Assembly: GCA_018971065.1 (NCBI GenBank)
Contig: JAGWVC010000003.1
Span: forward strand, 1-64,000
DNA length: 64,000 nucleotides
Reading direction: 5' to 3'
Source: Sphingomonadales bacterium
GTDB taxonomy: Bacteria; Pseudomonadota; Alphaproteobacteria; Sphingomonadales; Sphingomonadaceae
Positions 1-64,000 of the stretch are shown one piece after another; the first letter of the stretch is position 1; every line of letters begins with the position of its first letter. Under the pieces are notes generated by a model, which ran no database searches, was not told the origin of the DNA, and was given only the letters and a program-made list of their open reading frames with translations. Position numbers and translations under genes: made by a program.

Positions 1-531
1 TGCCTGCAGCGTCACCATCGCCGAAACCAGTTGCAGGCTGTTGGCCACGCGGTGGTTGGCTTCCTGCAGCAAGGCTTCCAGCCGTTCGTGACTCTGCCGC
101 AGTTCCTCTTCCATCCGTGCATGGGCCGCGCGCATCCGCACCGCCTCCAGCGCCTGGCCGATCGCCTCGCCCAGCAGGTCGAAATATTCGGCATTGGCGG
201 TCTTCAGCACATAATCGATCGCCCCGGCCTTCAGCGCCGCCACCGCCAGTCGGCTTTCGTCCGATCCGGTGACGTAGATCACCGGCGGCGGCGGATCGAG
301 CTGCTTCAGCGCCTCCAGCGTCTCCAGCCCGTCGCCGCCCGGCATGTAGTGGTCCACCGCCACCAGATCGAACCGCCGTGCCGTGGCCAGCGCCACGCCC
401 TCGTCCTTCGATCCGGCGGTCTCCACCACATAGCCGCGCCGTTCCAGCGCCTTGCGGGTCAGCCGGCGCAGGCCCTCGTCGTCGTCGATATAGAGGATGG
501 CCTGAGCCAGGGGGGAAATTCCGGTCATCAT
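1..531 (-). CDS. Response regulator-histidine kinase (receiver plus HisKA_2/HWE-type), partial
   Basis: The gene runs off the left edge, and 177 residues are visible. Residues 12-125 form a CheY-like receiver with an acidic pocket (DDDE at 16-19), the phospho-acceptor Asp60 and a conserved Lys near 110. A helical linker leads into ANHRVANSLQLVS with His160, which is the phosphorylation box of HisKA_2/HWE kinases; the ATPase domain lies outside the window. Such proteins take a phosphate on the receiver and set the activity of the attached kinase, often feeding general stress response circuits in alphaproteobacteria (family knowledge). The start is ATG-ATG at 531/528. It overlaps the stop of the upstream receiver gene and follows GGAGG, so the two are translationally coupled. 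Signal and target cannot be read from the sequence. Confidence 0.85.
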   Translation of the reverse strand, partial: MMTGISPLAQAILYIDDDEGLRRLTRKALERRGYVVETAGSKDEGVALATARRFDLVAVDHYMPGGDGLETLEALKQLDPPPPVIYVTGSDESRLAVAALKAGAIDYVLKTANAEYFDLLGEAIGQALEAVRMRAAHARMEEELRQSHERLEALLQEANHRVANSLQLVSAMVTLQA

Positions 532-971
532 TCCTCCGGCTCGGGCACCTGGATCACCGACAGGAACAGGCCGAGCTGACGGATGGCATCGGCGAAGTTC
601 TCGTAGTTGACCGGCTTGGTGATGTAGACGTTGCAACCCATGTCATAGCAGCGCTGGATCTCGATCCGGTCGTCGGTCGTGGTCAACACCACCACCGGCG
701 TGCGTCGCAGCGGGCTGGTGTCGTCCTTGATCCGTGCCAGGATATCGATCCCGCTCATGTCGGGCAGGTTCAGGTCCAGCAGCACCAGCGACGGTCCGTT
801 CAGCGCCGGGCCGTGCTTGTCCTCGAACAGGAAGCGCAGTGCCGAACCGCCGTCGAGGAAATGGTGGATGTGGTTGCGGATGCCGGCGCGGCGGATATTG
901 CGCTCGATCAGGCGGGCGTGGCCCTCGTCATCCTCGATCATCACGATGTTGACCGGTTGCTCGCGGGTCAT
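528..971 (-). CDS. Single-domain response regulator, Rcp1-like
   Basis: The protein has 147 residues and consists of one receiver domain without an output domain. The acidic pair is at EDD (13-15), the phospho-acceptor is Asp66 in LLDLNLPD and the conserved Lys is K119 in YITKP. The family resembles Rcp1, the partner of cyanobacterial phytochrome kinases, which usually passes phosphate between a sensor kinase and a second kinase. The start codon overlaps the stop of the sensor kinase gene (ATGA at 968-971) and its own stop overlaps the next start, so the three genes form one tightly coupled unit. It probably carries phosphate from the CHASE3-like kinase to the downstream receiver-kinase; that direction is inference. 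Confidence 0.9.
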   Translation of the reverse strand: MTREQPVNIVMIEDDEGHARLIERNIRRAGIRNHIHHFLDGGSALRFLFEDKHGPALNGPSLVLLDLNLPDMSGIDILARIKDDTSPLRRTPVVVLTTTDDRIEIQRCYDMGCNVYITKPVNYENFADAIRQLGLFLSVIQVPEPEE

Positions 972-2449
972 GTCATGGCGTCCTTCTCGCTTGAAAACTG
1001 GTGGGGCAGGTCGACCAGGAACGTCGCGCCCCGGTCCAGCGCGGATTCGACACGAATGGTGCCGCCCAGCCGGTAGGCAAGCGCCCGCACGTGGGCCAGG
1101 CCGATGCCTTCGCCCGGCTGGTCCTGCGGGCCGGAGCGGCGAAACAGGTCGAACACGCGCTCATGGTCGCGCGGGTCGATGCCGCGCCCGTTGTCGGCCA
1201 CCGCGATCACCACGCGGGCGCCGTGCCGCTGCGCGGTGACCTCGATCTCGCCGGGCCGCGCCGGGCTCAGGTACTTCAGCGCGTTCTCGATCAGGTTGCT
1301 CAGGATCTGCTCCAGCGCGAGCCGATCGCTGACGATCCCCGGCATCGGCCGCACGATGGCGATCCGCGCGCCGCGTTCATCGACCATATGACGGATGCCA
1401 TCGACGATGCCCGCCAGCAGTGGCGCCAGTTCCACCGGCTCGGGCGCGATCGTCCGCCGTCCCTCGCGCGAAAGCCGCAGGATCGCGTTGATCAGCCGGT
1501 CCATCTTCTGCGTGGAGGTGCGGATGAAACCGATCGCTTCGGGCAGGTCCGCCCGCACCGCCTCGCGCGCGTCCACGGTCAGCAGCGCCGGCGCCTCGCG
1601 CTCCACCGCATCGACCAGCCCGCCGATCGACCCCAGCGACGCTTCGAGTTCGGTGGTGAACCCCATCACGTTGACCAGCGGCGAACGCAGGTCATGGCTG
1701 ACGATATAGGCAAAGCGCTGGATTTCCTCGTTGGCGCGCTGCAGGTCCTCGGTGCGTTCGCGCACCAGCCCTTCGAGGTTGGCGTTGAGCGCGCGCAGGT
1801 CGTCGCGGGTTCGCGTCAGGTCGCGGGTATAGCGCAGGATCACCGTAACCGACGCCACCGCCACAAGCAGCAGCAGCAGCCCGGCCACGGTCACGATCCC
1901 GTAAAACGTCGCGACCAGCTCGTTCTGCCGGGCGATACGCACGTGCAGCAGCCCCTGTTCCAGCGCGCGCATCGATTCGGACACATCCTCTACCGCCTGC
2001 GCGGCGGCCTGGCGCAGGTCCTCGCTGCCCGGGGCACCGGGTCGCATCAGGCGCTCCAGCGTGATCGCGCGCGCGCGGATCGCGGCGATGTTCGACTGCT
2101 GGCGCGGATTGTCGCGGGTCAGCCCGGCCACCGTCTCGATCTCGCCGTGCAGGTGCGCCCACGCCTCGGCATAGCTGGCGCCGCTGTTGCTGCGCATGTC
2201 CAGCAGCGCGGCGCGGCGCGCGCTGCGCATTTCCTCAAGCGCCAGCCGGACTGCGGCGGCGTGGCGCTCCACCTCGAAGGTGTGGTTGACCCAAGCGGTC
2301 TGCTCTTCGCTTCGCGCCATGACATAGGCGGCCACCGCGCCGGTAAGCAGCACCGCCAGGAATCCGGCGCTGACCAGCGCCACGACAGTACGCCCGAAGC
2401 GCTGATCCAACGTGGGAAGTGAAGGTTTTCCGGAAATCACTGCCAGCAA
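968..2449 (-). CDS. Membrane sensor histidine kinase with CHASE3-like extracytoplasmic domain
   Basis: The protein has 493 residues. It has a transmembrane helix at about 21-44, a helical periplasmic region at about 45-180 that looks like CHASE3, a second helix at about 183-206, a coiled coil, a HisKA domain with His252 in SHDLRSP, and an HATPase with the N box ENALKY and G boxes (DNGRGIDP, GEGIGL). The HisKA-HATPase part resembles bacteriophytochrome kinases. It leads a three-gene unit with the Rcp1-like receiver and a receiver-kinase, so it is the likely sensor of that relay. The frame opens with TTG at 2449, and GTG at 2440 is an alternative start. The upstream 90 bases are strikingly AT-rich. 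Confidence 0.88.
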   Translation of the reverse strand: MLAVISGKPSLPTLDQRFGRTVVALVSAGFLAVLLTGAVAAYVMARSEEQTAWVNHTFEVERHAAAVRLALEEMRSARRAALLDMRSNSGASYAEAWAHLHGEIETVAGLTRDNPRQQSNIAAIRARAITLERLMRPGAPGSEDLRQAAAQAVEDVSESMRALEQGLLHVRIARQNELVATFYGIVTVAGLLLLLVAVASVTVILRYTRDLTRTRDDLRALNANLEGLVRERTEDLQRANEEIQRFAYIVSHDLRSPLVNVMGFTTELEASLGSIGGLVDAVEREAPALLTVDAREAVRADLPEAIGFIRTSTQKMDRLINAILRLSREGRRTIAPEPVELAPLLAGIVDGIRHMVDERGARIAIVRPMPGIVSDRLALEQILSNLIENALKYLSPARPGEIEVTAQRHGARVVIAVADNGRGIDPRDHERVFDLFRRSGPQDQPGEGIGLAHVRALAYRLGGTIRVESALDRGATFLVDLPHQFSSEKDAMT

Positions 2450-2669
2450 CTATCACCCCGCCCTGACTGGGCAATATAATATTTGAAAAACTACTGAAAT
2501 ATGGAAAATAAAACCGAATTATAAATCGATTGCAGTAAATATTACACAAAATAACGCCGCTACGACAGTTTGGTTCCCGGTATTCGTGCGATTTTATCTC
2601 CACCCACTTGACGGTTTCATCGCTGGCCCCCACCCTGCCACGATAATCGCCAGACCGGGCCGCGCCGCC
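2450..2669. promoter_or_regulatory. AT-rich intergenic region between divergent genes
   Basis: About 220 bases separate the kinase unit (minus) from gloC (plus). Positions about 2468-2555 are very AT-rich compared with the GC-rich surroundings and contain TATA-like stretches readable as promoter elements toward the kinase. No coding frame or RNA gene is supported. Confidence 0.5.
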
Positions 2670-3362
2670 GTGAAATACGACATCCTCACCGTCACCCGCT
2701 ATGCGCAGAACTGCTCGCTGCTGGCGTGCGAGCAGACCAATGCCGCCGCGGTCATCGATCCCGGCGGCGATCTCGGCCTGCTGCTGGACTGGCTGGACTG
2801 GCAGGAGCTGCGGCTCGAAACCATCCTTGTCACGCACGGCCATTTCGATCACTGCGGCGCCGCCGCCGAACTGGCGGAGCGCACTTGCGCCCGTATCGAA
2901 GGCCCCCACATCGGCGATGCCCCGGCCATCGCCGGGCTGGCCGAAACCGCCGCCGGATTCGGCCTCAAGGCCCGCTCTTACACGCCGTCCCGCTGGCTCG
3001 AACACGGCGACCGCATCGCCTTCGGCGCGCAGGAACTGGAAGTGCTGCACTGCCCCGGCCACTGCCCCGGCCATGTCGCCTATTTCCACCGCCCCACCCG
3101 GCAGGCGTTCGTCGGCGACATCCTGTTCAAGGGCGCGATCGGCGCGTGGGAACACCCTGGCGGCAGCCTGCCCACCTTGCTCGATTCGATCCGCGACCGG
3201 CTGTTTCCGCTGGGCGACGATGTCCGCTTCGTCCCCGGCCACGGCGACGAATCGACCTTCGGCCACGAACGCCGCCACAACCCGTTCGTCGGCGAGGAAG
3301 CCATCGCCCGCTGGCGCGAACGCCGCGAAATGCGCAGTCCCGCCGCCGATCCTGCCGCCTAA
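2670..3362 (+). CDS. gloC: Hydroxyacylglutathione hydrolase-type metallo-beta-lactamase fold enzyme (GloC/YcbL-like)
   Basis: The protein has 230 residues from a GTG start. The metal motif THGHFDH gives His56, His58, Asp60 and His61, followed by the later ligand motifs CPGHCPGH and GD(ILFKG), and HG near the end (PGHGDES). The order and wording closely follow E. coli YcbL/GloC: an N-terminal QNCSL, then DPGG, then CPGH, then FxGD, then LPLGDDVRFVPGHG. GloC is a type II glyoxalase that hydrolyses S-lactoylglutathione to lactate and glutathione in the cytoplasm. The GTG at 2670 matches the family N terminus; the frame is open upstream to 2586 but that part looks non-coding. It is followed closely by a TetR gene. 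Confidence 0.85.
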   Translation: MKYDILTVTRYAQNCSLLACEQTNAAAVIDPGGDLGLLLDWLDWQELRLETILVTHGHFDHCGAAAELAERTCARIEGPHIGDAPAIAGLAETAAGFGLKARSYTPSRWLEHGDRIAFGAQELEVLHCPGHCPGHVAYFHRPTRQAFVGDILFKGAIGAWEHPGGSLPTLLDSIRDRLFPLGDDVRFVPGHGDESTFGHERRHNPFVGEEAIARWRERREMRSPAADPAA

Positions 3363-3421
3363 ATTTGCCCCCCGCGCCCAAGCGTTCTACAAGCGCAAGC
3401 GAACAACGGGGGACTTCACGC

Positions 3422-4024
3422 GTGACATCCAGCCGCCGGCGCGCGCCGGCCGATTCCGAAATGCGCAACCGATTGATCGCGGCCGCCGCCGACATCATCC
3501 GCGAGCAGGGTTATGCCGCGCTCACCTCGCGCACGCTGGCCGAACGCCTGTCGCTGAAGCGCCAGATCCTCCATTACTACTTCACCTCGGTCGATGAGCT
3601 GCTGGTGCTGGTGGTGCGCGATGCCCATGCCCGCGCGATGACCGCTTTCGAGAAGGCTGCGCGCACCGACGATCCGCTTCACGCCATCTGGCAGATGATG
3701 AACGACCAGCGCATGTCGGTGCTGGCGCTGGAGCTGGCCGCGCTGGCCGCCCGCCGCCCCGCCGTGCGCGAGGAAGTGCGGGCCAGCGCCGAACAGTTGC
3801 GCGCCCTGCAGACCCGCATCCTCGTCGATCACCTTGCCGCCAAGGGCCTGTCACCGAAAATCGACCCCGAATTCGCGACGATGGTCATCGCCAGTCTGGC
3901 GCAATGGCTGGCGCAGGAATCGCTGGTCGGTATCACCGCCGGCCACGACAAGGCCAGAACGATCGTCGCGGCGGCGCTCGGCGAATTTGCCCGGACCAGC
4001 GAATCGAGCCTGCTGCCGGGCTGA
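3422..4024 (+). CDS. TetR/AcrR family transcriptional regulator
   Basis: The protein has 200 residues with a GTG start at 3422, placed nine bases after a GGGGGA ribosome site; an ATG at 3461 is the alternative. Residues about 14-60 form the TetR helix-turn-helix (ALTSRTLAERLSLKRQILHYYF). The C-terminal domain is an all-helical ligand pocket of no specific assignment. It ends convergently with a gene of unknown function at 4044-5081, sharing a terminator-like hairpin. The target is unknown; the gene may regulate itself or a neighbour. Confidence 0.8.
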   Translation: MTSSRRRAPADSEMRNRLIAAAADIIREQGYAALTSRTLAERLSLKRQILHYYFTSVDELLVLVVRDAHARAMTAFEKAARTDDPLHAIWQMMNDQRMSVLALELAALAARRPAVREEVRASAEQLRALQTRILVDHLAAKGLSPKIDPEFATMVIASLAQWLAQESLVGITAGHDKARTIVAAALGEFARTSESSLLPG

Positions 4025-4047
4025 ACGGCCGCGTCCGGCCGGTTCAG
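4021..4047. terminator. Hairpin shared by two convergent genes
   Basis: The arms 4021-4031 and 4036-4047 pair over 11 base pairs with one bulged G at 4041 and a 4-base loop. The stem contains the stop codons of both converging genes (4022-4024 and 4044-4046), so it can act in both directions. There is no U-run, which is usual in GC-rich genomes. Confidence 0.5.
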
Positions 4048-5081
4048 TCCAGCTCCATCTTGTCACGGAACGTCGAACGCTCGATCATCCCGGTCGCGGC
4101 CTCGCCGTCCCAGGTGTAGGTTGCGTGCGCCTGCTGGATCAGCGGATAGCTGTCGGGCAGGATCGACGGTCCGACGGACCGCGTGGCGATGAAGGTCACG
4201 CCGTCGATCGCGTGCCGCTCGCCGTCCTCGGTCTCCAGCACCAGCGGCACCGGCTCGCCCTGCGCCAGGAACTTGCGCATCCACGGGCTTGACACCGCCT
4301 TCGCCGGCTTCAGTTCGCCATCGCCGGTGAACACGAAGCCCTCGTTGAAATTGGGCGCTCCATCGTCGCGTGGCGGGAAGGTGTTGACCCCGAACGCCTT
4401 GCCACTCGGAAACAGCGCCGATTGCCAGCAGTGCCCCCAGAACCCCTCGAACTTGCGCACGCCCTGCCGCTTGATGCGCAGCGCCTGGCCCTTGAATTCG
4501 GTGCGCACGCCATCGACGTCCAGCCACCCCGAACACCGGCACAACTGCTCGAAGCGCGGGCTGATGAAGCTGCCCTGCTCGCCGGCCATCAGGTCGCGCG
4601 ATTCCCGGGTCAGCGTGCCCGACACCAGCGGCGGCGCTGCCGGTACGAAGTCGATCGCGAAGCTCACCGGCTTCTTCGGCCGGTCGGCGGGCGGCAGGTG
4701 CCCCTCGATCAGCTCGGCGGCGCTGGTCTCGGCCACGCCATGCGGGGCCATCGTCGCCCGCCACAGCCGGAACGGCTCGATGCACTGCAGCCGCACCGGC
4801 CCGGCACCCAGGATGGTGGGATTCCCGTCCGCGTCGATCGGGGAAGGGGGCGTCCCGCTCTCGCGCGCATGATAGGCCCGGCCGTCGGCGAAGGCCACGT
4901 CCAGCCAGATGTCGTGCGCGTCCCACTGCTCGGCCCAGCCCTCGATGCCGATCCGCATCGCGAAGGCGCCGTTTTCCTCCTCCAGCCAGAAATTCGCGGC
5001 ATCGCGCACGTCCGGCCCCGGTTTTTCGGCAAACACATGGTCGCGCGTCAGCGGTTGCCCGCCGGTCAGGTCGATTGCCAT
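4044..5081 (-). CDS. Conserved protein of unknown function (DUF7064/7065-like)
   Basis: The protein has 345 residues and starts at ATG 5081 behind a GGAGAG site; the open frame extends upstream to 5228 but overlaps the neighbouring TetR gene. It has no signal peptide and no membrane segment. It reads as a soluble beta-rich protein with many Trp and short acidic loops (IGIEGWAEQWDAHDIWLDVAF near the N terminus, HCWQSALFPSGKAFG in the middle). The layout recalls the sphingomonad families annotated as DUF7064/DUF7065, often found near degradation genes; that link is from memory and weak. No catalytic motif is evident. The next gene upstream on the same strand is a TetR regulator starting 126 bases away. 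Confidence 0.7.
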   Translation of the reverse strand: MAIDLTGGQPLTRDHVFAEKPGPDVRDAANFWLEEENGAFAMRIGIEGWAEQWDAHDIWLDVAFADGRAYHARESGTPPSPIDADGNPTILGAGPVRLQCIEPFRLWRATMAPHGVAETSAAELIEGHLPPADRPKKPVSFAIDFVPAAPPLVSGTLTRESRDLMAGEQGSFISPRFEQLCRCSGWLDVDGVRTEFKGQALRIKRQGVRKFEGFWGHCWQSALFPSGKAFGVNTFPPRDDGAPNFNEGFVFTGDGELKPAKAVSSPWMRKFLAQGEPVPLVLETEDGERHAIDGVTFIATRSVGPSILPDSYPLIQQAHATYTWDGEAATGMIERSTFRDKMELD

Positions 5082-5206
5082 CGGTTCTCTCCGTTCCTGT
5101 TTGCGCAAGCTTGCCGAACCGCCGGCGGCCTGCCTACAGGAATTTGCGAATCGCGACGGTATCGCCGGGGCGCGGCCATCACGCCCGGTGCTTCGTATCT
5201 GCGTCG

Positions 5207-5824
5207 TCAGGCCGGCGCGGCCGGCCAATCCCGGGCCAGGGCCAGAACGCCTTCATTGGCGCTGTGCAAATGCGTCGAGATCAGCTTCTCGCGATCCGCC
5301 CACGGAAAATAGCCGCGCGCCAGCAGCAGCGAGACCAGGCCATGCGTGGTAGCCCAGCACGATTGTGCCACCAGCAGCGTGCGTTCGTCGTGCCCGCCCA
5401 GGATTTCCGCCACCACGCCATAGAGGTTCATGAACGACTGCATGCCGGCATCCATGCTCGAATCGGGTTGGGGCGCGGTATGGCTTTCCGGCACCTCAAT
5501 CATGAAGGCGATTCGATAGACGTCGGGGTTGGCCAGGCCGAATTCGATATAAGTACGGCCCAACCGCTCAAGCTTCTCGATCGGCGTGCCGGGTATCGCC
5601 AGAACCGCATTCTGCTTCTCGACCAATGCCAGAAAACCGCGCGAACATATTTCGCCGGCAATGGCATTTGCGCTGGAAAAGTGTGCGTAAAGAGAAGGTT
5701 GCGAAATTCCGACGGCCTGCGCAATCCGCCGTGTGGATACATTCATCATGCCGTGCTGCGCGAACAACATGGTTGCGGCTTCTATTATCTGTTCGCGACG
5801 GCCGACTGCATTTTTCCTTGTCAT
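5207..5824 (-). CDS. TetR/AcrR repressor, likely controlling the adjacent RND efflux operon
   Basis: The protein has 205 residues. Residues about 8-55 form the helix-turn-helix (VSTRRIAQAVGISQPSLYAHF). The remainder is a helical ligand-binding domain with the pattern PDVYRIAF common in TetR C-terminal families. It is divergent from the RND adaptor gene, and the 72 bases between them contain a 15-bp palindrome (5873-5887) and a degenerate copy (5859-5873). Divergent TetR-RND pairs usually work by drug- or metabolite-triggered derepression (established). The same palindrome recurs upstream of the adhesin gene at 11545-11559, so the regulon may be wider. Confidence 0.88.
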   Translation of the reverse strand: MTRKNAVGRREQIIEAATMLFAQHGMMNVSTRRIAQAVGISQPSLYAHFSSANAIAGEICSRGFLALVEKQNAVLAIPGTPIEKLERLGRTYIEFGLANPDVYRIAFMIEVPESHTAPQPDSSMDAGMQSFMNLYGVVAEILGGHDERTLLVAQSCWATTHGLVSLLLARGYFPWADREKLISTHLHSANEGVLALARDWPAAPA

Positions 5825-5840
5825 TGTCGCTTTTTGCCAC

Positions 5841-5887
5841 TTGACAGGTTAACGTCAACCTATCAGTGATTGCCTATCGATGATAGG
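5841..5887 (+). promoter_or_regulatory. RND operon promoter with two TetR-operator-like sites
   Basis: TTGACA at 5841-5846 is a possible -35 element. A perfect palindrome CCTATCGATGATAGG lies at 5873-5887 and a half-degenerate copy, CCTATCAGTGATTGC, at 5859-5873, 14 bases apart. This is the arrangement expected for a TetR dimer pair repressing a divergent promoter. The -10 element is not clear. Confidence 0.6.
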
Positions 5888-5896
5888 TATCTTCCC

Positions 5897-6961
5897 GTGC
5901 ATGCGTTTCCAGGCGGCCAGAAGCGAACGTGCCCACGGCAAGTAATTGTCGTCGCATGGTTATTCCTGCTGGCAGGGTGCGGTAACAGCACTTCGCCAAC
6001 CGACGCGGAAAATCTCTCTGTCGAGGCGGTCGCCGTGCAGCCGGCGGCCGGTTCGGGTGGGGAGGAAAGTTTTCCCGCGGTGTTGCGTCGCGATCGGGAG
6101 TCGCGGCTGGCGTTCCGTGTCGGTGGCACGGTCGTTGCTGTCCCGGTCCGGCCGGGGGATCGGCTGGGTGCCGGGGCTGTCGTGGCGCAGGTCGATGCCA
6201 CGCCGCAGTCGGCGGCGGTGGCACGGGCCGAGGCTGAGGTTGAACGGCTGCAGCGCGCCGCCGTCCGTTATGGCCGTCTGGCTCAGGCCGGCGCGGTGGG
6301 GGAGGCGCAGGCGCGCGACAGTGGCAGCGCGCTGGCAGAGGCGCGCGCGGCGCTGGCGGCGGCGCGGCACGATCTTGCGGACACGCAGGTTCGCATGCCG
6401 TTTCCGGGCACGGTGCTGCAGCGCCATGCCGAAGTGGGTGAGGTTATCGGCCCCGGTTCGCCCGTGGCCACAGTGATTGACGGTTCCGCTCCGCTTGTCG
6501 TGGTCGCCGACGTTTCAGCGGAGAGGGTCGCCCGGTTGAGGCCGGGCGCACAGGGCCGGCTCCGCCTGACGGGAAGGGCGGAGCCGGTCCTGGCTGAATT
6601 GCGCAAGGTGCCGGGCGGGGCCGATCCGGCGACCGGCACCGCACGGGTCGAACTCGTGCTCAAAACGCAGGCCGGTCTGATCAGCGGCCAGGCCGGCAGT
6701 GTCAGCTTCGCCGATCGCGCCGAGCCCGCCGTCGCCGGTGAAGGCATCATCCCGGTCGAAGCGTTGCTGTGGGTGCGCGGCGCCAAGGCGGCCGTCTATG
6801 TGATCGACGGCCAGTCGCGGGCGCGCGGCCGGGAGGTCCGTTTCCTCGGCATGGATGGCGGCAGGGTGCGCATTGCCGGGCTGGCGGCGGGTGTCCGCGT
6901 CATCACCATCGGCGCCGGCTTCGCCCGCGAAGGGCAGCGGGTCGAGGTCGCCGGGAAATGA
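5897..6961 (+). CDS. RND efflux periplasmic adaptor (membrane fusion lipoprotein)
   Basis: The protein has 354 residues from GTG 5897, chosen because it gives a short basic N terminus, a hydrophobic stretch VIVVAWLFL and the lipobox LAGC, which predicts an inner-membrane lipoprotein. The HlyD-type body follows: a lipoyl half (AFRVGGTVVAVPVRPGDRL), a coiled-coil hairpin (about 85-140), the second lipoyl half (RMPFPGTVLQRHAEVGEVI) and beta-barrel and membrane-proximal domains. It bridges the inner-membrane pump and outer-membrane channel. Its stop overlaps the pump start (ATGA at 6958-6961). Expression is probably controlled by the divergent TetR gene. Confidence 0.88.
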   Translation: MHAFPGGQKRTCPRQVIVVAWLFLLAGCGNSTSPTDAENLSVEAVAVQPAAGSGGEESFPAVLRRDRESRLAFRVGGTVVAVPVRPGDRLGAGAVVAQVDATPQSAAVARAEAEVERLQRAAVRYGRLAQAGAVGEAQARDSGSALAEARAALAAARHDLADTQVRMPFPGTVLQRHAEVGEVIGPGSPVATVIDGSAPLVVVADVSAERVARLRPGAQGRLRLTGRAEPVLAELRKVPGGADPATGTARVELVLKTQAGLISGQAGSVSFADRAEPAVAGEGIIPVEALLWVRGAKAAVYVIDGQSRARGREVRFLGMDGGRVRIAGLAAGVRVITIGAGFAREGQRVEVAGK

Positions 6962-9900
6962 ACGCGCTGATCCGCGCGGCGGTCACGCGCTGGCAGATCA
7001 CCGCGCTGCTCACCGCATTGGTGGTGGCGTTGGGTATCGGCGCGTTCCATGCCATTCCGCGCACCGAAGATCCGCAGCTCAATTCCCCGATCTACCTGAT
7101 CACGGTGGTGGTTCCGGGTGGTTCGCCCGACGACATGGAGCAGCAGGTCGCCAAGCCGATCGAGGAGGCGCTGGGCAGTATCGACGACCTGCGTGATCTC
7201 AACTCGTGGAGCGGCAACGACGTCGTCACCCTGCGCGCCGAATTCAACTGGGGCGCCGATCCCGAACGCCGCTATGACGAGGTCGTGCGTGAACTGAACG
7301 CGCTGCGACCGCGATTGCCGACGAACCTCTCCCGGCTTGAGATCATGCGCGGCCGCAACACCGCCGTGCCGTTTGTCCAGGCGGCGCTGACCAGTGACCT
7401 GCTGCCGCCGGACCGGCTCGAAAAACTCGCCCGTCGCCTCAAGGACCGCATTGCCCGCGTCCCCGGCGTCCGCAAGGCCGAAGTCGTCGGTGCCGGCGCC
7501 GGCGAAATGCGCGTCAGTCTCGATTTCCAGAAGCTGGCGGTGCTGCATATTCCCGCCGGCGCGGTGATCGATGCGCTCCATGCTGCCGGCGCGGAAAGCC
7601 CGGTCGGCACGGTTCATGCCGGTGAACGGCGGTTGGTCGTCCGCACCGGCGGCGTTTATCCCGATGCCGCTGCCGTCGCGGCCGTGCCGGTGGCGCGTCG
7701 CAACGGCGTTGCCGTCCGCGTGGCCGATGTCGCCCGCGTCGAATGGGCCCAGCGCGAGGATGATCACCGCATCCGCTTCAACGGCCGGCGCGCCGCGCTC
7801 GTCACCGCCGAGCAGATCGACGGCCGCGATGTCCGCCTGCTCACCCGCGATGTCGAGGCCCAGCTCGATGCGTTCGAGCGCGAGCTTCCGGGCAGCGTCC
7901 GGCTCGAACGCGGCTTCACCCAGGCCAGCAACCTCAAGCACCGGCTCGACCAGCTCACCCGCGATTTCGTGCTCGCCATCGCCATCGTCGCGCTCACGCT
8001 GCTGCCACTGGGCCTGCGGGCCGCTGGCGTGGTCATGGTGGCGGTCCCGCTGTCGCTGCTGATCGGCGTTGCGGTGATGTGGCACATGGGCTTCACCCTC
8101 AACCAGTTGTCGGTGGCGGGGTTCATCCTGTCGCTGGGCCTGCTGGTCGATGATGCCATCGTCGTCGTCGAGAACATCGCGCGTTGGCTGCGCGGCGGTG
8201 CTTCGCGGGCGGAAGCGGCCATCGGCGCCACCAGCGAGATCGCGCTGGCGGTGATCGGCTGCACGGCCTGTCTGGGCTTCGCGTTCCTGCCGCTGATCGC
8301 CATGCCCGAGGCTGCGGGCGAATTCGTGCGCTCGCTTCCCGTTGCTGTGCTGGGCACGGTGGCGGGTTCGCTGCTGGTGGCGCTGACGCTGATTCCGTTC
8401 ATCGCCAGCCGGGTGCTGCCCCGGCATTCCGATCCGCATGGCAACCGTCTGCTGCAGGCGCTGACACGCGGCATCCAGCGGCTTTATGCCCCCGCGCTTC
8501 ACGCAGCGCTGGCCCGTCCCGGCCGCGCCGTCGCCTGGCTCGGCGGGCTGAGCCTGCTCACCATCCCGGTGGTCATGCTGATCGGCACCAGCCTGTTCCC
8601 GGCTGCCGACCTGCCGCAGTTCCTGGTCGAAGTGGCACTGCCGCGCGGCACCAGCATGGACCGCGCCGATCAGGCCGTGCAGGCGGTCGCCCACCGCATC
8701 GCCGCCGAACCCGGCATCGCCTGGACCGCGGCGAACATCGGCCGGGGCAACCCGTCGATTTACTACAACCGCTGGCCGCGCCCCGTCGATGCCTCCTCGG
8801 GCGAGATTGCCGCCGCCTTCCACCTGTGGAACCCCGCCACCAGCCCCCGGGCCATCGCGCGCCTGCGGCATGATCTGGCGGGCACCCCCGGTGCCGAAGT
8901 CACGATCCACACCTTCATGCAAGGCCCCCCGATCGAGGCGCCGGTTGCCATCCGCATCGCCGGGCCGGACATGGGCGTGCTGACCCGCCTGGCGCGCCAG
9001 TCCGAGGGCCTGCTCAAGGCAATGCCCGAATTGCGCGACATCGGCGATCCGCTGCGGCTGGATCGTACCGAACTCGATCTCGGTATCGACCAGGCGCTTG
9101 CCGCCGGCCTTGGCGTCCCTGCCGGCGCGGCACGACAGGTCACGCAACTGGCGCTTGTCGGTGCCCCGGCGGCGCTGTTGCGCGATGCCGACGGTGATGG
9201 CTATCCCGTCACGGTACGCCTGCCGATGGCCGGGCAACGCAACGACATCGCCGCGCTCGGCCAGGTCCAGGTGCCGACGGACAGCGGCGGCACCGTCCCG
9301 CTTTCGGCCATCTCCAGCCCCACGCTGCGGTCCGGCCCGGCGCAGATCGAACGCTACAATCGCGAACGCGTCGTCACGCTCACCGCCGACGTCCGGGACG
9401 GCGTGCAGACCAGCCGCGCCACCGCGAAGGCCGTTGCCACCCTGCAATCGGCGCTGAAATTGCCCCCCGGCTATCGGCTGATGCTGGCCGGCGAAGCCCA
9501 GTCGCAAGAGCGCAGCTTTGCCGGGCTGACCACCGCGATCGCGGTTGCGCTGCTCGGCATCATGGCGGTGCTGGTCCTCGAATTCGGTCGCTTCCGCACC
9601 GTCGCGGTGGTTGCCGGGGTCATCCCGCTCGGCCTGCTCGGCGCGGTCGTGGCCCTGGGCATCACCGGCAACTCGCTATCGTTCACAGCGTCGGTCGGGG
9701 TGATCGCGCTCACCGGCATCGAGATCAAGAACTCCATCCTGCTGGTCGATTTCACCGAACAGATGCGCCGCGCCGGCGCCTCGGTGCGCGAGGCGGTGGA
9801 GAAAGCCGGGGAACTGCGCTTCCTTCCCGTCCTGCTCACCTCGATCACCGCGATCGGCGGGCTGCTGCCGTTGGCGCTGGAACGCAACGGGCTTTATTCG

Positions 9901-10008
9901 CCGGTTGCCATCGCCATGATCGGGGGGCTGCTCTCGTCCACGCTGCTCGCCCGCATCGCCACCCCGGTGCTTTACCTGCTGCTCAACCCCGAAGCGCCGC
10001 CCGCATGA
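6958..10008 (+). CDS. RND family multidrug/metabolite efflux pump, inner-membrane subunit
   Basis: The protein has 1016 residues, the usual AcrB-family length. It has a first transmembrane helix near 13-32, a large periplasmic loop, a block of helices at about 335-530 with the proton-relay motif LVDDAIVVVEN near residue 396, a second periplasmic loop, and a final helix block from about 855. It belongs to the broad HAE/CzcA-like RND superfamily; VVVPGGSPDDMEQQV near the start is typical of divergent alphaproteobacterial members. It exports substrates by proton antiport through the adaptor and outer-membrane factor genes on either side. The substrate cannot be read. It overlaps both neighbours by four bases, so the three genes form a translationally coupled operon. 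Confidence 0.92.
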   Translation: MNALIRAAVTRWQITALLTALVVALGIGAFHAIPRTEDPQLNSPIYLITVVVPGGSPDDMEQQVAKPIEEALGSIDDLRDLNSWSGNDVVTLRAEFNWGADPERRYDEVVRELNALRPRLPTNLSRLEIMRGRNTAVPFVQAALTSDLLPPDRLEKLARRLKDRIARVPGVRKAEVVGAGAGEMRVSLDFQKLAVLHIPAGAVIDALHAAGAESPVGTVHAGERRLVVRTGGVYPDAAAVAAVPVARRNGVAVRVADVARVEWAQREDDHRIRFNGRRAALVTAEQIDGRDVRLLTRDVEAQLDAFERELPGSVRLERGFTQASNLKHRLDQLTRDFVLAIAIVALTLLPLGLRAAGVVMVAVPLSLLIGVAVMWHMGFTLNQLSVAGFILSLGLLVDDAIVVVENIARWLRGGASRAEAAIGATSEIALAVIGCTACLGFAFLPLIAMPEAAGEFVRSLPVAVLGTVAGSLLVALTLIPFIASRVLPRHSDPHGNRLLQALTRGIQRLYAPALHAALARPGRAVAWLGGLSLLTIPVVMLIGTSLFPAADLPQFLVEVALPRGTSMDRADQAVQAVAHRIAAEPGIAWTAANIGRGNPSIYYNRWPRPVDASSGEIAAAFHLWNPATSPRAIARLRHDLAGTPGAEVTIHTFMQGPPIEAPVAIRIAGPDMGVLTRLARQSEGLLKAMPELRDIGDPLRLDRTELDLGIDQALAAGLGVPAGAARQVTQLALVGAPAALLRDADGDGYPVTVRLPMAGQRNDIAALGQVQVPTDSGGTVPLSAISSPTLRSGPAQIERYNRERVVTLTADVRDGVQTSRATAKAVATLQSALKLPPGYRLMLAGEAQSQERSFAGLTTAIAVALLGIMAVLVLEFGRFRTVAVVAGVIPLGLLGAVVALGITGNSLSFTASVGVIALTGIEIKNSILLVDFTEQMRRAGASVREAVEKAGELRFLPVLLTSITAIGGLLPLALERNGLYSPVAIAMIGGLLSSTLLARIATPVLYLLLNPEAPPA

Positions 10009-11423
10009 CCCGCCACGCGTCGACCCTGCTGGCCCCGCTGGCACTTGCCGCCTGCACGGCCGGACCGGATTACCACCCGGCACCGGCCCCATTGCCGCAG
10101 CACTGGCAATCCGCTCCCGCCGCCGTTTTGCCTGACTCCGGTGACTGGTGGCGCAGCCTCGGCGATCCCGCACTCGACGCGCTGGTAACCCGCGCGCTGG
10201 CCGCCAATCCCGACATCGGCCAGGCGCTCGCCCGGATCGACCAGGCCCGTGCCCAGGCTGGCATGGCCCGCGCCAGCCAGCTTCCGGCGGCGGAGATCAC
10301 CGGCACCGTCGCCCGCACCCGCCAGTCGCTGGAGGGCGGTCTCGGCCAGATCTCGCGCTACGTCCCCGGCTATGAACGCATGGCCAGCGACGCGCAGCTC
10401 GGCCTCGCCGCGCGGTGGGAGCTTGACCTTGCCGGGGGCCAGCGCCGCGAGCGCCAGGCCGCGCTGGCCATGCTCGATGGCGCCCACGCCGGGGCCGATG
10501 CCGCCCGGCTGACGGTGGCGGGCGCCGTCGCCGAAACGTGGGTCCGCCTCCGCGCCGCCGAAGCCCGCCTTGCCCTGCTGGAGGAACGCCGCGCGCAGAT
10601 GGTTCAGCGCCGCGCAATCATGGCCGTCCGGGTCGGGGAGGGGGAGGCCGCCCCCGCCGCGCTCGAACAGACCGACGCCGCGCTTGCCGGGTTCGATGCC
10701 GCCGTGCCGGTGCTGCGCGCCGTCGCCGACACCCTGCGGCACCGCCTCGCCATTCTCGCCGGTCTACCGGTCGGCAGCGCCTTGCCCGAACTTGCCCGCC
10801 CGGCCACGCTCGGCTTCGTCGGCAATGGCTTCTACACGCCGCTGCCGGCCGATCCCGCCGCCGGGCTGCCTGCCACTATCCTGCGCCGCCGCCCCGATCT
10901 GCGCCTTGCCGAAGCCCGCGCCGTCGCCGCCAATGCCCGAATCGGCCAGGCGCTGGCCGAATGGTGGCCGCAACTGTCGCTTGCGGGTCTCGCCGGGTTC
11001 GACAGCACCCGGCTCGGCGCATTCGGCTCGGATCCTTCCAGCGTCGTCACCGGTGCGGCCGGTTTGCGCTGGCGCCTGCTCGATTTCGGCCGGGTCCAGG
11101 CGCAGGTCGATGCCGCGCGCGGCGGCGCCAGGGAAGCGCTGGAGGCGTACCGCGGCGCGGTGCTTGCGGCGGGCACCGATGTTGAGGATGCGTTCACGCT
11201 GCTGGCCGCGCGCCGGGGCGAAGCCTCCGCCCGCGCCACCGCGCTGCAATCCACCCGCAATGCCTTCACCCGCAGCGCCGCCGCTGCCCGGGAAGGCGAA
11301 ATCAGCCGTGACGCGCTGGCCGAGCAACGCATGGCCTTGCTGGTCGCCGAGGACGAAGCCGTCGCCGCGCGTGCCGAAGCCTGGCTTGCCCTCATCGCGG
11401 CCTATCGCGCCATCGGCGGCTGA
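10005..11423 (+). CDS. Outer-membrane efflux channel, NodT/OprM family lipoprotein
   Basis: The protein has 472 residues. It starts with a signal peptide and lipobox (LALAAC, Cys near 17) followed by GPDYHPAP, the characteristic N terminus of the NodT/OprM group. Two repeats of the TolC-like helical domain follow (for example NPDIGQALARIDQARAQAG, and RRPDLRLAEARAVAANARIG near 295). It forms the trimeric exit duct of the tripartite pump. The start overlaps the pump stop (ATGA 10005-10008). No strong terminator follows. Confidence 0.92.
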   Translation: MTRHASTLLAPLALAACTAGPDYHPAPAPLPQHWQSAPAAVLPDSGDWWRSLGDPALDALVTRALAANPDIGQALARIDQARAQAGMARASQLPAAEITGTVARTRQSLEGGLGQISRYVPGYERMASDAQLGLAARWELDLAGGQRRERQAALAMLDGAHAGADAARLTVAGAVAETWVRLRAAEARLALLEERRAQMVQRRAIMAVRVGEGEAAPAALEQTDAALAGFDAAVPVLRAVADTLRHRLAILAGLPVGSALPELARPATLGFVGNGFYTPLPADPAAGLPATILRRRPDLRLAEARAVAANARIGQALAEWWPQLSLAGLAGFDSTRLGAFGSDPSSVVTGAAGLRWRLLDFGRVQAQVDAARGGAREALEAYRGAVLAAGTDVEDAFTLLAARRGEASARATALQSTRNAFTRSAAAAREGEISRDALAEQRMALLVAEDEAVAARAEAWLALIAAYRAIGG

Positions 11424-11678
11424 ATCCGTCCGGCAAGGCCGCCGTTCCGTCGGGCAACTTGCGCCGAAACGGATTCAATTCCGTTGGAAATCGAACCTGA
11501 ACCGCATGGCTGCCACAAAGTGGCGGTGCTTGGCCTGAGAAAATCCTATCATCGATAGGATTCCTGCCCTTTACAAAACTTTCCTGATATTACAGTACCT
11601 ACTCGGGTCGCACAACGGCGCGCACACGGTTGCGCCGCCGGCGGAGCGTGCCCGGGAAATATCCAAAGGGGTTCGTTC
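11424..11678 (+). promoter_or_regulatory. Adhesin upstream region with perfect palindrome identical to the RND operator
   Basis: This 255-base gap holds a palindrome with 9-base arms at 11542-11550 and 11554-11562 and a 3-base spacer. Its 15-base core (11545-11559, CCTATCATCGATAGG) is the exact reverse complement of the site at 5873-5887 beside the TetR gene. It lies 117 bases before the adhesin start. An AAAGGGG ribosome site precedes the ATG at 11679. No gene is supported in the gap. Confidence 0.6.
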
Positions 11679-14600
11679 ATGATTTCGGGTGCGCACGCCA
11701 GCAATCTTCAGCCGTCCGTCCGCCGTTCTCGTCACGGACTCAACCGCGTGCTGCTGTGCGCCACCATGCTGGCCGGCCTTGCCCCGGCCACCGTTCACGC
11801 CCAGGCACTGCCCACCGGTGGCACCGTCGTCGCCGGCAACGCCGCCATCGCCACCAACGGCCCGGCGATGACGGTCACGCAGACCGGCAATCGCGCCATC
11901 ATCGACTGGGCGGGCTTCTCGGTCGGCAACGGCGCCAGCGTGGCCTTCCAGAACGGCCACGGCGCCACGCTTAACCGCGTCACCGGGACGGACATTTCCC
12001 GCATCGACGGCAGCCTCACCGCCACCGGCTCGCTCTATCTGGTCAACGCCAACGGCGTCGTCATCGGCAAGGACGGCGTGGTCAATACCGGCGGCACTTT
12101 TGTGGCCTCCACGCTCGACATCGCCAACGCCGATTTCATCAAGGGCGGTGATCTCGCGTTCTCCGGCGCCTCGCGCGCGCAAGTCGTCAACCTTGGCAAG
12201 GTCGGTTCGCTCGGCGGCAACGTCGCGCTCATCGGCGCCACCGTCATCAACCAGGGCGCCATCACCGCCGCCAACGGCACCGCCGGCCTCATCGCCGGCG
12301 GCAGCGTGCTGCTGCGCGACACCGCGAACGATGCCGGCGGCCTGTTCAGCGTGCTCTATGGCGATGCGCAGACCAGCGCCGCCAACGGCGGCACCATCGC
12401 GGCGGCCAGCGCCGAACTGCGCGCCCAGCAGGGCAACGTCTACGCGCTGGCCGGCAATACGGCGGGCGTGATCGACGCCACCGGGGTGCGCGCCGGGCAG
12501 GGCAAGGTCTGGCTGGTCAGCGAGGGCGGCACCACGCAAGTCGCCGGCACCATCACCGCGCAAGGGCCGGATGGCGCGGCGGGCTTCGTGGAGACGTCGG
12601 GCAAGACGCTCCAGATCGGCGATACGCGTGTCAACAGCCATGATGGCAACTGGCTGATCGATCCCGAAGATCTGGCAATCGACGCGATCACCGCCTTCAG
12701 TTTGCAGACCTCGCTCATCACGGGCGACGTCACCGTCACCACCAATGGTGCGGGCAGCGGCGGCTCCGGCGATATTCTCGTCAACACCGCGCTGGGGTGG
12801 AACAGCAGTCACACGCTCACGCTGAACGCCTGGCGCAACATCGTGTTCAACGCCAACGTCGATGCCGGCAGCAGCGGCAAACTCGCGCTGCAATACGGGA
12901 TGGGCGCCGTCGCGGCCGGCAACACCGCCACGTATTCGCTGGGCGACGGCGCAAAGATCATCCTGCCCGCCGGACAGAACTTCACCACCCAGCTCGGCAA
13001 CGACGGCACCCCGGTAAACTGGACCGTCATCACCGATCTCGGCACCGCGACCTCGCACACCGGCACCGATCTGCAAGGCATGCAGAGCAATCTCAGCGGC
13101 AACTACGTCCTCGGCGCTGACATCGACGCTTCGGCCACCTCTGGCTGGAACGGCGGCGCCGGCTTCAGCCCCATCGGTGACAACAGCCAATTCTGGGCCC
13201 GCTTCAACGGCGCGTTCGACGGCCTTGGCCACACCATTTCCAACCTCACCGTCAACCGTCCCGGTTACAACTGGCAGGGCCTGTTCGGCTATGTCGGTTC
13301 GGGCACGATAAGCAATGTTGCCCTCACCAACGCCTCGGTCACCGGTTACTATCAAGTGGGCGGACTGGTCGGCCAAGCCGATGGTGGATCGATCAGCAAT
13401 GCCTTCGTTTCCGGTTCGGTCAGCGGACAGCAAATGGTGGGCGGGATCGTCGGCTACACGCAAGGCGCGATTGATGCCTCCAGCAGCGCCGCTTCCGCCA
13501 GTGGTAGCGCATCGGTTGGTGGATTGGCCGGACAGGTTTTCGGCAGCACCGTCAGCAACAGCCACGCTTCAGGCACGGTTTCCGGTGGTGGCAATCTCGG
13601 CGGTCTGATCGGTTATGTCAATTCCGCCAGTCTCAGCAACGTTTTCGCCACCGGTTCCGTGCGGGGTACGTCGTTTGTTATCGGCGGTCTTGTCGGCCAA
13701 AACTACGGCGGCACGATCGCTTATGCCTATGCCACCGGATCCGTTACGGGCGGCTCCGACGTGGGCGGTCTCGCTGGCAAGAATAGCGGGACGATTCAGA
13801 ATGCCTTTGCAACCGGCGACGTCAACGGAAGCACTGGCGGCGGACTGGTGGCCATTAACCAGGGCACCATCAGCGACAGCTATGCCACCGGTGGTGTCTC
13901 GGGCAGTGGCATCCGGGGCGGCCTGGTCGGCTGGAACGACAGCGGCACCATCTCGTCCAGCCTGGCGCTCGGTCAGGTCGCGGGCAGCGGCAACGGCCTG
14001 ATCGGCTCCAACTACAACGGCACCGTCACCAACAGCTACTGGAACACCACCACCAGCGGCCAGTCCACCAGTGCCGGCGGCAGTGGCGCCACCGGCCTCA
14101 CCACCACCCAGCTTGCTGCCGCGCTGCCCACCAGCTTCGGCGCCACCAACTGGGCCAACGGCAACAACCAGACCACGCCCTACCTCAAGGGCTTCGGCTG
14201 GGCGCCCACCAGCGGCGTCGCCATCCTCGGCACTGATACCAGCGCCAATGCCACCTACTACAACGTGTTGACCAGCATCGCCCAGGTGCAGGCCATCAAC
14301 GACGTCATCAATTTCAACCCCTATGGCAACTACATCCTCGGCGCCAACATCGATGCCACCGCCACGGCGGGCTGGAACGGCGGTGCCGGCTTCGTGCCGA
14401 TCAACGATCAGTACAACTGGGGCTTCCAGGGCCGCTTCAATGGCCTCGGCTACACGATTGATGGGCTGACCATCAATCGCCCGGGGCAGGACTATGTCGG
14501 CCTGTTCGGGATCGCCCAGAACAGCACGATCACCGGGGTCAACCTCACCAATGCCGCCATCACCGGCAGGGGCAACGTCGGCGGAATCGTCGGCATCAGC

Positions 14601-17600
14601 TACGGCACTGTCAGCAACAGCAGCGTCAGCGGCAGCGTTTTTGGCAGCTATCACGTTGGCGGTCTGGTCGGCGATAACGAGGGAACGATTTCCGGCAGCC
14701 ATGCGTCGGCCACGATCGACTTTGACAGCAATGGCAGCCGCACACAGATCGGCGGGCTGGTCGGCTACAACGGCCACATCATCACCACCAGCTATGCCAC
14801 CGGCACGGTCAACAGCTCCGGTCAGGAAGACGGCCAATATTTGGGCGGCCTCGTCGGCATGAATGCCAATGGCACCATCTCGCGCAGCTATGCCAGCGGC
14901 AATGTGCTCGGCTATGCCCAGGTCGGCGGCCTCGTCGGCGCGAACTACTATAGCGGCGCGATCAGTGACAGCTATGCCACCGGCAGCGCCACCGGCAGCC
15001 AGCAGGTCGGTGGTCTGGTCGGTGACAACTATGCTTCCTCCACGATCGATCAAAGCTACGCCACCGGTCACATCGTTGCGGATTTCTTCCTGCCGCAATA
15101 TCAATTCGGCGGCGGTCTGGTCGGTCGCAACGATAACGCGGCCTCCGTCACCAACAGCTACTGGAATACGGACACCTCGGGCCAGTCCACCAGCGCGGGG
15201 GGCACCGGCCTCACCACCACGCAGTTGATGCAGGCATCGAACTTCTCGAACTGGTCGATCGATGGCGTCGGCGGCCAGAACGCCACCTGGCGCATCTACG
15301 AAGGCAGCACGGCCCCGCTGCTCAAAACGTTCCTCACGCAAGCCACAGTCAACGTCGCGGCGCAGACCACCGCCACCTACAACGGGCTGGTCCCCTCGGC
15401 GGACTTCACCGCCACGCTAGCTGACGGCTCCGCTGCCGATCGGACAAAGATCCTCGGCACCGCCAATTCCGTCTGTTTCGCCGGCGGTTGCACCGATGTC
15501 GGCACGTACACCCTCTCGTTCACCACCAACGGCCTCTATTCCACCCAGCAGGGCTACGATATCGTCGGCGGTCACGCCGGCTCCAGCAATCTCACCATCA
15601 ACCCGCGCGCCATCAGCGTCACGGCCGATGCCCTGTCGCGCGTCTATGGCGATGCCAACCCCGCGCTCACCTTCACCGTCGGCGGCGCGGGGCTTGCCGG
15701 CGGCGACACCATCGCCTCGGTGTTCGGCGGCGCCCTCGCCACCAGCGCCACCAGCATTTCGGATGTGAACGCTTACGCCATCACCCAGGGCACATTGGCC
15801 CTCGGCAGCAGCAACTACACGCTGACCACGTTCACGGACGGCACCCTCACCGTCACCCAGCGCCCGCTCACCGTCACCGCCAACGCCGCCACGCGCCTCT
15901 ACGGCGATTTCAACCCCACGTTCACCTACACCGTCAGCGGCGGCTTCGTCGGCAGTGACACCGCCGCATCCATCCTTCGCGGCTCGCTGGCTGCTGAAGC
16001 CAACGCTCGCGACGACGTGAACACGTACCCCATCCTCCGGGGCAGTCTGGCCAGCAACTCGGGCAACTACAGCATCGTCTACCAGGGTGCCGATCTCACC
16101 GTCACCCCGCGCCCGGTCACCGTCACTTACACCGCCGACGCCGTCAGCCGCATCTACGGCAACGACAACCCCACGCTCTCCGGCATCGCCAGCGCCGGCG
16201 GCTACACCAGCACCAGCGGCTTCATCGGCGGCGACCACCCCACCGGCACCGCGTTGTGGACCACCACCGCCGACGCAACCTCGCACGTCGGGTCCTACGG
16301 AATCACCGGCTCGGGCCTGACCGTCGGCAGCAACTACACGCTCACCGAAGTCCAGGCCGCCGGCAACGCCACCGCGCTGACGGTCACCGCGCGGCCGATC
16401 ACCGTCACGGCCGATAACGTCTCGCGGTCCTACGGTGATGACAACACGATCAATGGCGGCAGCCTGTTCACCTACTCGATCACCAGCCAGAACGGCCTCG
16501 TCGGCAGCGATAGCTTCGCGGGCAGCCTGACTTCGACTGCCGACCAGACCACCGGCATCGGCAACTATGCCGTCACCCAGGGCGACCTGGCTCTGTCAAC
16601 CGACTACGCCCTCACCGTCCAGCCGGGCACGCTCACCATCAACCCGCGCTATCTGCAAATCCTGTACTGGGCGACCGGCCAGTCCCGCGCCTATGGCGAC
16701 GCCAACCCCGTGTTGACCGGCTCCGTAACCCCAGATGGCTTGGTCAACAACGATCAACTCAGCGGAACCGCCGTCTGGACCACCGCCGCCAACGCCACCT
16801 CGAATGTCGGCAATTACGCGATCACCGGCAGCGGCCTCACCGCCTCGGCGAATTACGATGTGCATGTCGCCCAGAATCCTTTCCGCAATTTCACCATCAC
16901 CCAGCGGTATGTCAACGTCACCGCCGATGCCGTCAGCCGCGCCTATGGCGATGCCAATCCCGCGCTGACCTACACCGTCAGCCGCGCCAGTGGCACCGGC
17001 AGTGGTCTGGTCAACGGCGATACGCTCTCCACCGGCGCGCTGGCCACCACCGCCAGCCCCGGCAGCAGCGTCGGCACATATGCCATCACCCAGGGCACTC
17101 TGAACAATCGTGGTGTGGTGAATTCCAACTACTCGATCCGGTCGTTCACCGGCGCCAACCTCACCATCAACCCTCGCGCGCTGACGGTTACCTACACCGC
17201 CGCCGCCTCCAGCCGCACCTATGGCGACAACCCCGATGGCAGCCCGGCGCTCACCGGCAGCTACACCACCAGCGGCCTCTACGGCACCGACACCGTCAGC
17301 GGCACCGCCACGTGGAGCAGCACCGCCACCGCCACCACCGGGGCAGGCGGCCAGGCCATCACCGGCGCGGGCATCACCGCCTCGGCCAACTACACCGTCA
17401 CCGCCGTACAGGCCGCCGGCAACGCCACCGCGCTGACCATCAACCCCAAGGCGCTGACGATCACGTACACCGCCACCGCCGCCAGCCGCATCTATGGCGA
17501 CGCCAACCCGGCGTTCACCGGCACCGCCACATCGTCGGGCCTGGTCAACGGCGACACGCTGTCCGGCACCGCGCTGTGGGCCACCACCGCCACCGTCGCC

Positions 17601-19592
17601 ACCGGTGTCAGCACCGCCGACATTACCGGCTCGGGCCTCACGGCGGGTGCCAACTACACCGTCACCGCCGTGCAGGCCGCCGGCAACAGCGCCGCGCTCA
17701 CTATCACCCAGCGCCCGCTCAACATCACCTATACCGCCACCGCCGCCGCGCGCGCCTATGGTGATGCCAATCCGTCGCTCACCGGCACGGTCACGGCGGA
17801 CAATCTCGTCAATGGCGACACGCTCGGCGCCACGGCGTTGTGGGCTACCGCTGTCGGCACCACCACCGGCGTCGGCAGCTATGGCGTCACGGGTTCGGGC
17901 GCCGTCGCCTCGGCAAACTACGTCGTGACCTCGGCCCAGTCCCCGGCCAACGCGACCGCGCTGACCATCAACCCGCGCGCGTTGACCGTCACCTACACCG
18001 CCACCGCCGCCAGCCGCGCCTATGGCGATGCCAACCCGTCGCTCACCGGCGAATACGCGTCCATCGGCCTCGTCAACGGCGACACGCTGTCCGGCACCGC
18101 ACTGTGGTCCACCACCGCCACCGCCGCCACCGGCATCGGTCACTATGGCATCACCGGCTCAGGCCTCACGGCTTCGTCCAACTACACGCTCACCACGCAG
18201 CAGGCCGAAGCCAGTGCCAGCGCGCTCACCATCAACCCGCGCGCGCTCGCCGTCACATATACCGCGGATGCCGCCAGCCGGGCCTATGGCGACTCCAACC
18301 CCACCCTGACCGGTACCGCCAGTGCCAGCGGTCTGGTCAACGGCGACACGCTTTCCGGCACCGCGCAGTGGGCCACCACGGCCGACAACACCACCGGCAT
18401 CGGCAATTACGGCATCACCGGCACAGGGCTGACCGCCTCGGCCAACTACACGCTGACCGTTGCCCAAGGCGCCAACAACGACACCGCGCTCACCATCAAT
18501 CCGCGCGCGCTGACCATCACCTACACCGCCAGCCCGTTCACCCGCGTCTATGGCGCGGGCAATGCGGGGATGACGGGCGTGGCGATCCCGACCGGGCTGG
18601 TCAACGACGACACGCTGACGGGAACCGTGCGCTGGACCAGTCCGTGGGGGGCAACCGCTCCGGTCGGCAGCTACAATATCGTCGGTTCGGGCCTCGCGGC
18701 CAACGCGAACTACACGGTCACCAGCGTGCAAGCCGCCGCCAATGCGACCGCGCTTACCATCAACCCGCGTCCGTTGACGGTCACTTACACGGCCACCGCC
18801 GCCACCCGCATCTATGGCGATGCCAATCCGGCCCTTTCGGGCACCGTCACCTGGAACGGCCTCGTCAACGGCGATCAACTTTCCGGCTCGGCATTGTGGG
18901 CCACCACCGCCACCACGGCCACCGGCGTCGGCAATTATGCGGTCACCGGCTCGGGCCTCACCGCGTCAGGCAACTACACGCTGACGGTGGCCCAGGCCGC
19001 GGGCAACGCCGGCGCGCTTGCTATCAACCCGCGTGCGCTGACCATTACCTACACCGCCACCGCCGCCAGCCGCGTCTCGGGCCTCGCCAACCCGGCGTTC
19101 ACCGGCACCACCGCCGCCACCGGCCTGGCCGGCACCGACACGCTGGCCGGCGTCACCAGCGGCACCGCCACCTGGACCAGCGCGGCCGATGCTGCCTCGC
19201 TTCCGGGCAACTATGCCATCAACGGCGCAGGGCTGGCCGGTAACAGCGGCAACTACAGCTTCGCCTTCCAGCAGGCCGCCGCCAACGCCACCGCGCTGAC
19301 CGTGCAGCCGGTCATCGTCAACCTGCCGGTGCAGCCGGTCAGCGGCGGCGTGACGACCGACCCTGGGGTATACCCCTCTGGTCCGATAATAACCCTCGAT
19401 CCGCCGCCAGCGGGCGACCTGATTAACGACGGCTTCATCGCGCCGACCCCCGGGGCGGGCGGCAGACAGAGGCTGTTGGATCTGGGTGACGCGCAACGCC
19501 AGACCGACTCGATCGGCACGATCGTGATCGTTCTGCCGGCCGACAATGGTCCCGTGATCACCTCCTTCAACAACAACGATACGATCTACTAA
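11679..19592 (+). CDS. Filamentous haemagglutinin-type secreted adhesin (TpsA) with GLUG and MBG repeats
   Basis: The protein has 2637 residues. An extended signal peptide ends near residue 42 (ATVHAQA). The two-partner-secretion domain spans about 43-300, with the hallmark VNANGVVIG near 126 in place of NPNGI. GLUG-type repeats (GGLVG or GGIVG, then S..S.A.G) occur at about 550-780 and again at 960-1150. From about 1310 to 2540 there are 14 MBG-type repeats, each opened by a YGDANP-like motif, the last one degraded to VSGLANP. A short Pro-rich tail ends in DTIY. TpsA proteins are exported by the Sec system and then threaded through their TpsB partner to the cell surface, where they act in adhesion or biofilm. 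The tpsB gene follows 16 bases later. The repeats are also similar at DNA level, so copy number may vary between strains. Confidence 0.9.
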   Translation: MISGAHASNLQPSVRRSRHGLNRVLLCATMLAGLAPATVHAQALPTGGTVVAGNAAIATNGPAMTVTQTGNRAIIDWAGFSVGNGASVAFQNGHGATLNRVTGTDISRIDGSLTATGSLYLVNANGVVIGKDGVVNTGGTFVASTLDIANADFIKGGDLAFSGASRAQVVNLGKVGSLGGNVALIGATVINQGAITAANGTAGLIAGGSVLLRDTANDAGGLFSVLYGDAQTSAANGGTIAAASAELRAQQGNVYALAGNTAGVIDATGVRAGQGKVWLVSEGGTTQVAGTITAQGPDGAAGFVETSGKTLQIGDTRVNSHDGNWLIDPEDLAIDAITAFSLQTSLITGDVTVTTNGAGSGGSGDILVNTALGWNSSHTLTLNAWRNIVFNANVDAGSSGKLALQYGMGAVAAGNTATYSLGDGAKIILPAGQNFTTQLGNDGTPVNWTVITDLGTATSHTGTDLQGMQSNLSGNYVLGADIDASATSGWNGGAGFSPIGDNSQFWARFNGAFDGLGHTISNLTVNRPGYNWQGLFGYVGSGTISNVALTNASVTGYYQVGGLVGQADGGSISNAFVSGSVSGQQMVGGIVGYTQGAIDASSSAASASGSASVGGLAGQVFGSTVSNSHASGTVSGGGNLGGLIGYVNSASLSNVFATGSVRGTSFVIGGLVGQNYGGTIAYAYATGSVTGGSDVGGLAGKNSGTIQNAFATGDVNGSTGGGLVAINQGTISDSYATGGVSGSGIRGGLVGWNDSGTISSSLALGQVAGSGNGLIGSNYNGTVTNSYWNTTTSGQSTSAGGSGATGLTTTQLAAALPTSFGATNWANGNNQTTPYLKGFGWAPTSGVAILGTDTSANATYYNVLTSIAQVQAINDVINFNPYGNYILGANIDATATAGWNGGAGFVPINDQYNWGFQGRFNGLGYTIDGLTINRPGQDYVGLFGIAQNSTITGVNLTNAAITGRGNVGGIVGISYGTVSNSSVSGSVFGSYHVGGLVGDNEGTISGSHASATIDFDSNGSRTQIGGLVGYNGHIITTSYATGTVNSSGQEDGQYLGGLVGMNANGTISRSYASGNVLGYAQVGGLVGANYYSGAISDSYATGSATGSQQVGGLVGDNYASSTIDQSYATGHIVADFFLPQYQFGGGLVGRNDNAASVTNSYWNTDTSGQSTSAGGTGLTTTQLMQASNFSNWSIDGVGGQNATWRIYEGSTAPLLKTFLTQATVNVAAQTTATYNGLVPSADFTATLADGSAADRTKILGTANSVCFAGGCTDVGTYTLSFTTNGLYSTQQGYDIVGGHAGSSNLTINPRAISVTADALSRVYGDANPALTFTVGGAGLAGGDTIASVFGGALATSATSISDVNAYAITQGTLALGSSNYTLTTFTDGTLTVTQRPLTVTANAATRLYGDFNPTFTYTVSGGFVGSDTAASILRGSLAAEANARDDVNTYPILRGSLASNSGNYSIVYQGADLTVTPRPVTVTYTADAVSRIYGNDNPTLSGIASAGGYTSTSGFIGGDHPTGTALWTTTADATSHVGSYGITGSGLTVGSNYTLTEVQAAGNATALTVTARPITVTADNVSRSYGDDNTINGGSLFTYSITSQNGLVGSDSFAGSLTSTADQTTGIGNYAVTQGDLALSTDYALTVQPGTLTINPRYLQILYWATGQSRAYGDANPVLTGSVTPDGLVNNDQLSGTAVWTTAANATSNVGNYAITGSGLTASANYDVHVAQNPFRNFTITQRYVNVTADAVSRAYGDANPALTYTVSRASGTGSGLVNGDTLSTGALATTASPGSSVGTYAITQGTLNNRGVVNSNYSIRSFTGANLTINPRALTVTYTAAASSRTYGDNPDGSPALTGSYTTSGLYGTDTVSGTATWSSTATATTGAGGQAITGAGITASANYTVTAVQAAGNATALTINPKALTITYTATAASRIYGDANPAFTGTATSSGLVNGDTLSGTALWATTATVATGVSTADITGSGLTAGANYTVTAVQAAGNSAALTITQRPLNITYTATAAARAYGDANPSLTGTVTADNLVNGDTLGATALWATAVGTTTGVGSYGVTGSGAVASANYVVTSAQSPANATALTINPRALTVTYTATAASRAYGDANPSLTGEYASIGLVNGDTLSGTALWSTTATAATGIGHYGITGSGLTASSNYTLTTQQAEASASALTINPRALAVTYTADAASRAYGDSNPTLTGTASASGLVNGDTLSGTAQWATTADNTTGIGNYGITGTGLTASANYTLTVAQGANNDTALTINPRALTITYTASPFTRVYGAGNAGMTGVAIPTGLVNDDTLTGTVRWTSPWGATAPVGSYNIVGSGLAANANYTVTSVQAAANATALTINPRPLTVTYTATAATRIYGDANPALSGTVTWNGLVNGDQLSGSALWATTATTATGVGNYAVTGSGLTASGNYTLTVAQAAGNAGALAINPRALTITYTATAASRVSGLANPAFTGTTAATGLAGTDTLAGVTSGTATWTSAADAASLPGNYAINGAGLAGNSGNYSFAFQQAAANATALTVQPVIVNLPVQPVSGGVTTDPGVYPSGPIITLDPPPAGDLINDGFIAPTPGAGGRQRLLDLGDAQRQTDSIGTIVIVLPADNGPVITSFNNNDTIY
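15600..19300 (+). repeat. MBG repeat array inside the adhesin gene (14 units)
   Basis: About 3.7 kb consists of 14 tandem coding units of roughly 230-300 bases, each encoding a short linker (NPRALTVTYTA-like), a YG-D-NP motif, a GLVNGD-L-GTA block and an ANYT-like close. Counted motif starts are at about 15645, 15900, 16155, 16430, 16690, 16940, 17215, 17490, 17755, 18020, 18285, 18545, 18810 and 19075. Confidence 0.8.
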
Positions 19593-19608
19593 CATCATGG
19601 AGACCAAC

Positions 19609-21378
19609 ATGCCCCGCAATCGCCGGTCCCGCGCGGCCGCGCGCAGCCTCGCTGGCAACCTCAACGCCTGCACGCTTCTGGGTTGCGCTTCGGTCGTGGC
19701 GATGAGCGTAGCCGCCTCCACCCCGGCCGCCGCCCAGGCGATCGAGCGCAACCCTGCGCCCACCCCGCAGGCTGCCGCCCCGCGTATTCCGCCCGCGCCG
19801 TTGGCTGATCCCGCCGCTGATGCCACCCCGCTGGGCGTCGCGCTCGGCAGCATCGCGGTCGGTGCCGATGCCGCGCTTGCCCCCGCCGCGCCGGGCACGG
19901 TCAGCCTTGCCGCGCCGCGCCCGATGCCCCGGCTGGAAGCCCGCCTGCGCGGCTTCCTCGGCCAGCCGCTGTCGCTCAAGCTCGTCGCGCAGATCAAGGC
20001 GGCGGTGGCGGGCGAATGGCGACAGGCAGGTTTCCCGTTCGTCCGCGTCACCGCGCCCCGGCAGGATTTGTCCGGTGGCCGGCTGGTCTTGCGCATCGAT
20101 GAATACCGGCTGGGCAGCGCCCATGCCGAAGGTGCCGATGCCGACGAAGCGGCGCGCATCGCCCATGCCATCCGCCAGCAACCGGGCGGGTCGATTGCCA
20201 CCGATCCGCTGATCGAGGATCTCGATTGGCTCAACAAATATCCATTCCGCCGGGTTGAGGCGGTCTTCAGCGCCGGCAAGGCCGTCGGCGAAACCGATGC
20301 CACGTGGAAGGTCGGCGAGGGCAAGCGCTGGAGCGTCGGCGCCGGCTATGCCAATACCGGTTCGCCCGATGCCGGCATGAATCGCGCCTTCATCCAGGTG
20401 CTTGCCGGCCTGCCCGGCAGCGATGCCTGGGCCAGCTACCAGCTCACCACATCGGGCCAGCGCTTCACCAATCTTGGCAACCCGCCGTCGGGCAGCCGCC
20501 GCTATATCAGCCACGCCGCGCATCTCGCGGTTCCGCTGGCGCCGCGTACCACGCTTGAAGTCGATTTCGGCGACATTGCCTCGGCCCAGCCGGTCGATGC
20601 TTTCGATGCCCACCAGCACACCCAGGAATGGTCGCTGATCGCGCGCACCGCGCTGTCGAACCTCGCGCCTTCGCTGTCCGGCGAAATCTACGGGGGCTTT
20701 GCGTGGAAGCGGCAGCGCGGCCACACGCTGTTCGGCGGCACCGAAATCGCGCAGACCGCGTACAACGTCGGCACGTTCACGCTGGGCTATGCCTGGCACC
20801 GCTATGACAGTCGCGGCGAAACCGGGCTCGATCTCGCCCTTCACGCCAGCCCCGGCGGTCTCGGCAGCCTTGCCACCGACGCCGCTTACGCTGCGGCTTC
20901 GCGCGGCGGCTTCACCAAGGCCCGCTTCCTCTATGCCACCGGTTCGTTCTATCGGCATACCCGGTTCGGCGATTTCAGCCTGAACAACAGCCTTTCGTGG
21001 CAGTTTTCGGGCGCGCAACTGCCGGGGACGGAACAGACCGGGCTCGGCGGCCACGGGCAGGTTCGCGCCTACACGCTGGATGATGGCGCGTTTGATCGCG
21101 CCGTGGTGCTCCGCAACGAATTGCGCCGCGACATGAAGCCGCTGGGCGCCGGCACACAGGCAGCCTGGGCGCCCTGGCTTTATGTCGATGCGGGTTATGC
21201 CGGCCAGGCTGCTACCGGCAAGGCATCGCATGCCATCGGCGCTGTCGGCGCTGGCATCGATGTCAACATCGCCCGGAACTTCAGCATCACCGCTGACGGC
21301 GGCGTGGCCCTGGCCGATCAGGGCAACACCCGCGCCGGTGACTTGCGCGGCAATGTGCGGGCCACCCTGCGGTTCTGA
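19609..21378 (+). CDS. Two-partner secretion transporter (TpsB, ShlB/FhaC/HecB family)
   Basis: The protein has 589 residues from ATG 19609, preferred over ATG 19597 because GGAGA at 19599-19603 lies at the right distance. The signal peptide ends near AAAQA. A Pro/Ala-rich linker is followed by one clear POTRA domain (about 105-165, with RGFLGQPLSL and GFPFVRVTAP), a second part and a C-terminal beta-barrel that ends in Phe (NVRATLRF), the usual outer-membrane insertion signal. It forms the outer-membrane pore that exports the adhesin encoded directly upstream. A strong hairpin follows the gene. Confidence 0.9.
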   Translation: MPRNRRSRAAARSLAGNLNACTLLGCASVVAMSVAASTPAAAQAIERNPAPTPQAAAPRIPPAPLADPAADATPLGVALGSIAVGADAALAPAAPGTVSLAAPRPMPRLEARLRGFLGQPLSLKLVAQIKAAVAGEWRQAGFPFVRVTAPRQDLSGGRLVLRIDEYRLGSAHAEGADADEAARIAHAIRQQPGGSIATDPLIEDLDWLNKYPFRRVEAVFSAGKAVGETDATWKVGEGKRWSVGAGYANTGSPDAGMNRAFIQVLAGLPGSDAWASYQLTTSGQRFTNLGNPPSGSRRYISHAAHLAVPLAPRTTLEVDFGDIASAQPVDAFDAHQHTQEWSLIARTALSNLAPSLSGEIYGGFAWKRQRGHTLFGGTEIAQTAYNVGTFTLGYAWHRYDSRGETGLDLALHASPGGLGSLATDAAYAAASRGGFTKARFLYATGSFYRHTRFGDFSLNNSLSWQFSGAQLPGTEQTGLGGHGQVRAYTLDDGAFDRAVVLRNELRRDMKPLGAGTQAAWAPWLYVDAGYAGQAATGKASHAIGAVGAGIDVNIARNFSITADGGVALADQGNTRAGDLRGNVRATLRF

Positions 21379-21395
21379 ACTGCCGATCACGCAAT

Positions 21396-21427
21396 GGCCG
21401 GGGGCGAAGCACGCTTCGCCTCCGGCC
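21396..21427 (+). terminator. Terminator-like hairpin after tpsB
   Basis: The arms 21396-21409 and 21414-21427 pair over 14 positions with a single G-U pair and a 4-base loop (CACG). It lies 18 bases after the tpsB stop, with no T-run behind it. Confidence 0.55.
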
Positions 21428-21504
21428 GGGAACCGTCAACCTCGCTTCGGCATTGGGACATGGCGCAGGCGATAGCCGCCTGCCGGCCACCGGAGTGCGA
21501 CGAG

Positions 21505-21963
21505 ATGGATACCCACATGCGCAAGGCATTCTGGCACGCGGCCGAAACCAGCCCCTTCATGATGGTGGGTCTGGCCGACCGCCCCACCCGGCCGATGACC
21601 GCCCTGCTGGACAAGGCCGCGCACCACGCCATCTGGTTCTTCACCAGCCGCGCGGGTGATCTGGCCCCGGGTGGCCCCGCCCAGATCGCTTACGCCTCGC
21701 GCGATCACAAGCTCTTCGCCACGCTGTCCGGCACGCTTTTGCCCGAAACCGACCGCGCGACTTTCGAGAAGCACTGGTCGAACCAGGTCGAATCGTGGTT
21801 TCCCGGTGGCTGGTCCGATCCCGATCTGCTGTTCCTGCGCTATGATATTGCCGCGTCCGAAGTCTGGAGGGTGGACATGACCATTGCCGGCATGTTCCAT
21901 ATGCTCACCGGCCGGCCGGTTGCGCCCGGTGAAGTGGGCAATCACGCCACCGGCCGGGTTTGA
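21505..21963 (+). CDS. Pyridoxamine 5'-phosphate oxidase-like, general stress protein 26 family
   Basis: The protein has 152 residues from ATG 21505, which has GGAG nine bases ahead; the frame is open upstream into the tpsB hairpin, which argues against an earlier start. The fold pattern matches small flavin-binding split-barrel proteins (SPFMMVGL near the start, WFFTSRAGD, FATLSGT, and HWSNQVESWFPGGWSDPDLLFLRYD). Family members bind FMN or FAD and are often stress-induced, but no reaction is established. The gene lies between the adhesin pair and a small secreted protein gene. Confidence 0.82.
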   Translation: MDTHMRKAFWHAAETSPFMMVGLADRPTRPMTALLDKAAHHAIWFFTSRAGDLAPGGPAQIAYASRDHKLFATLSGTLLPETDRATFEKHWSNQVESWFPGGWSDPDLLFLRYDIAASEVWRVDMTIAGMFHMLTGRPVAPGEVGNHATGRV

Positions 21964-21993
21964 GCCTGCCAATCGGCTGGGAAAGGGATGATC

Positions 21994-22251
21994 ATGACCG
22001 GCGCCGCAGTTCTGGCCATCATCCTTGGCGCCGCCACGCTCCCCGCAGCCACGCCCGACCTTGGCAAACGCGCCTGCGCGCAGGAGGCCCGGCGGCTGTG
22101 TCCGCAGGAAATGCAGTCGCTCAGCCGCAAGCGCGTCGAGGCCTGCATGATCACCCGGATCGAGCAGACCTCGACGCAATGCCACGCCGCCATGCTGCGC
22201 ATCCGCGCCCAGCGCCAGGGTGACACGCGCGAAGGCGGCCAGAACCGTTAG
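21994..22251 (+). CDS. Small secreted cysteine-rich repeat protein
   Basis: The protein has 85 residues; ATG 21994 is favoured over ATG 21988 because the AAAGGG ribosome site touches the latter. A signal peptide (LAIILGAATLPAA) is followed by a four-Cys pattern: C-x7-LCP, then R-x3-CM, then a final C. This resembles one unit of the cysteine-rich (GLG1-type) repeat seen in small periplasmic proteins. Its function is unknown. It ends convergently, sharing four bases with the methyltransferase gene on the other strand. Confidence 0.7.
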   Translation: MTGAAVLAIILGAATLPAATPDLGKRACAQEARRLCPQEMQSLSRKRVEACMITRIEQTSTQCHAAMLRIRAQRQGDTREGGQNR

Positions 22252-22775
22252 GGCAGCGTAGCCCGGCCCGCCGGCGTGGCGTCGGCCTGCGGGCCATACA
22301 ACGCGCGCGATTCCTGCCTGATCCGCACAAACGTCATCGCCGCGTTCAGCACGCTGAACACCGCCGCCAGCCGGGTCAGCCCGAACACCAGCGGCAGTAT
22401 CGCGATCTCGCCCGCCACCACGCAATAGTTGGGATGGCGCAGCCAGCGGAACGGCCCGCCGGTCACCAGCGGGGCGCCCGGCAGCACGATGATCCGCGTG
22501 GTCCAGCGCAGTCCCAGCGTTGCCAGCACCCACACCCGCAGCCCCTGCAGCACGACGAACACGCCCAGCAACGGGTAACTCACCGCCCGCCCACCCGCGC
22601 TCAGCCACAGCGCCAGCAGCCAGCTTGCGTGCAGCGCCACCATCACCGGATAATGCCCCCGGCCCACCTCGAACGCGCCCAGCGCCCGTAACCGCCGCGT
22701 GTGCCGCGCGGAAAGCACCAGTTCGCCCAGCCGTTGCAGCGTCACCAGCAGCAGGATGGCATAAGCCGCCGTCAT
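22248..22775 (-). CDS. Isoprenylcysteine carboxyl methyltransferase-like membrane enzyme, partner of type III PKS
   Basis: The protein has 175 residues, mostly hydrophobic, with four to five transmembrane helices and the family motif RWLRHPNY near 120. It is a member of the ICMT-like group. In Bacillus, a type III PKS gene (bpsA) is followed by such a methyltransferase (bpsB) that O-methylates the alkylpyrone product (established for that pair). Here the start overlaps the PKS stop (ATGA, 22772-22775), so the same partnership is likely. Confidence 0.82.
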   Translation of the reverse strand: MTAAYAILLLVTLQRLGELVLSARHTRRLRALGAFEVGRGHYPVMVALHASWLLALWLSAGGRAVSYPLLGVFVVLQGLRVWVLATLGLRWTTRIIVLPGAPLVTGGPFRWLRHPNYCVVAGEIAILPLVFGLTRLAAVFSVLNAAMTFVRIRQESRALYGPQADATPAGRATLP

Positions 22776-23824
22776 GCCGCGCGCCGCAGCGTGACGGTGC
22801 TGGTGGTGAAGCCCGGCCCCAGCGCGGTCAGCACCGCCAGCGGCGGCATTTCCCGCGCGCGCAGGCGGTCCAGCACGAACAGCGCGGTGGGCGCCGACAT
22901 GTTGCCGTGGCAGCGCAGCACCTCGCGCTCATGGTCCAGCGAACCCTGGTTCAGGCCCAGCGCGGTCTCGATCGCATCCACCACTTTCGCGCCGCCGGGG
23001 TGGCAGACGAACCGATCGACATCGCCGGCGCGCAGCCCCTGCGCTGCCAGCATCCCGGCCATCGCGCCGGCCAGATGGCGCCGCGCGAACGCGGGAATAC
23101 CCCGGTTCAGCACCACGCCGAAGCCGGTTTCCTCGATCTGCCAGCCCATGATGTCCAGGGTGTCGGGCCAGGTCTTCTCGCTGCTGCCGGTGATGGCGAT
23201 CGCGCCCTCGTCGCCCACCTTGACGATGCAGGCTGCCGCGCCGTCGCCGAACAATGCCGCCGAGATCAGGTCGGCCTTGTCGTCCAGGCTGGGGCGCAGC
23301 GTCAGGCTGCACAGTTCCACGCTGACCAGCAGCACGATCGATCCCGGCGCTGCCCGTGCCAGCCGCGCGGCCAGCCCCAGCCCGGTCACCCCGCCGGCGC
23401 AGCCCAGCCCGAACACCGGCACGCGCGCCACATCGCCGCGAAACCCCAGCCGCCCCATCGCCCGCGCCTCCAGCCCGGGCGTGGCGATTCCGGTGGACGA
23501 TACGGTGACGATGGTATCGACATCGGCCGCATCCAGCCCCGCCTCGGCCAGCGCCTTGCCCGCCACCGCCACGAACAGGTCCAGCGCCACTTCCAGATAG
23601 GCGGCGGTGCGCGCGCTGAAATCGCGCGGGGCGCGATACCATTCGGGCGGCCGCGCCAGTTGCCGGGTGGCGATGCCGGCATTGGCGAACACCGGCGCCA
23701 TCCGGTCGAACTCGCGCATGACGCCGCCGTGCATCTCCCGCGCGATCGCCAGCGCGGCATCCTGACCGAGGCAATGCGGCGGGTTGGCCGTGGCCAGCGA
23801 GAGCAGTGTTACTGGCGGAGCCAT
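22772..23824 (-). CDS. Type III polyketide synthase (chalcone/stilbene synthase-like)
   Basis: The protein has 350 residues from ATG 23824 with AGGA upstream. The catalytic triad is in place: Cys142 in FGLGCAGG, His275 in VCHPGG and Asn308 in CHGNMSAP. GFGVVLNRGIP and the final GPGFTTS loop are also family features. Such enzymes extend a starter acyl-CoA with malonyl-CoA and cyclise it to alkylpyrones or alkylresorcinols. The product is not predictable here. A membrane methyltransferase follows in the same operon, and an MFS exporter starts divergently 132 bases away. Confidence 0.92.
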   Translation of the reverse strand: MAPPVTLLSLATANPPHCLGQDAALAIAREMHGGVMREFDRMAPVFANAGIATRQLARPPEWYRAPRDFSARTAAYLEVALDLFVAVAGKALAEAGLDAADVDTIVTVSSTGIATPGLEARAMGRLGFRGDVARVPVFGLGCAGGVTGLGLAARLARAAPGSIVLLVSVELCSLTLRPSLDDKADLISAALFGDGAAACIVKVGDEGAIAITGSSEKTWPDTLDIMGWQIEETGFGVVLNRGIPAFARRHLAGAMAGMLAAQGLRAGDVDRFVCHPGGAKVVDAIETALGLNQGSLDHEREVLRCHGNMSAPTALFVLDRLRAREMPPLAVLTALGPGFTTSTVTLRRAA

Positions 23825-23956
23825 GAATGTCCTGTCTGTCCGGTCGGCCGACGATCCGGGGTTCACCGGAAACGATCCCGGGTATAGGGAGTTCCATCGC
23901 CGGGCCAATCGTTTCCGGCGATGGCCCCGGAACAGCCCTTGTCACCGGGGACTTGC

Positions 23957-25501
23957 ATGAACGACACGACCGGCAATGCCGCCGACGGGCGAACCTGGGC
24001 CGGGTTCATCGTCATGTGCCTCGGCATGTTCATGGCGATCCTCGACATCCAGATCGTTGCCACCGCGCTGCCGACGATCCGCGCGGCGCTGGCCATCGCG
24101 CCCGATCGCATGGTCTGGGTGCAGACCGCCTATCTTACCGCCGAGATCGTCGCCATCCCGCTCACCGGGTTCCTCACCGGGCTGCTGGGGATGCGGCGTC
24201 TGTTCGTGCTGGCGGTCGCCGCGTTCACGCTGGCCTCGGTGGGCTGCGCGCAAAGTGGCTCGTTCGCCGCGCTGGTCGGCTGGCGGATCGTGCAGGGCTT
24301 CGCCGGCGGCACGCTGATCCCGGCGGTGTTCGCGGCGGTGTTCCTGCTGTTCCCGCCGCGCGCGCAAGGGCTGGCGACGATGATCGCGGGTGTCGCCGCC
24401 GTGCTGGCCCCCACCGTCGGGCCGATCGCCGGTGGCTGGATCACGCAGACCTGGTCCTGGCACTGGCTGTTCCGCGTCAACATCGCGCCCGGCATCGTCG
24501 CGGCCGTGGCAGCGGCACTGCTGCTGCGCGGCGAAGCCGCCAACCGCCGCTGGCCGCGCCGGCTCGATGCCGTGGCGCTGGCAGCACTGGCGGCGGCGCT
24601 GGTCGCGCTGGAACTGGGGCTGAAGGATGCCCCGGCGCTGGGCTGGGCGTCGCCCCGCGTGCTGGCGTTGCTGGCGCTGGCGGCGGTTGCCGGCGCCGGT
24701 TTCGTGGTCCGCACCTTGCGGTCCGCCGCGCCGCTGGTTGATCTCGCCTGCTTTGCTGATCGCAATTTCGCCATCGGCTGCCTGCTCAGCTTCGTGCTGG
24801 GCGCCGGCCTGTTCGGCTCGACCTACCTGATGCCGTTCTTCCTGGGGCTGGTGCGCGGCCACGGCGCGCTGCGCATCGGCCAGATCATGCTGGTGACCGG
24901 CGTGGCGCAACTGGTTTCGGCGCCGGTCGCGGTCTGGCTGGAACAGCGCGGCAGCGCGCGGCTACTGGCCGGGGTGGGCTTTGCCGTGTTCGCCTGCGGC
25001 CTGCTGCTCAGCACCCGCCAGACCGCGCAGACCGACGCCGCCGGGATGGCGTTGCCGCAGGTGCTGCGCGGCGCGGCGATCATGTTCTGCCTGCTGGCGC
25101 CCACCCGGATCGCGCTGGGCAGCATCGCCGACGCGCGGGTGGCCGATGCCAGCGGCCTGTTCAACCTGATGCGCAACCTCGGCGGCGCGGTGGGCCTTGC
25201 CCTGATCGATACGACGATCTTCGCGCGCAGCGCCACGCACGCCCGCGCGATTGCCGATCGCCTGCAGGCGGGCGATCTCGCCACCGCCGTCGGCATCGGC
25301 ATCCCGCGCGATGCCTTCCTGGAACAGCGCGGCCAGCCGATCGACGACCTGACGCGCGAGATGGTGCGTCCGCTGGTGGAAAAGGCGGCGCTGGTCGATG
25401 CCATCAACGATGCCTGGATGCTGATCGGCGTGCTGACGCTGGCGGCCATCGTGCTGATCGCGCTGGTGCGGCGGGTGCCGCGCGCGCCCGCCGAACGCTG
25501 A
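23957..25501 (+). CDS. MFS transporter, DHA2 (EmrB/QacA) family
   Basis: The protein has 514 residues from ATG 23957 behind a GGGGA site. About 14 transmembrane helices can be read. N-terminal motifs are typical of DHA2 drug:proton antiporters: LDIQIVATALPTI in the first helix, TAYLTAEIVAIPLTGFL in the second and VGPIAGGWIT in the fifth. It lies divergent from the type III PKS pair and 9 bases ahead of a PAP2 gene. It may export the polyketide product; this is inference from position. Confidence 0.9.
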   Translation: MNDTTGNAADGRTWAGFIVMCLGMFMAILDIQIVATALPTIRAALAIAPDRMVWVQTAYLTAEIVAIPLTGFLTGLLGMRRLFVLAVAAFTLASVGCAQSGSFAALVGWRIVQGFAGGTLIPAVFAAVFLLFPPRAQGLATMIAGVAAVLAPTVGPIAGGWITQTWSWHWLFRVNIAPGIVAAVAAALLLRGEAANRRWPRRLDAVALAALAAALVALELGLKDAPALGWASPRVLALLALAAVAGAGFVVRTLRSAAPLVDLACFADRNFAIGCLLSFVLGAGLFGSTYLMPFFLGLVRGHGALRIGQIMLVTGVAQLVSAPVAVWLEQRGSARLLAGVGFAVFACGLLLSTRQTAQTDAAGMALPQVLRGAAIMFCLLAPTRIALGSIADARVADASGLFNLMRNLGGAVGLALIDTTIFARSATHARAIADRLQAGDLATAVGIGIPRDAFLEQRGQPIDDLTREMVRPLVEKAALVDAINDAWMLIGVLTLAAIVLIALVRRVPRAPAER

Positions 25502-25509
25502 AAGCGCAC

Positions 25510-26169
25510 ATGGCGCCGCGCCGTACCATCCTTGCCCTCGTCACCCTGGCCGTCGGGTTTATGGCTCTGGCCATCGCCGTGTCGCTCGGTGCAACCCGTG
25601 CGATCGACAGCGCGATCCTGCTGGCCCTGCGCGTGCCCGGCCACCCCGCCATCCCGCGCGGACCCGGCTGGCTGACGGGCGACGCGGTTGCGCTCACCCG
25701 CCTTGGCAGTCCGGCATTCCTGTGGGCGCTCGTGCTCGCCTCGGCCGCGCTCCTGGCCTGCACCCGGCGGGTGCGCATGGCGCTGTTCCTGGTTGCCACC
25801 ACGGCGGGTGGCCTCACACTGGTCAGCCTGGCCAAGCTGGCGTTCCACCGCGCCCGGCCCGATGTCGTGTCGCATCTGGTGCCGGTGCAGACGCTCAGCT
25901 TCCCATCGGGCCACGCCGCCGATTCGGCCATCGTCTATTGCACGCTGGCGCTGCTGGCGCTGCCGTGCCTGCGCGCCGCAGCCGCGCGCGCCGCCGCGAT
26001 GACGGCGGCGCTGGGACTGCCCGTCGCCATCGGCCTGACGCGAATCTACCTCGGCGTCCACTGGCCCAGTGATGTCGTCGCCGGGTGGTGCATCGGCGCC
26101 TTCTGGGCGTTGCTGGCCCATGCCGTCGGCAGGGCTGGCGCAGCGGTCGATCCATCGCATTCCCTTTGA
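25510..26169 (+). CDS. PAP2-superfamily membrane phosphatase
   Basis: The protein has 219 residues with about six transmembrane helices. All three phosphatase motifs are present: K-x6-RP (KLAFHRARP), PSGH (SFPSGHAAD) and (T)R-x5-H-x3-D (TRIYLGVHWPSD). Such enzymes dephosphorylate lipid phosphates such as phosphatidic acid, phosphatidylglycerol phosphate or undecaprenyl pyrophosphate. The gene follows the MFS gene after 9 bases and is probably co-transcribed. Its specific substrate is not evident. Confidence 0.9.
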   Translation: MAPRRTILALVTLAVGFMALAIAVSLGATRAIDSAILLALRVPGHPAIPRGPGWLTGDAVALTRLGSPAFLWALVLASAALLACTRRVRMALFLVATTAGGLTLVSLAKLAFHRARPDVVSHLVPVQTLSFPSGHAADSAIVYCTLALLALPCLRAAAARAAAMTAALGLPVAIGLTRIYLGVHWPSDVVAGWCIGAFWALLAHAVGRAGAAVDPSHSL

Positions 26170-26224
26170 CAGGCCCGGCCACGCTGATAGCCGGGCGCGA
26201 GAGGTTGGTTCCGGGGGGAATCAC

Positions 26225-27034
26225 ATGGTTCGATCATTCCTGTGGACGGCTGTCGCTACGTTGGGGCTTTCCCTGCCCGCCGCCGCGCCCGCCGCTCTGC
26301 CGGCAGCGCCCGTGTCGATCGAACACGCCCGCCTGCTGGGCGCGACCCACCTCGACGGCCAGCTTTTCCACGTCCAGGGGGTTGAGGTCGATGGCGACAA
26401 TGTCCTCGTCACTTCGGCGGATCGCAAGCATCATCGCGGCTACATCCACGAGTTCGACCGCACCACCGGCAAGTTCCTGCGCCGTCTGGAGCTGACCGAC
26501 GGCTTGCGCTTCCATCCCGGCGGCATTTCCATTGCGGGCCGGTCGATCTGGATTCCGGTTTCCGAACCCCGCGCGCGCAGCAGTGCGGTGCTGGTCGAGA
26601 TCGACGCGGACACCTTTGCAATCCGCCGCCGCATCGCGGTTGCCGATCATCTCGGCTGCGTCGCCGCGACCAGCCAGCGGCTGATCGCCGGTAACTGGAA
26701 CAGCGAAAAGCTTTACGTGTTCGATCTGGCCTCCGAGAGTGCGCCGCAAGCCCACGCCAATCCCACGCTTACGCGCTATCAGGACATGAAGTTCGTCGGC
26801 GGCGAACTGGTCGCCAGCGGCCAGTTGGGCGGGCACAAGGGCGCGATAGACTGGATCGATCCGGCGTCGATGAAGCTGGTCCGCTCGCTTCACGCCGGCA
26901 CGCTGGGGCGGCCCTGGCCGTTCAGCCATCCCCGTGCCTACACGGCGGAAGGCATGGCGCTGCAGGGCAGGCAGCTTTACCTGCTGCCCGAGGATGGCCC
27001 CAGCCGCCTGTTCCACTTCGAACTGGACAACTGA
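26225..27034 (+). CDS. Secreted beta-propeller-like protein, DUF6454-type
   Basis: The protein has 269 residues from ATG 26225, preceded by GGGGGAA. A signal peptide ends after the AAPAALPA region. The body has WD-like alternating beta motifs (GVEVDGDNVLVTSADRKHHRG, FHPGGISIAGRSIWIPVSE, GCVAATSQRLIAGNW), which suggests a periplasmic propeller. The family match to DUF6454 is from memory. No catalytic residues are evident. A terminator-like hairpin follows directly. Confidence 0.7.
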   Translation: MVRSFLWTAVATLGLSLPAAAPAALPAAPVSIEHARLLGATHLDGQLFHVQGVEVDGDNVLVTSADRKHHRGYIHEFDRTTGKFLRRLELTDGLRFHPGGISIAGRSIWIPVSEPRARSSAVLVEIDADTFAIRRRIAVADHLGCVAATSQRLIAGNWNSEKLYVFDLASESAPQAHANPTLTRYQDMKFVGGELVASGQLGGHKGAIDWIDPASMKLVRSLHAGTLGRPWPFSHPRAYTAEGMALQGRQLYLLPEDGPSRLFHFELDN

Positions 27035-27037
27035 CCG

Positions 27038-27062
27038 CCGGCGGGCGGCATCGTCCCGCCGG
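27038..27062 (+). terminator. Hairpin terminator after the DUF6454-like gene
   Basis: The arms CCGGCGGG (27038-27045) and CCCGCCGG (27055-27062) are perfect over 8 bases with a 9-base loop and are followed by TT. The structure starts 3 bases after the stop codon. Confidence 0.5.
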
Positions 27063-27147
27063 TTCGGCGCAGGAACTTCATTCCACAACCGTTGTTCAGA
27101 AAATTCGCGGCTCGATTGTCGATGCGCGGCGAAGGATCGATGGCCTG

Positions 27148-29742
27148 ATGAACAACGAAGACCTGGATGGCGGCATTGCCGATGCCCAGCGAATTGCCGC
27201 CGAGGTGGTCGGCCTCGACCGGGGGACCGATCCGTTCGTTGCCGCCGTCCGCGCCACGCGGATGCCGATGATCATTACCGATCCGCGCCGGCCGGACAAC
27301 CCGGTGGTGTTTGCCAACGACAGCTTCTGCCGCCTCACCGGCTATCCCCGCGACGAGATCCTGGGCCGCAATTGCCGCTTCCTGCAAGGGCCTGAAACCG
27401 ACCCCGCGACGGTGCGGCGCATTCATGACGCGGTTGCCGGGGTTTCGCCGATCGAGATCGATATCCGCAACCACCGCAAGGACGGTTCGGGCTTCTGGAA
27501 TCGTTTGCTGATGGCGCCGGTGTTCGATACCAATGGCGCGCTTGCCTATTTCTTTGCCAGTCAGGTCGATGTGACCCTTGAGCGTGAGCGCCTTGCCGGG
27601 CTGGAAAGCTCGAACGCGGCGCTGATGGCCGAGATCACCGGCCGCCTCCAGGCCCAGCGCGAGAAAGAGCTTGAGCTTGATTTCGCGCTCAAGGCCGGCC
27701 GGTTCGGCACCTGGAGCATCGACCTTGGCAGTATGCAACTCACCGCCTCCGATACCTGCAAACAGTTGTTCGGCCGCGCCGCCGACGCGCCGTTCACGTT
27801 CGAGGATCGCATCGCCGCGATCCACCTCGACGATCGCGCCGCCAACGAAACCGCCATCGCGCGCAGCGTCGCCACCCGCAGCGAATATGCGGTTACCTAC
27901 CGGGTCATGCTGCCCTCGGGCGAAGTGCGCTGGATCGCGTCGCGCGGGCAGCCGTTCCTCGATCAGGACGGCAGGCCGATCCGGCTGGCGGGCGTGTCGT
28001 CCGACATCACCGAGCAGCGCCGCCGCGACCGGATGCGGGCCGCGCTGGTGGAATTGAGCGACGTGGTCCGCGACATCGAGGACCCCGCCGACGTCTCGTT
28101 CGCGGCATCGCGGATCATCGGCGAAACGCTGGACGTCAGCCGCGCCGGCTATGGGCTGATCGACCCGGCGGCGGAGACCATCACGATCGAGCGCGACTGG
28201 AACGCACCCGGCATCGCCTCGCTGGCGGGCACCCTGCATTTCCGCGACTATGGCAGCTATATCGAGAACCTGAAGCGCGGCGAGGACGTGATCATTCCCG
28301 ACGCCCGGCTCGATCCGCGCACCGTCGATGGCGCCTCGGCGCTGAAGGCGATCAGCGCCGAGGCGGTGGTGAACATGCCGCTGACCGAACACGGCGGCCT
28401 GGTCGCGCTGCTTTATCTCAATCATGCCACCGCCCGCGAATGGCGCGATGACGAGATCGCCTTCGTCCGCGAAGTCGCCGAACGCACCCGCATCGCCACC
28501 GAACGCCGCCGCGCCGAACTGGAACTGCGCGCGCTGGCGGCATCGCTGGAACAGCAGGTGGCGGACCGCACCGCCGAACTGCTCGCCGCCGAGGAAGCGC
28601 TGCGCCAGTCGCAGAAGATGGAAGCCGTCGGCCAGCTCACCGGCGGGCTGGCGCATGATTTCAACAACCTGCTGACCGGCATCTCGGGCAGTATGGAGAT
28701 GTTGCAGGTGCGGCTGGCGCAGGGCCGGGTCAGCGAGGCCGATCGCTATGTCACCGCCGCCCAGGGCGCGGCGCGGCGGGCGGCGGCGCTGACTCACCGG
28801 CTGCTGGCGTTCTCGCGCCGCCAGACGCTGGCGCCGGTGCCCACCGATGCCAACGCGCTGATCGGCGGCATGGCCGACCTGATCCAGCGCACGGTGGGGC
28901 CGGGCATCGCCGTCGAGACGATCCAGGCGACCGGGCTGTGGCCGATCCTGGTCGACCAGAGCCAGCTCGAGAACTCGCTGCTCAACTTGTGCATCAACGC
29001 GCGCGACGCCATGCCCGAAGGCGGCCGGCTGACCATCGAAACCGGCAATCGCTGGCTCGATCGCCGCGCCGCCGCCGAACGCGACATGGAGCCGGGCCAG
29101 TATGTCTCGCTCTGCGTGTCCGATACCGGCACCGGGATGAGTGCGGAGACGATCGCCAAGGCGTTCGATCCGTTCTTCACCACCAAGCCGATCGGGCTGG
29201 GCACTGGCCTCGGCCTGTCGATGATCTATGGCTTCGCCAAGCAATCGGGCGGCCAGACCCGCATCTATTCCGAAGTCGGCGACGGCACGATGGTGTGCAT
29301 CTACCTGCCGCGCCACTTCGGCGAGGCCGAAGTGCCCGAGCCGGTCGGCGAAGTGCGGCTGGAACAGCAGGCGCGCGACGGGCAGACCGTGCTGGTGGTC
29401 GATGACGAGCCGACTATCCGGATGCTCGTCGTCGATGTGCTGGAAGGGCTGGGCTACCGCGCGCTGGAGGCGGCGGACGGGCAGGCGGGATTGCAGATCA
29501 TCCATTCTGCCGCGCGGATCGACCTGCTGATCACCGATGTCGGGCTGCCCGGCGGCATGAACGGCCGGCAGGTTGCCGATGCGGCCCGTGCGGTGCGGCC
29601 CGACCTGCGGGTCATGTTCATCACCGGCTATGCCGAAAACGCGGTGCTCAGCCACGGGCACCTGGACCCGGGGATGCAGGTGCTGACCAAGCCGTTCTCG
29701 ATGGAAGCGCTCAGCCAGCGTCTGGCCGAATTGCTGGCGTAA
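27148..29742 (+). CDS. Blue-light LOV-PAS-GAF hybrid histidine kinase
   Basis: The protein has 864 residues. Residues 28-145 form a LOV-type PAS domain with GRNCRFLQG; Cys76 is the residue that forms the flavin adduct under blue light. A second PAS lies at about 180-290, a GAF domain at about 295-455, a coiled coil at 455-490, and the HisKA site LAHDFNN at His503. The HATPase has [11 protein letters not shown] and DTGTGM, and a C-terminal receiver spans about 750-864 (VVDDEP, TDVGLPG and a conserved Lys near TKPFS). LOV kinases switch on autophosphorylation in light, in many alphaproteobacteria controlling stress, motility or adhesion. No output protein is adjacent; convergent gntR follows. 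Confidence 0.9.
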
Positions 29743-29769
29743 GGCGTCGGCGGGCGGCAGTTTCCCGGA

Positions 29770-30522
29770 TCAGGCGGTACCCGCCCGGTTGCGCGGCGCC
29801 TTGCCGCTTGCCGGTTGGAACTGGGAAACGGTTCGCCACAATTCGCGCGATCGGCCGGCGGCCAGTATGCCCAATTCCTGATCGCCGTTGGCGATGGCGT
29901 TCAGTTCCAGCAGCTTGACCTTGCGCCAGTCGGCAATGAACGCCGCATCGAAATGCGTGGATGCCTTCGCAGGATTATCGCGGCTCAGCCGCTTGGCGCC
30001 GAACGAAATATTTATCTGGAACAGGAACTTGATGTACGGGCTGTCGATCAGCTTGAACACCTCGGACCGGATCTCCTGCTCGATACCGATCAGTTCGCCA
30101 TAGGTGATGGTCTCGTCGGTCCCGCGTACCAGCCGGGTCAGCCTGGTGGCCGTGCTGCCGGCCAGCTTGCTGTCGAGGCCGGCCGCCTGCCGGACCGCCT
30201 CGGTCCAGATGATCGAGGCGATCGTGGATAGCTCGTCGGTGCGGATTTCGAGGATTTCCAGATAATCGGTAACCGCGGCCTCCACCGAATGCACGGTCGG
30301 GCGCCGGGCATAATAGCCGCCGTTCGATCCCCGCTTCACCGCCAGCAGGCCTTCGCGTTCCAGCAGCCGCGCCACCTGGCGCAAGGTCGTTCGCGAGACG
30401 CCCAGCATCTCCAGAACCTTGCGCTCGTCGCCCAGGCAGGTGCCGTCCTCGGCGGCAAGGACGATGGCGCGCAGTTGCGAAGCCGCCGCCTTCATCGCCG
30501 ATTCCTGGATTCCGGTTGTCAT
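29770..30522 (-). CDS. GntR family regulator with FCD-type ligand domain
   Basis: The protein has 250 residues. The winged helix spans about 15-75 (LGDERKVLEMLGVSRTTLRQVARLLEREGLL and a wing with KRGSNGGYY). The C-terminal part is a helical FCD-like domain that binds small carboxylates in related regulators. The gene is divergent from the Rieske oxygenase operon, and the 203-base gap contains an imperfect palindrome. It is therefore the best candidate for control of that operon by its substrate or an intermediate. It ends convergently with the LOV kinase gene. Confidence 0.85.
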   Translation of the reverse strand: MTTGIQESAMKAAASQLRAIVLAAEDGTCLGDERKVLEMLGVSRTTLRQVARLLEREGLLAVKRGSNGGYYARRPTVHSVEAAVTDYLEILEIRTDELSTIASIIWTEAVRQAAGLDSKLAGSTATRLTRLVRGTDETITYGELIGIEQEIRSEVFKLIDSPYIKFLFQINISFGAKRLSRDNPAKASTHFDAAFIADWRKVKLLELNAIANGDQELGILAAGRSRELWRTVSQFQPASGKAPRNRAGTA

Positions 30523-30671
30523 CCCGCGCTTTTAGGGCCGGGCTCCCGCAGTGTGCAATGGGGCACCGCCAACGTCGCCATCCTGTTCGATGCGCTTGCC
30601 GCCCGCGCCCGATAACCCTTGGCCCAAAACGCCGACTTGACGAACCGCCCCGGCGCGAGGCAATAATGTGC

Positions 30672-30701
30672 CGGATGGCTCGATTAATGCGAGTCCATCC
30701 G
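30672..30701. promoter_or_regulatory. Operator-like inverted repeat before the dioxygenase gene
   Basis: CGGATGGCTCG (30672-30682) pairs with CGAG-T-CCATCCG (30690-30701) over 11 bases with one extra T and a 7-base centre. It lies 24 bases before the oxygenase start and 149 bases from the gntR start. It could be a regulator site or a leader hairpin. Confidence 0.45.
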
Positions 30702-30725
30702 ATAATCGACTTTGGGAGAAGTCCG

Positions 30726-32105
30726 ATGGATGCCGCCGATTCCCTTGGCCGCCCCGGCGCCGTGATCGACAACGGCCCGCTGATCCGCGAGATCGATTTC
30801 GCGCCGTTCAACATGCGCGTCTCCACCGACCGCTATCACGACCCCGAATACCACGCGCGTGAGCGCGAGCGGCTGTGGATGCGCTGCTGGCAGGTGGCGG
30901 GCCGCCAGGAAGAGCTGCCCGAGCCGGGTGACTGGAAGGTCCACACCCTGTTCGACCAGTCGTGGATCGTCGTGCGCGGCCGCGACGGGGTCATTCGCGG
31001 CTTCGTCAACGCCTGCCGCCATCGCGGCAACGCGTTCTGCCAGGGGAAGGGGCATTCCCCCCGCTTCACCTGCCCTTATCACAACTGGACTTACGGGCTC
31101 GACGGCGCGCTGCTGGCGGTTGCCCGCCCCGATTTCGACGGCACGATCGAGGAATTCGTCGGCGACAAGGACCAGCTCGGGCTGATCGAGGTCCCGGTCA
31201 CGGTGTTCGCCGGCTTTATCTTCCTGAACCCGGATCCCGCCGCCGAACCGCTGCTGGCGTATCTGGGCGAGGTGGCCGACCTGCTGGCGCCCTACAAGCT
31301 GGACGAGATGGTGCCGGTGGCGCTGAACGTGCGGGAAGCGATCGACTGCAACTGGAAGGTCATCATCGACGCTTTCGAGGAAGGTTACCACATCCAGGGC
31401 GTCCACCCCGAACTGATCCCGGCGATGGACGAATCGAAGGAACGCTATGGCTTCTTCGGCGATCATTCGGTCGCCACCGGCCCGTTCGGCGCCTCGAACA
31501 TGGTGGACCTCAGCCCTGACGAGCAGGTGGCCGTGATCCGCGCGCTGCCCAATACTTTCCCGGCGGTGGCGCAGGCGCTGCCCCGGTTCGAGGAACTGGT
31601 CGAGGCCACGCGTGACGCCAATTGCCGGCTCCACTTCACCACCCAGACCGGCGTGCGCCAGCTCCTTCAGCAGGCCACGCGCGAAACCTGGTCGGCGCAA
31701 GGCCTCGACGTGTCCGGGCTTACCGACACGCAGATGAGCGACAACCACTTCCACACCGTGTTCCCCAACCTGTTCATGACCATCCGCGCCGGCGAATGCA
31801 CCACGATCATCGCCTGGCCGCACCCCGATGGCGACCCGAACCGCTGCGTGTGGCACGTCATCAACCTGATGTGGCTGCCCCCGGAACAACGCCGCGCCGC
31901 GATCGAGCCGTGTCTGGAGATCGCCGAGGGCGACCACTTCACCTACTTCCTGCCGCTGGAGCAGGATTGGGAGCAGATGCAGCACCAGCAGCGCGGCCTG
32001 CGCAACCGCGCGCTGAAGGAAACCGTGCTGACCCGGCAGGAAGTGCGGCTGGCCCACTACCACGCCGTGCTCGACGCGTGGCTGGCGCGCGCCAGAAGCC
32101 AATAA
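30726..32105 (+). CDS. Rieske non-haem iron ring-hydroxylating oxygenase, alpha subunit
   Basis: The protein has 459 residues from ATG 30726, four bases after GGGAGAAG. The Rieske [2Fe-2S] ligands are Cys97-x-His99 and Cys116-x2-His119. The mononuclear iron site is in the GYHIQGVHPE region (His-x4-His). Such subunits insert oxygen into aromatic or other hydrophobic rings with a ferredoxin/reductase chain, which is not encoded here. A classic beta subunit is also absent, although the next gene is a SnoaL/NTF2-fold protein of the same fold class as beta subunits. It opens a likely catabolic operon up to 35369; the substrate is unknown. Confidence 0.9.
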   Translation: MDAADSLGRPGAVIDNGPLIREIDFAPFNMRVSTDRYHDPEYHARERERLWMRCWQVAGRQEELPEPGDWKVHTLFDQSWIVVRGRDGVIRGFVNACRHRGNAFCQGKGHSPRFTCPYHNWTYGLDGALLAVARPDFDGTIEEFVGDKDQLGLIEVPVTVFAGFIFLNPDPAAEPLLAYLGEVADLLAPYKLDEMVPVALNVREAIDCNWKVIIDAFEEGYHIQGVHPELIPAMDESKERYGFFGDHSVATGPFGASNMVDLSPDEQVAVIRALPNTFPAVAQALPRFEELVEATRDANCRLHFTTQTGVRQLLQQATRETWSAQGLDVSGLTDTQMSDNHFHTVFPNLFMTIRAGECTTIIAWPHPDGDPNRCVWHVINLMWLPPEQRRAAIEPCLEIAEGDHFTYFLPLEQDWEQMQHQQRGLRNRALKETVLTRQEVRLAHYHAVLDAWLARARSQ

Positions 32106-32126
32106 GCAGCCAATGAGGGAGAGACC

Positions 32127-32588
32127 ATGACGCAATTCCACACCGCCACCGGCTGCAACGATACGGTCGGCCCGCTGATGCAGGTCATCAACGCGTTCTG
32201 CGCCAGGCAGGGCGAACTGCTGGCCAAGGGCATCACCGGCCCGGACGACTGGGAACCGCTGACCGAATTCCTCGATCCCGTCGCCTTCAAGCGGGTCGGC
32301 GCCTACCTCGAAGAGCTCGACTGGCCCGCCTACAAATCGTTCCTCACCGAATGGAGCAAGGGCGGCACCCACTTCGAATTCACCGAATTCCATGTCTCCG
32401 AAGTCGGCGGTGCCGTGTTCCAGGAGATCGAGGAGCGCCACACGCGGGGCGATACCTTCATCCGCAAGAACGTCATCGCCGTCTATCGCTTCGATGGGGA
32501 CAACCGCATCGTCCATCTCGACATCTATGAGCAGGCGAGGGATTCGGGCGCCTGGATCATCGAGGCGGCGCGGGCGTCGGAAGGGTAG
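32127..32588 (+). CDS. SnoaL/NTF2-like protein
   Basis: The protein has 153 residues. It has the alpha+beta barrel pattern of NTF2-like proteins: an N-terminal helix pair, HFEFTEFHV, then RKNVIAVYRFDGDNRIVHLDIYEQA as the closing strands. The family includes isomerases, hydratases and beta subunits of ring-hydroxylating oxygenases. It follows the oxygenase alpha gene by 21 bases, so it could serve as a partner subunit or act on the ring product. No catalytic residues can be assigned with certainty. Confidence 0.75.
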   Translation: MTQFHTATGCNDTVGPLMQVINAFCARQGELLAKGITGPDDWEPLTEFLDPVAFKRVGAYLEELDWPAYKSFLTEWSKGGTHFEFTEFHVSEVGGAVFQEIEERHTRGDTFIRKNVIAVYRFDGDNRIVHLDIYEQARDSGAWIIEAARASEG

Positions 32589-32590
32589 AC

Positions 32591-33247
32591 ATGGCACGGG
32601 CGGAACGCGCCGGAACAGCGGCGGCACCGGCGCGAACCCGGGGGCGCCCGCGCCTCGCCGAAGTCGCGGCGATCGACGCCGGGCTGCTGGCCGCCGCGCT
32701 GGCCGAGTTCCTGGCGCACGGCTTCGGCGGCGCCTCGATGCGCGGCATCGCCAAGGCGGCGCAGGTGTCGCGCACCACGCTGGTCGCGCGCTTTGCCAGC
32801 AAGGCCGACCTGTTCCGCGCGATCATGACCCAGCAGGCCGCGCGCATGGCCGCCACCGCCGCGCTGAACGAATCCGGCCCGCCCGATCTGGCGCGCGGCC
32901 TTGCCACGTTCGGCAACCGCGCGCTGGCCTACAGCCTCGAAGGTGACCTGCTGGCCATCAACCGCCTGATCACCAGCGCCGCCGGGCAGTTCCCCGAAGT
33001 GGCGGCGGTGGTGCTGGAAACCACGGCGGCCGGCATCGCGCAAGTGGCCGGCTTCATCCAGCGCTGCGCCGTGGCCGACGGCGTGCCCTGCCGCGATGCC
33101 CATGCCGTGGCCGAATGCTTCATTCTGGCGCTGCGCGGCTGGTATGGCCGGGTGCTGCTGGGCGGCGACCTGCCCGGCGCGGCGGCGCGCGAGCGCTGGG
33201 TGGAACGCATGGTCGCGATGCTGATCGCCGGGCGACACGGCTGGTAG
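32591..33247 (+). CDS. TetR/AcrR family regulator inside the catabolic operon
   Basis: The protein has 218 residues with a basic Arg/Pro-rich N terminus (ARTRGRPR). The helix-turn-helix lies at about 48-75 (SMRGIAKAAQVSRTTLVARF). The C-terminal helical domain fits the AcrR-C group. It begins 3 bases after the SnoaL-like gene and ends 12 bases before an SDR gene, so it is probably co-transcribed with the genes it may regulate. With the divergent GntR gene this gives the locus two candidate regulators. Confidence 0.85.
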   Translation: MARAERAGTAAAPARTRGRPRLAEVAAIDAGLLAAALAEFLAHGFGGASMRGIAKAAQVSRTTLVARFASKADLFRAIMTQQAARMAATAALNESGPPDLARGLATFGNRALAYSLEGDLLAINRLITSAAGQFPEVAAVVLETTAAGIAQVAGFIQRCAVADGVPCRDAHAVAECFILALRGWYGRVLLGGDLPGAAARERWVERMVAMLIAGRHGW

Positions 33248-33258
33248 GGAGAGATGCA

Positions 33259-34011
33259 ATGACCACGAAAGTCGCGCTGGTAACCGGCGCCGCCGCCGGC
33301 ATCGGCGGCGCCTGCGCGAAGCAACTGGCGGCGGACGGCATGGCCGTCGGCGTGCTCGACCTCGACGCCGAGCGCTGCGCCGCCACGGTCGAGGCCATCG
33401 CCGCCGCCGGCGGCCGGGCCATCGCGCTGGGTGCCGACATCGCCGACCGGGCGCAGGTCAACGCCGCCGTCGCCGCCTTGCGCGCCGCGTTCGGCCCGGT
33501 GACCGTGCTGGTCAACAACGCCGGCATCCCCGGCTTCTGCCCGTTCCTCGAGATGACTGACGAAATCTGGGGCGAGATGATGCGCGTCAACCTCACCGGC
33601 GCGTTCGTCGTCACGCAAGTCGTCTTGCCCGACATGATCGCGGCGGGCTGGGGCCGCGTCATCAACATCTCGTCGATGGCGGCGCAGAAGGGCGCGAAGG
33701 ACATGGCCCATTATGCCGCCAGCAAGGGCGGGATGATCGGCATGACCAAGGCGCTGGCGCACGAATTCGGCCCCGCCGGCATCACCGTCAACACCGTGCC
33801 GCCGCGCTTCATCACCCAGACGCTGATGTCCGATGCCTCGTTCGCCGCGTCGAAGCAGCCGCTGGCCAAGGATGCCGAAATCGCCGCCGGCCCGATCACC
33901 CGCGCCGGGGTTCCCGCCGATATCGCCAGCGCGGTAAGCTGGCTGGCTTCCGAAGGCGCCGGATTCGTGACAGGTCAGGTGATCGGCGTGAACGGCGGGC
34001 GCTATATCTGA
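33259..34011 (+). CDS. Short-chain dehydrogenase/reductase (classical SDR)
   Basis: The protein has 250 residues from ATG 33259, after a GGGAGA site. It carries the nucleotide-binding TGAAAGIG near residue 9, NNAG near 88, the catalytic Ser in NISSMAAQ and Tyr-x3-Lys in YAASKGG. The C terminus ends with GQVIGVNGGRYI, typical of FabG-like SDRs. It most likely oxidises an alcohol made downstream of the oxygenase, or acts as a beta-oxidation-type ketoreductase. It is the fourth gene of the operon. Confidence 0.88.
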   Translation: MTTKVALVTGAAAGIGGACAKQLAADGMAVGVLDLDAERCAATVEAIAAAGGRAIALGADIADRAQVNAAVAALRAAFGPVTVLVNNAGIPGFCPFLEMTDEIWGEMMRVNLTGAFVVTQVVLPDMIAAGWGRVINISSMAAQKGAKDMAHYAASKGGMIGMTKALAHEFGPAGITVNTVPPRFITQTLMSDASFAASKQPLAKDAEIAAGPITRAGVPADIASAVSWLASEGAGFVTGQVIGVNGGRYI

Positions 34012-34039
34012 CGCCCCCCGCGCCAACGGGAGAAGGCGG

Positions 34040-34855
34040 ATGGATCAAGCGGATTTCCTGGCGAAGTACGGCCCCTGGGCGCTGATTGCCGGCGCTTCGG
34101 AAGGCACCGGCGCCGCGTTTGCGCGCCAGCTTGCCGCCGCCGGGCTGAACCTCATCCTCGTCGCCCGCCGCGACGGGCCGCTGGATGCGCTGGCCGCCGA
34201 AATCAAGGCCGCGTACCCCGCCGCGCAGATCATCACCGCCACCATCGACCTGGCGAAGAAGGACGCCGCCGACCGCCTTGCGCAAGTTGCCGAAGGGCGC
34301 GAGGTCGGCCTGCTGATCCTCAACGCCGGGGCCGACCCGAACGGCGCCACCTTCCTCGAAAACGACATCGCCAACTGGGTCGATCTTACCAACCGCAATG
34401 TCATGACCGTGCTGCGGGCCTGCCATCACTTCGCCCGGGTCATGGCCCCGCGCGGGCGTGGCGGGATGATCCTGGTGAACTCGGGCGCCTGCTACATGGG
34501 CCTGCCCGGCTGCTCGGTCTATGGCGCCACCAAGGCTTATGACCTCGTGCTGGGCGAAGCGCTGTGGGCCGAACTGGCGCCGCACGGCATCGATGTGCTC
34601 AACCTCGTGATGGGGCAGACCGACACTCCGGCCTATCGCGAACTGATGGCGCGCAAGGGCATCCCGTTCCCCACTAACACCGCCAACCCCGAGGACGTCG
34701 CCGCGCTCGGCCTCGCCCGCCTGCCGCACGGCCCCACCACCAACTGGGCCGAGGCCGACGACACGCCGGGCATGACGTTCTCGTCCGCCGCCCAGCGTCG
34801 CGATCGCATCCGGATGATCGCCGCGCACTCGATGAAATTCGGCGCAAAGGACTGA
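34040..34855 (+). CDS. Short-chain dehydrogenase/reductase (extended N-terminal SDR)
   Basis: The protein has 271 residues. The dinucleotide motif is GASEGTG (near 18), with NAG (LILNAG) and a catalytic Ser/Tyr/Lys in NSGACYMGLPGCSVYGATKA. The region after the active site differs from the previous SDR and resembles the group that includes retinol or 17-beta-steroid-type dehydrogenases. It lies 28 bases after the other SDR gene, in the same operon. Its substrate is unknown. Confidence 0.87.
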   Translation: MDQADFLAKYGPWALIAGASEGTGAAFARQLAAAGLNLILVARRDGPLDALAAEIKAAYPAAQIITATIDLAKKDAADRLAQVAEGREVGLLILNAGADPNGATFLENDIANWVDLTNRNVMTVLRACHHFARVMAPRGRGGMILVNSGACYMGLPGCSVYGATKAYDLVLGEALWAELAPHGIDVLNLVMGQTDTPAYRELMARKGIPFPTNTANPEDVAALGLARLPHGPTTNWAEADDTPGMTFSSAAQRRDRIRMIAAHSMKFGAKD

Positions 34856-34859
34856 TGCG

Positions 34860-35369
34860 ATGAGCGACGCCCTGATCCGCGATCTGGCTGACCGCCAGGC
34901 TATCCGCGACCTGATCTTCACCTACTGCCGCGCGGTGGACCGCATCGACGTGCCGCTCGGCCGTTCGATCTGGCACGACGATGGCTATGCCGATTATGGC
35001 AAGGACTTCTATCAGGGGCCGGGCAAGGATGTGATCGACCTGATCTGCAAGTCGCACGACGGCCTTGTCAGCCACTGGCACCAGGTCGGCAACGTGCTGA
35101 TCGCGCTGGACGGGGATCGGGCCGGCAGCGAAAGCTACATCGACGGCACCATGCGGCGGATGCACGATGGCAAGCTGATGCAGATGGGCGTGTGGGGCCG
35201 CTATTGCGACCGCTGGGAACGCCGCGACGGCCGCTGGGGCCTGATTCACCGCGTGGTGGTGATGGACCACACCGAAATGCGCGAAGCCGCGCCGATGCCC
35301 ACCCACGGCGCCTGCCCCACACACGACCGCACCGACCCGTCCTACGCCGCGCTGGAATGGTTCAAATGA
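34860..35369 (+). CDS. SnoaL-like NTF2-fold protein
   Basis: The protein has 169 residues with a typical SnoaL_4 opening (DRQAIRDLIFTYCRAVDRID) and IWHDDGYADYG, in which the Asp and Tyr are common active-site positions in this family. VWGRYCDRWERRDGRWGLIHRVVVMDHTE forms the final strands. Relatives serve as dehydratases, cyclases or small dioxygenase subunits. It closes the operon, 4 bases after the second SDR, and ends convergently with map. Confidence 0.8.
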   Translation: MSDALIRDLADRQAIRDLIFTYCRAVDRIDVPLGRSIWHDDGYADYGKDFYQGPGKDVIDLICKSHDGLVSHWHQVGNVLIALDGDRAGSESYIDGTMRRMHDGKLMQMGVWGRYCDRWERRDGRWGLIHRVVVMDHTEMREAAPMPTHGACPTHDRTDPSYAALEWFK

Positions 35370-35382
35370 AGGGCGTTGCCGC

Positions 35383-36207
35383 TCAATAAGGCGGCTGGTG
35401 CAGGCCCTTCGGGCTGGTGGTGAAGATCTCGCAGCCGTCCTCGGTGATGCCGATCGAATGCTCGAACTGCGCCGACAGCGAACGGTCGCGCGTCACCGCC
35501 GTCCAACCGTCGTCCAGCATCTTCACCGGCGCTTTGCCCAGGTTGATCATCGGCTCGATCGTGAAGAACATCCCCGGTTTCAGCACCGGCCCGGTGCCGG
35601 GATAAGCGGCGTGAACCACTTCGGGCGCGTCGTGGAACAGGCGGCCCAGCCCATGCCCGCAGAATTCGCGGACCACGCCATAGCGGTGCGATTCGGCGTG
35701 CTTCTGGATGGCGGCGCCGATGTCGCCCAGCCGCGCGCCCGGCTTCGCCTTGTCGATGCCGATCATCAGGCACTCATAGGTCACGTCCACCAGCTTGCGC
35801 GCCTTCAAGGGAACGTCGCCCACCAGGTACATCCGGCTGGAATCGCCGTGCCAGCCATCCAGCAACGGGGTCACATCGACATTGACGATGTCGCCGTCCT
35901 TCAACTGCCGGTCGCCGGGAATGCCGTGGCACACGACATGGTTGATCGACACGCAGCTTGAATGGGCATAGCCGCGATAGCCCAGCGTGGCCGGCACCGC
36001 GCCGCCGTCCAGCGTCATCTGCCGCACCAGATCGTCGATTGCCTCGGTGGTGACCCCCGGCGCCACGATTGCGGCCACGGCGTCCAGAATTTCGGCCGCC
36101 AGCCGCCCGGCCTTGCGCATCCCCTCGAACGCGGCGGGGCCATGCAGCTTGATGGTGCCGTCGCGCAGCACCACGTCCTTGTCGTCGATCGTCTGATATT
36201 CGGTCAT
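35383..36207 (-). CDS. map: Methionine aminopeptidase, type I
   Basis: The protein has 274 residues from ATG 36207 (a GTG at 36216 in frame is the alternative). All five metal ligands are in place: Asp111, Asp122, His185, Glu218 and Glu249. GYAHSSCVSINHVVCHG precedes the first. It removes the initiator Met from nascent proteins in the cytoplasm and is normally essential. The gene is on the opposite strand to the Rieske operon and 39 bases from the lipoprotein gene upstream, so its own or a shared promoter lies in that gap. Confidence 0.93.
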   Translation of the reverse strand: MTEYQTIDDKDVVLRDGTIKLHGPAAFEGMRKAGRLAAEILDAVAAIVAPGVTTEAIDDLVRQMTLDGGAVPATLGYRGYAHSSCVSINHVVCHGIPGDRQLKDGDIVNVDVTPLLDGWHGDSSRMYLVGDVPLKARKLVDVTYECLMIGIDKAKPGARLGDIGAAIQKHAESHRYGVVREFCGHGLGRLFHDAPEVVHAAYPGTGPVLKPGMFFTIEPMINLGKAPVKMLDDGWTAVTRDRSLSAQFEHSIGITEDGCEIFTTSPKGLHQPPY

Positions 36208-36246
36208 GCCGCGCACATAGCCATTTTGCGCGGCTTTTGCGACCCA

Positions 36247-37053
36247 CTATCGGTGAATCGAGAACGCCTGCCGATAGGCGGGCTTCACCGCCGCCAGCAC
36301 CGCCGGCGTAACCGGCAGGGTGATCTCGTAATCCCCCTCCGCATAAGGCCCCGCCTCATACGGCGCCACCAGCACGCCCACGCGGTCGAACGTCGCATGG
36401 TTGGAACTGCCGAGGATCACCGTCGCCGCCGCCGGATCGATGCAGTCGTCGAACTCGTCGCCGCTGGCGCGGTTCACCGGCGCGCCGCGCCGCTTCGTGC
36501 GCTCCTTGTCCAGCGCATCGCAGAACGGCGCCTGGATCGCCTGCGTCAGGGCCGCTTTCGACGCGAACAGGTCCGCCGCCGCGCGCCTTGTTCCGGCCGC
36601 CTTGTCCCACAGCAGCGCCGCAAAGCCGTGGTTGGGATGCGCCCCGCCAGAATATTCGTACACCTGCGCGGAAAGGCTCAGCCAGCCGGGCAGATCAGTC
36701 ACGACCTGCCAGTTGGTGCCGGATTCATAAGCATTGAAATCGATCCCGGCCGCTTTCGCGTCCGCTGCGCCTTCGCGGGCCGAAGCGGCAATATCCGCCC
36801 GCGCCCTGGTCAGGTCCGCATCCAGTTGCGCCTTCAGTCCGGGAATTGCCGCCGCCGCCGCCGGATAGTCGAAGTTGAATTCGAACAGACGGTTGCTTTC
36901 TTCCACCTTGCGGGCCACGCCGGCCGCCGGCGCAGACGCTGACGGTGGGGCAGGGGAACCGGCCGCTTCGCGCTTGCCCCCGGCTTCGTCGGCAGCCTTG
37001 TGGCAACCCGCCAGCGCCGCCAACGGCAGCAACATCATCGCCAAACCACGCAT
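36247..37053 (-). CDS. Lipoprotein with RsiV/PdaC-like C terminus (DUF4163/DUF3298)
   Basis: The protein has 268 residues from ATG 37053, with GAGGA upstream. The signal and lipobox LAGC (Cys17) predict lipid anchoring. An Ala/Pro/Ser-rich linker follows. The body shows the DUF4163 pattern (FEFNFDYPAAAAAIPGLKAQLDADL) and a DUF3298 end with YEYSGGAHPNHGF and AGPYAEGDYEITLPV. RsiV uses these domains to bind lysozyme, but here no anti-sigma partner is adjacent. The role is unknown, probably in the envelope. Confidence 0.8.
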   Translation of the reverse strand: MRGLAMMLLPLAALAGCHKAADEAGGKREAAGSPAPPSASAPAAGVARKVEESNRLFEFNFDYPAAAAAIPGLKAQLDADLTRARADIAASAREGAADAKAAGIDFNAYESGTNWQVVTDLPGWLSLSAQVYEYSGGAHPNHGFAALLWDKAAGTRRAAADLFASKAALTQAIQAPFCDALDKERTKRRGAPVNRASGDEFDDCIDPAAATVILGSSNHATFDRVGVLVAPYEAGPYAEGDYEITLPVTPAVLAAVKPAYRQAFSIHR

Positions 37054-37107
37054 CGGCCAATTTCCTCTCGCACTCCGCGTGCTTAGCGGGCACATCCTGC
37101 AGCCACC

Positions 37108-38529
37108 ATGACCGACAAACCCACCCCGATCCAGCCCGATCCTGCCCCCGCCGACCTGATCCGTCCCGATAAGGGCGGCGCGGCCACTGCCATTCATCTC
37201 GTGTCCAAGGATACCGCCGACGCCTGGCTGGCCCAGCGCAGCGCGGCCCAGCGCGCGCAACTGGCGGCGCAGAAGTTCAAGGGCGAAGGCACCAGCCACG
37301 CCATCTACAGCGAAGGCGATCACGTTGCCGTCGTTGCCGGCGTTGCCAACCCGGCGAAGCTGTCAAGCTGGTGCCTGGCCAAGCTCGCCGAAGTCCTGCC
37401 TGCCGGCACTTACCGGCTGGCCGATGCGGCCGCCAGCGATGCCGCGCCCGCGCTGATCGGCTGGGTGCTGGGCCAGTACCGCTTCGATCGCTACCGCGCC
37501 GACAGTCCGTCGGAAGGCCCGCGCGTGCTGCTCACCACCCATGCGAAAGCCATCGACGCCGCCGCCGCCGAAGCCGCTGCGGTCATGCTGGTGCGCGATC
37601 TCGTCAACACCCCGGCCGAGGACATGGGGCCGGGCGAGATCGAGCAGGCGGTCGAGGCCGTGGCCAGGCCGCATAAGGCCCACGTCCGCATCACCCGGGG
37701 CGAACTGCTCGAACGCGCCTATCCGATGGTCCACATGGTCGGCCGCGCCGCCGGGCGCAGCCACGCCCCGCGCATGATCGAGCTGGAATGGGGCGATCCC
37801 GCGCACCCGCGCCTTGCCGTCATTGGCAAGGGTGTCACGTTCGATTCGGGCGGGCTGGACCTCAAGCCGTCGTCGGCGATGCTGCTGATGAAGAAGGACA
37901 TGGGCGGCGCCGCGCATGCGCTGGCATTGGCCAAGCTCATCATGGGCGCGGGCCTGAAAGTGCGCCTCCACCTGCTGATCCCGGCGGCCGAGAACGCCGT
38001 CAGCGGCAACGCCTTCCGCCCCGGCGACGTGCTGCGCAGCCGCGCTGGTATCTCGGTGGAAATCGGCAACACCGATGCCGAAGGGCGCCTGATCCTGGCC
38101 GACGCGCTGGCGCGGGCGGGCGAGGAAAAGCCTGACCTGATCGTCGATTTCGCCACGTTGACCGGCGCGGCCCGCTCCGCGCTCGGCCCCGATTTCCCCG
38201 CGCTGATGACCCGCAAGGACGAAACCGCGCAAGCCCTGCTCGACGCGGGGCTGGCCACTGACGATCCGTGCTGGCGCCTGCCGCTGCCCGACAGCTACCG
38301 CGAATGGCTGAAATCGGACATCGCCGACATCAACAATTCGCACAGCAACGGTTTTGCCGGCGCCAGCGTGGCGGGCCTGTTCCTCGACCGATTCGTGCCG
38401 GAGGGCGTGGACTGGGCCCACTTCGACACCTTTGCCTGGCGCCCGGCGGCCAAGCCGGGCCGACCCAAAGGCGGCGATGCGCTGGGCCTGCGGGCAACCT
38501 GGGCGATGCTTCAGCAGAGGTATGGGTGA
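37108..38529 (+). CDS. Leucyl aminopeptidase family (M17)
   Basis: The protein has 473 residues. The family signature NTDAEGRLILADAL lies near 330 and the metal-ligand stretch GKGVTFDSGGLDLKPSSAM near 240. An N-terminal domain of about 130 residues precedes the catalytic one, as in PepA-type enzymes. They remove N-terminal amino acids with two metal ions in the cytoplasm. The start ATG 37108 is divergent from the lipoprotein gene 54 bases away. Family members without known substrate specificity are common, so pepA is not assigned. Confidence 0.92.
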   Translation: MTDKPTPIQPDPAPADLIRPDKGGAATAIHLVSKDTADAWLAQRSAAQRAQLAAQKFKGEGTSHAIYSEGDHVAVVAGVANPAKLSSWCLAKLAEVLPAGTYRLADAAASDAAPALIGWVLGQYRFDRYRADSPSEGPRVLLTTHAKAIDAAAAEAAAVMLVRDLVNTPAEDMGPGEIEQAVEAVARPHKAHVRITRGELLERAYPMVHMVGRAAGRSHAPRMIELEWGDPAHPRLAVIGKGVTFDSGGLDLKPSSAMLLMKKDMGGAAHALALAKLIMGAGLKVRLHLLIPAAENAVSGNAFRPGDVLRSRAGISVEIGNTDAEGRLILADALARAGEEKPDLIVDFATLTGAARSALGPDFPALMTRKDETAQALLDAGLATDDPCWRLPLPDSYREWLKSDIADINNSHSNGFAGASVAGLFLDRFVPEGVDWAHFDTFAWRPAAKPGRPKGGDALGLRATWAMLQQRYG

Positions 38530-38551
38530 GGGGTCGCTCCGATAGGTCGGA

Positions 38552-38998
38552 TCAGCCGCCGGCCATCCGGTAGAACGGCGTGGGGCTGGTCAGGGTCAAC
38601 ACCGTGTCGCCCGCTTCCTGCGAATCGCACCGCATCGAACCGTTTGCGGTCGTGCCTGAAGTCACCATTCCCGAGGCATGGCACCGGGCGCCGGTCTGGC
38701 CGACAAGGTCGGCTACCCAGCCGTGCTTCTGTCCGGTTCGGAACGTGACCGTTCCCGCATAAGTCGAACCGACTTCAGCCAGCCTGGGGCAATTTTCGGC
38801 CGTCACCGTCCACTTGAACGAGCCGACCCATTCACCCGGTCCGGCATGTTGCATCACCCAGTTGGCCTTCCGCGTCGAACACTTGTCCGAGGTAACAACG
38901 GTCCACGACTGGTTTTCCTGCGCGACCGCCGGAACTGCGGGAACCAAAGCGAGAAGGGCTGAAATCGAGACGATGCAGGTCAAGGTGCGACGAGACAT
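38552..38998 (-). CDS. Secreted protein of unknown function
   Basis: The protein has 148 residues from ATG 38998, three bases after GGAGGG. The signal peptide runs to the PAVAQEN region. The mature part is Trp- and Cys-containing (four Cys, probably two disulfides) with short beta strands (GEWVGSFKWTVTAENC, GTVTFRTGQKHGWVADLVG). No family could be named. It is convergent with the aminopeptidase gene and preceded by a GC-rich tandem repeat region. Confidence 0.7.
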   Translation of the reverse strand: MSRRTLTCIVSISALLALVPAVPAVAQENQSWTVVTSDKCSTRKANWVMQHAGPGEWVGSFKWTVTAENCPRLAEVGSTYAGTVTFRTGQKHGWVADLVGQTGARCHASGMVTSGTTANGSMRCDSQEAGDTVLTLTSPTPFYRMAGG

Positions 38999-39125
38999 GG
39001 TTCCCTCCATTCAAACAGGTTTCGACCTGTCGGTTGCATGGCCGCCATCGGCGTGCGCCATCTCTTTGAATGTATGTGGAAAATGTGCTATTGCAATCGA
39101 TTTCGTGTATCAACCTGCGACAATC

Positions 39126-39171
39126 CCGCCGCGCCGCCGCGCCGCCGCGCCGCCGCGCCGCCGCGCCGCCG
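39126..39171. repeat. 8-bp tandem repeat, 5.75 copies of CCGCCGCG
   Basis: Five full copies plus six bases lie at 39126-39171 in the gap between the secreted-protein gene and the methyltransferase gene. No reading frame is supported there. An 8-base unit is not a codon multiple, so copy changes would be frame-shifting if it were ever translated; it probably is not. Confidence 0.85.
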
Positions 39172-39180
39172 TTGCCCCGC

Positions 39181-40020
39181 CTAAATTTCCCCCGCCTCGC
39201 GCCGGTCCTGCCAGTCGATCACCGTCAGGTAATTGCGCAGCCGGTTCTCCTCCAGCGTCGCCAGCAATTCGTTCTCGTGCCAGGGCACCAGCAGTTCGGC
39301 CATCGGCCCGGCCCACGGCGCGGCAAGGTCGAACAGCACCCCCAGCCCGAACACGCCGGGGATTGACGCATAGGCCAGTTCGCGCGTGTCCGAATTGGTT
39401 TCGGCGATGAAATCCTCGATCGCGGTCAGCACGCCGTTGCCCGGCCCGCCCTCATAGAGCGCCCACGCAAACCCGCCATGCCCGCGAAATCCGCGCCCCG
39501 GCAGGAACCCCGGATCGCCCAGCGTCACCCCGGCATCATGGCTGCACGGCTTGCGGAACGCCGCCGGAATGCGCTCGGGCGCGTAATAGAAATCGCGCCG
39601 CGCGCAGGGCCAGCCCACATCGTGCAGGAACGCCAGCAGCGGCTTGCCATCGCGCCGCCCGGCTGAATCCGCCAGCCGCAGCTCGTTCAGCACGGTGTAG
39701 TGGTTGTGGTCGCCGTCGATCACCCAGGCGTCGATCCCGGACATGTCGGGCCCAAATTCCCCTGACATAGCTTCAAGGCTGGTCGCGGCCAGATGCCGCA
39801 CGAACGGGTTGGCGCCCAGCCAGGCGATGAATTCCGGCTGCGGCGCCGGATCGATGCTGGTCAGCGTGCCCCCGGCGGCATGGCAATGGTCGGCCAGCAC
39901 CTGAGTCATTCCGCCGAATTCCGCGCCGATCTCGGCCACGTGGCGCACCCCGGCAATCGCCAGCGCGTCGCGCACCAGCGGAGCGAAATGCTTCATCGAA
40001 TGGATCAGCAATTCGGCCAT
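39181..40020 (-). CDS. Class I SAM-dependent methyltransferase
   Basis: The protein has 279 residues from ATG 40020, the position where the coding-like composition begins; the frame is open further upstream over the HAD gene but that is unlikely to be used. Motif I is VAEIGAEFGG near 30-39. LTSIDPAPQPEF marks motif II and WVIDGDHNHYT matches the post-I acidic region of Methyltransf_24-type enzymes. It lies 5 bases downstream of the large HAD gene and is almost certainly co-transcribed. The pair sits next to the flagellar cluster and may modify a glycan or flagellin; this is inference. Confidence 0.8.
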   Translation of the reverse strand: MAELLIHSMKHFAPLVRDALAIAGVRHVAEIGAEFGGMTQVLADHCHAAGGTLTSIDPAPQPEFIAWLGANPFVRHLAATSLEAMSGEFGPDMSGIDAWVIDGDHNHYTVLNELRLADSAGRRDGKPLLAFLHDVGWPCARRDFYYAPERIPAAFRKPCSHDAGVTLGDPGFLPGRGFRGHGGFAWALYEGGPGNGVLTAIEDFIAETNSDTRELAYASIPGVFGLGVLFDLAAPWAGPMAELLVPWHENELLATLEENRLRNYLTVIDWQDRREAGEI

Positions 40021-40025
40021 CCCAC

Positions 40026-42440
40026 CTACTCCGCAGCGCGCGGCGCGATCGGCCGGAACACCGCCAGCAGCAACAGCGCCTCGGGCTTGTCCTGCGCGGG
40101 TGGCGGCACCAGCAGGAACGCGTTGGCATCGGCGCAGCGGAACAGCCCCGGCGCCACTTCCTCGATACCGTCGGCGATCGGCGTGGCCGGCTGCTGGCGC
40201 TCCGCCAGCGCGGCGTTCTCGCTCAGGAAATCGGTGGTCGTAACGAATTTCAGGCTGTCGATCTGCAACCATTCGTACATCATGCCGAACTGCAATCCGG
40301 CGGTGAACCGCGCCTCGCCCACCGGAATCGCCGCCATCAGCCAGCCGTCATGCGTCGCCTGCGCGGCCACGGTCTGCACGGTGGCGCCACCGGCATCGGC
40401 AAAGATCACCGGCAGGTCCACCTTGCTGTCGGAAAAGTCGGCAAAGGTCAGCGGCAGGCCGAAGCGCTTTGCCGCCAGCAGTGTCAGCCGCGACGGCAGG
40501 CCCTGTCCGGCCAGTTCCGCCGGCAGGAACATCCGCTCCGAAGCCTTCAGGTGGAACAGCCCGCGCTGGCGCAGGCCTTTGGCGGCCACCTCGGGATCGA
40601 ACAGCGCCACCGTCCGCTCGGTGCCCAGGTTCACGTCGTGCTCGAACTTCTCCAGCACCGCCAATTCGTCGGCCTGCGGCAGATACATCAGCCGGCCCAG
40701 CACCGCAGCCACGCCGCGCCGCCACAGGCCCACTTCGTCGGCACACTCGCGCCGCGTCGTCGCGCCCTTGCACGCTTGCGCAAACCGCAAGGCGCCGGCC
40801 TGCACCCGCGCGCGGATCGCGCCCTGCTCGGCGCCGATCTCGTTGGCGCGGCGCAGCGGGGTGCCATCCTCGCGATAGTCGATCACCGACCCCATCGCCG
40901 TCGTACACACCTGCTCCAGCACCGCCACGTTGGCGCACAGCGCCTCCAGCGTCATCGGGTCATAATGGCGCGCATCGAGGAACCCGGCCTTGTCCAGCCC
41001 CGGCTGGTCCATCTCGCGCAGCAGCAGATAGCGCCCGGCAACATGCACCTTCAGCTCGCGCGCCAGCAGCGCGTCGATGTGGTTCTGCACCGTGCCGTTA
41101 TAGCCCAGGTCCACGATCATCAGCGTATCGCCCGGCGCCGGATCGGCCACCTTGCGGACATGCGCCACCAGCCGCTGCGCCAGCGCCCGGCTGGCCTTGA
41201 CGATCGCGCGCTTGCGCTCGGCCTTGCGGCAATCGGCCTGCAACGCCAGGCTGGCGGTGGAATGATCCCCCAGTGCCTCTAGCGCGGCAATTTCCTCGGC
41301 CGTATAGTGCAACTGCTTGGCCAGCGCGGCCACTTCCACGCCCAGCTCGCGATCCACGTGGCGCTGCACCAGAATGTCCTGTACCAGCGACGCGCCGATC
41401 GCGGTGAACCGGCTGATCTCGGTGGCGTGCGCGGGATCGGCCGGCGCATCCGCCATCGCGCCATGAACCTGCATCGGCAGCCAGCCGTCGCGCATCATGA
41501 ACAGCCAGTGCACCCGGCCGCCGCGCTCGCGCAGTCTGGCGGCCTCGTCGCGCAGCCAGATTTCATAGCCCGCCAGCACCGGCCCCAGCACCGAATGGCC
41601 GAACTTTTCGGCCGCATCGCCGATCACCGGCTCCGCCAGTGCGCAGGTCGCGCGGTGCGGCAGTTGCGCGGCAATCTCGCCGTCATCCTGCGGGTGCAGC
41701 ATCCCTGAAACTGTCGCCTCCAGCCGCAGCCGCTGCCGGGTGGCTTCCTCGAACTGCGCCAGATGCAGCGTGTTCACCCCGAACGGCGCCACGCCCTTGA
41801 CGTCTGCGCCGTGGTTGTCGCCGATGTGCAGGATCTCGCCCGGCTTCGCGGAAAGCTTGCGCAGCACGTCGGCATACATGCCGCCCGACTTGCCCTTGCC
41901 CACCGCGCTGGAAACGAACACCTTGTCGATCAGCGCGGCCACGTCCGGCCCGGCGCTATCGGCAATCAACTGCCGCAACTGCGCCGCATCCAGGTAAGTA
42001 TCGGAGACGATCACCACCTGCAGCCCGCGCGCCTTCGCCCGCCGCATCAGTTCCACGGTGGGCACGAACGCGTGGCAATGCCGCGCCTCGGCGGCCAGTT
42101 CGGCGGCAATCGCGGCCTGGCGCGCGGCCACATCGGCATTGGGCAGCAACTGCCCATAGATCTCGGCGATCGACACTTCCTGCCGCCCCAGCCCGCGCTC
42201 GGCAAGCTTGCGCGCCTGGCCCTCGGCATAGGCGCGCTGCATCGGCGTTACCGGGTGCAGCCGCGCGAACAGGTCGCGCGGCTCATGGCAATCGCGCCAC
42301 AACAGCGTGTCGAAACAGTCCAGGCTCAGCACTTTCGCCAGCGGAAACCGGTCCAGCGCATCGGGCATCTCGTGCGGCAGGATGGCGCCGTCATCGGCAA
42401 GCGGGGCAGGGCGCAAGGGGGCAGTAAGGGGCGCGTTCAT
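40026..42440 (-). CDS. Large HAD-superfamily hydrolase protein
   Basis: The protein has 804 residues from ATG 42440. The N-terminal 270 residues are a HAD domain: DCFDT (Asp41, Asp44), VSDT near 145, the conserved Lys around GKGKSGG and GDNHGAD near 220. The rest (about 270-804) has no assigned domain but contains WLFMMRDGWLP, VDLGYNGTVQNHID and TTAMGSVIDY. Such large HAD proteins occur in polysaccharide and surface-glycan loci. The next gene downstream is a methyltransferase, 5 bases away. A role in modifying flagellin or an envelope glycan is possible but not proven. Confidence 0.75.
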   Translation of the reverse strand: MNAPLTAPLRPAPLADDGAILPHEMPDALDRFPLAKVLSLDCFDTLLWRDCHEPRDLFARLHPVTPMQRAYAEGQARKLAERGLGRQEVSIAEIYGQLLPNADVAARQAAIAAELAAEARHCHAFVPTVELMRRAKARGLQVVIVSDTYLDAAQLRQLIADSAGPDVAALIDKVFVSSAVGKGKSGGMYADVLRKLSAKPGEILHIGDNHGADVKGVAPFGVNTLHLAQFEEATRQRLRLEATVSGMLHPQDDGEIAAQLPHRATCALAEPVIGDAAEKFGHSVLGPVLAGYEIWLRDEAARLRERGGRVHWLFMMRDGWLPMQVHGAMADAPADPAHATEISRFTAIGASLVQDILVQRHVDRELGVEVAALAKQLHYTAEEIAALEALGDHSTASLALQADCRKAERKRAIVKASRALAQRLVAHVRKVADPAPGDTLMIVDLGYNGTVQNHIDALLARELKVHVAGRYLLLREMDQPGLDKAGFLDARHYDPMTLEALCANVAVLEQVCTTAMGSVIDYREDGTPLRRANEIGAEQGAIRARVQAGALRFAQACKGATTRRECADEVGLWRRGVAAVLGRLMYLPQADELAVLEKFEHDVNLGTERTVALFDPEVAAKGLRQRGLFHLKASERMFLPAELAGQGLPSRLTLLAAKRFGLPLTFADFSDSKVDLPVIFADAGGATVQTVAAQATHDGWLMAAIPVGEARFTAGLQFGMMYEWLQIDSLKFVTTTDFLSENAALAERQQPATPIADGIEEVAPGLFRCADANAFLLVPPPAQDKPEALLLLAVFRPIAPRAAE

Positions 42441-42640
42441 CGGCGGACACTCTCGCAACGGACGGCGCGGGCGGGGTTGCAACCCACCCGCAAACCTTTC
42501 CAATCGGTGAACATCTAGGCGATCGTGGTTAACCCGCGCTTCGCCGCCCGCTCGGTGTTTATGCGTAGTCGCGATCGGCCTGCCACCGATCGTCGCAAGG
42601 GGCTATCGCCGCGCCCGGCAAAGCGGTAAGCGCGTGGACC

Positions 42641-43057
42641 ATGCCCAGCCTGCTCACCCCCGCCGAACCCGCCCCCTGGTCGCGCGAGCCCGTCCGCCCG
42701 CGCACGATGTGGGAAGCCGTGGCGCGCGGCCTGAAGAACCAGTGCCCCCGCTGCGGCGAGACGAAGCTGATGCCGAAGTTCCTGAAGCCCGCCGCGCACT
42801 GCCACGGCTGCGGGCTGGACCTCACCCCCCAGCGCGCCGACGATTTCCCGGCCTACATCTCGATGATCATCACCGGCCACCTGCTGGCACCCGTGGTCAT
42901 CGGCCTGGCGCTCTCGGGCTGGACCCCGGGCCAGATGGCGATGACGGTCATACCCGGCGCCTCGGCGCTGATGCTGGGCCTGCTGCAACCCGCCAAGGGC
43001 GCGGTCATCGCGGTGCAATGGTGGAACTCGATGCACGGCTTCCGCCGCGAAGGGTAG
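42641..43057 (+). CDS. DUF983 membrane protein
   Basis: The protein has 138 residues. The N-terminal half carries two CxxC pairs (CPRCGETKL and CHGCGLDL), probably a metal or redox site, followed by two transmembrane helices (about 75-95 and 102-122). This is the standard DUF983 layout in alphaproteobacteria; its function is unknown. It is convergent with motB. The 120-base gap between them contains two large inverted repeats. Confidence 0.85.
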   Translation: MPSLLTPAEPAPWSREPVRPRTMWEAVARGLKNQCPRCGETKLMPKFLKPAAHCHGCGLDLTPQRADDFPAYISMIITGHLLAPVVIGLALSGWTPGQMAMTVIPGASALMLGLLQPAKGAVIAVQWWNSMHGFRREG

Positions 43058-43069
43058 GCCTCGCTCGCG

Positions 43070-43175
43070 AATCGCTGGAGCATGATGACATTGGATTGAC
43101 CAACGTCATCATGCTCCAGCGATTGTTGCTGTGCGATTTATTGACAAAAACCGGTTCCCACTTTTTGTCATCGCA
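43070..43175. repeat. Structured palindromic element between DUF983 and motB
   Basis: Two hairpins lie side by side. The first has perfect 20-base arms at 43070-43089 and 43105-43124 with a 15-base centre that pairs further (TTGG 43091-43094 with CCAA 43100-43103). The second has 9-base arms TGACAAAAA (43142-43150) and TTTTTGTCA (43162-43170), flanked by TGCGA (43132-43136) and TCGCA (43171-43175), around CCGGTTCCCAC. The motif recalls the palindromic intergenic repeat families of rhizobia and relatives (Bru-RS/RIME type), from memory. It sits between convergent genes and could serve as a two-way terminator. Confidence 0.75.
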
Positions 43176-43177
43176 TT

Positions 43178-44032
43178 CTAATCCATCAGCAGGATCGAAA
43201 TCCGCCGGTTCCGTGGATCGCCGGGGTTGTCGGGCAGCAACGGCTCGCGGTCCGAAACCCCCTCGATGCGCTGGAAGCGCGGTTCCTGGATGCCGTCGCG
43301 GATCATCGCCTGCCGCGTCGCCTCGGCGCGGCCGGCGGAAAGCGACCAGTTGTTGGTGGCGCTGCCGGTGATGCCGTCGCCGTGCTTGTAGCGCAGCGCG
43401 TCGGTGTGGCCGCGGATCGAGACCCCATTCTGCTCGTCGCCGATCGTCTGGGTGATCACCCGCAGCAGTTGCACCGCGTCGGGGGTCAGGATCGTCGTGC
43501 CCAGTTCGAACATCGAGAAGTCGGCGTTGTCCATCAGGTCGATGCGGATGCCGTCCGGCGTCGCGCTCAGCTTGACGATCTGGTTCAGCCGCTTCAGCCG
43601 CTCGCTGGCCGACAGCTTCTGCTGCAGCTTGTGCTCCATCTGCGCCACGCGCTTCACCTTGGTGCCGCCCTCCTTCGGGCCGCCGGTGGTGTCGCGCGGG
43701 ATGGTCATCGATTTTGTGCCGGTTTGGCCCTTCCGGTTCGGATAGTTGTCCACATCGGTTATCGATGAACCACCCAGCAACCCGTTCGAACCCGCCGATT
43801 CCTGCCGCAGCTTCACCAGCGTCGGCGTGAAATAGTCGGCAATGCCCTTGCGCTGCTTCTCGGTGGTGGCGCCCAGCAGCCACATCAGCAGGAAGAACGC
43901 CATCATCGCGGTCACGAAGTCGGCATAGGCCACCTTCCACGCGCCGCCGTGATGCCCGGCGGCAACGATGGTGATCTTCTTGACGATGATCGGGGCGGGA
44001 AGCTCGTTCTTGCCCTTTTTCGGCGGCGCCAT
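43178..44032 (-). CDS. motB: Flagellar motor stator protein MotB
   Basis: The protein has 284 residues. A transmembrane segment follows the N terminus with the proton-carrying Asp in AYADFVTAMMAFFLLMWLL, near residue 36. The OmpA-like peptidoglycan-binding domain is at about 150-280 (IRGHTDALRYK, LSAGRAEATRQAMIRDGI). It anchors the stator to the cell wall and conducts protons together with MotA. It lies 6 bases after motA at the end of the flagellar operon and is followed by the structured palindromic element. Confidence 0.95.
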   Translation of the reverse strand: MAPPKKGKNELPAPIIVKKITIVAAGHHGGAWKVAYADFVTAMMAFFLLMWLLGATTEKQRKGIADYFTPTLVKLRQESAGSNGLLGGSSITDVDNYPNRKGQTGTKSMTIPRDTTGGPKEGGTKVKRVAQMEHKLQQKLSASERLKRLNQIVKLSATPDGIRIDLMDNADFSMFELGTTILTPDAVQLLRVITQTIGDEQNGVSIRGHTDALRYKHGDGITGSATNNWSLSAGRAEATRQAMIRDGIQEPRFQRIEGVSDREPLLPDNPGDPRNRRISILLMD

Positions 44033-44038
44033 GAGCGA

Positions 44039-44902
44039 TTACCTTCCGCGCAGCGCGTCGAGCAGCTCGGACAGGCCCGGCCGGAAATCGTGGCCCAGCC
44101 CCGAACGCGCGCTTTCCACCACCAGCGGCTGCGGCCAGCCGTGCAGCGAGGCGATGATCACCTGCTTCACCGCATGGAAGATCTGCTCGTCCGCCTCGAC
44201 GATCTGCTTCAGCCGGCCCGCCATCGGCGCCACCATGCCATAGGCCAGCAACACGCCCATGAACGTGCCGACCAGCGCCGAACCGATCATCGCGCCCAGG
44301 ATGCTCGGCGGCTTGTCGATCGATCCCATCGTCTTCACCACGCCCAGCACGGCGGCAACGATGCCCAGCGCCGGCAGCGCGTCGGCCAGGTTCTGGATCG
44401 CGTGCTGCGGCTCGTGCAGTTCGTGGAAATGCGTCTTCATCGCGTTGTCCATCACGTCCTCGACGGCGTGGACCTCCAGCGTGCCCGACGAGACGACGAT
44501 CAGCGTCAGCGTGTCGGCAATCAGCGCGGTCAGCTCATGGTTGCCCAGCAGGCGCGGATATTCGGCGAAGATGGCCGAGGTCTTGGGGTCGGACACATGG
44601 CTTTCCAGCGCCACCGGCCCTTCGGTGCGCAGCATCTTCATCAGCTTGGTGGTCAGCGCGATCGCGTCGATGTGGTCCTGCTTGTTGTGCTTCGGCCCCT
44701 TGAACACTTTGGCGAAGCCGCCGCCCAGCGCCTTCAGCCCGTGCATGTTGTTGCCCGTCACCAGCGCGCCCGCCGCCGCGCCGCAGATGATCAGCAGCTC
44801 GTGTGGGATGGCCTCCATCACGGGCCCCAGCGCGCCGCCGGTGATGGCGAAACCGCCGAACACCATGCCGAACAGGATGACGATGCCGATACCCGCGTAC
44901 AT
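44039..44902 (-). CDS. motA: Flagellar motor stator protein MotA
   Basis: The protein has 287 residues with four transmembrane helices, the cytoplasmic loop with charged residues (RTEGPVALESHVSDP) and the pore-forming block LGIVAAVLGVVKTMGSID then LVGTFMGVLLAYGMVAPM, as in E. coli-type MotA. Together with MotB it turns the flagellum with proton flow. It lies in the flgB-to-motB series, 36 bases after flgL. A second MotA/ExbB-like gene exists at 53180-53878. Confidence 0.95.
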   Translation of the reverse strand: MYAGIGIVILFGMVFGGFAITGGALGPVMEAIPHELLIICGAAAGALVTGNNMHGLKALGGGFAKVFKGPKHNKQDHIDAIALTTKLMKMLRTEGPVALESHVSDPKTSAIFAEYPRLLGNHELTALIADTLTLIVVSSGTLEVHAVEDVMDNAMKTHFHELHEPQHAIQNLADALPALGIVAAVLGVVKTMGSIDKPPSILGAMIGSALVGTFMGVLLAYGMVAPMAGRLKQIVEADEQIFHAVKQVIIASLHGWPQPLVVESARSGLGHDFRPGLSELLDALRGR

Positions 44903-44938
44903 GCCTGATTACCCCCGAAATACGTTCGTCTTCAGCGC

Positions 44939-45862
44939 TTAGCTGATCATCGAGAACAGGCTCAGCCCGGCCAGCTTGACGAAGCTGGCCTGGCTGGCCT
45001 GGAGAATGGTGGAAACCTGCTGCAACCGCGAAACCGCCTCGGCCACGTCGGTGCCGCCCACCGTCGATTCGTCGTCGGTGCGCTGCTGTGTCATCTGGTC
45101 GCGGATCGAGGTGGTGGTGTCGATCCACGACAGGCGCGAGCCGACGATGGTCTGCGCGGTGGTCAGCGAGGTCAGGCTGTTGTCCAGCGGGGTCAGCGCG
45201 GCCTGCGCCGCCTGTTGCGGCGTGGTGCCGGCCGGGCCATTGCCCTGCAACGCGTCGCCCAGCGTCTTGACCACGGTCAGCAGGTCGGTGGCGCTGGCGC
45301 CGCTGCCCGAATTCATGAATTCCGGCCCGGTGATGCCGCGCGTTACCGTCAGCCCCGCGCCCAGACCGATCGTGTCCGACGTGGCCGACCCGGTGTAAGT
45401 GGCGTTGCCGGCGCTATCCAGCGTGTAGGCCTGGTTGGTGCCGTTGCCGCCGAACAGCGATTGCCCGCGCGAATCCGATGTGTTGGCCAGCGCCACCAGG
45501 TTCTGCCGCAGCCCGGTCACTTCGGCGCCGATGCCCTTGCGATCGGCGTCGGTCAGCGTTCCGTTGGCGGCCTGCGTCGCCAGTTCGCGGATGCGGGTGA
45601 CGATCGTGGAAATGTTGGTCAGCGTGTCGTCGGCCAGCGTCAGGTCCGATTTGGCGGCGGTGGCATTGGCATCGTCGATCTTCGACAGCGCATCCGACCG
45701 GGTCAGCATCCGCATCCGCGCCGCCGCCACCGGATCGTCGGCCGAGGTCTTCAGCCGGTTGCCGGTGCTGATCTGCGCCTGCAGGTCATTGGCCTGCGAA
45801 CGCAGCGACTTCATGCTGAAGATCGCGCTATCGTAGAAACCGCTGGTGCTGATCGTGGTCAT
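44939..45862 (-). CDS. flgL: Flagellar hook-filament junction protein FlgL
   Basis: The protein has 307 residues, close to the E. coli length of 317. The N terminus has flagellin-like helices with ANDLQAQISTGNRLKTSADDPVAAARM, and the C-terminal helix contains TQQRTDDESTVGGTDVAEAVSRL. It joins the hook (via FlgK) to the filament outside the cell. It sits between flgK (44-base gap upstream) and motA. Confidence 0.93.
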   Translation of the reverse strand: MTTISTSGFYDSAIFSMKSLRSQANDLQAQISTGNRLKTSADDPVAAARMRMLTRSDALSKIDDANATAAKSDLTLADDTLTNISTIVTRIRELATQAANGTLTDADRKGIGAEVTGLRQNLVALANTSDSRGQSLFGGNGTNQAYTLDSAGNATYTGSATSDTIGLGAGLTVTRGITGPEFMNSGSGASATDLLTVVKTLGDALQGNGPAGTTPQQAAQAALTPLDNSLTSLTTAQTIVGSRLSWIDTTTSIRDQMTQQRTDDESTVGGTDVAEAVSRLQQVSTILQASQASFVKLAGLSLFSMIS

Positions 45863-45905
45863 GGTGTCCTCGCGGAGCCTTTCACCGGCTCGTCAGTGCC
45901 TGAAG

Positions 45906-47243
45906 TCAGTGGATGTTGAGCAGTGTGTCGAACAGGGTGGATGAAATCTGGATGACCTTGCCCGAGGCCTGGAACGCCTGCTGAAAACGCAGCAGGTTGG
46001 CGGCCTCGTCGTCGAGGTTGACCCCGGACGATGCTTCCATCGCGGTCTTGGCATTGCTGGCGATGGCATCCAGCGCGTCGCGCGTCGTCGTCGCGCCCTG
46101 CACCGATGCCGAAAGGTCGAACAGCAGCGAATCGGCGCCGCTGGAAATCCCGGCGGTGCTCAGCGCCGACTGGAACGCGGTCAGGTTGGCCGGATTGCGG
46201 CTGTTGGCGCCGGCGCCTGCCGGCGCCGTGGCAAGCTGGCTGCCCGATGTCAGCGTCGCGGTCAGCGTCCTGGCGTCGGTGCCCGAAAACATCGGCTGGC
46301 CGGTGGTGCCGTCCAGCGCCACGCCGTTCGCCTGTGCGGTGTTGGCGGTGTTCGCCAGCGTGCCCGCCAGCGTATCCAGCCGCGACACCGCGCTGGCATA
46401 GGTCGTCAATGCCTGCGCGCGCCCGGCCAGCGAACCGCCGCCCAGCGTCAGCGGGCTGGTGCCCAGGGTCAGGCTGATCGTGCCGTTGGCGGCGGTGGTC
46501 AGCGCCAGCGGCGCCGCAGTGCCGCCCTGCACCAGCACCGGCCCCGAAGCGCCGCCCATCTGCACTTTCACCGAATTGTCGGCGTTGATCGTGGTGGTCA
46601 GGTCGCCATAGCCGGCCAGCTTCTGCAGGATGGCATCGCGCTGGTCCAGCAGCACCGACTGGTTCATCGCCGGATCGGTGTCCGCGCCGATCTTCACGTT
46701 CAGCGATGCCAGGCTCTTGGCCAGATCGTTGACCTGCCGCACGTCATCGGTCGCCTGCGATTGCAACTGGCTGCCCACCGCGTCCAGCGAGGAGCGGGCG
46801 ATGTTGAAGCTTTGCGCCATCGTCCGCGCCGCTTCCACCGCGCCCGCGCGCAACGCGGGGTCGGCGGGGTTGCTGGTCAATTGCTGCAACGACGATTCGA
46901 ACGCGGTGATCGCCGGAAAGACATTGCTCTGCTCGACCGCGTTGGACACGTTCTCCAGCCCCGTCACCTGCGTATCGGCGCGGGCGGAATCGGAACTGGT
47001 GCGGCGCATCTCGGCCTGCCGGAACATGTCGGCGTTGCGCTTGATCTGCGCCGGGCCGGCGCCGAACAGCGAAACATCGCCGATGACCGACGACGAGGTG
47101 TTGCCGGCCACTTCGCTGACCGACATCGTCCGCCGGACATAGCCTTCGGTGCCGGCATTGGCGATGTTCTGCGCGGTCACGTCCAGCGCCGCGCGGGCGG
47201 CGCGGGCGCCTGAACTGGCAATCTGGAGAAGATCGGATGCCAT
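45906..47243 (-). CDS. flgK: Flagellar hook-associated protein FlgK (HAP1)
   Basis: The protein has 445 residues, shorter than the 547 of E. coli, so the outer domains are reduced. The N-terminal helix has ARAALDVTAQNIANAGTEGYVRR, the hook-protein signature. The C terminus has SGVNLDDEAANLLRFQQAFQ, also diagnostic. It forms the first junction layer on the hook. Its start lies 3 bases after the stop of the rod-binding flgJ gene. Confidence 0.93.
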   Translation of the reverse strand: MASDLLQIASSGARAARAALDVTAQNIANAGTEGYVRRTMSVSEVAGNTSSSVIGDVSLFGAGPAQIKRNADMFRQAEMRRTSSDSARADTQVTGLENVSNAVEQSNVFPAITAFESSLQQLTSNPADPALRAGAVEAARTMAQSFNIARSSLDAVGSQLQSQATDDVRQVNDLAKSLASLNVKIGADTDPAMNQSVLLDQRDAILQKLAGYGDLTTTINADNSVKVQMGGASGPVLVQGGTAAPLALTTAANGTISLTLGTSPLTLGGGSLAGRAQALTTYASAVSRLDTLAGTLANTANTAQANGVALDGTTGQPMFSGTDARTLTATLTSGSQLATAPAGAGANSRNPANLTAFQSALSTAGISSGADSLLFDLSASVQGATTTRDALDAIASNAKTAMEASSGVNLDDEAANLLRFQQAFQASGKVIQISSTLFDTLLNIH

Positions 47244-47246
47244 CGC

Positions 47247-47609
47247 TTATCCTCCCGTCGCGGGGGTTGCGGGGGTTGCGGCGGGTGCGCTTGGCGCGGC
47301 GCCGGGATGCGCCAGCAACTGCTTCTCGATCATGGTGGCCAGCCCGAACGTGCCCTTGCTGGCGGCAATGTCGGCAAAGCGCTCGTCCTGCATCTGCATG
47401 AAGGTCTCGCTGCCCTGGCTGGAAAACAGGCCGTCCTTGTCGAACGTGGTCTTGCGCGCTTCGGCCAGCATCTGGCGGACGAAGATCGCCTCGAACTGCT
47501 TGGCCACCTTGGCGACCTGCGCGCGGTTCGCGGACGGGGCCGCCGGCGCGCTCGTGCCGGCGGTGGCCGATGTGGCGATCGCCAGGGCAGGGGGGTTAAC
47601 GGCGCTCAT
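47247..47609 (-). CDS. flgJ: FlgJ-type rod-binding protein (N-terminal domain only)
   Basis: The protein has 120 residues with the rod-binding domain (KVAKQFEAIFVRQMLAEARKTTF and the ERFADIAASKGTFGLATMI helix). The muramidase domain present at the C terminus of enteric FlgJ is absent. In alphaproteobacteria the cell-wall-cutting activity is supplied by a separate protein; here a lytic transglycosylase gene lies at 55870-56877 next to flhA. The gene overlaps flgI by four bases. Confidence 0.9.
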   Translation of the reverse strand: MSAVNPPALAIATSATAGTSAPAAPSANRAQVAKVAKQFEAIFVRQMLAEARKTTFDKDGLFSSQGSETFMQMQDERFADIAASKGTFGLATMIEKQLLAHPGAAPSAPAATPATPATGG

Positions 47610-48715
47610 ATCACCACCATCTCCGCCTTCAGCGCCCCGGCTTCCTTCAGGGCTTCCAGGATCGCGACAAGGTCGGAAGGGCTGACCCCCAGCAGGTTCA
47701 GCGCATCGACGATCTTCGACAGCGATGCGCCGCCCTTGAACAACTGGACGTGGCTGTTGCTTTCCTCGCTGCTGATCTTGCTGGCGGGGGTCACGGCGGT
47801 CTGGCCCTGGCTGAACGGCGCGGGCTGGCTGACCTGCGACTTCTCGTCGATTCGCACCGTCAGCTTGCCGTGGCTGATCGCGGCGGGCGAAAGCCGCACC
47901 GCGCTGTTGATCACCACGGTGCCGGTGCGGCTGTTGACGATGACGCGGGCGGGCGTTTCCGCCGGCACCACGTCCAGCATTTCGATCGATGCCATCATCC
48001 CGGCGCGCAGATCGGCGCCCGGGGGCAGCCGCAGCGCGATGGTGATCCCGTCCTCGACCGAGGCGGTGCCCGGATAGCGGCGGTTGACCGCGTCGCGCAC
48101 GCGCTCGGCGGTCATGAAATCGGCCTGGCTCAGGTTCCAGCGCAGCACGTCGGCGTTCTCGAACCCGGTCGCCACCGCGCGTTCCACGGTTGCCCCGTCG
48201 GCGATGCGGCCGACGGTCGGCACGTTCACGGTCAGGCTGGAGCCGTCCTTGGCGGTGATGCCCAGCCCGCCCACTGCCAGGTTGCCCTGCGCCATCGCAT
48301 AGATCTGGCCGTCGGCGCCCATCAGCGGGGCCATGATCAGCGCGCCGCCGCGCAGGGACTTGGCCTTGCCGATGGTGGAAACGGTGATGTCGATGCGCTG
48401 GCCGGGCTTGGCGAACGCCGGCAACTCGGCGGTGATCATCACCGCGGCCGCGTTCTTCAGCCCGGGCGAGACGCCGGGCGGCAATTGCAGGCCCATGCGG
48501 CCGGCGGCACCCTTCATCGCCTGCGTGAGGTACTCAAGGTTGTCGTCGCCGGTGCCGGCCAGGCCCACGACGATGCCGTAGCCGGTGAGCTGGTTGGTGC
48601 GCACGCCCTGGAACGCGCCCAGGTCGCGGATGCGGTCGGCATGGGCGGCGGCGGGGGCAAAGGCCAGCGCCAGCGCGGCGAAAAGGGCCGGAATCAGGCG
48701 GAAAAAGCGTTTCAT
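47606..48715 (-). CDS. flgI: Flagellar P-ring protein FlgI
   Basis: The protein has 369 residues from ATG 48715, behind a clear AGGAGG. A signal peptide ends near AAHADRIRDL. The conserved LTGYGIVVGLAGTGD, QGVRTNQ and IVNSRTGTVVI segments are in place. It assembles as the P-ring in the periplasm around the rod, with help from FlgA (encoded at 54418-54927). Its stop overlaps the start of flgJ. Confidence 0.95.
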   Translation of the reverse strand: MKRFFRLIPALFAALALAFAPAAAHADRIRDLGAFQGVRTNQLTGYGIVVGLAGTGDDNLEYLTQAMKGAAGRMGLQLPPGVSPGLKNAAAVMITAELPAFAKPGQRIDITVSTIGKAKSLRGGALIMAPLMGADGQIYAMAQGNLAVGGLGITAKDGSSLTVNVPTVGRIADGATVERAVATGFENADVLRWNLSQADFMTAERVRDAVNRRYPGTASVEDGITIALRLPPGADLRAGMMASIEMLDVVPAETPARVIVNSRTGTVVINSAVRLSPAAISHGKLTVRIDEKSQVSQPAPFSQGQTAVTPASKISSEESNSHVQLFKGGASLSKIVDALNLLGVSPSDLVAILEALKEAGALKAEMVVI

Positions 48716-48726
48716 GTCCGGCCTCC

Positions 48727-49389
48727 TCAGAACGGCGTCACGAAGTTGAACAACTTCGACAGCCAGCCTTCGCGGCTCGACTTCTGGATGGCGCCGTTGC
48801 CGGCATATTCCACCTTCGCATCGGCCACCTTGGAGGAGGGCACGGTGTTGTCGACATCGATGTCGGCCAGGCGCACGATGCCGCTGAACTGGATCCACTC
48901 CTGTCCCTGGCTCAGCAACATCACCTTTTCTCCGCGCACGAGGGCGGTGCCGTTGGCGCGTACTTCGGCGATCGTCACGGCAACGGAGCCGGAAAAGGCG
49001 TTGGTCTGCGCGGCATTACCCTGACCGTTGAACGACCCCTGGCTGCCGGCGTTAAGGGCCGACGACTTCAAAAAGCTGAACGGACCGGTGGTCGGCGGGG
49101 TCACCGCCTCGCTGCCGGTGCGCTCGGTCTTGGAGCTGGCGGTCTTGCTGGAACTGGTCGTCTCGTTGATGATGATGGTCAGCGGATCGCCGATGCCGTG
49201 TGCGCGCGCGCCCGTCACCAGCGCGGCATAGCCGGCCTGGACGTTGAAGATCGCGCCGGTTGCCGGCTGCGGCGCGGCGGGAACCACCGGCAGCGAGGCG
49301 GCAAAGCCGGTCGGAATCTTTCCGGCCAGCGCCGGGGCCGGCAACAGCGCCGCAGCGGCGGCAAAAACGGCGGGGATGCGGCGGGACAT
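48727..49389 (-). CDS. flgH: Flagellar L-ring protein FlgH without lipobox cysteine
   Basis: The protein has 220 residues from ATG 49389; a GTG at 49401 overlapping the flgG stop is an alternative. The C-terminal half is typical (VRANGTALVRGEKVMLLSQGQEWIQFSGIVR, then DIDVDNTVPSSKVADAKVEY). Normally FlgH is an outer-membrane lipoprotein anchored at a Cys in the lipobox. Here the signal peptide ends ALAGK, with Lys where the Cys should be, and no Cys occurs in the whole protein. It would therefore be exported and cut by signal peptidase I, if functional. Confidence 0.9.
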   Translation of the reverse strand: MSRRIPAVFAAAAALLPAPALAGKIPTGFAASLPVVPAAPQPATGAIFNVQAGYAALVTGARAHGIGDPLTIIINETTSSSKTASSKTERTGSEAVTPPTTGPFSFLKSSALNAGSQGSFNGQGNAAQTNAFSGSVAVTIAEVRANGTALVRGEKVMLLSQGQEWIQFSGIVRLADIDVDNTVPSSKVADAKVEYAGNGAIQKSSREGWLSKLFNFVTPF

Positions 49390-49397
49390 GATCGTTC

Positions 49398-50186
49398 TCA
49401 CAGGGTCTGATTCGCGTTCTTGAGCATCTCGTCGACCGCCGAGATCATCTTGGAGTTGATCTCGTAGGCGCGCTGGGTCTCGATCATATCGACCAGCTCC
49501 TGCACCACGTTGACGTTGCTGGCCTCCAGCATCCCCTGCTTGATCGCGCCGTGGCCCGCCGATCCGGCCACCGCCACCTGCGCCGGGCCGCTGGCGCCGG
49601 TTTCCAGCAGGAAGTTGTCGCCCGCCGCCTGCAGGCCCGCCGGATTGGCGAAGCTGGCGGTGGTGATCTGGCCAACCTGGGTGGGCGTGGCATTGCCCTG
49701 GGTGACCACCGAGACGGTGCCGTCGTCGCCGATGGTGATCGACTGCGCGCCTTCGGGAATGGTGATCGGCGGCTGCACGACATAGCCCTGCGATGTCACC
49801 AGTTGCCCTTCGGCCGAGCGGGTGAAGTTGCCGGCGCGGGTATAGGCGGTGGTGCCGTTGGGCTGGGCGACGACGAAATAGCCTTCGCCCGAGATCGCCA
49901 GGTCCAGCGCGTTGCTGGTGGTGTCCAGCGCGCCCTGCGTCGCGATCCGCGTGGTTGACTGGATGGCGACGCCGGTGCCCAGGTTCAGCCCGGTGGCATA
50001 CTGCGTCTCGCCCGAGCTCTGCTGCCCGGCCACGCGCGCGTCCTGATAGGCCAGCGTCGCGAAGTTGGCGCGGTCGCGCTTGAAGCCGGTGGTGCCGACG
50101 TTCGCCAGGTTGTTGGCGATGACGCGCATACGCGCATCCTGTGCTTCCAGACCGGTACGGGCGACGTTGAGGGCGGATGCAGACAT
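49398..50186 (-). CDS. flgG: Flagellar distal rod protein FlgG
   Basis: The protein has 262 residues, as in other bacteria. The N-terminal signature is LEAQDARMRVIANNLANVGTTGFKRDRANF and the C-terminal one EASNVNVVQELVDMIETQRAYEINSKMI. It forms the outer part of the rod, built by the flagellar export apparatus. It lies between flgF (23-base gap) and flgH. Confidence 0.96.
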   Translation of the reverse strand: MSASALNVARTGLEAQDARMRVIANNLANVGTTGFKRDRANFATLAYQDARVAGQQSSGETQYATGLNLGTGVAIQSTTRIATQGALDTTSNALDLAISGEGYFVVAQPNGTTAYTRAGNFTRSAEGQLVTSQGYVVQPPITIPEGAQSITIGDDGTVSVVTQGNATPTQVGQITTASFANPAGLQAAGDNFLLETGASGPAQVAVAGSAGHGAIKQGMLEASNVNVVQELVDMIETQRAYEINSKMISAVDEMLKNANQTL

Positions 50187-50209
50187 GGGGTTCTATTCCT
50201 TCTTGAAGT

Positions 50210-50962
50210 TCACGCGCCGGCCGAGATGCGCATCAGCGCCGAGCCGGACTGGTCCACCTCGCGCGCGGTGGCGATCATCTTGGTGCGGATGTCGTAAAGG
50301 CGCTGCGCCTGGACCATCTGCACCATCACCTCGCTGGGATTGACGTTGGACTGCTCGACCGCGCCGGGGATCAGCGAGGCGTTCGCGTCATCGGGCAGCA
50401 CCCCGCCGCCGATCACGCGGAACAGCCCGTCCAGCCCCTTGCCGATCTTGGTGCCGGCCGGGCTGGCCAGCTTCAGCTTGTCCAGTTGCGTGGCCGGCTG
50501 GTCGGGCGTGGCCGGGTTCGAGACCATCACCCCGCCTTCGGGGGTGATGACGACGGTGGAGTTGGGCGGCACCGTGATCGGCCCGCCATTGCCCAGCACC
50601 GGCCGGCCGTCGCCGTTCTGCAGCACCCCGGTGGGCGAGATCGAAAGGTCGCCGCGCCGGGTATAGGCCTCGGAGCCGTCCTCGGCCTGCACGGTCAGCA
50701 TCGCCTCGCCGTTCATCGCCACGTCGAGCGGCTGGCCGGTCTGGTTGATGACGCCGGGGCGCATCTGCGCGCCGTGGACCTCGCCGTCGCTCATCGCCCG
50801 AACTTCCAGGGCATTGCCCTGTTTCACGGTCACCGGCGTCGAATAGATCATCTCGGCCCGGAAACCGACGGTCTGGGCGTTGGCCATGTTCGACGCGATA
50901 ACCCGTTGCCGGGTCATCGAATCGGACATGCCCGACATGGCGGTGTAGATCAGGCGGTCCAT
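50210..50962 (-). CDS. flgF: Flagellar proximal rod protein FlgF
   Basis: The protein has 250 residues with the family start MDRLIYTAMSGMSDSMTRQRV and rod/hook motif ASNMANAQTVGFRAEM. The C terminus has SNVNPSEVMVQMVQAQRLYDIRTKMI. It is a rod component, exported by the flagellar type III system. It is 15 bases after flgE in the same operon. Confidence 0.95.
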   Translation of the reverse strand: MDRLIYTAMSGMSDSMTRQRVIASNMANAQTVGFRAEMIYSTPVTVKQGNALEVRAMSDGEVHGAQMRPGVINQTGQPLDVAMNGEAMLTVQAEDGSEAYTRRGDLSISPTGVLQNGDGRPVLGNGGPITVPPNSTVVITPEGGVMVSNPATPDQPATQLDKLKLASPAGTKIGKGLDGLFRVIGGGVLPDDANASLIPGAVEQSNVNPSEVMVQMVQAQRLYDIRTKMIATAREVDQSGSALMRISAGA

Positions 50963-50977
50963 CTCAGGTTACCCCGA

Positions 50978-51802
50978 TCAGCTCGTGCGCAGGTTGATGA
51001 TGGTCTGCGAGATCTGCGTGGTCGTATCGATCGCCTTGGCATTGGCCTGGAACGACCGCTGCGCGCTGATCAGGCCGACCAGCTCCTCGGCAATATCGAC
51101 GTTCGACCGTTCCAGCGATCCCGACAGCAGCCCGCCGTAAGGGCCGGCGGCGGGCTGGCCCAGCTTGGCCGCGCCGGAAAGCCCGGTGGCCGACCAGCTT
51201 GCCGAACCGAGCTGCTTCAGCCCGGTGTTGGAATCGAACGTCGCCAGCGCGACATAGCCGATCACCTTCAGCGAACCGTCGGCATAGGCGGCGGTCATCT
51301 TGCCGTCGTTGCCCACGGTCATACCGGTGTACTGGGCGGGTGGCGTGGCGGTGTTGACCAGCGGCACGGTGGCGTCGGCGGCGCTGGCGGTGGAACCGAT
51401 GGTGCCGTCGGCGTTGGCCGGGAACACCTGCATCCGCGCGCCGGCATCGCTGACCACGAAGCCGCTGCCGTCCACCTTGAACGACCCGGCGCGGGTGTAC
51501 GAGACCAGGCCCGATACCGGCGACTTGACGGTGAAGAAGCCGTCACCATTCACCGCCATGTCCAGCGAATTGCCGGTCTGGTCGATCGGGCCAAGCGAGA
51601 ACTGCTGCTTGATCGACTGCACCCGCGCGCCGATGCCGATCGTCATCGTCGGATCGGTCAGCACCGATGCCGAGACGATGTCGGCGAACGACGCGGTCGA
51701 TTTCTTGAAGCCGTTGGTGTCGGCGTTGGCAATGTTGTGCGAGATGACGTCGAGGTCGGTCTGCGCGTTCCTCAATCCGGACAGCGAGGTATAGAAGGCC
51801 AT
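50978..51802 (-). CDS. flgE: Flagellar hook protein FlgE, short form
   Basis: The protein has 274 residues; E. coli FlgE has 402. The ends are conserved (ISHNIANADTNGFKKSTASF, and ERSNVDIAEELVGLISAQRSFQANAKAI), while the central outer domain is reduced. The hook would be made of a slimmer subunit. The hook-capping FlgD is also reduced in this operon. It is 21 bases after flgD. Confidence 0.92.
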   Translation of the reverse strand: MAFYTSLSGLRNAQTDLDVISHNIANADTNGFKKSTASFADIVSASVLTDPTMTIGIGARVQSIKQQFSLGPIDQTGNSLDMAVNGDGFFTVKSPVSGLVSYTRAGSFKVDGSGFVVSDAGARMQVFPANADGTIGSTASAADATVPLVNTATPPAQYTGMTVGNDGKMTAAYADGSLKVIGYVALATFDSNTGLKQLGSASWSATGLSGAAKLGQPAAGPYGGLLSGSLERSNVDIAEELVGLISAQRSFQANAKAIDTTTQISQTIINLRTS

Positions 51803-51823
51803 GAGTCAGGCTCCTGTTGGGGG

Positions 51824-52174
51824 TCAGGCAGTGGTCGTGGTGGAAGCGGCGGTTCCGCCGGTCACGGTGTTGGCGGCCGACTTGGCGGCGGCGGCAATCG
51901 CGCCCTGCGTGGTCGAGATCAGCACATCGAGCTTGGAGGCGATGTCCTTCAGCGTCGTCGAACTGTCGTTGCTGGCCGAAAGCTGCGAGAACTGCGCCAT
52001 CTGCGCGACCATTTCCTTGTTGTCGGTCGGCGCGGTCGGGTCCTGGTTCTGCAACTCGGTGGTCAGCAGTTGCAGGAAGTCCTTCACCCCCAGCGACGAA
52101 TAGGCGCTGGCGGTCGAGGGCGTGGCCGCGGCCGTCGCTGCGGTGGCGGAATTGCTGGAAACGGAAGTGACCAT
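51824..52174 (-). CDS. flgD: Flagellar hook-capping protein FlgD, N-terminal core only
   Basis: The protein has 116 residues, about half of enteric FlgD (around 230). The N-terminal core LGVKDFLQLLTTELQNQDPTAPTDNKEMVAQMAQFS is intact, but the Ig-like and Tudor-like C-terminal domains are missing. The stop codon is genuine and the frame is clean, so the gene is not broken. Its start overlaps the flgC stop by one base (TAATG). It would still cap the growing hook. Confidence 0.9.
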   Translation of the reverse strand: MVTSVSSNSATAATAAATPSTASAYSSLGVKDFLQLLTTELQNQDPTAPTDNKEMVAQMAQFSQLSASNDSSTTLKDIASKLDVLISTTQGAIAAAAKSAANTVTGGTAASTTTTA

Positions 52175-52590
52175 TATCTCATCCTCATGGTGTCGAGCAT
52201 CAATTGCTTGGCGGTGGTCAGGGCCTCGACCAGGTTCTGGTACTGGCGCGAGGAATCGAGCATTTCGACCATCTCGGCGTTCTCATCGACCGGGGCGGTC
52301 CAGACGTCGCCGTTGGCGTCGGCCATCGGATGGCCGGGGTTGTGTTCGCGGATCGCGCTGGCGTTCGACTTGTAGACGCCGGTCACGCGCACCGTCGAAA
52401 GCCCGGTGCTCTTGTCCAGCTCCTCGGCGAACACGGGGTGCATCGGCTTGTAGGCACTGGCCTCGTCGCTGGCGACCGAACCGGCGTTCGCCAGGTTCGA
52501 CGCGGCGGCGTTCATCCGCACCATCTGCGACGACAGGCCACGCTGGGCCAGGTCGAACAGCGTCATCGGTCCGGTGGTCACCTGGCTCAT
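52174..52590 (-). CDS. flgC: Flagellar proximal rod protein FlgC
   Basis: The protein has 138 residues, as in other bacteria. The N-terminal part has LSSQMVRMNAAASNLANAGSVASDE, and the C-terminal part DENAEMVEMLDSSRQYQNLVEALTTAKQLM. It builds the proximal rod together with FlgB and FlgF. It starts 2 bases after flgB ends. Confidence 0.95.
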   Translation of the reverse strand: MSQVTTGPMTLFDLAQRGLSSQMVRMNAAASNLANAGSVASDEASAYKPMHPVFAEELDKSTGLSTVRVTGVYKSNASAIREHNPGHPMADANGDVWTAPVDENAEMVEMLDSSRQYQNLVEALTTAKQLMLDTMRMR

Positions 52591-52592
52591 CG

Positions 52593-52955
52593 TCAGTCTC
52601 CCTTCAACGCGCGGGTGATGGTGTTGACGCGGCCGGTGATGAACGAGAGCGTGGCCGAATAGCCGACGGCGTTCTGGCTGAAGGCGACCTGCTCGGCACC
52701 CAGTTCGACGGTGTTGCCGTCCAGCGAGGGCATGACCGGCACGCGGTACTTGGTCGCGGCGGAAACCGCCTGGTCCACGCCGGCCCCCTTCAGCCGCGCG
52801 TCCAGCGCGCTGGCGAAGTCGATGTCCTTCGCCTTGTAGCCGGGGGTCGCGGCATTGGCGATGTTCGAGGTCAGCAGGCCCATGCGTTGCGAGCGCAGCT
52901 CCAGCGCCGCGCCGTGGACGCCGAACAGGCTGAGGTTGTTGGCCGGGTCAGACAA
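52593..52955 (-). CDS. flgB: Flagellar proximal rod protein FlgB
   Basis: The protein has 120 residues from a TTG start at 52955, chosen because AGGAG lies seven bases ahead and because the family N terminus (SLFGVHGAALELRSQRM) begins just after it; an ATG start would force a long unrelated leader. Rod motif TSNIANAATPGYKAKDIDF is present. It is the first gene of the flg operon. A sigma54 promoter lies about 60 bases upstream. Confidence 0.92.
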   Translation of the reverse strand: MSDPANNLSLFGVHGAALELRSQRMGLLTSNIANAATPGYKAKDIDFASALDARLKGAGVDQAVSAATKYRVPVMPSLDGNTVELGAEQVAFSQNAVGYSATLSFITGRVNTITRALKGD

Positions 52956-53013
52956 ACCGGTTGCTCCTGGGCTGGCCCGCCGGAGGGTCCGGCAAGCGCG
53001 CGCAAGTTTCAAA

Positions 53014-53028
53014 GCAAGGGGCGTGCCA
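53014..53028 (-). promoter_or_regulatory. Sigma54 promoter for the flg operon
   Basis: On the minus strand, TGGCACG (53028-53022), four C bases and TTGC (53017-53014) match the -24/-12 consensus of sigma54 promoters exactly. It lies about 60 bases before the flgB TTG start, so the leader is about 45 bases. Confidence 0.85.
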
Positions 53029-53070
53029 AATCGCGTTTCTGCCGGATTCGCCTCCGATTTCCGGATTACC

Positions 53071-53115
53071 CGGCAAACCATTGCCGCCTGTCGCCGCGAT
53101 TCCGGCAAATTGCCG
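53071..53115. promoter_or_regulatory. Paired CGGCAA/TTGCCG palindromes, enhancer-like sites
   Basis: CGGCAA-ACCA-TTGCCG lies at 53071-53086 and CGGCAA-A-TTGCCG at 53103-53115, some 45 and 80 bases upstream of the flgB sigma54 promoter. They resemble the ftr enhancer elements bound by FlbD in Caulobacter (family knowledge, from memory). They sit between flgB and the divergent MotA/ExbB-like gene. Confidence 0.6.
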
Positions 53116-53179
53116 CCACCCGCTGAAATTTCCGCGCGCCGGTCCGTTCTCGAAAGTTCAGTCTGGGATCATCATCCGC

Positions 53180-53878
53180 ATGTCATTCCTCCAATCGGTC
53201 GATTGGCCGACCATCGGCCTCGTGCTCGGCGGCACGCTGCTGGCGACGCTGCTGCGTTGCGGGTTCGCCGAAGTCGGGCTGACGCTGCGGATGCTGGCGC
53301 GCGTGCTGGTGCAGCCGGGGTTCGATGCCGATCCGGCCCGCGCCAAGCTTGCCGTCCAGATCCAGGACTTGCGCAAGGATGGCCTGATCCGCGCCCACCA
53401 CTTCCAGATCGGCGACCGCGAATTCGACGAGGCCAGCAAGGCGATGATCGGCGAACGTTCGGTCGCGGCGCTGCTGGCCGCGCACGAACGCCACAAGACC
53501 CGCCGTGCGGTTCGCGGCCAGGTCGCCGCGCGCACGCTGGCGATGGCGGCGGAACTGGCGCCGGTGTTCGGCCTGTTCGGCACGCTGCTGTCGCTGGGAA
53601 TGTTGCCGGCGGCCGGGGTCAGCCGGTCGGGCTACATGGCGGCGATCGGCATGGCGGTCCACGCCACGATGGTCGGCCTGCTGGCCGCCAACCTGCTGTT
53701 CGCCCCGCTGGCCCGCCTGATCGAGCGCCGCCTTGCCGCCGAGGAGGTCGAGCGGCAGGCGCTGTTCGAATGGATGGCGCTGCAACTGGCGGTCAGCGAA
53801 CCGCACTTGCGCGAAGGGCAGGGCCACGCCGGGCACGAACCGCGCGCGGCGCAAGTCCACCGCTTCTCGGCCGGCTGA
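53180..53878 (+). CDS. MotA/TolQ/ExbB-family proton channel protein
   Basis: The protein has 232 residues from ATG 53180. Helices lie at about 10-30, 115-140 and 150-180. The pore block ELAPVFGLFGTLLSLGML followed by IGMAVHATMVGLLAANLLFAPLARLIERR is characteristic of the MotA/ExbB/TolQ family. It is distinct from the true motA at 44039. It is divergent from flgB and followed 3 bases later by an ExbD-like gene with the expected Asp. The pair could power a stator, a Ton-type transporter or another envelope machine. Confidence 0.8.
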   Translation: MSFLQSVDWPTIGLVLGGTLLATLLRCGFAEVGLTLRMLARVLVQPGFDADPARAKLAVQIQDLRKDGLIRAHHFQIGDREFDEASKAMIGERSVAALLAAHERHKTRRAVRGQVAARTLAMAAELAPVFGLFGTLLSLGMLPAAGVSRSGYMAAIGMAVHATMVGLLAANLLFAPLARLIERRLAAEEVERQALFEWMALQLAVSEPHLREGQGHAGHEPRAAQVHRFSAG

Positions 53879-53881
53879 ACG

Positions 53882-54397
53882 ATGCCGTTCGCCGCACTTC
53901 CCGCCACCAGCGTGCTCAACACCCGGCCGCTGATCGGCTGGCAGACGCTGCTGGCCGATCTGTCGCTGATCCTGTTCATGGTCACGGCGGCGGCCATCGA
54001 CACCACCCCCGACCCGTCGAAACCGGCAACGCTCCGGCCAACCCCTGCCGCCGCCACTGCCGCCAGACCGGCAGCCCCTGCCGAGGACCCGCGCACCGAG
54101 CCGATCGCGGTGTGGCGCGCGGCGGGCGATGCCCCGGCGCTGCGGCAATGGCTGCGCGACCAGGCACCCGATACGCGCCAGCAGCTCACCATCGCCATCC
54201 ACTATGCCGGCGGTGCCGCCGCGCTGCCCGATGCACTGGCCCGCGCCGCCCGGCTGGGCGCCGAGGCCCGCGCCGCCACCGTGCCCGCGCGGGTGCTGGT
54301 CGAGCCGGGGCCGAGCGACACCGTCGCCGTGCTGGCCTACGATCGCCGCGCTGGCGCACACGCAACTGGCACGCCAATTGCATCGAAAGCGCCGTAA
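53882..54397 (+). CDS. ExbD/MotB-like membrane protein with Asp in the helix
   Basis: The protein has 171 residues. One transmembrane helix at about 22-40 reads LLADLSLILFMVTAAAI; the Asp26 position and FMVT match the proton-carrying Asp helix of ExbD/TolR. A Pro/Ala-rich linker (41-75) leads to a 95-residue soluble domain of unknown fold with no OmpA motif. It lies 3 bases after the ExbB-like gene and 20 bases before flgA, so the three are probably co-transcribed. The assignment rests on the helix and the pairing. Confidence 0.65.
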   Translation: MPFAALPATSVLNTRPLIGWQTLLADLSLILFMVTAAAIDTTPDPSKPATLRPTPAAATAARPAAPAEDPRTEPIAVWRAAGDAPALRQWLRDQAPDTRQQLTIAIHYAGGAAALPDALARAARLGAEARAATVPARVLVEPGPSDTVAVLAYDRRAGAHATGTPIASKAP

Positions 54398-54417
54398 CTT
54401 TCGAACGGAACCGCCCG

Positions 54418-54927
54418 ATGACCTCGATCCGCGCCCTGATCCGTGCCGCCGCGCTGGTGGGCCTTGCGCCCGCCGCGTCCGCAGCGCCTTTCGCCAGCCT
54501 CGACCAGATCGACTATGCCGTCGCCGGGTTCACCGGGGCCGGCATCGGCCAGCCGGGCGGCGCCACGCTGCCGCTGGACCGGCGGCTGCGCCTTGGCGCG
54601 TGCCGCGCGCCGCTGGCGCTGTCGTGGCGCACCGATCGCCATGATGCGGTGCTGGTGCAATGCCCCGATCCCGGCGCCTGGCATCTGTTCGTGCCGGTGC
54701 AGGCGCAGCCGCAGGCCAGCGCCGGACCGGCGATCCTGCGAGGCGAGGCGGTGAACGTGCTGGTCGCCGGCGATGGCTTCTCGGTCTCGCAGCCGGGTGA
54801 GGCGATGGAATCGGGCGCGATCGGCGCGTGGATACGCGTGCGCACCGTCAAGGACGGCAGCGCCAAGGGCGAACCCATCCGCGCGCGAATCGTCCGCCCC
54901 GGCCTTGCCGAAGTGCCGGTCGATTGA
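54418..54927 (+). CDS. flgA: Flagellar P-ring assembly chaperone FlgA
   Basis: The protein has 169 residues from ATG 54418. A signal peptide (LVGLAPAASA) is followed by the SAF-type domain with ILRGEAVNVLVAGDGFSVSQPGEAMESGAIGAWIRVRTVKDG, typical of FlgA. It is a periplasmic helper for the FlgI ring. It follows the ExbD-like gene and precedes flgM by 107 bases. Confidence 0.9.
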   Translation: MTSIRALIRAAALVGLAPAASAAPFASLDQIDYAVAGFTGAGIGQPGGATLPLDRRLRLGACRAPLALSWRTDRHDAVLVQCPDPGAWHLFVPVQAQPQASAGPAILRGEAVNVLVAGDGFSVSQPGEAMESGAIGAWIRVRTVKDGSAKGEPIRARIVRPGLAEVPVD

Positions 54928-54980
54928 TGCCGTTTAATGGGCGCCTAGGGGCAACCCGCAAAAAAATCGCATCAGGGCCT

Positions 54981-55002
54981 TAAAGTGGCCGTTCAGGCGC
55001 CG
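54981..55002 (+). promoter_or_regulatory. Candidate sigma28-type promoter before flgM
   Basis: TAAA at 54981-54984 and GCCG at 54999-55002 with 14 bases between resemble the TAAA-N15-GCCGATAA class of FliA promoters. The spacing is one base short and the last four bases do not match, so the call is weak. Confidence 0.3.
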
Positions 55003-55034
55003 TCCTTGGCTGTAAGGAACCAAGGAGCGGTACC

Positions 55035-55352
55035 ATGTCCAGCATCGGATCAGGGCCTGGAATTGGAACGGGCCATATCGAACTGAACGGGGTTCGTGCC
55101 ATCACCGGCGCGGATGCCCGCCCGGTCGTGACCGAAACCAACAGCGGCCAGTCGCAGCCTGCGGCCACGAATACCAACCAGGGTGCGGCGATGGTCACCA
55201 CCACCGCGCTCAACGCCGGGGACGTTCCGGTCGATCATGAACGCGTGACGCAGATCCGCAAGGCGATCCAGTCGGGCAACTACCCGATCCTGCCCGCCAA
55301 GATCAGCGACGCGATGATCGCCGCCCGCATCCTGCTCCAGGTCAGGAATTGA
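55035..55352 (+). CDS. flgM: Anti-sigma28 factor FlgM
   Basis: The protein has 105 residues. The N-terminal part is low-complexity and polar, as expected for an unfolded protein. The C-terminal helices VPVDHERVTQIRKAIQSGNYPILPAKISDAMIAARIL bind FliA in this family. It keeps FliA inactive until it is exported through the finished hook. Its target fliA is at 59027-59794. The flgN-like gene follows immediately. Confidence 0.9.
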   Translation: MSSIGSGPGIGTGHIELNGVRAITGADARPVVTETNSGQSQPAATNTNQGAAMVTTTALNAGDVPVDHERVTQIRKAIQSGNYPILPAKISDAMIAARILLQVRN

Positions 55353-55354
55353 CA

Positions 55355-55714
55355 GTGAACCAGAAAGCGCCCGCGATGCCCCTGCGCGACACTCTCCGGC
55401 AAATGGTTGCCGTCCTGCAAAGCGAACGGCACTCGCTTGCCGGCATGGACCTCGACGGCATCATGGGCGCCGCGTCCGACAAGGTGACGCTGTGCGGCCA
55501 TCTCGAGGTCGTCTCGCCCGACGAAATCGATGACGAATGCCGTGGCCTGCTCGATGCGGCCAAGCGCCTGAACGAGGTCAACCGCCAGCTCCGCAACCTG
55601 ATCGCGGCCAATGTTTCCGCCCGTCTGGAAGCGCTGACCGGCAGCCCCAACGCCTATGGCGCGCGCGGCGGCATGACCAGCCCCGCCTACGCCTACGCGG
55701 GCGTTCGCGCCTGA
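55355..55714 (+). CDS. flgN: FlgN-like export chaperone
   Basis: The protein has 119 residues from GTG 55355, seven bases after AGGAA; TTG 55349 and ATG 55376 are alternatives. It is an all-helical protein with a central coiled coil (ECRGLLDAAKRLNEVNRQLRNLIAANVS). Position directly after flgM and this helical pattern fit FlgN, which delivers FlgK and FlgL to the export gate. Sequence identity cannot be judged further. Confidence 0.7.
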   Translation: MNQKAPAMPLRDTLRQMVAVLQSERHSLAGMDLDGIMGAASDKVTLCGHLEVVSPDEIDDECRGLLDAAKRLNEVNRQLRNLIAANVSARLEALTGSPNAYGARGGMTSPAYAYAGVRA

Positions 55715-55736
55715 CACCAATCCCATGCGGACAGCC

Positions 55737-55764
55737 CCGCCGCCGGCTTCCGGGCTGGCGGCGG
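55737..55764 (+). terminator. Hairpin terminator after flgN
   Basis: The arms 55737-55747 and 55754-55764 pair over 11 positions (8 perfect GC pairs, then G-U, G-C and C-G) with a 6-base loop. The structure lies 22 bases after the flgN stop and ahead of a sigma54 promoter. Confidence 0.5.
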
Positions 55765-55816
55765 CAGTCGTTTCCCACCCCGCGTCGACAACGATCACCT
55801 TCGGCAAATTCGAACT

Positions 55817-55831
55817 TGGCACGCCTCTTGC
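55817..55831 (+). promoter_or_regulatory. Sigma54 promoter for the transglycosylase-flhA-fliA operon
   Basis: TGGCACG (55817-55823), CCTC and TTGC (55828-55831) match the -24/-12 consensus exactly and almost repeat the flgB promoter. A CGGCAA half of the enhancer-like motif lies at 55802-55807. The start codon is 39 bases downstream. Confidence 0.85.
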
Positions 55832-55869
55832 TTTGAACCGGCAATGAACTTTCGTCCGGGAAAAGATGT

Positions 55870-56877
55870 GTGAGCCAGGGTGACTTCTCAGCCGCCGCCG
55901 CCAGTTGGGCGGGGGCCGGTTCCGCCATCAGCGGCGGCGCCGGATTCGGCACCGGCATCGGCCCCGGCTTTGCCGGCATCCAGGGTGCGCAACCCACGCT
56001 GGCCACAGGTTCCGGCCCGCGTGCCGCCATCGCCCGCGCCGCCCAGGCCACCGGCGTCGATTTCTCCTACCTGCTGGCGCAGGCCAAGCTCGAATCCAGC
56101 CTGAACCCCGCCGCGCGCGCGCCCACCTCCAGCGCCGCCGGGCTCTACCAGTTCACGCAAGGCACCTGGGCGCAGATGCTCCAGCAGCATGGCGGCGAGA
56201 TCGGCCTCGATTCCGCCACCTCGGGCGGCACGCTCGCCGCGCTGCGCGATCCCGCCCAGCGCGCCCAGCTCATGGCGCTGCGCTTCGATCCCGATACCTC
56301 GGCGCGCATGGCCGCCGAAATGGCCGGCGACAACCAGGCCGCGCTCGGCGCCGCGCTGGGCCGCCCGCCCAAGCCGTCGGAACTCTACCTCGCGCACTTC
56401 CTCGGCAGCGACGGCGCGGTGAAGTTCCTTTCGGCGATGACCGCCGATCCCACCCAGTCCGCCGCCGCGCTGATGCCCAAGGCCGCCGCCGCCAACCGCG
56501 CCATCTTCTACGACGGCGCCGGTGCCGCCCGCTCGGTCGGCGCGGTCATGACGCTGATCGACCAGCGCATGACCAACGCGATGCAGGACGGCGCCCCCCC
56601 GGTTTCGTACGACACCACCGAGCTGGCAAGCTGGACCCCGCCTGCCACCCCCGCCGCCGGCAGTGCCCCGGCCTGGGCCGGCAGCCTCGGCCGCGAATTC
56701 GCCTCGGCGCAAGCCGCCAGTTCCTCCGGCAGCGATGCCGGCATGGTGCGCCCCGCCGCCTCGATGGCCGAAACGCTCAGCGCCACTTTCGGCCTCACCG
56801 ACGCGTCCGGCGACGGCGGCTCCACCCCCGCCTTCGTCCGCAGCGCCTACGGCCGCCTGCGCGCGCTCGGCATGTGA
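55870..56877 (+). CDS. Flagellar lytic transglycosylase (SLT domain)
   Basis: The protein has 335 residues from a GTG at 55870. The SLT catalytic domain is at about 55-110, with Glu75 in KLESSLNP and the AGLYQFTQGTW motif. There is no classical signal peptide at the N terminus, which is Ala/Gly-rich. It probably opens peptidoglycan for the rod, replacing the missing enzyme domain of FlgJ; in Rhodobacter a separate SltF does this. It is co-transcribed with flhA (11-base gap). Confidence 0.85.
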   Translation: MSQGDFSAAAASWAGAGSAISGGAGFGTGIGPGFAGIQGAQPTLATGSGPRAAIARAAQATGVDFSYLLAQAKLESSLNPAARAPTSSAAGLYQFTQGTWAQMLQQHGGEIGLDSATSGGTLAALRDPAQRAQLMALRFDPDTSARMAAEMAGDNQAALGAALGRPPKPSELYLAHFLGSDGAVKFLSAMTADPTQSAAALMPKAAAANRAIFYDGAGAARSVGAVMTLIDQRMTNAMQDGAPPVSYDTTELASWTPPATPAAGSAPAWAGSLGREFASAQAASSSGSDAGMVRPAASMAETLSATFGLTDASGDGGSTPAFVRSAYGRLRALGM

Positions 56878-56888
56878 GGGGCTGAGGG

Positions 56889-59030
56889 ATGAAATCGCTC
56901 CTCGCCGGAACCACGATATCCTCGCTGGCGCTGCCCGGCGGCATCCTCACCATCATCGTGCTGATGGTGGTGCCGGTGGCGCCGTTCGTGCTCGACGTGT
57001 TCTTCGTGCTCAACATCGCGCTGTCGATCGCGGTGCTGATGGCCTCGATGAACGCGCGCAAGCCGCTCGACTTCTCGTCGTTCCCGTCGGTGCTGCTGTT
57101 CGCCACCCTGCTGCGCCTCGCGCTCAACGTCGCGTCCACCCGCGTCGTGCTGGTGCGCGGCCACGAAGGCGGCGCGGCGGCGGGCCACGTCATCGAAAGC
57201 TTCGGCGAATTCCTGATCGGCGGCAACTTCGCGGTCGGGCTGTTCGTGTTCCTGATCCTGATGATCATCAATCTGGTGGTGGTCACCAAGGGCGCCGGCC
57301 GCGTTTCCGAAGTCTCCGCCCGCTTCACCCTCGATGCCCTGCCCGGCAAGCAGATGGCGATCGACGCCGATCTGGCCGCCGGCCTGTGTACGGCGGACGA
57401 AGCCCGCAACCGCCGCCGCGAAGTCTCCACCGAAGCCGATTTCTACGGCTCGATGGACGGTTCGTCGAAATTCGTGAAGGGCGATGCCGTCGCCGCGCTG
57501 CTGATCCTCGGCGTCAACATCATCGCCGGCTTCTGCCTGGGCATGATCAGCCACGGCCTTTCCGCCGGCGATGCCGCGCAGAAGTACATCACCCTCGCGG
57601 TCGGCGACGCGCTGGTCGCGCAAGTGCCGTCGCTGCTGCTGTCGATCGCCGCCGCCGTCATCGTCACCCGCGTCGCCGACAGCCGCGATCTTGCCGGGCA
57701 GATCGGCGGCCAGTTCGCCAACCCGGCGGTGTTCCTGCCGGTCGCGCTGATCCTCGGTGCCATCGGCCTGATCCCGGCCATGCCGCAGATCGTGTTCCTC
57801 CCCGCCTCGGGGCTGGTGTTCTGGCTGTGGCACGCCTTGCGCAAACGCGCGGCGCGCCAGGTCATCGCCGACCAGCCCGCCCCCGCGCCTCCGCCCGATC
57901 CATCGAAGATCACGCTCGAGGACGTCTCCGACCACACCCTCGTCACCATCGAACTCGGCTATGCGCTGGTGCAACTGGTCGACGAACGCCGCGGCGCGCC
58001 GCTGGTCGGCCGCGTCACCGGTGTGCGCAAGCAGCTCAGCCAGACCTTCGGCTTCGTCGTCCCGCAGTTCCGCGTCCGCGATTCGCTCGACATGGCGCCT
58101 AACGACTATCGCATCCTGCTGGGCGGCGTGCCGCTGGGGGGCGCCACCATCCGGGCCGACCGCGTGCTGGCGATCGACGCCGGCGAGGCCCGCAAGGGCC
58201 ACGCGCTGCAAGGTGTCGAGACCATCGACCCCTCGTTCGGCTGCCCGGCGCTGTGGATCGAGCCCGCCATGCGCGACCTTGCCATCGCCGAGGGTTTCCT
58301 CACCGTCGATGCCGCCACCGTCGTCGCCACCCATCTCAACCAGCTTCTCGCCGAACGCCCGCAGGCGCTGCTCGGCCCCGACGAGGTCCGCGACCTGATG
58401 GACGGGGTCAAGGAACGCGCCGCCGGGCTGGTCGAGACGGTCTATCCCTCGCCGCTGACGCTGGCCGCGATGACCCGCATCCTGCGCGCGCTGCTGGAGG
58501 ACGGCATCCCCATCGGCCACCCGCTGCCGATCCTGGCGTCGCTCAGCCAGGCAATCCAGCAAACCACCGATCACGACCGCGTGATCGAACTGGTCCGCGC
58601 CGATCTCGGCAGCCTGATCGTCGGCCGCATCGTCCCGCCCAGCGAGCGGCTGGCGGTGATCACGCTCGACGCCCAGCTCGAATCGATGATCGCGCAAGGG
58701 CTGATCGACCCCAGCACCGGCCAGCCGGTGATCGAACCCGATCTGGCCCGCACCATCGGCGAACGCATCGCCGCGATCATGGCCGAACGCCAGGCCATGC
58801 TGGGCCACGGCGCCACCAGCCCGGCGCTGATCGTCCAGCCCCGCCTGCGCCGCGCGATGGCCGGCCTGCTGCGCGCCCGCGCGCCCGGCTGCGTCGTCCT
58901 GTCGATATCCGAATTGCCCGAAACCCAGCCGATCGAGGTGATCGCGGTGGTCGGCGGTGAAGCACCGCCCCCGCCGTCGCTTCCCGGCCCCGGTCATCAC
59001 ACCCCTGCTCTGGAAAGTCTGGCAGCATGA
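56889..59030 (+). CDS. flhA: Flagellar export apparatus protein FlhA
   Basis: The protein has 713 residues. The N-terminal membrane half has about eight transmembrane helices and the conserved FHIPEP-region equivalents (GVNIIAGFCLGMI, VPSLLLSIAAAVIVTRV); the C-terminal half (about 350-713) is the cytoplasmic substrate-docking domain. FlhA forms the export gate ring of the flagellar type III system. Its stop overlaps the start of fliA by four bases, so both are made together. Confidence 0.95.
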   Translation: MKSLLAGTTISSLALPGGILTIIVLMVVPVAPFVLDVFFVLNIALSIAVLMASMNARKPLDFSSFPSVLLFATLLRLALNVASTRVVLVRGHEGGAAAGHVIESFGEFLIGGNFAVGLFVFLILMIINLVVVTKGAGRVSEVSARFTLDALPGKQMAIDADLAAGLCTADEARNRRREVSTEADFYGSMDGSSKFVKGDAVAALLILGVNIIAGFCLGMISHGLSAGDAAQKYITLAVGDALVAQVPSLLLSIAAAVIVTRVADSRDLAGQIGGQFANPAVFLPVALILGAIGLIPAMPQIVFLPASGLVFWLWHALRKRAARQVIADQPAPAPPPDPSKITLEDVSDHTLVTIELGYALVQLVDERRGAPLVGRVTGVRKQLSQTFGFVVPQFRVRDSLDMAPNDYRILLGGVPLGGATIRADRVLAIDAGEARKGHALQGVETIDPSFGCPALWIEPAMRDLAIAEGFLTVDAATVVATHLNQLLAERPQALLGPDEVRDLMDGVKERAAGLVETVYPSPLTLAAMTRILRALLEDGIPIGHPLPILASLSQAIQQTTDHDRVIELVRADLGSLIVGRIVPPSERLAVITLDAQLESMIAQGLIDPSTGQPVIEPDLARTIGERIAAIMAERQAMLGHGATSPALIVQPRLRRAMAGLLRARAPGCVVLSISELPETQPIEVIAVVGGEAPPPPSLPGPGHHTPALESLAA

Positions 59031-59794
59031 TCCACGACCAGAAACCCTTCGTCGGCAAAGGCGGCCCCGCCGCCCTGCGTCGCAGCGCCGCCGCGGTCGC
59101 CTATGGCGGCGATGTCGGCGATCGCGTCCGGCGTTTCCTGCCGATGGTCAGGCGATTGGCCTGGCACCTGCATTCCTCGGGCCGCGACGGCATCGAGGTG
59201 GAGGACCTGATGCAGGCCGGCATGGTCGCGCTGACCGAATGCGCCCAGCGCCACTCCGGCCCCAGCGAGGACGGCTTTGCCGCTTATGCCAAGATGCGGG
59301 TGAGAGGGGCGATGGTCGATCTGATCCGCCGCCACGTCCCACTGTCGCGCGGCGCGGTCGAACGCCGCCGCCAGTTGCGTGACCGCGAAACCGAGCTGCG
59401 CGGGCAACTGGGCCGCGATCCGCACGATCACGAACTGGCCGCCGCGATGGGCATCCCCGAATCGGAACTGGAAGCGCTGCGCACCTCGTCGGTGGCGGTG
59501 CGGTTCGAATCGATCGACGATGCCTATGCCGACGACAACGCCGCCTTCGCCGACGATCGGCCCGACAGCTTCCAGATGCTCGCCGACGAGGAGGTGCGCG
59601 GCAAGGTGGTCGAGGCGATCGCCTCGCTGTCCGAACGCCTGCAACTGGTGATCCAGCTCTATTTCGTCGAGGAGCTGAACCTTGCCGAAATCGCGCAGGT
59701 GCTCGAAGTCAGCATCCCGCGCGTCCACCAGTTGAAGGCCCAGGCGCTGGACAAGATGCGCGCCGCGCTGGCCGGGGTTGCCGACATTCTCTGA
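59027..59794 (+). CDS. fliA: Flagellar sigma factor FliA (sigma28)
   Basis: The protein has 255 residues. Region 2 is at about 40-110 (EDLMQAGMVALTECAQRH, AYAKMRVRGAMVDLIRR), region 3 (DPHDHELAAAMGI) follows and region 4 is at 200-245 with ISLSERLQLVIQLYF-type and LNLAEIAQVLEVSIPRVHQL. It directs RNA polymerase to late flagellar genes and is held by FlgM. Starts with ATGA overlap at 59027. A hairpin follows its stop. Confidence 0.94.
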   Translation: MIHDQKPFVGKGGPAALRRSAAAVAYGGDVGDRVRRFLPMVRRLAWHLHSSGRDGIEVEDLMQAGMVALTECAQRHSGPSEDGFAAYAKMRVRGAMVDLIRRHVPLSRGAVERRRQLRDRETELRGQLGRDPHDHELAAAMGIPESELEALRTSSVAVRFESIDDAYADDNAAFADDRPDSFQMLADEEVRGKVVEAIASLSERLQLVIQLYFVEELNLAEIAQVLEVSIPRVHQLKAQALDKMRAALAGVADIL

Positions 59795-59808
59795 ACCGGT
59801 CGCACCAT

Positions 59809-59828
59809 CCGGGCCTGCCCCGGCCCGG
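59809..59828 (+). terminator. Hairpin after fliA
   Basis: The arms CCGGGCC (59809-59815) and GGCCCGG (59822-59828) are perfect over 7 bases with a 6-base loop, 14 bases after the fliA stop. It lacks a T-run. Confidence 0.45.
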
Positions 59829-59911
59829 CCCCGACCATGCCCCCGCCATGCCCCGGCGATGCCGCTCCGGCGGAATTGCCCTTGCCCAACGAAAGTGCTA
59901 GGCGCCGGGCC

Positions 59912-60610
59912 ATGTCAAGCTGCGAAACCTGCGTCGTCCGTAACCGCGCGATCTGCGCCTCCCTCGACAAGGACGAGCTTGGCGCGCTGAACGCCATCGG
60001 CCGCCGCCGCACGCTCCACGCCGGCGAATCGCTGATCTGGGAGGGGGAGGATTCGGTCCTCGTCGCCAATGTCATCGAAGGCGTGCTGAAGCTGTCCACC
60101 GGCACCGAGGACGGGCGGGAACAGATCGTCGGCGTCGTCTATCCGTCGGAATTCATCGGTCGCCCGTTCGGCGGCACCACCAGCCACGGCGTCACCGCGC
60201 TCACCGAATCGCGGGTCTGCGTGTTCAGCCGCAGCGATTTCGATGCTTTCGCTCGCGAACATCCCGGCCTTGAGCACAAGCTGCTCGAACGCACGCTTTC
60301 GGAACTCGATCGCACCCGCCGCTGGATGCTGCTGCTGGGCCGCAAGTCCGCCAGCGAAAAGGTCGCCAGCTTCCTGCTCGAATTGTCCGAGCGGCTTTCC
60401 CCGGCCAATTGCGAAATCCATTTCGAGACCGGCGCCAGGCGCTTCAGCCTGCCGTTCTCGCGCCAGCAGATCGCCGACGTTCTGGGCCTCACCATCGAAA
60501 CCGTCAGCCGCCAGTTCACGCGGCTCAGGTCCGATGGGTTGATCGACCTGCCCTCGCGCCGCGAAGTCACGATCCTGGATCGCGAAGGCCTGGCCGCCGA
60601 AGCCGGCTGA
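59912..60610 (+). CDS. fnrL: Oxygen-sensing FNR/CRP-family regulator FnrL
   Basis: The protein has 232 residues from ATG 59912, chosen because Cys4, Cys7 and Cys15 then sit at the N terminus, with Cys103 further on; these four would hold the [4Fe-4S] cluster of FNR. A cyclic-nucleotide-like beta roll (about 20-130) and dimer helix follow, then the helix-turn-helix RQQIADVLGLTIETVSRQ with the E-x2-SR motif that reads TTGAT half-sites. It activates microaerobic genes. FNR-like boxes lie between ompW and ccoN nearby. Confidence 0.9.
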   Translation: MSSCETCVVRNRAICASLDKDELGALNAIGRRRTLHAGESLIWEGEDSVLVANVIEGVLKLSTGTEDGREQIVGVVYPSEFIGRPFGGTTSHGVTALTESRVCVFSRSDFDAFAREHPGLEHKLLERTLSELDRTRRWMLLLGRKSASEKVASFLLELSERLSPANCEIHFETGARRFSLPFSRQQIADVLGLTIETVSRQFTRLRSDGLIDLPSRREVTILDREGLAAEAG

Positions 60611-60697
60611 GTCGTCCCGGCACACCGCATTTCCGTTCGGCCCCTGCCGGGAAGGTTGAACCCGGCCAGCCCCGAGGACCGGCCGGATTCCGTACCA

Positions 60698-61399
60698 TCA
60701 GAACCGATAGGTGACGCCGGCGCTGGCGACCCACGGGCTGACCTTGTGCTGCGTGGTCAGCACTTCGGCGGTGCCGGCGAAGAAGTGCGCGCGGGTATCC
60801 ACGAAGTACTTCTTCACGTCGGCGCTCAGGCCGAACGGGGTGCCCGGGATCGGCACGTCGAAACCGCCCTGCACGGCCACGCCCAGCTTGTTGGCCAGGT
60901 GGACCTCGGTCACGCCCAGCGCCGTCGCGGTCGCGCTGGGCTTTTCGGAGATATAGAAGAACCAGGCCGGGCCGGCGCCGATATAGGGCTTGATGCCCAT
61001 CGGCAGCACGCCGGTCAGGTGGTACTTCGCGGTCACGGTGGCGGGCAGTACCAGCACGTGATCGACCAGCGCGGCACCGGCCAGCGAGCCATCGCCGCTG
61101 ACATGGTGGCCGGTGAAGCAGCAGATCGTCTCGACCGAGATGTTCGGCGTGAAGAAGTACTCGATCGCCAGCGTCGGCACCGCGTTGTCGTTCAGCACGG
61201 TCTGCGGGGCCTTGAACGGCGCCATCGCCGCCAGCGCGGGCGCGATGTAGTCGACATTCTTGATCTTGCCGCTGGCCAGCACGGCGGTGCCCAGAACCTT
61301 GACCTGGATCTTGCCCTGCTGGGCTTCGTCGGCGTGAGCCGCACCGGCCAGGCCGAAGGCGGCGGCGGCAGCGGCGACAGTGGTCATCAACTTGCGCAT
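60698..61399 (-). CDS. ompW: OmpW-family outer-membrane protein
   Basis: The protein has 233 residues from ATG 61399 after GAGGGA. A signal peptide ends near GAAHADEA. The beta-barrel pattern (TAKYHLTGVLPMGIKPYIGAGPAWFF, DVKKYFVDTRA) and the final YRF fit OmpW. This eight-stranded channel is often under FNR control and takes part in small hydrophobic transport. It is divergent from ccoN and convergent with fnrL. Confidence 0.9.
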   Translation of the reverse strand: MRKLMTTVAAAAAAFGLAGAAHADEAQQGKIQVKVLGTAVLASGKIKNVDYIAPALAAMAPFKAPQTVLNDNAVPTLAIEYFFTPNISVETICCFTGHHVSGDGSLAGAALVDHVLVLPATVTAKYHLTGVLPMGIKPYIGAGPAWFFYISEKPSATATALGVTEVHLANKLGVAVQGGFDVPIPGTPFGLSADVKKYFVDTRAHFFAGTAEVLTTQHKVSPWVASAGVTYRF

Positions 61400-61563
61400 A
61401 TATCCCTCATCACTCGTCGCAATGCCCGCCCTGCGCGGTGCCCAAAACCTTGCGACGTCGGGAAGCCTGCTGAACCCGGTTGAAATGGTTGGCCTTGATC
61501 GAGCGCAAATATCATCCAAGTAATCATCCATTCGTGCTGCGAACAGTTCGCGGTATCAGGAAT

Positions 61564-61577
61564 TTGATCTCAGTCAA
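61564..61577. promoter_or_regulatory. FNR-like box
   Basis: TTGATCTCAGTCAA differs from the TTGAT-N4-ATCAA consensus by one base in the second arm. It lies midway between ompW and ccoN, so it could serve either promoter. Confidence 0.55.
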
Positions 61578-61845
61578 AATTGGCAAATCCTCCAGATGGG
61601 TCTGCACCAGTGCTTCTTTTCCGGAGGGCCGCTCATCTCGTTACAGTATAGATACATACAAAAAGTATGTTTTACCTCCCGCGTCGAACCCAGGGCTTTC
61701 CAGCGCCGCTGCGGGGCAGCATGGCTGCGAATTGCCCGCAATTGCAGCCTGACGCGAATGATCGGCCCAGGGGCCGCTGTCACAAATGTTTTTGCGACGC
61801 GCTATTACATGCTAATCCGCTAATTCTGGCGCTCAGTCCTGCGTT

Positions 61846-61859
61846 TTGACCCCAATCAA
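61846..61859 (+). promoter_or_regulatory. FNR-like box before ccoN
   Basis: TTGACCCCAATCAA differs from the consensus by one base in the first arm and lies about 62 bases before the ccoN start. This fits activation at low oxygen by the FnrL encoded 1.3 kb away. Confidence 0.6.
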
Positions 61860-61920
61860 TGCGGCTACCCGCCCAGGAGCCGAGGGCCGCTTCATCTTCA
61901 GTTCCTGAGAGGGAAGGCTC

Positions 61921-63564
61921 ATGGTAACGATACTCTCGCGAGCAGGTGCATGGCTCGCGATACTGCTGCTCGCCATCCTTGCGATGGTTGCCGCGAAGGA
62001 TGCACCCTTCGCGATCCAGATGGGTACGGTCGCGGTCGCCGCGATCGTCGGCCTCGTCTATTCGGTCCGCTCGCCGAACTACAAGACGGCGGGCATTCCG
62101 GTTCCGGCCGACCAGTCCCGGTACGATGATGATCCGATTCGCTGGGGCGTCATCGCCACGGTGTTCTGGGGCATGGCGGGTTTCCTCGTCGGCCTGATCA
62201 TCGCGCTGCAACTGGCCTATCCGCTGCTGAACCTTCAGCCATACCTGAACTTCGGCCGCCTGCGGCCGCTGCACACCTCGGCAGTCATCTTCGCTTTCGG
62301 TGGCAACGCCCTGCTCGCATCCTCGTTCTACGTGGTGCAGCGGACGTGCCGGGCGAGGCTGGCCTTCCCCGGTCTCGCCCGGTTCGTGTTCTGGGGCTAC
62401 CAGCTCTTCATCGTGCTCGCCGGCACCGGCTATCTGCTGGGCATCACCCAGGGCAAGGAATACGCCGAGCCCGAATGGTACGTCGATCTCTGGCTCACCG
62501 TGGTCTGGGTCGCCTACCTCGTGGTGTTCGTCGGCACGCTGGTCAAGCGCTCCGAACCGCACATCTACGTGGCCAACTGGTTCTACCTGTCGTTCATCCT
62601 GACGGTGGCGATGCTGCACCTCGTCAACAACGCCGCCATCCCGATCAGCTTCCTGGGCAGCCGCTCGGTCAGCTTCTTCGGCGGCGTGCAGGGCGCGCTG
62701 GTGCAGTGGTGGTACGGCCACAACGCGGTCGGGTTCTTCCTCACCGCCGGCTTCCTGGCGATGATGTACTACTTCGTGCCGAAGCAGGCCGAACGCCCGG
62801 TCTATTCGTATCGCCTGTCGATCATCCACTTCTGGGCGCTGATCTTCCTCTACATCTGGGCAGGTCCGCACCACCTCGAATACACCGCTCTGCCCGACTG
62901 GGCGCAGACGCTGGGCATGGTCTTCTCGGTCATGCTGTGGATGCCGTCGTGGGGCGGCATGATCAACGGCCTGATGACGCTGAACGGCGCCTGGGACAAG
63001 CTGCGCACCGATCCGATCCTGCGCCTCTTCGTCACCTCGATCGCGTTCTACGGGATGAGCACGTTCGAAGGCCCGATGATGTCGATCAAGTCGGTCAACT
63101 CGCTCTCGCACTACACCGACTGGACGATCGGCCACGTGCATTCGGGCGCGCTCGGCTGGAACGGCATGGTCACCTTCGGGATGCTCTACTACCTGGCGCC
63201 GCGCCTGTGGGGTCGGGAACGCCTCTACAGCCTGCGCATGGTCAACTGGCACTTCTGGACCGCGACGATCGGCATCGTCTTCTATGCCGCCTCGATGTGG
63301 GTTTCGGGCATCACCCAGGGCCTGATGTGGCGTGAATACGGCGCCGACGGCTACCTGGTGAACTCGTTCGCCGACACCGTCGCCGCGCTCCACCCGTACT
63401 TCCTGCTGCGCGCCTTCGGCGGGCTGCTGTACCTGACGGGCGGCGTGTTCATGACCATCAACATCTGGCGGACCATCCTGGGCCACCAGCGCGACGAAGA
63501 GCCGATGTACACGCCGGCCTACGATCCCGCTCGTGACCAGCCGCTGGCCACCACTGCAGCCTGA
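61921..63564 (+). CDS. ccoN: cbb3-type cytochrome c oxidase catalytic subunit CcoN
   Basis: The protein has 547 residues with 12 or more transmembrane helices. Haem and copper ligand regions are present: [15 protein letters not shown] (low-spin haem), [14 protein letters not shown] (CuB and the cross-linked Tyr of the cbb3 type), WAGPHHLEY (CuB pair) and the [12 protein letters not shown] haem ligands. It reduces oxygen at low concentration and pumps protons. It starts at ATG 61921 after GAGAGGGAA and leads the cco operon. Confidence 0.96.
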
Positions 63565-63575
63565 GGGGGAACGCC

Positions 63576-64000
63576 ATGTCTACTGCAAATCCCGGCGCCC
63601 TCACGCGCCACCAGAAGATCGAACGCAATGTCACGATCCTCGGCGTGCTCGCCTTCCTGGCGGTCATCGTCGGCGGCATCGTCGAGATCGCGCCCTTGTT
63701 CTGGATCGACAACACCATCGAAAAGGTGAAGGGGATGCGCCCCTACACCCCGCTCGAACAGGCCGGCCGCGACATCTACATCCGCGAGGGCTGCTACCTG
63801 TGCCACAGCCAGATGATCCGTCCGTTCCGTGACGAGGTCGAACGCTATGGCCACTACAGCCTTGCCGCGGAATCGATGTACGACCATCCGTTCCAGTGGG
63901 GCTCGAAGCGCACCGGCCCGGATCTCGCCCGCGTCGGCGGTCGCTACTCGGATGCCTGGCACGTCCAGCACCTGACCGACCCGCGCGCCGTGGTGCCCGA
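63576..64000 (+). CDS. ccoO: cbb3-type oxidase monohaem subunit CcoO, partial
   Basis: The gene starts at ATG 63576, 11 bases after ccoN, behind GGGGGA, and runs off the right edge after about 141 residues. An N-terminal membrane anchor ([20 protein letters not shown]) is followed by the haem c motif CYLCH near 73 and [21 protein letters not shown], the usual CcoO sequence. It passes electrons to CcoN. Confidence 0.95.

Follow-up and report, generated by a model that had tools for sequence, protein, structure and literature searches.

Does a TetR-family repressor encoded divergently from an RND efflux operon also govern the large secreted adhesin encoded just beyond the pump? The question is raised by a stretch of 64,000 nucleotides from a Sphingomonadales bacterium (the window; Table 1), in which the 15-base palindrome CCTATCGATGATAGG between tetR and the pump operon (5873-5887) is present again, as its exact reverse complement read directly in the sequence, at 11545-11559 ahead of the adhesin gene tpsA. 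A preliminary description had drawn attention to this pair, and its account of the second palindrome also holds, as the arms at 11542-11562 reach nine bases (AATCCTATC-ATC-GATAGGATT) and are fully complementary. The spacing needs a small correction: 119 bases, rather than the 117 given there, separate the 15-mer from the ATG at 11679.

The genes on both sides belong to recognizable families. The tetR product scores 51.9 bits against TetR_N and 47.7 bits against TetR_C_33 in Pfam, both above cut-off, and thereby combines the TetR_N and TetR-type C-terminal domains looked for in a local repressor of an RND operon; it is also the sole window frame of at least 60 aa that carries a Q[PA]xLYx[HY]F helix. 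The N-terminal part of tpsA matches TIGR01901 (62.1 bits), and MBG_2 was found on the whole frame. TpsA with its TPS domain adjoins a TpsB with POTRA and ShlB domains, the arrangement of two-partner secretion, and no NCBIfam family was matched by tpsB. As in FhaB/FhaC-type systems, the TPS domain and the ShlB/FhaC-type partner lie in one apparent operon; nothing out of the ordinary was seen in the tpsAB pair itself, whereas the TetR-type operator in front of it is the unusual part. A plasmid origin was considered and set aside: the first 20 kb gave one match, 75.6% identical over 8% of their length, and 3000-11700 gave none.

Table 1. Features of the tetR, RND pump and tpsAB region (positions in the window)
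Feature	Position	Strand	Basis and remarks
tetR, TetR-family repressor, 205 aa	5207..5824	-	Recognition helix QPSLYAHF; TetR_C_33 C-terminal domain
Possible pump-operon -35, TTGACA	5841..5846	+	Hexamer scan, 9/12; TTGACA-N18-AGTGAT
Operator box 2	5859..5873	.	Imperfect dyad CCTATCAGTGATTGC; spaced 14 bp relative to box 1; 21.7 bits
Operator box 1	5873..5887	.	Perfect dyad CCTATCGATGATAGG; divergent tetR/RND intergenic region; 24.5 bits
RND pump membrane fusion protein (MFP)	5897..6961	+	GTG start inferred; TIGR01730 147.5 bits, cut-off 94.9
RND efflux permease	6958..10008	+	Start inferred; Pfam ACR_tran 598.5 bits on frame 6769-10008
Outer membrane efflux protein (OEP)	10005..11423	+	Pfam OEP 102.8 bits
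Second operator copy	11545..11559	.	CCTATCATCGATAGG; 119 bp upstream of tpsA; 24.5 bits
Weak candidate tpsA promoter	11570..11596	+	TTTACA-N15-TACAGT; hexamers 9/12; just downstream of second operator
tpsA, two-partner-secretion exoprotein, 2637 aa	11679..19592	+	TPS domain and MBG repeats; PF05860 TPS 88.6 bits
tpsB, ShlB/FhaC-type outer membrane transporter	19597..21378	+	PF03865 48.1 bits, POTRA_2 25.7 bits, both above cut-off

Comparison with 80 loci from relatives supports the assignment of 5873-5887 to the putative operator of the adjacent TetR repressor. The divergent MFP-RND-OEP operon keeps its order beside tetR in some but not all of these loci (for example L001, L002 and L004-L007), and a box with at most two mismatches lies just upstream of tetR, in the shared tetR/RND intergenic region, in 52 of the 80, rising to 77 at four mismatches or fewer; the exact CCTATC-N3-GATAGG is present in 28. 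Metagenomic relatives (P0003-P0013) show 58-64% identity by local alignment. Sites were scored with a matrix trained on 105 boxes, each with no more than three mismatches to a consensus written by eye and at most three per locus, which came from 62 of the loci, the remaining 18 (nearly all Caulobacterales) contributing none. Both perfect window sites were excluded from training, and their scores can be set against a median of 23.5 bits for the training boxes. In 1.33 Mb of the relatives' loci 125 matches reach at least 16 bits. Of these, 122 fall in the 400 bp that precede the tetR match; since boxes of this kind served for training, it is the small number elsewhere, three, that is informative.

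Box 2, absent from the preliminary description, is a member of a tandem operator of the kind that relatives show: boxes 14 bp apart, each with no more than three mismatches, occur in 33 of the 80 loci, and the window layout is alike. The predicted -10 region of the pump operon would fall in this box. Helix residue 44 covaries with the operator, an association that is confounded by kinship.

How likely is it that the copy before tpsA arose by accident? A search of the window for CCTATC-N3-GATAGG returned two perfect matches, boxes 5873-5887 and 11545-11559, and one match with two mismatches, 5859-5873. With the same tolerance, shuffled windows gave 0.75 matches on average and three or more in 6 of 100 shuffles, so that the bare count is weak and the exactness of the sites is the strong point. 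That two identical sites are beyond chance, as had been claimed, is borne out by the matrix made from relatives only: against 24.5 bits for each, the maximum in 300 dinucleotide shuffles of the window was 19.0 bits, and the best-scoring place in the window outside the tetR operator and the tpsA site reached 14.2 bits. The flanks of the two sites are unrelated (20 and 12 of 60 positions identical, no better than chance), which rules out a copied piece of the tetR promoter. A point against a like role at tpsA is that it has a single box, where the pump has two.

We regard it as very unlikely that the palindrome before tpsA matches the operator by accident, whether as a chance dyad or as an RNA hairpin that weakly terminates the pump operon. 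Its RNA form does allow a stem of at least eight pairs, and the bare motif has a low chance rate, with a copy away from a TetR relative in 10 of 298 family genomes. Against this, none of the 300 shuffles yielded a site of 20 bits or more, the folding of the 56 nt around the palindrome is only modestly stronger than in shuffles (z -2.0), no T run follows, and a terminator search did not report the palindrome, leaving a terminator function unsupported. From the identity, position and rarity of the site, all of which are seen directly, we infer instead that tpsA may be under the control of the pump repressor.

A scan of 195 genomes from the same genus as G001 (TetR presence taken as E <= 1e-30) shows where the motif stands in relation to the repressor. 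TetR occurs in 22 of them, the exact motif in 17 and both in 13 (Fisher p 1.6e-11), and the motif has 22 places as against 6 for a reversed control; the operator is associated with this TetR subgroup. The 13 genomes with both hold 18 exact copies, 12 at tetR and six before one monooxygenase gene, and many unrelated copies were not found in them. In Novosphingobium G001, G003, G004 and G006 these six satellite sites precede a PF13826 gene by 9-34 bp, and the 13-15 kb fetched around that gene contain no relative of the window TetR. Exact copies before a distant monooxygenase gene mean that satellite targets of this operator exist. A probable MATE-transporter satellite was also seen in relatives.

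The genus scan and a family sample bear on the idea that another DNA-binding protein of the same genome and specificity uses the tpsA site, which we judge to be quite improbable. Four of the 17 motif-bearing genus genomes have no close TetR (one motif copy each; best E 2.1e-13 to 1.2e-4), and in the family sample the motif precedes a reading frame at L109 and L110, two loci with almost the same surroundings and without a TetR relative. The other 13 genus genomes, however, do have the window-type TetR; of the candidates scored in each of the 22 TetR-bearing genomes (no more than 16), a single one reaches E <= 1e-30; and the QPxLYxH helix is missing from two other TetR-type genes in the window (3470-4024 and 32531-33244).

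Among 298 sampled genomes of the family the motif was found at 17 places and the reversed control at 23, so the bare motif means little in genomes without a window-type TetR. In ten of the 16 motif-bearing genomes the surrounding 3 kb contain no TetR relative (four of these places inside kept reading frames, six outside), and other proteins or chance thus explain some copies. Where the window-type TetR is lacking, these genomes point to a low background of the motif.

A further question is whether a repressor bound before tpsA would act on its transcription at all. It could bind 11545-11559 merely as a roadblock at the end of the pump operon, or as a neutral decoy, without acting on a tpsA promoter; we consider this unlikely, although several features of the region are compatible with it. 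The site begins 122 bases past the OEP stop, and no intrinsic-terminator-like site was found on the + strand from OEP to tpsA, so that transcription may run on into tpsA. Nor was a strong promoter of tpsA recognised: a consensus promoter tool reported no promoter-like site across 5700-12000, which leaves the candidate at 11570..11596 uncertain, and if its TTTACA is indeed the -35 of tpsA, the operator would lie upstream of the -35 and repression would be less certain. On the other side, all three matrix matches of at least 16 bits away from tetR in relatives (L034, L036 and L040) are at loci without an OEP match, and no operator site after a pump operon was seen in relatives at 16 bits. A site after the pump operon is accordingly not a usual part of such operons.

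The earlier proposal that a single repressor controls efflux and adhesin stands in part. The site at 5873-5887 belongs to the operator of the neighbouring TetR, and 11545-11559 has the same specificity and equal predicted strength, but the tpsA-side site is not conserved. Of 37 TpsA loci in two sets, only one has a match with two mismatches or fewer, and a satellite adhesin site kept in other species is thus rejected. The first search gave 0 of 30, including five TetR-bearing genomes (G003, G005, G006, G008 and G349); the second gave 1 of 7, a two-mismatch match with a poor second half and none better; the best-matching TetR of the genome concerned reaches 35% identity. These counts are to be read with the note that some TpsA loci are inner gene pieces or possibly cut at contig ends, and their upstream regions are not always fully visible. 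The nearest TpsA match, that of G394 (69% over residues 9-374), comes from a genome without a TetR ortholog and without a site at the TpsA locus, and its upstream region gave no convincing alignment to that of the window. TpsA or TpsB was found beside the pump in none of L001-L080, of which only a part surely extend past the pump OEP (OEP matched in 23).

A role for pump repressors at adhesin genes is not new, as a similar link is already known elsewhere. MtrR of Neisseria, a TetR-family regulator of the mtrCDE efflux operon, acts on the adhesin gene nadA, shifting the adhesin-gene promoter as well as the pump promoter and directly repressing the adhesin gene; in that system FarR is the primary repressor of nadA, the MtrR effect is seen mainly on over-expression, and the MtrR site at nadA is only surmised (PMC3568044). 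Here, in contrast, the adhesin operon lies directly next to the pump and is preceded by a box identical to one in the cognate operator. NadA is not known to be a two-partner-secretion protein. In Acinetobacter nosocomialis, AcrR is a local repressor of an efflux pump required for biofilm formation, a link that, going by the title, runs via the pump rather than via a second operator at an adhesin gene (PMC6090078). Apart from AcrR, which is indirect, and MtrR/nadA, open-licence titles and abstract openings name no TetR repressor with both RND pump and two-partner-secretion or adhesin targets.

Closer to the sphingomonads, TipR of Caulobacter crescentus, with acrAB-nodT, four ChIP sites and regulation of djlA, is likewise an alphaproteobacterial TetR-type repressor with a divergent RND operon, a shared operator and few distal targets, but its inverted repeat is 5'-TGAGAATGAAC-3', whereas the repeat here is CTATC-N3-GATAG, and its distal target is a co-chaperone (PMC10754441). 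Orthology with TipR is unsupported, given an operator of CCTATC-N3-GATAGG here. The TipR-named residues S53 and E119 were not found together in 11 Caulobacter loci (nearest ATG/TTG), which is weak evidence since the gene starts are uncertain.

In its operator the window protein is nearer to Tn10 TetR: tetO2 (TCCCTATCAGTGATAGAGA) is nearly identical and scores 25.0 bits with the relatives' matrix (PMC11686294, PMC2723105). In an ungapped alignment with an offset of 4, the window TetR matches the contact residues Thr27, Arg28, Gln38, Pro39, Tyr42 and His44 listed in the table of PMC2723105, while Glu37, Thr40 and Trp43 are replaced by Ser, Ser and Ala. CTAT half-sites, the 5-base spacer of TetR and matching contact residues together make the operator one of tetO type. 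The protein itself is not the NCBIfam TetR equivalog (35.8 bits against a cut-off of 265), and the pump regulated would be of the RND class.

We suggest that the repressor binds the boxes at 5859-5873 and 5873-5887 as dimers and keeps pump and tetR off until an inducer binds, and that the third, equally good box, upstream of the probable tpsA promoter, is bound by the same protein. The reading that repressor on this third box lowers tpsAB transcription, and that pump and adhesin are released together, is in our estimation a reasonably probable one; binding, inducer and the sense in which tpsA responds are inferred. For the history of the locus, the balance tips only slightly towards a lineage in which the adhesin operon beside the pump gained an independent full-strength operator, such that one inducer opens the pump and displays the adhesin. 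The tpsA case would then mark a stage between a local repressor and a small regulon, alongside the monooxygenase and MATE-transporter satellites of relatives. A local pump repressor would have captured an adhesin in this one lineage, and MtrR on nadA is the published precedent.

Where the window-type TetR occurs, the operator has sufficient specificity for a pattern search to list probable satellites, as with the adhesin, monooxygenase and MATE transporter described here. The similarity of the operator to tetO2 makes cross-talk with Tet-controlled expression tools testable in such hosts. If the proposed arrangement holds, an efflux-inducing chemical would turn on a large surface adhesin as well, via one protein and two operators, and exposure to toxic compounds would be linked with attachment in a sphingomonad-like bacterium.

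The window carries three boxes of one operator type, two in the tetR intergenic region and one between the stop codon of the outer membrane efflux gene and the ATG of tpsA. From this arrangement we infer control of tpsA, and the two-partner-secretion operon tpsAB is probably a satellite target of the pump's TetR repressor. The preliminary description had placed two 15-mers, one the reverse complement of the other, at the first site and the tpsA site, and had extended the latter palindrome to 9-base arms; both claims hold in the sequence, although the distance from the tpsA site to the ATG is 119 bases and not the 117 reported there. The additional box beside the first site departs from the motif (CCTATC-N3-GATAGG) at two positions, and the layout of the boxes is that seen in relatives, on the minus strand.

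Coordinates of the features discussed, within the window
Feature	Position	Strand	Remark
Plasmid-like segment	200-1732		75.6% identity to a Sphingomonas parapaucimobilis plasmid (ATP-binding protein and response regulator genes)
Further TetR-type gene	3470-4024	+	
tetR	5207-5824	-	
TTGACA	5841-5846		pump side
Second tetR operator box	5859-5873		
First site	5873-5887		
Outer membrane efflux gene, stop	11423		
tpsA site	11545-11559		dyad spans 11542-11562
Weak candidate tpsA promoter	11570; 11591		TTTACA; TACAGT
tpsA	11679-19592	+	ATG at 11679
tpsB	19597-21378	+	
Further TetR-type gene	32531-33244	+	

tetR codes for a regulator of the TetR family that carries a TetR_C_33 domain; divergent from it stand the pump genes, which specify a membrane fusion protein, an RND permease and an outer membrane efflux protein. 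A protein search with this regulator gave 280 proteins at E <= 0.001, and among the 120 of these that were listed, the best eleven matches apart from the window's own share 58-64% identity with it. The query was aligned with 32 of these matches, and the resulting 33-sequence alignment served to scan the genome collection; the best 80 of 103 encoding stretches, chiefly from Sphingomonadales and Caulobacterales, were taken as loci (L001-L080). In the 300 bp preceding the tetR match, and with mismatches counted against CCTATCANTGATAGG, the best box had zero, one or two mismatches in 52 of the 80 loci, three or four in 25, and more in three. The motif was exact in 28 of the 80, and 33 carried a pair of boxes 14 bp apart, each with at most three mismatches. 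Other layouts also occur upstream of tetR. In L008, L010, L011, L013 and L015, 28 bp separate the second box from a third, and in L067, L069, L071 and L080 the two boxes have a spacing of 19-21 bp instead of 14. Two Sphingomonas bins (L034, L036) have no box at tetR and one about 2 kb off.

A symmetric matrix was built from 105 boxes with at most three mismatches in 62 loci, with the window left out of training. It gave 24.5 bits to the first site and to the tpsA site alike, a score that 39 of the 105 training boxes equal or exceed. The third-ranked match in the window was the second tetR operator box (21.7 bits) and the fourth reached 14.2 bits; the top score in 300 shuffles of the window was 19.0 bits. 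Across the 1.33 Mb of the 80 loci, 122 of 125 matches of at least 16 bits fall in the 400 bp before the tetR match. Two of the three found elsewhere (L034:7260-7274 and L036:2822-2836) lie roughly 2 kb downstream from where the tetR match begins; the L036 site precedes, by 63 bp, a MatE transporter gene convergent with tetR.

The window operator, CTAT-N5-ATAG, shares with that of Tn10 TetR its CTAT half-sites and 5-base spacer (PMC2723105), and tetO2 (sequence from PMC11686294) scores 25.0 bits with the matrix from relatives. DNA-interface residues of Tn10 TetR include Thr27, Arg28, Glu37, Gln38, Pro39, Thr40, Tyr42, Trp43 and His44 (PMC2723105), and our own ungapped alignment puts T31 R32 and S41 Q42 P43 S44 L45 Y46 A47 H48 of the window TetR at the matching positions. 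This is the single protein in the window with a fitting recognition helix. The two further TetR-type genes both lack a QPxLYxH helix, and their C-terminal domains are weak BetI-type, below cut-off, and AefR-like. Among those of the 80 loci with a TATC-N3-GATA core, C:G flanks the core on both sides in 37 of 37 QPSLY loci, and T:A on at least one side in 12 of 12 QPALY loci, both counts being confounded by kinship. Helix residue 44 (S or A, at the Thr40 position of TetR) thus varies with C:G or T:A outside the core in these counts, kinship again being a confounder.

Among 195 genomes of one genus (that of G001), 22 encode a TetR relative at E <= 1e-30, 17 carry the exact motif (22 places, against six for the reversed control), and 13 have both (Fisher p 1.6e-11). 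Those 13 genomes hold 18 copies, 12 at tetR and six before one PF13826 monooxygenase-like gene. The six lie 9-34 bp upstream of the start of that gene in G003, G004, G006 and G001 (L083, L085, L086 and L090, in that order), and two of these four genomes have two boxes there, 22-24 bp apart. The 13-15 kb examined around the PF13826 gene (L111-L114) showed no relative of the window TetR; lying away from tetR, this gene is, judged from its boxes, a probable satellite target of the same TetR. A close TetR was absent from the remaining four of the 17 motif-bearing genus genomes. In a family sample of 298 genomes, the motif occurred in 16 (17 places) and the reversed control in 21 (23 places), which counts against the bare motif as a diagnostic. 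In ten of those 16 genomes, the 3 kb around the motif contained no TetR relative, four of the ten places being inside reading frames and six outside. In L109 and L110 (G042, G233), the motif precedes a reading frame in a sequence context that is almost the same in both, with no TetR relative in the locus, and may be used by another regulator.

The tpsA product carries a TPS secretion domain, and the ShlB-type partner gene follows. No TpsA or TpsB match was found in L001-L080. TpsA-like matches occur in 21 of 119 genus genomes searched, five of which also have the TetR (G003, G005, G006, G008, G349), and none of the 30 loci taken from the 32 places listed has a site with at most two mismatches. 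The closest TpsA match among those 32 places comes from G394, with 69% identity across residues 9-374. This genome has no ortholog of the TetR, its best hit reaching E 7.9e-9; the TpsA locus lacks the site, the 30 kb retrieved contain no match to the pump, and the region upstream of its TpsA gene gave no convincing alignment with the window's. Across the order, 7 of 396 genomes have a TpsA match at E <= 1e-55, and one of these seven loci (L178, from G702) carries CCTATCGTCGGTACG just before the gene, a match that has two mismatches and whose second half is poor; the best TetR match in G702 is 35% identical. Since a site with at most two mismatches was absent from all 30 genus loci and only L178 among the seven order loci has a candidate, the tpsA site is, as far as these searches reach, particular to the window's lineage.

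At the pump, TetR dimers on the two boxes would cover the stretch downstream of TTGACA, and at tpsA one dimer would sit just upstream of the weak candidate promoter. A consensus tool reported no promoter-like sites in 5700-12000, and the promoter positions are therefore guesses. No terminator-like site was reported on the + strand between the pump operon and tpsA, so the tpsA site could also act on read-through from the pump operon.

Comparable regulators have been described. MtrR causes a shift not only of the mtrCDE promoter but also of that of nadA, an adhesin gene, and over-expressed MtrR represses nadA, whose main repressor is FarR (PMC3568044). TipR, with an operator that differs from the window's, is a repressor of djlA as well as of the RND operon divergent from it (PMC10754441), and some TetR-family regulators are known to control several targets (PMC6790063). 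In the window, the two-partner-secretion operon would be the probable satellite target.
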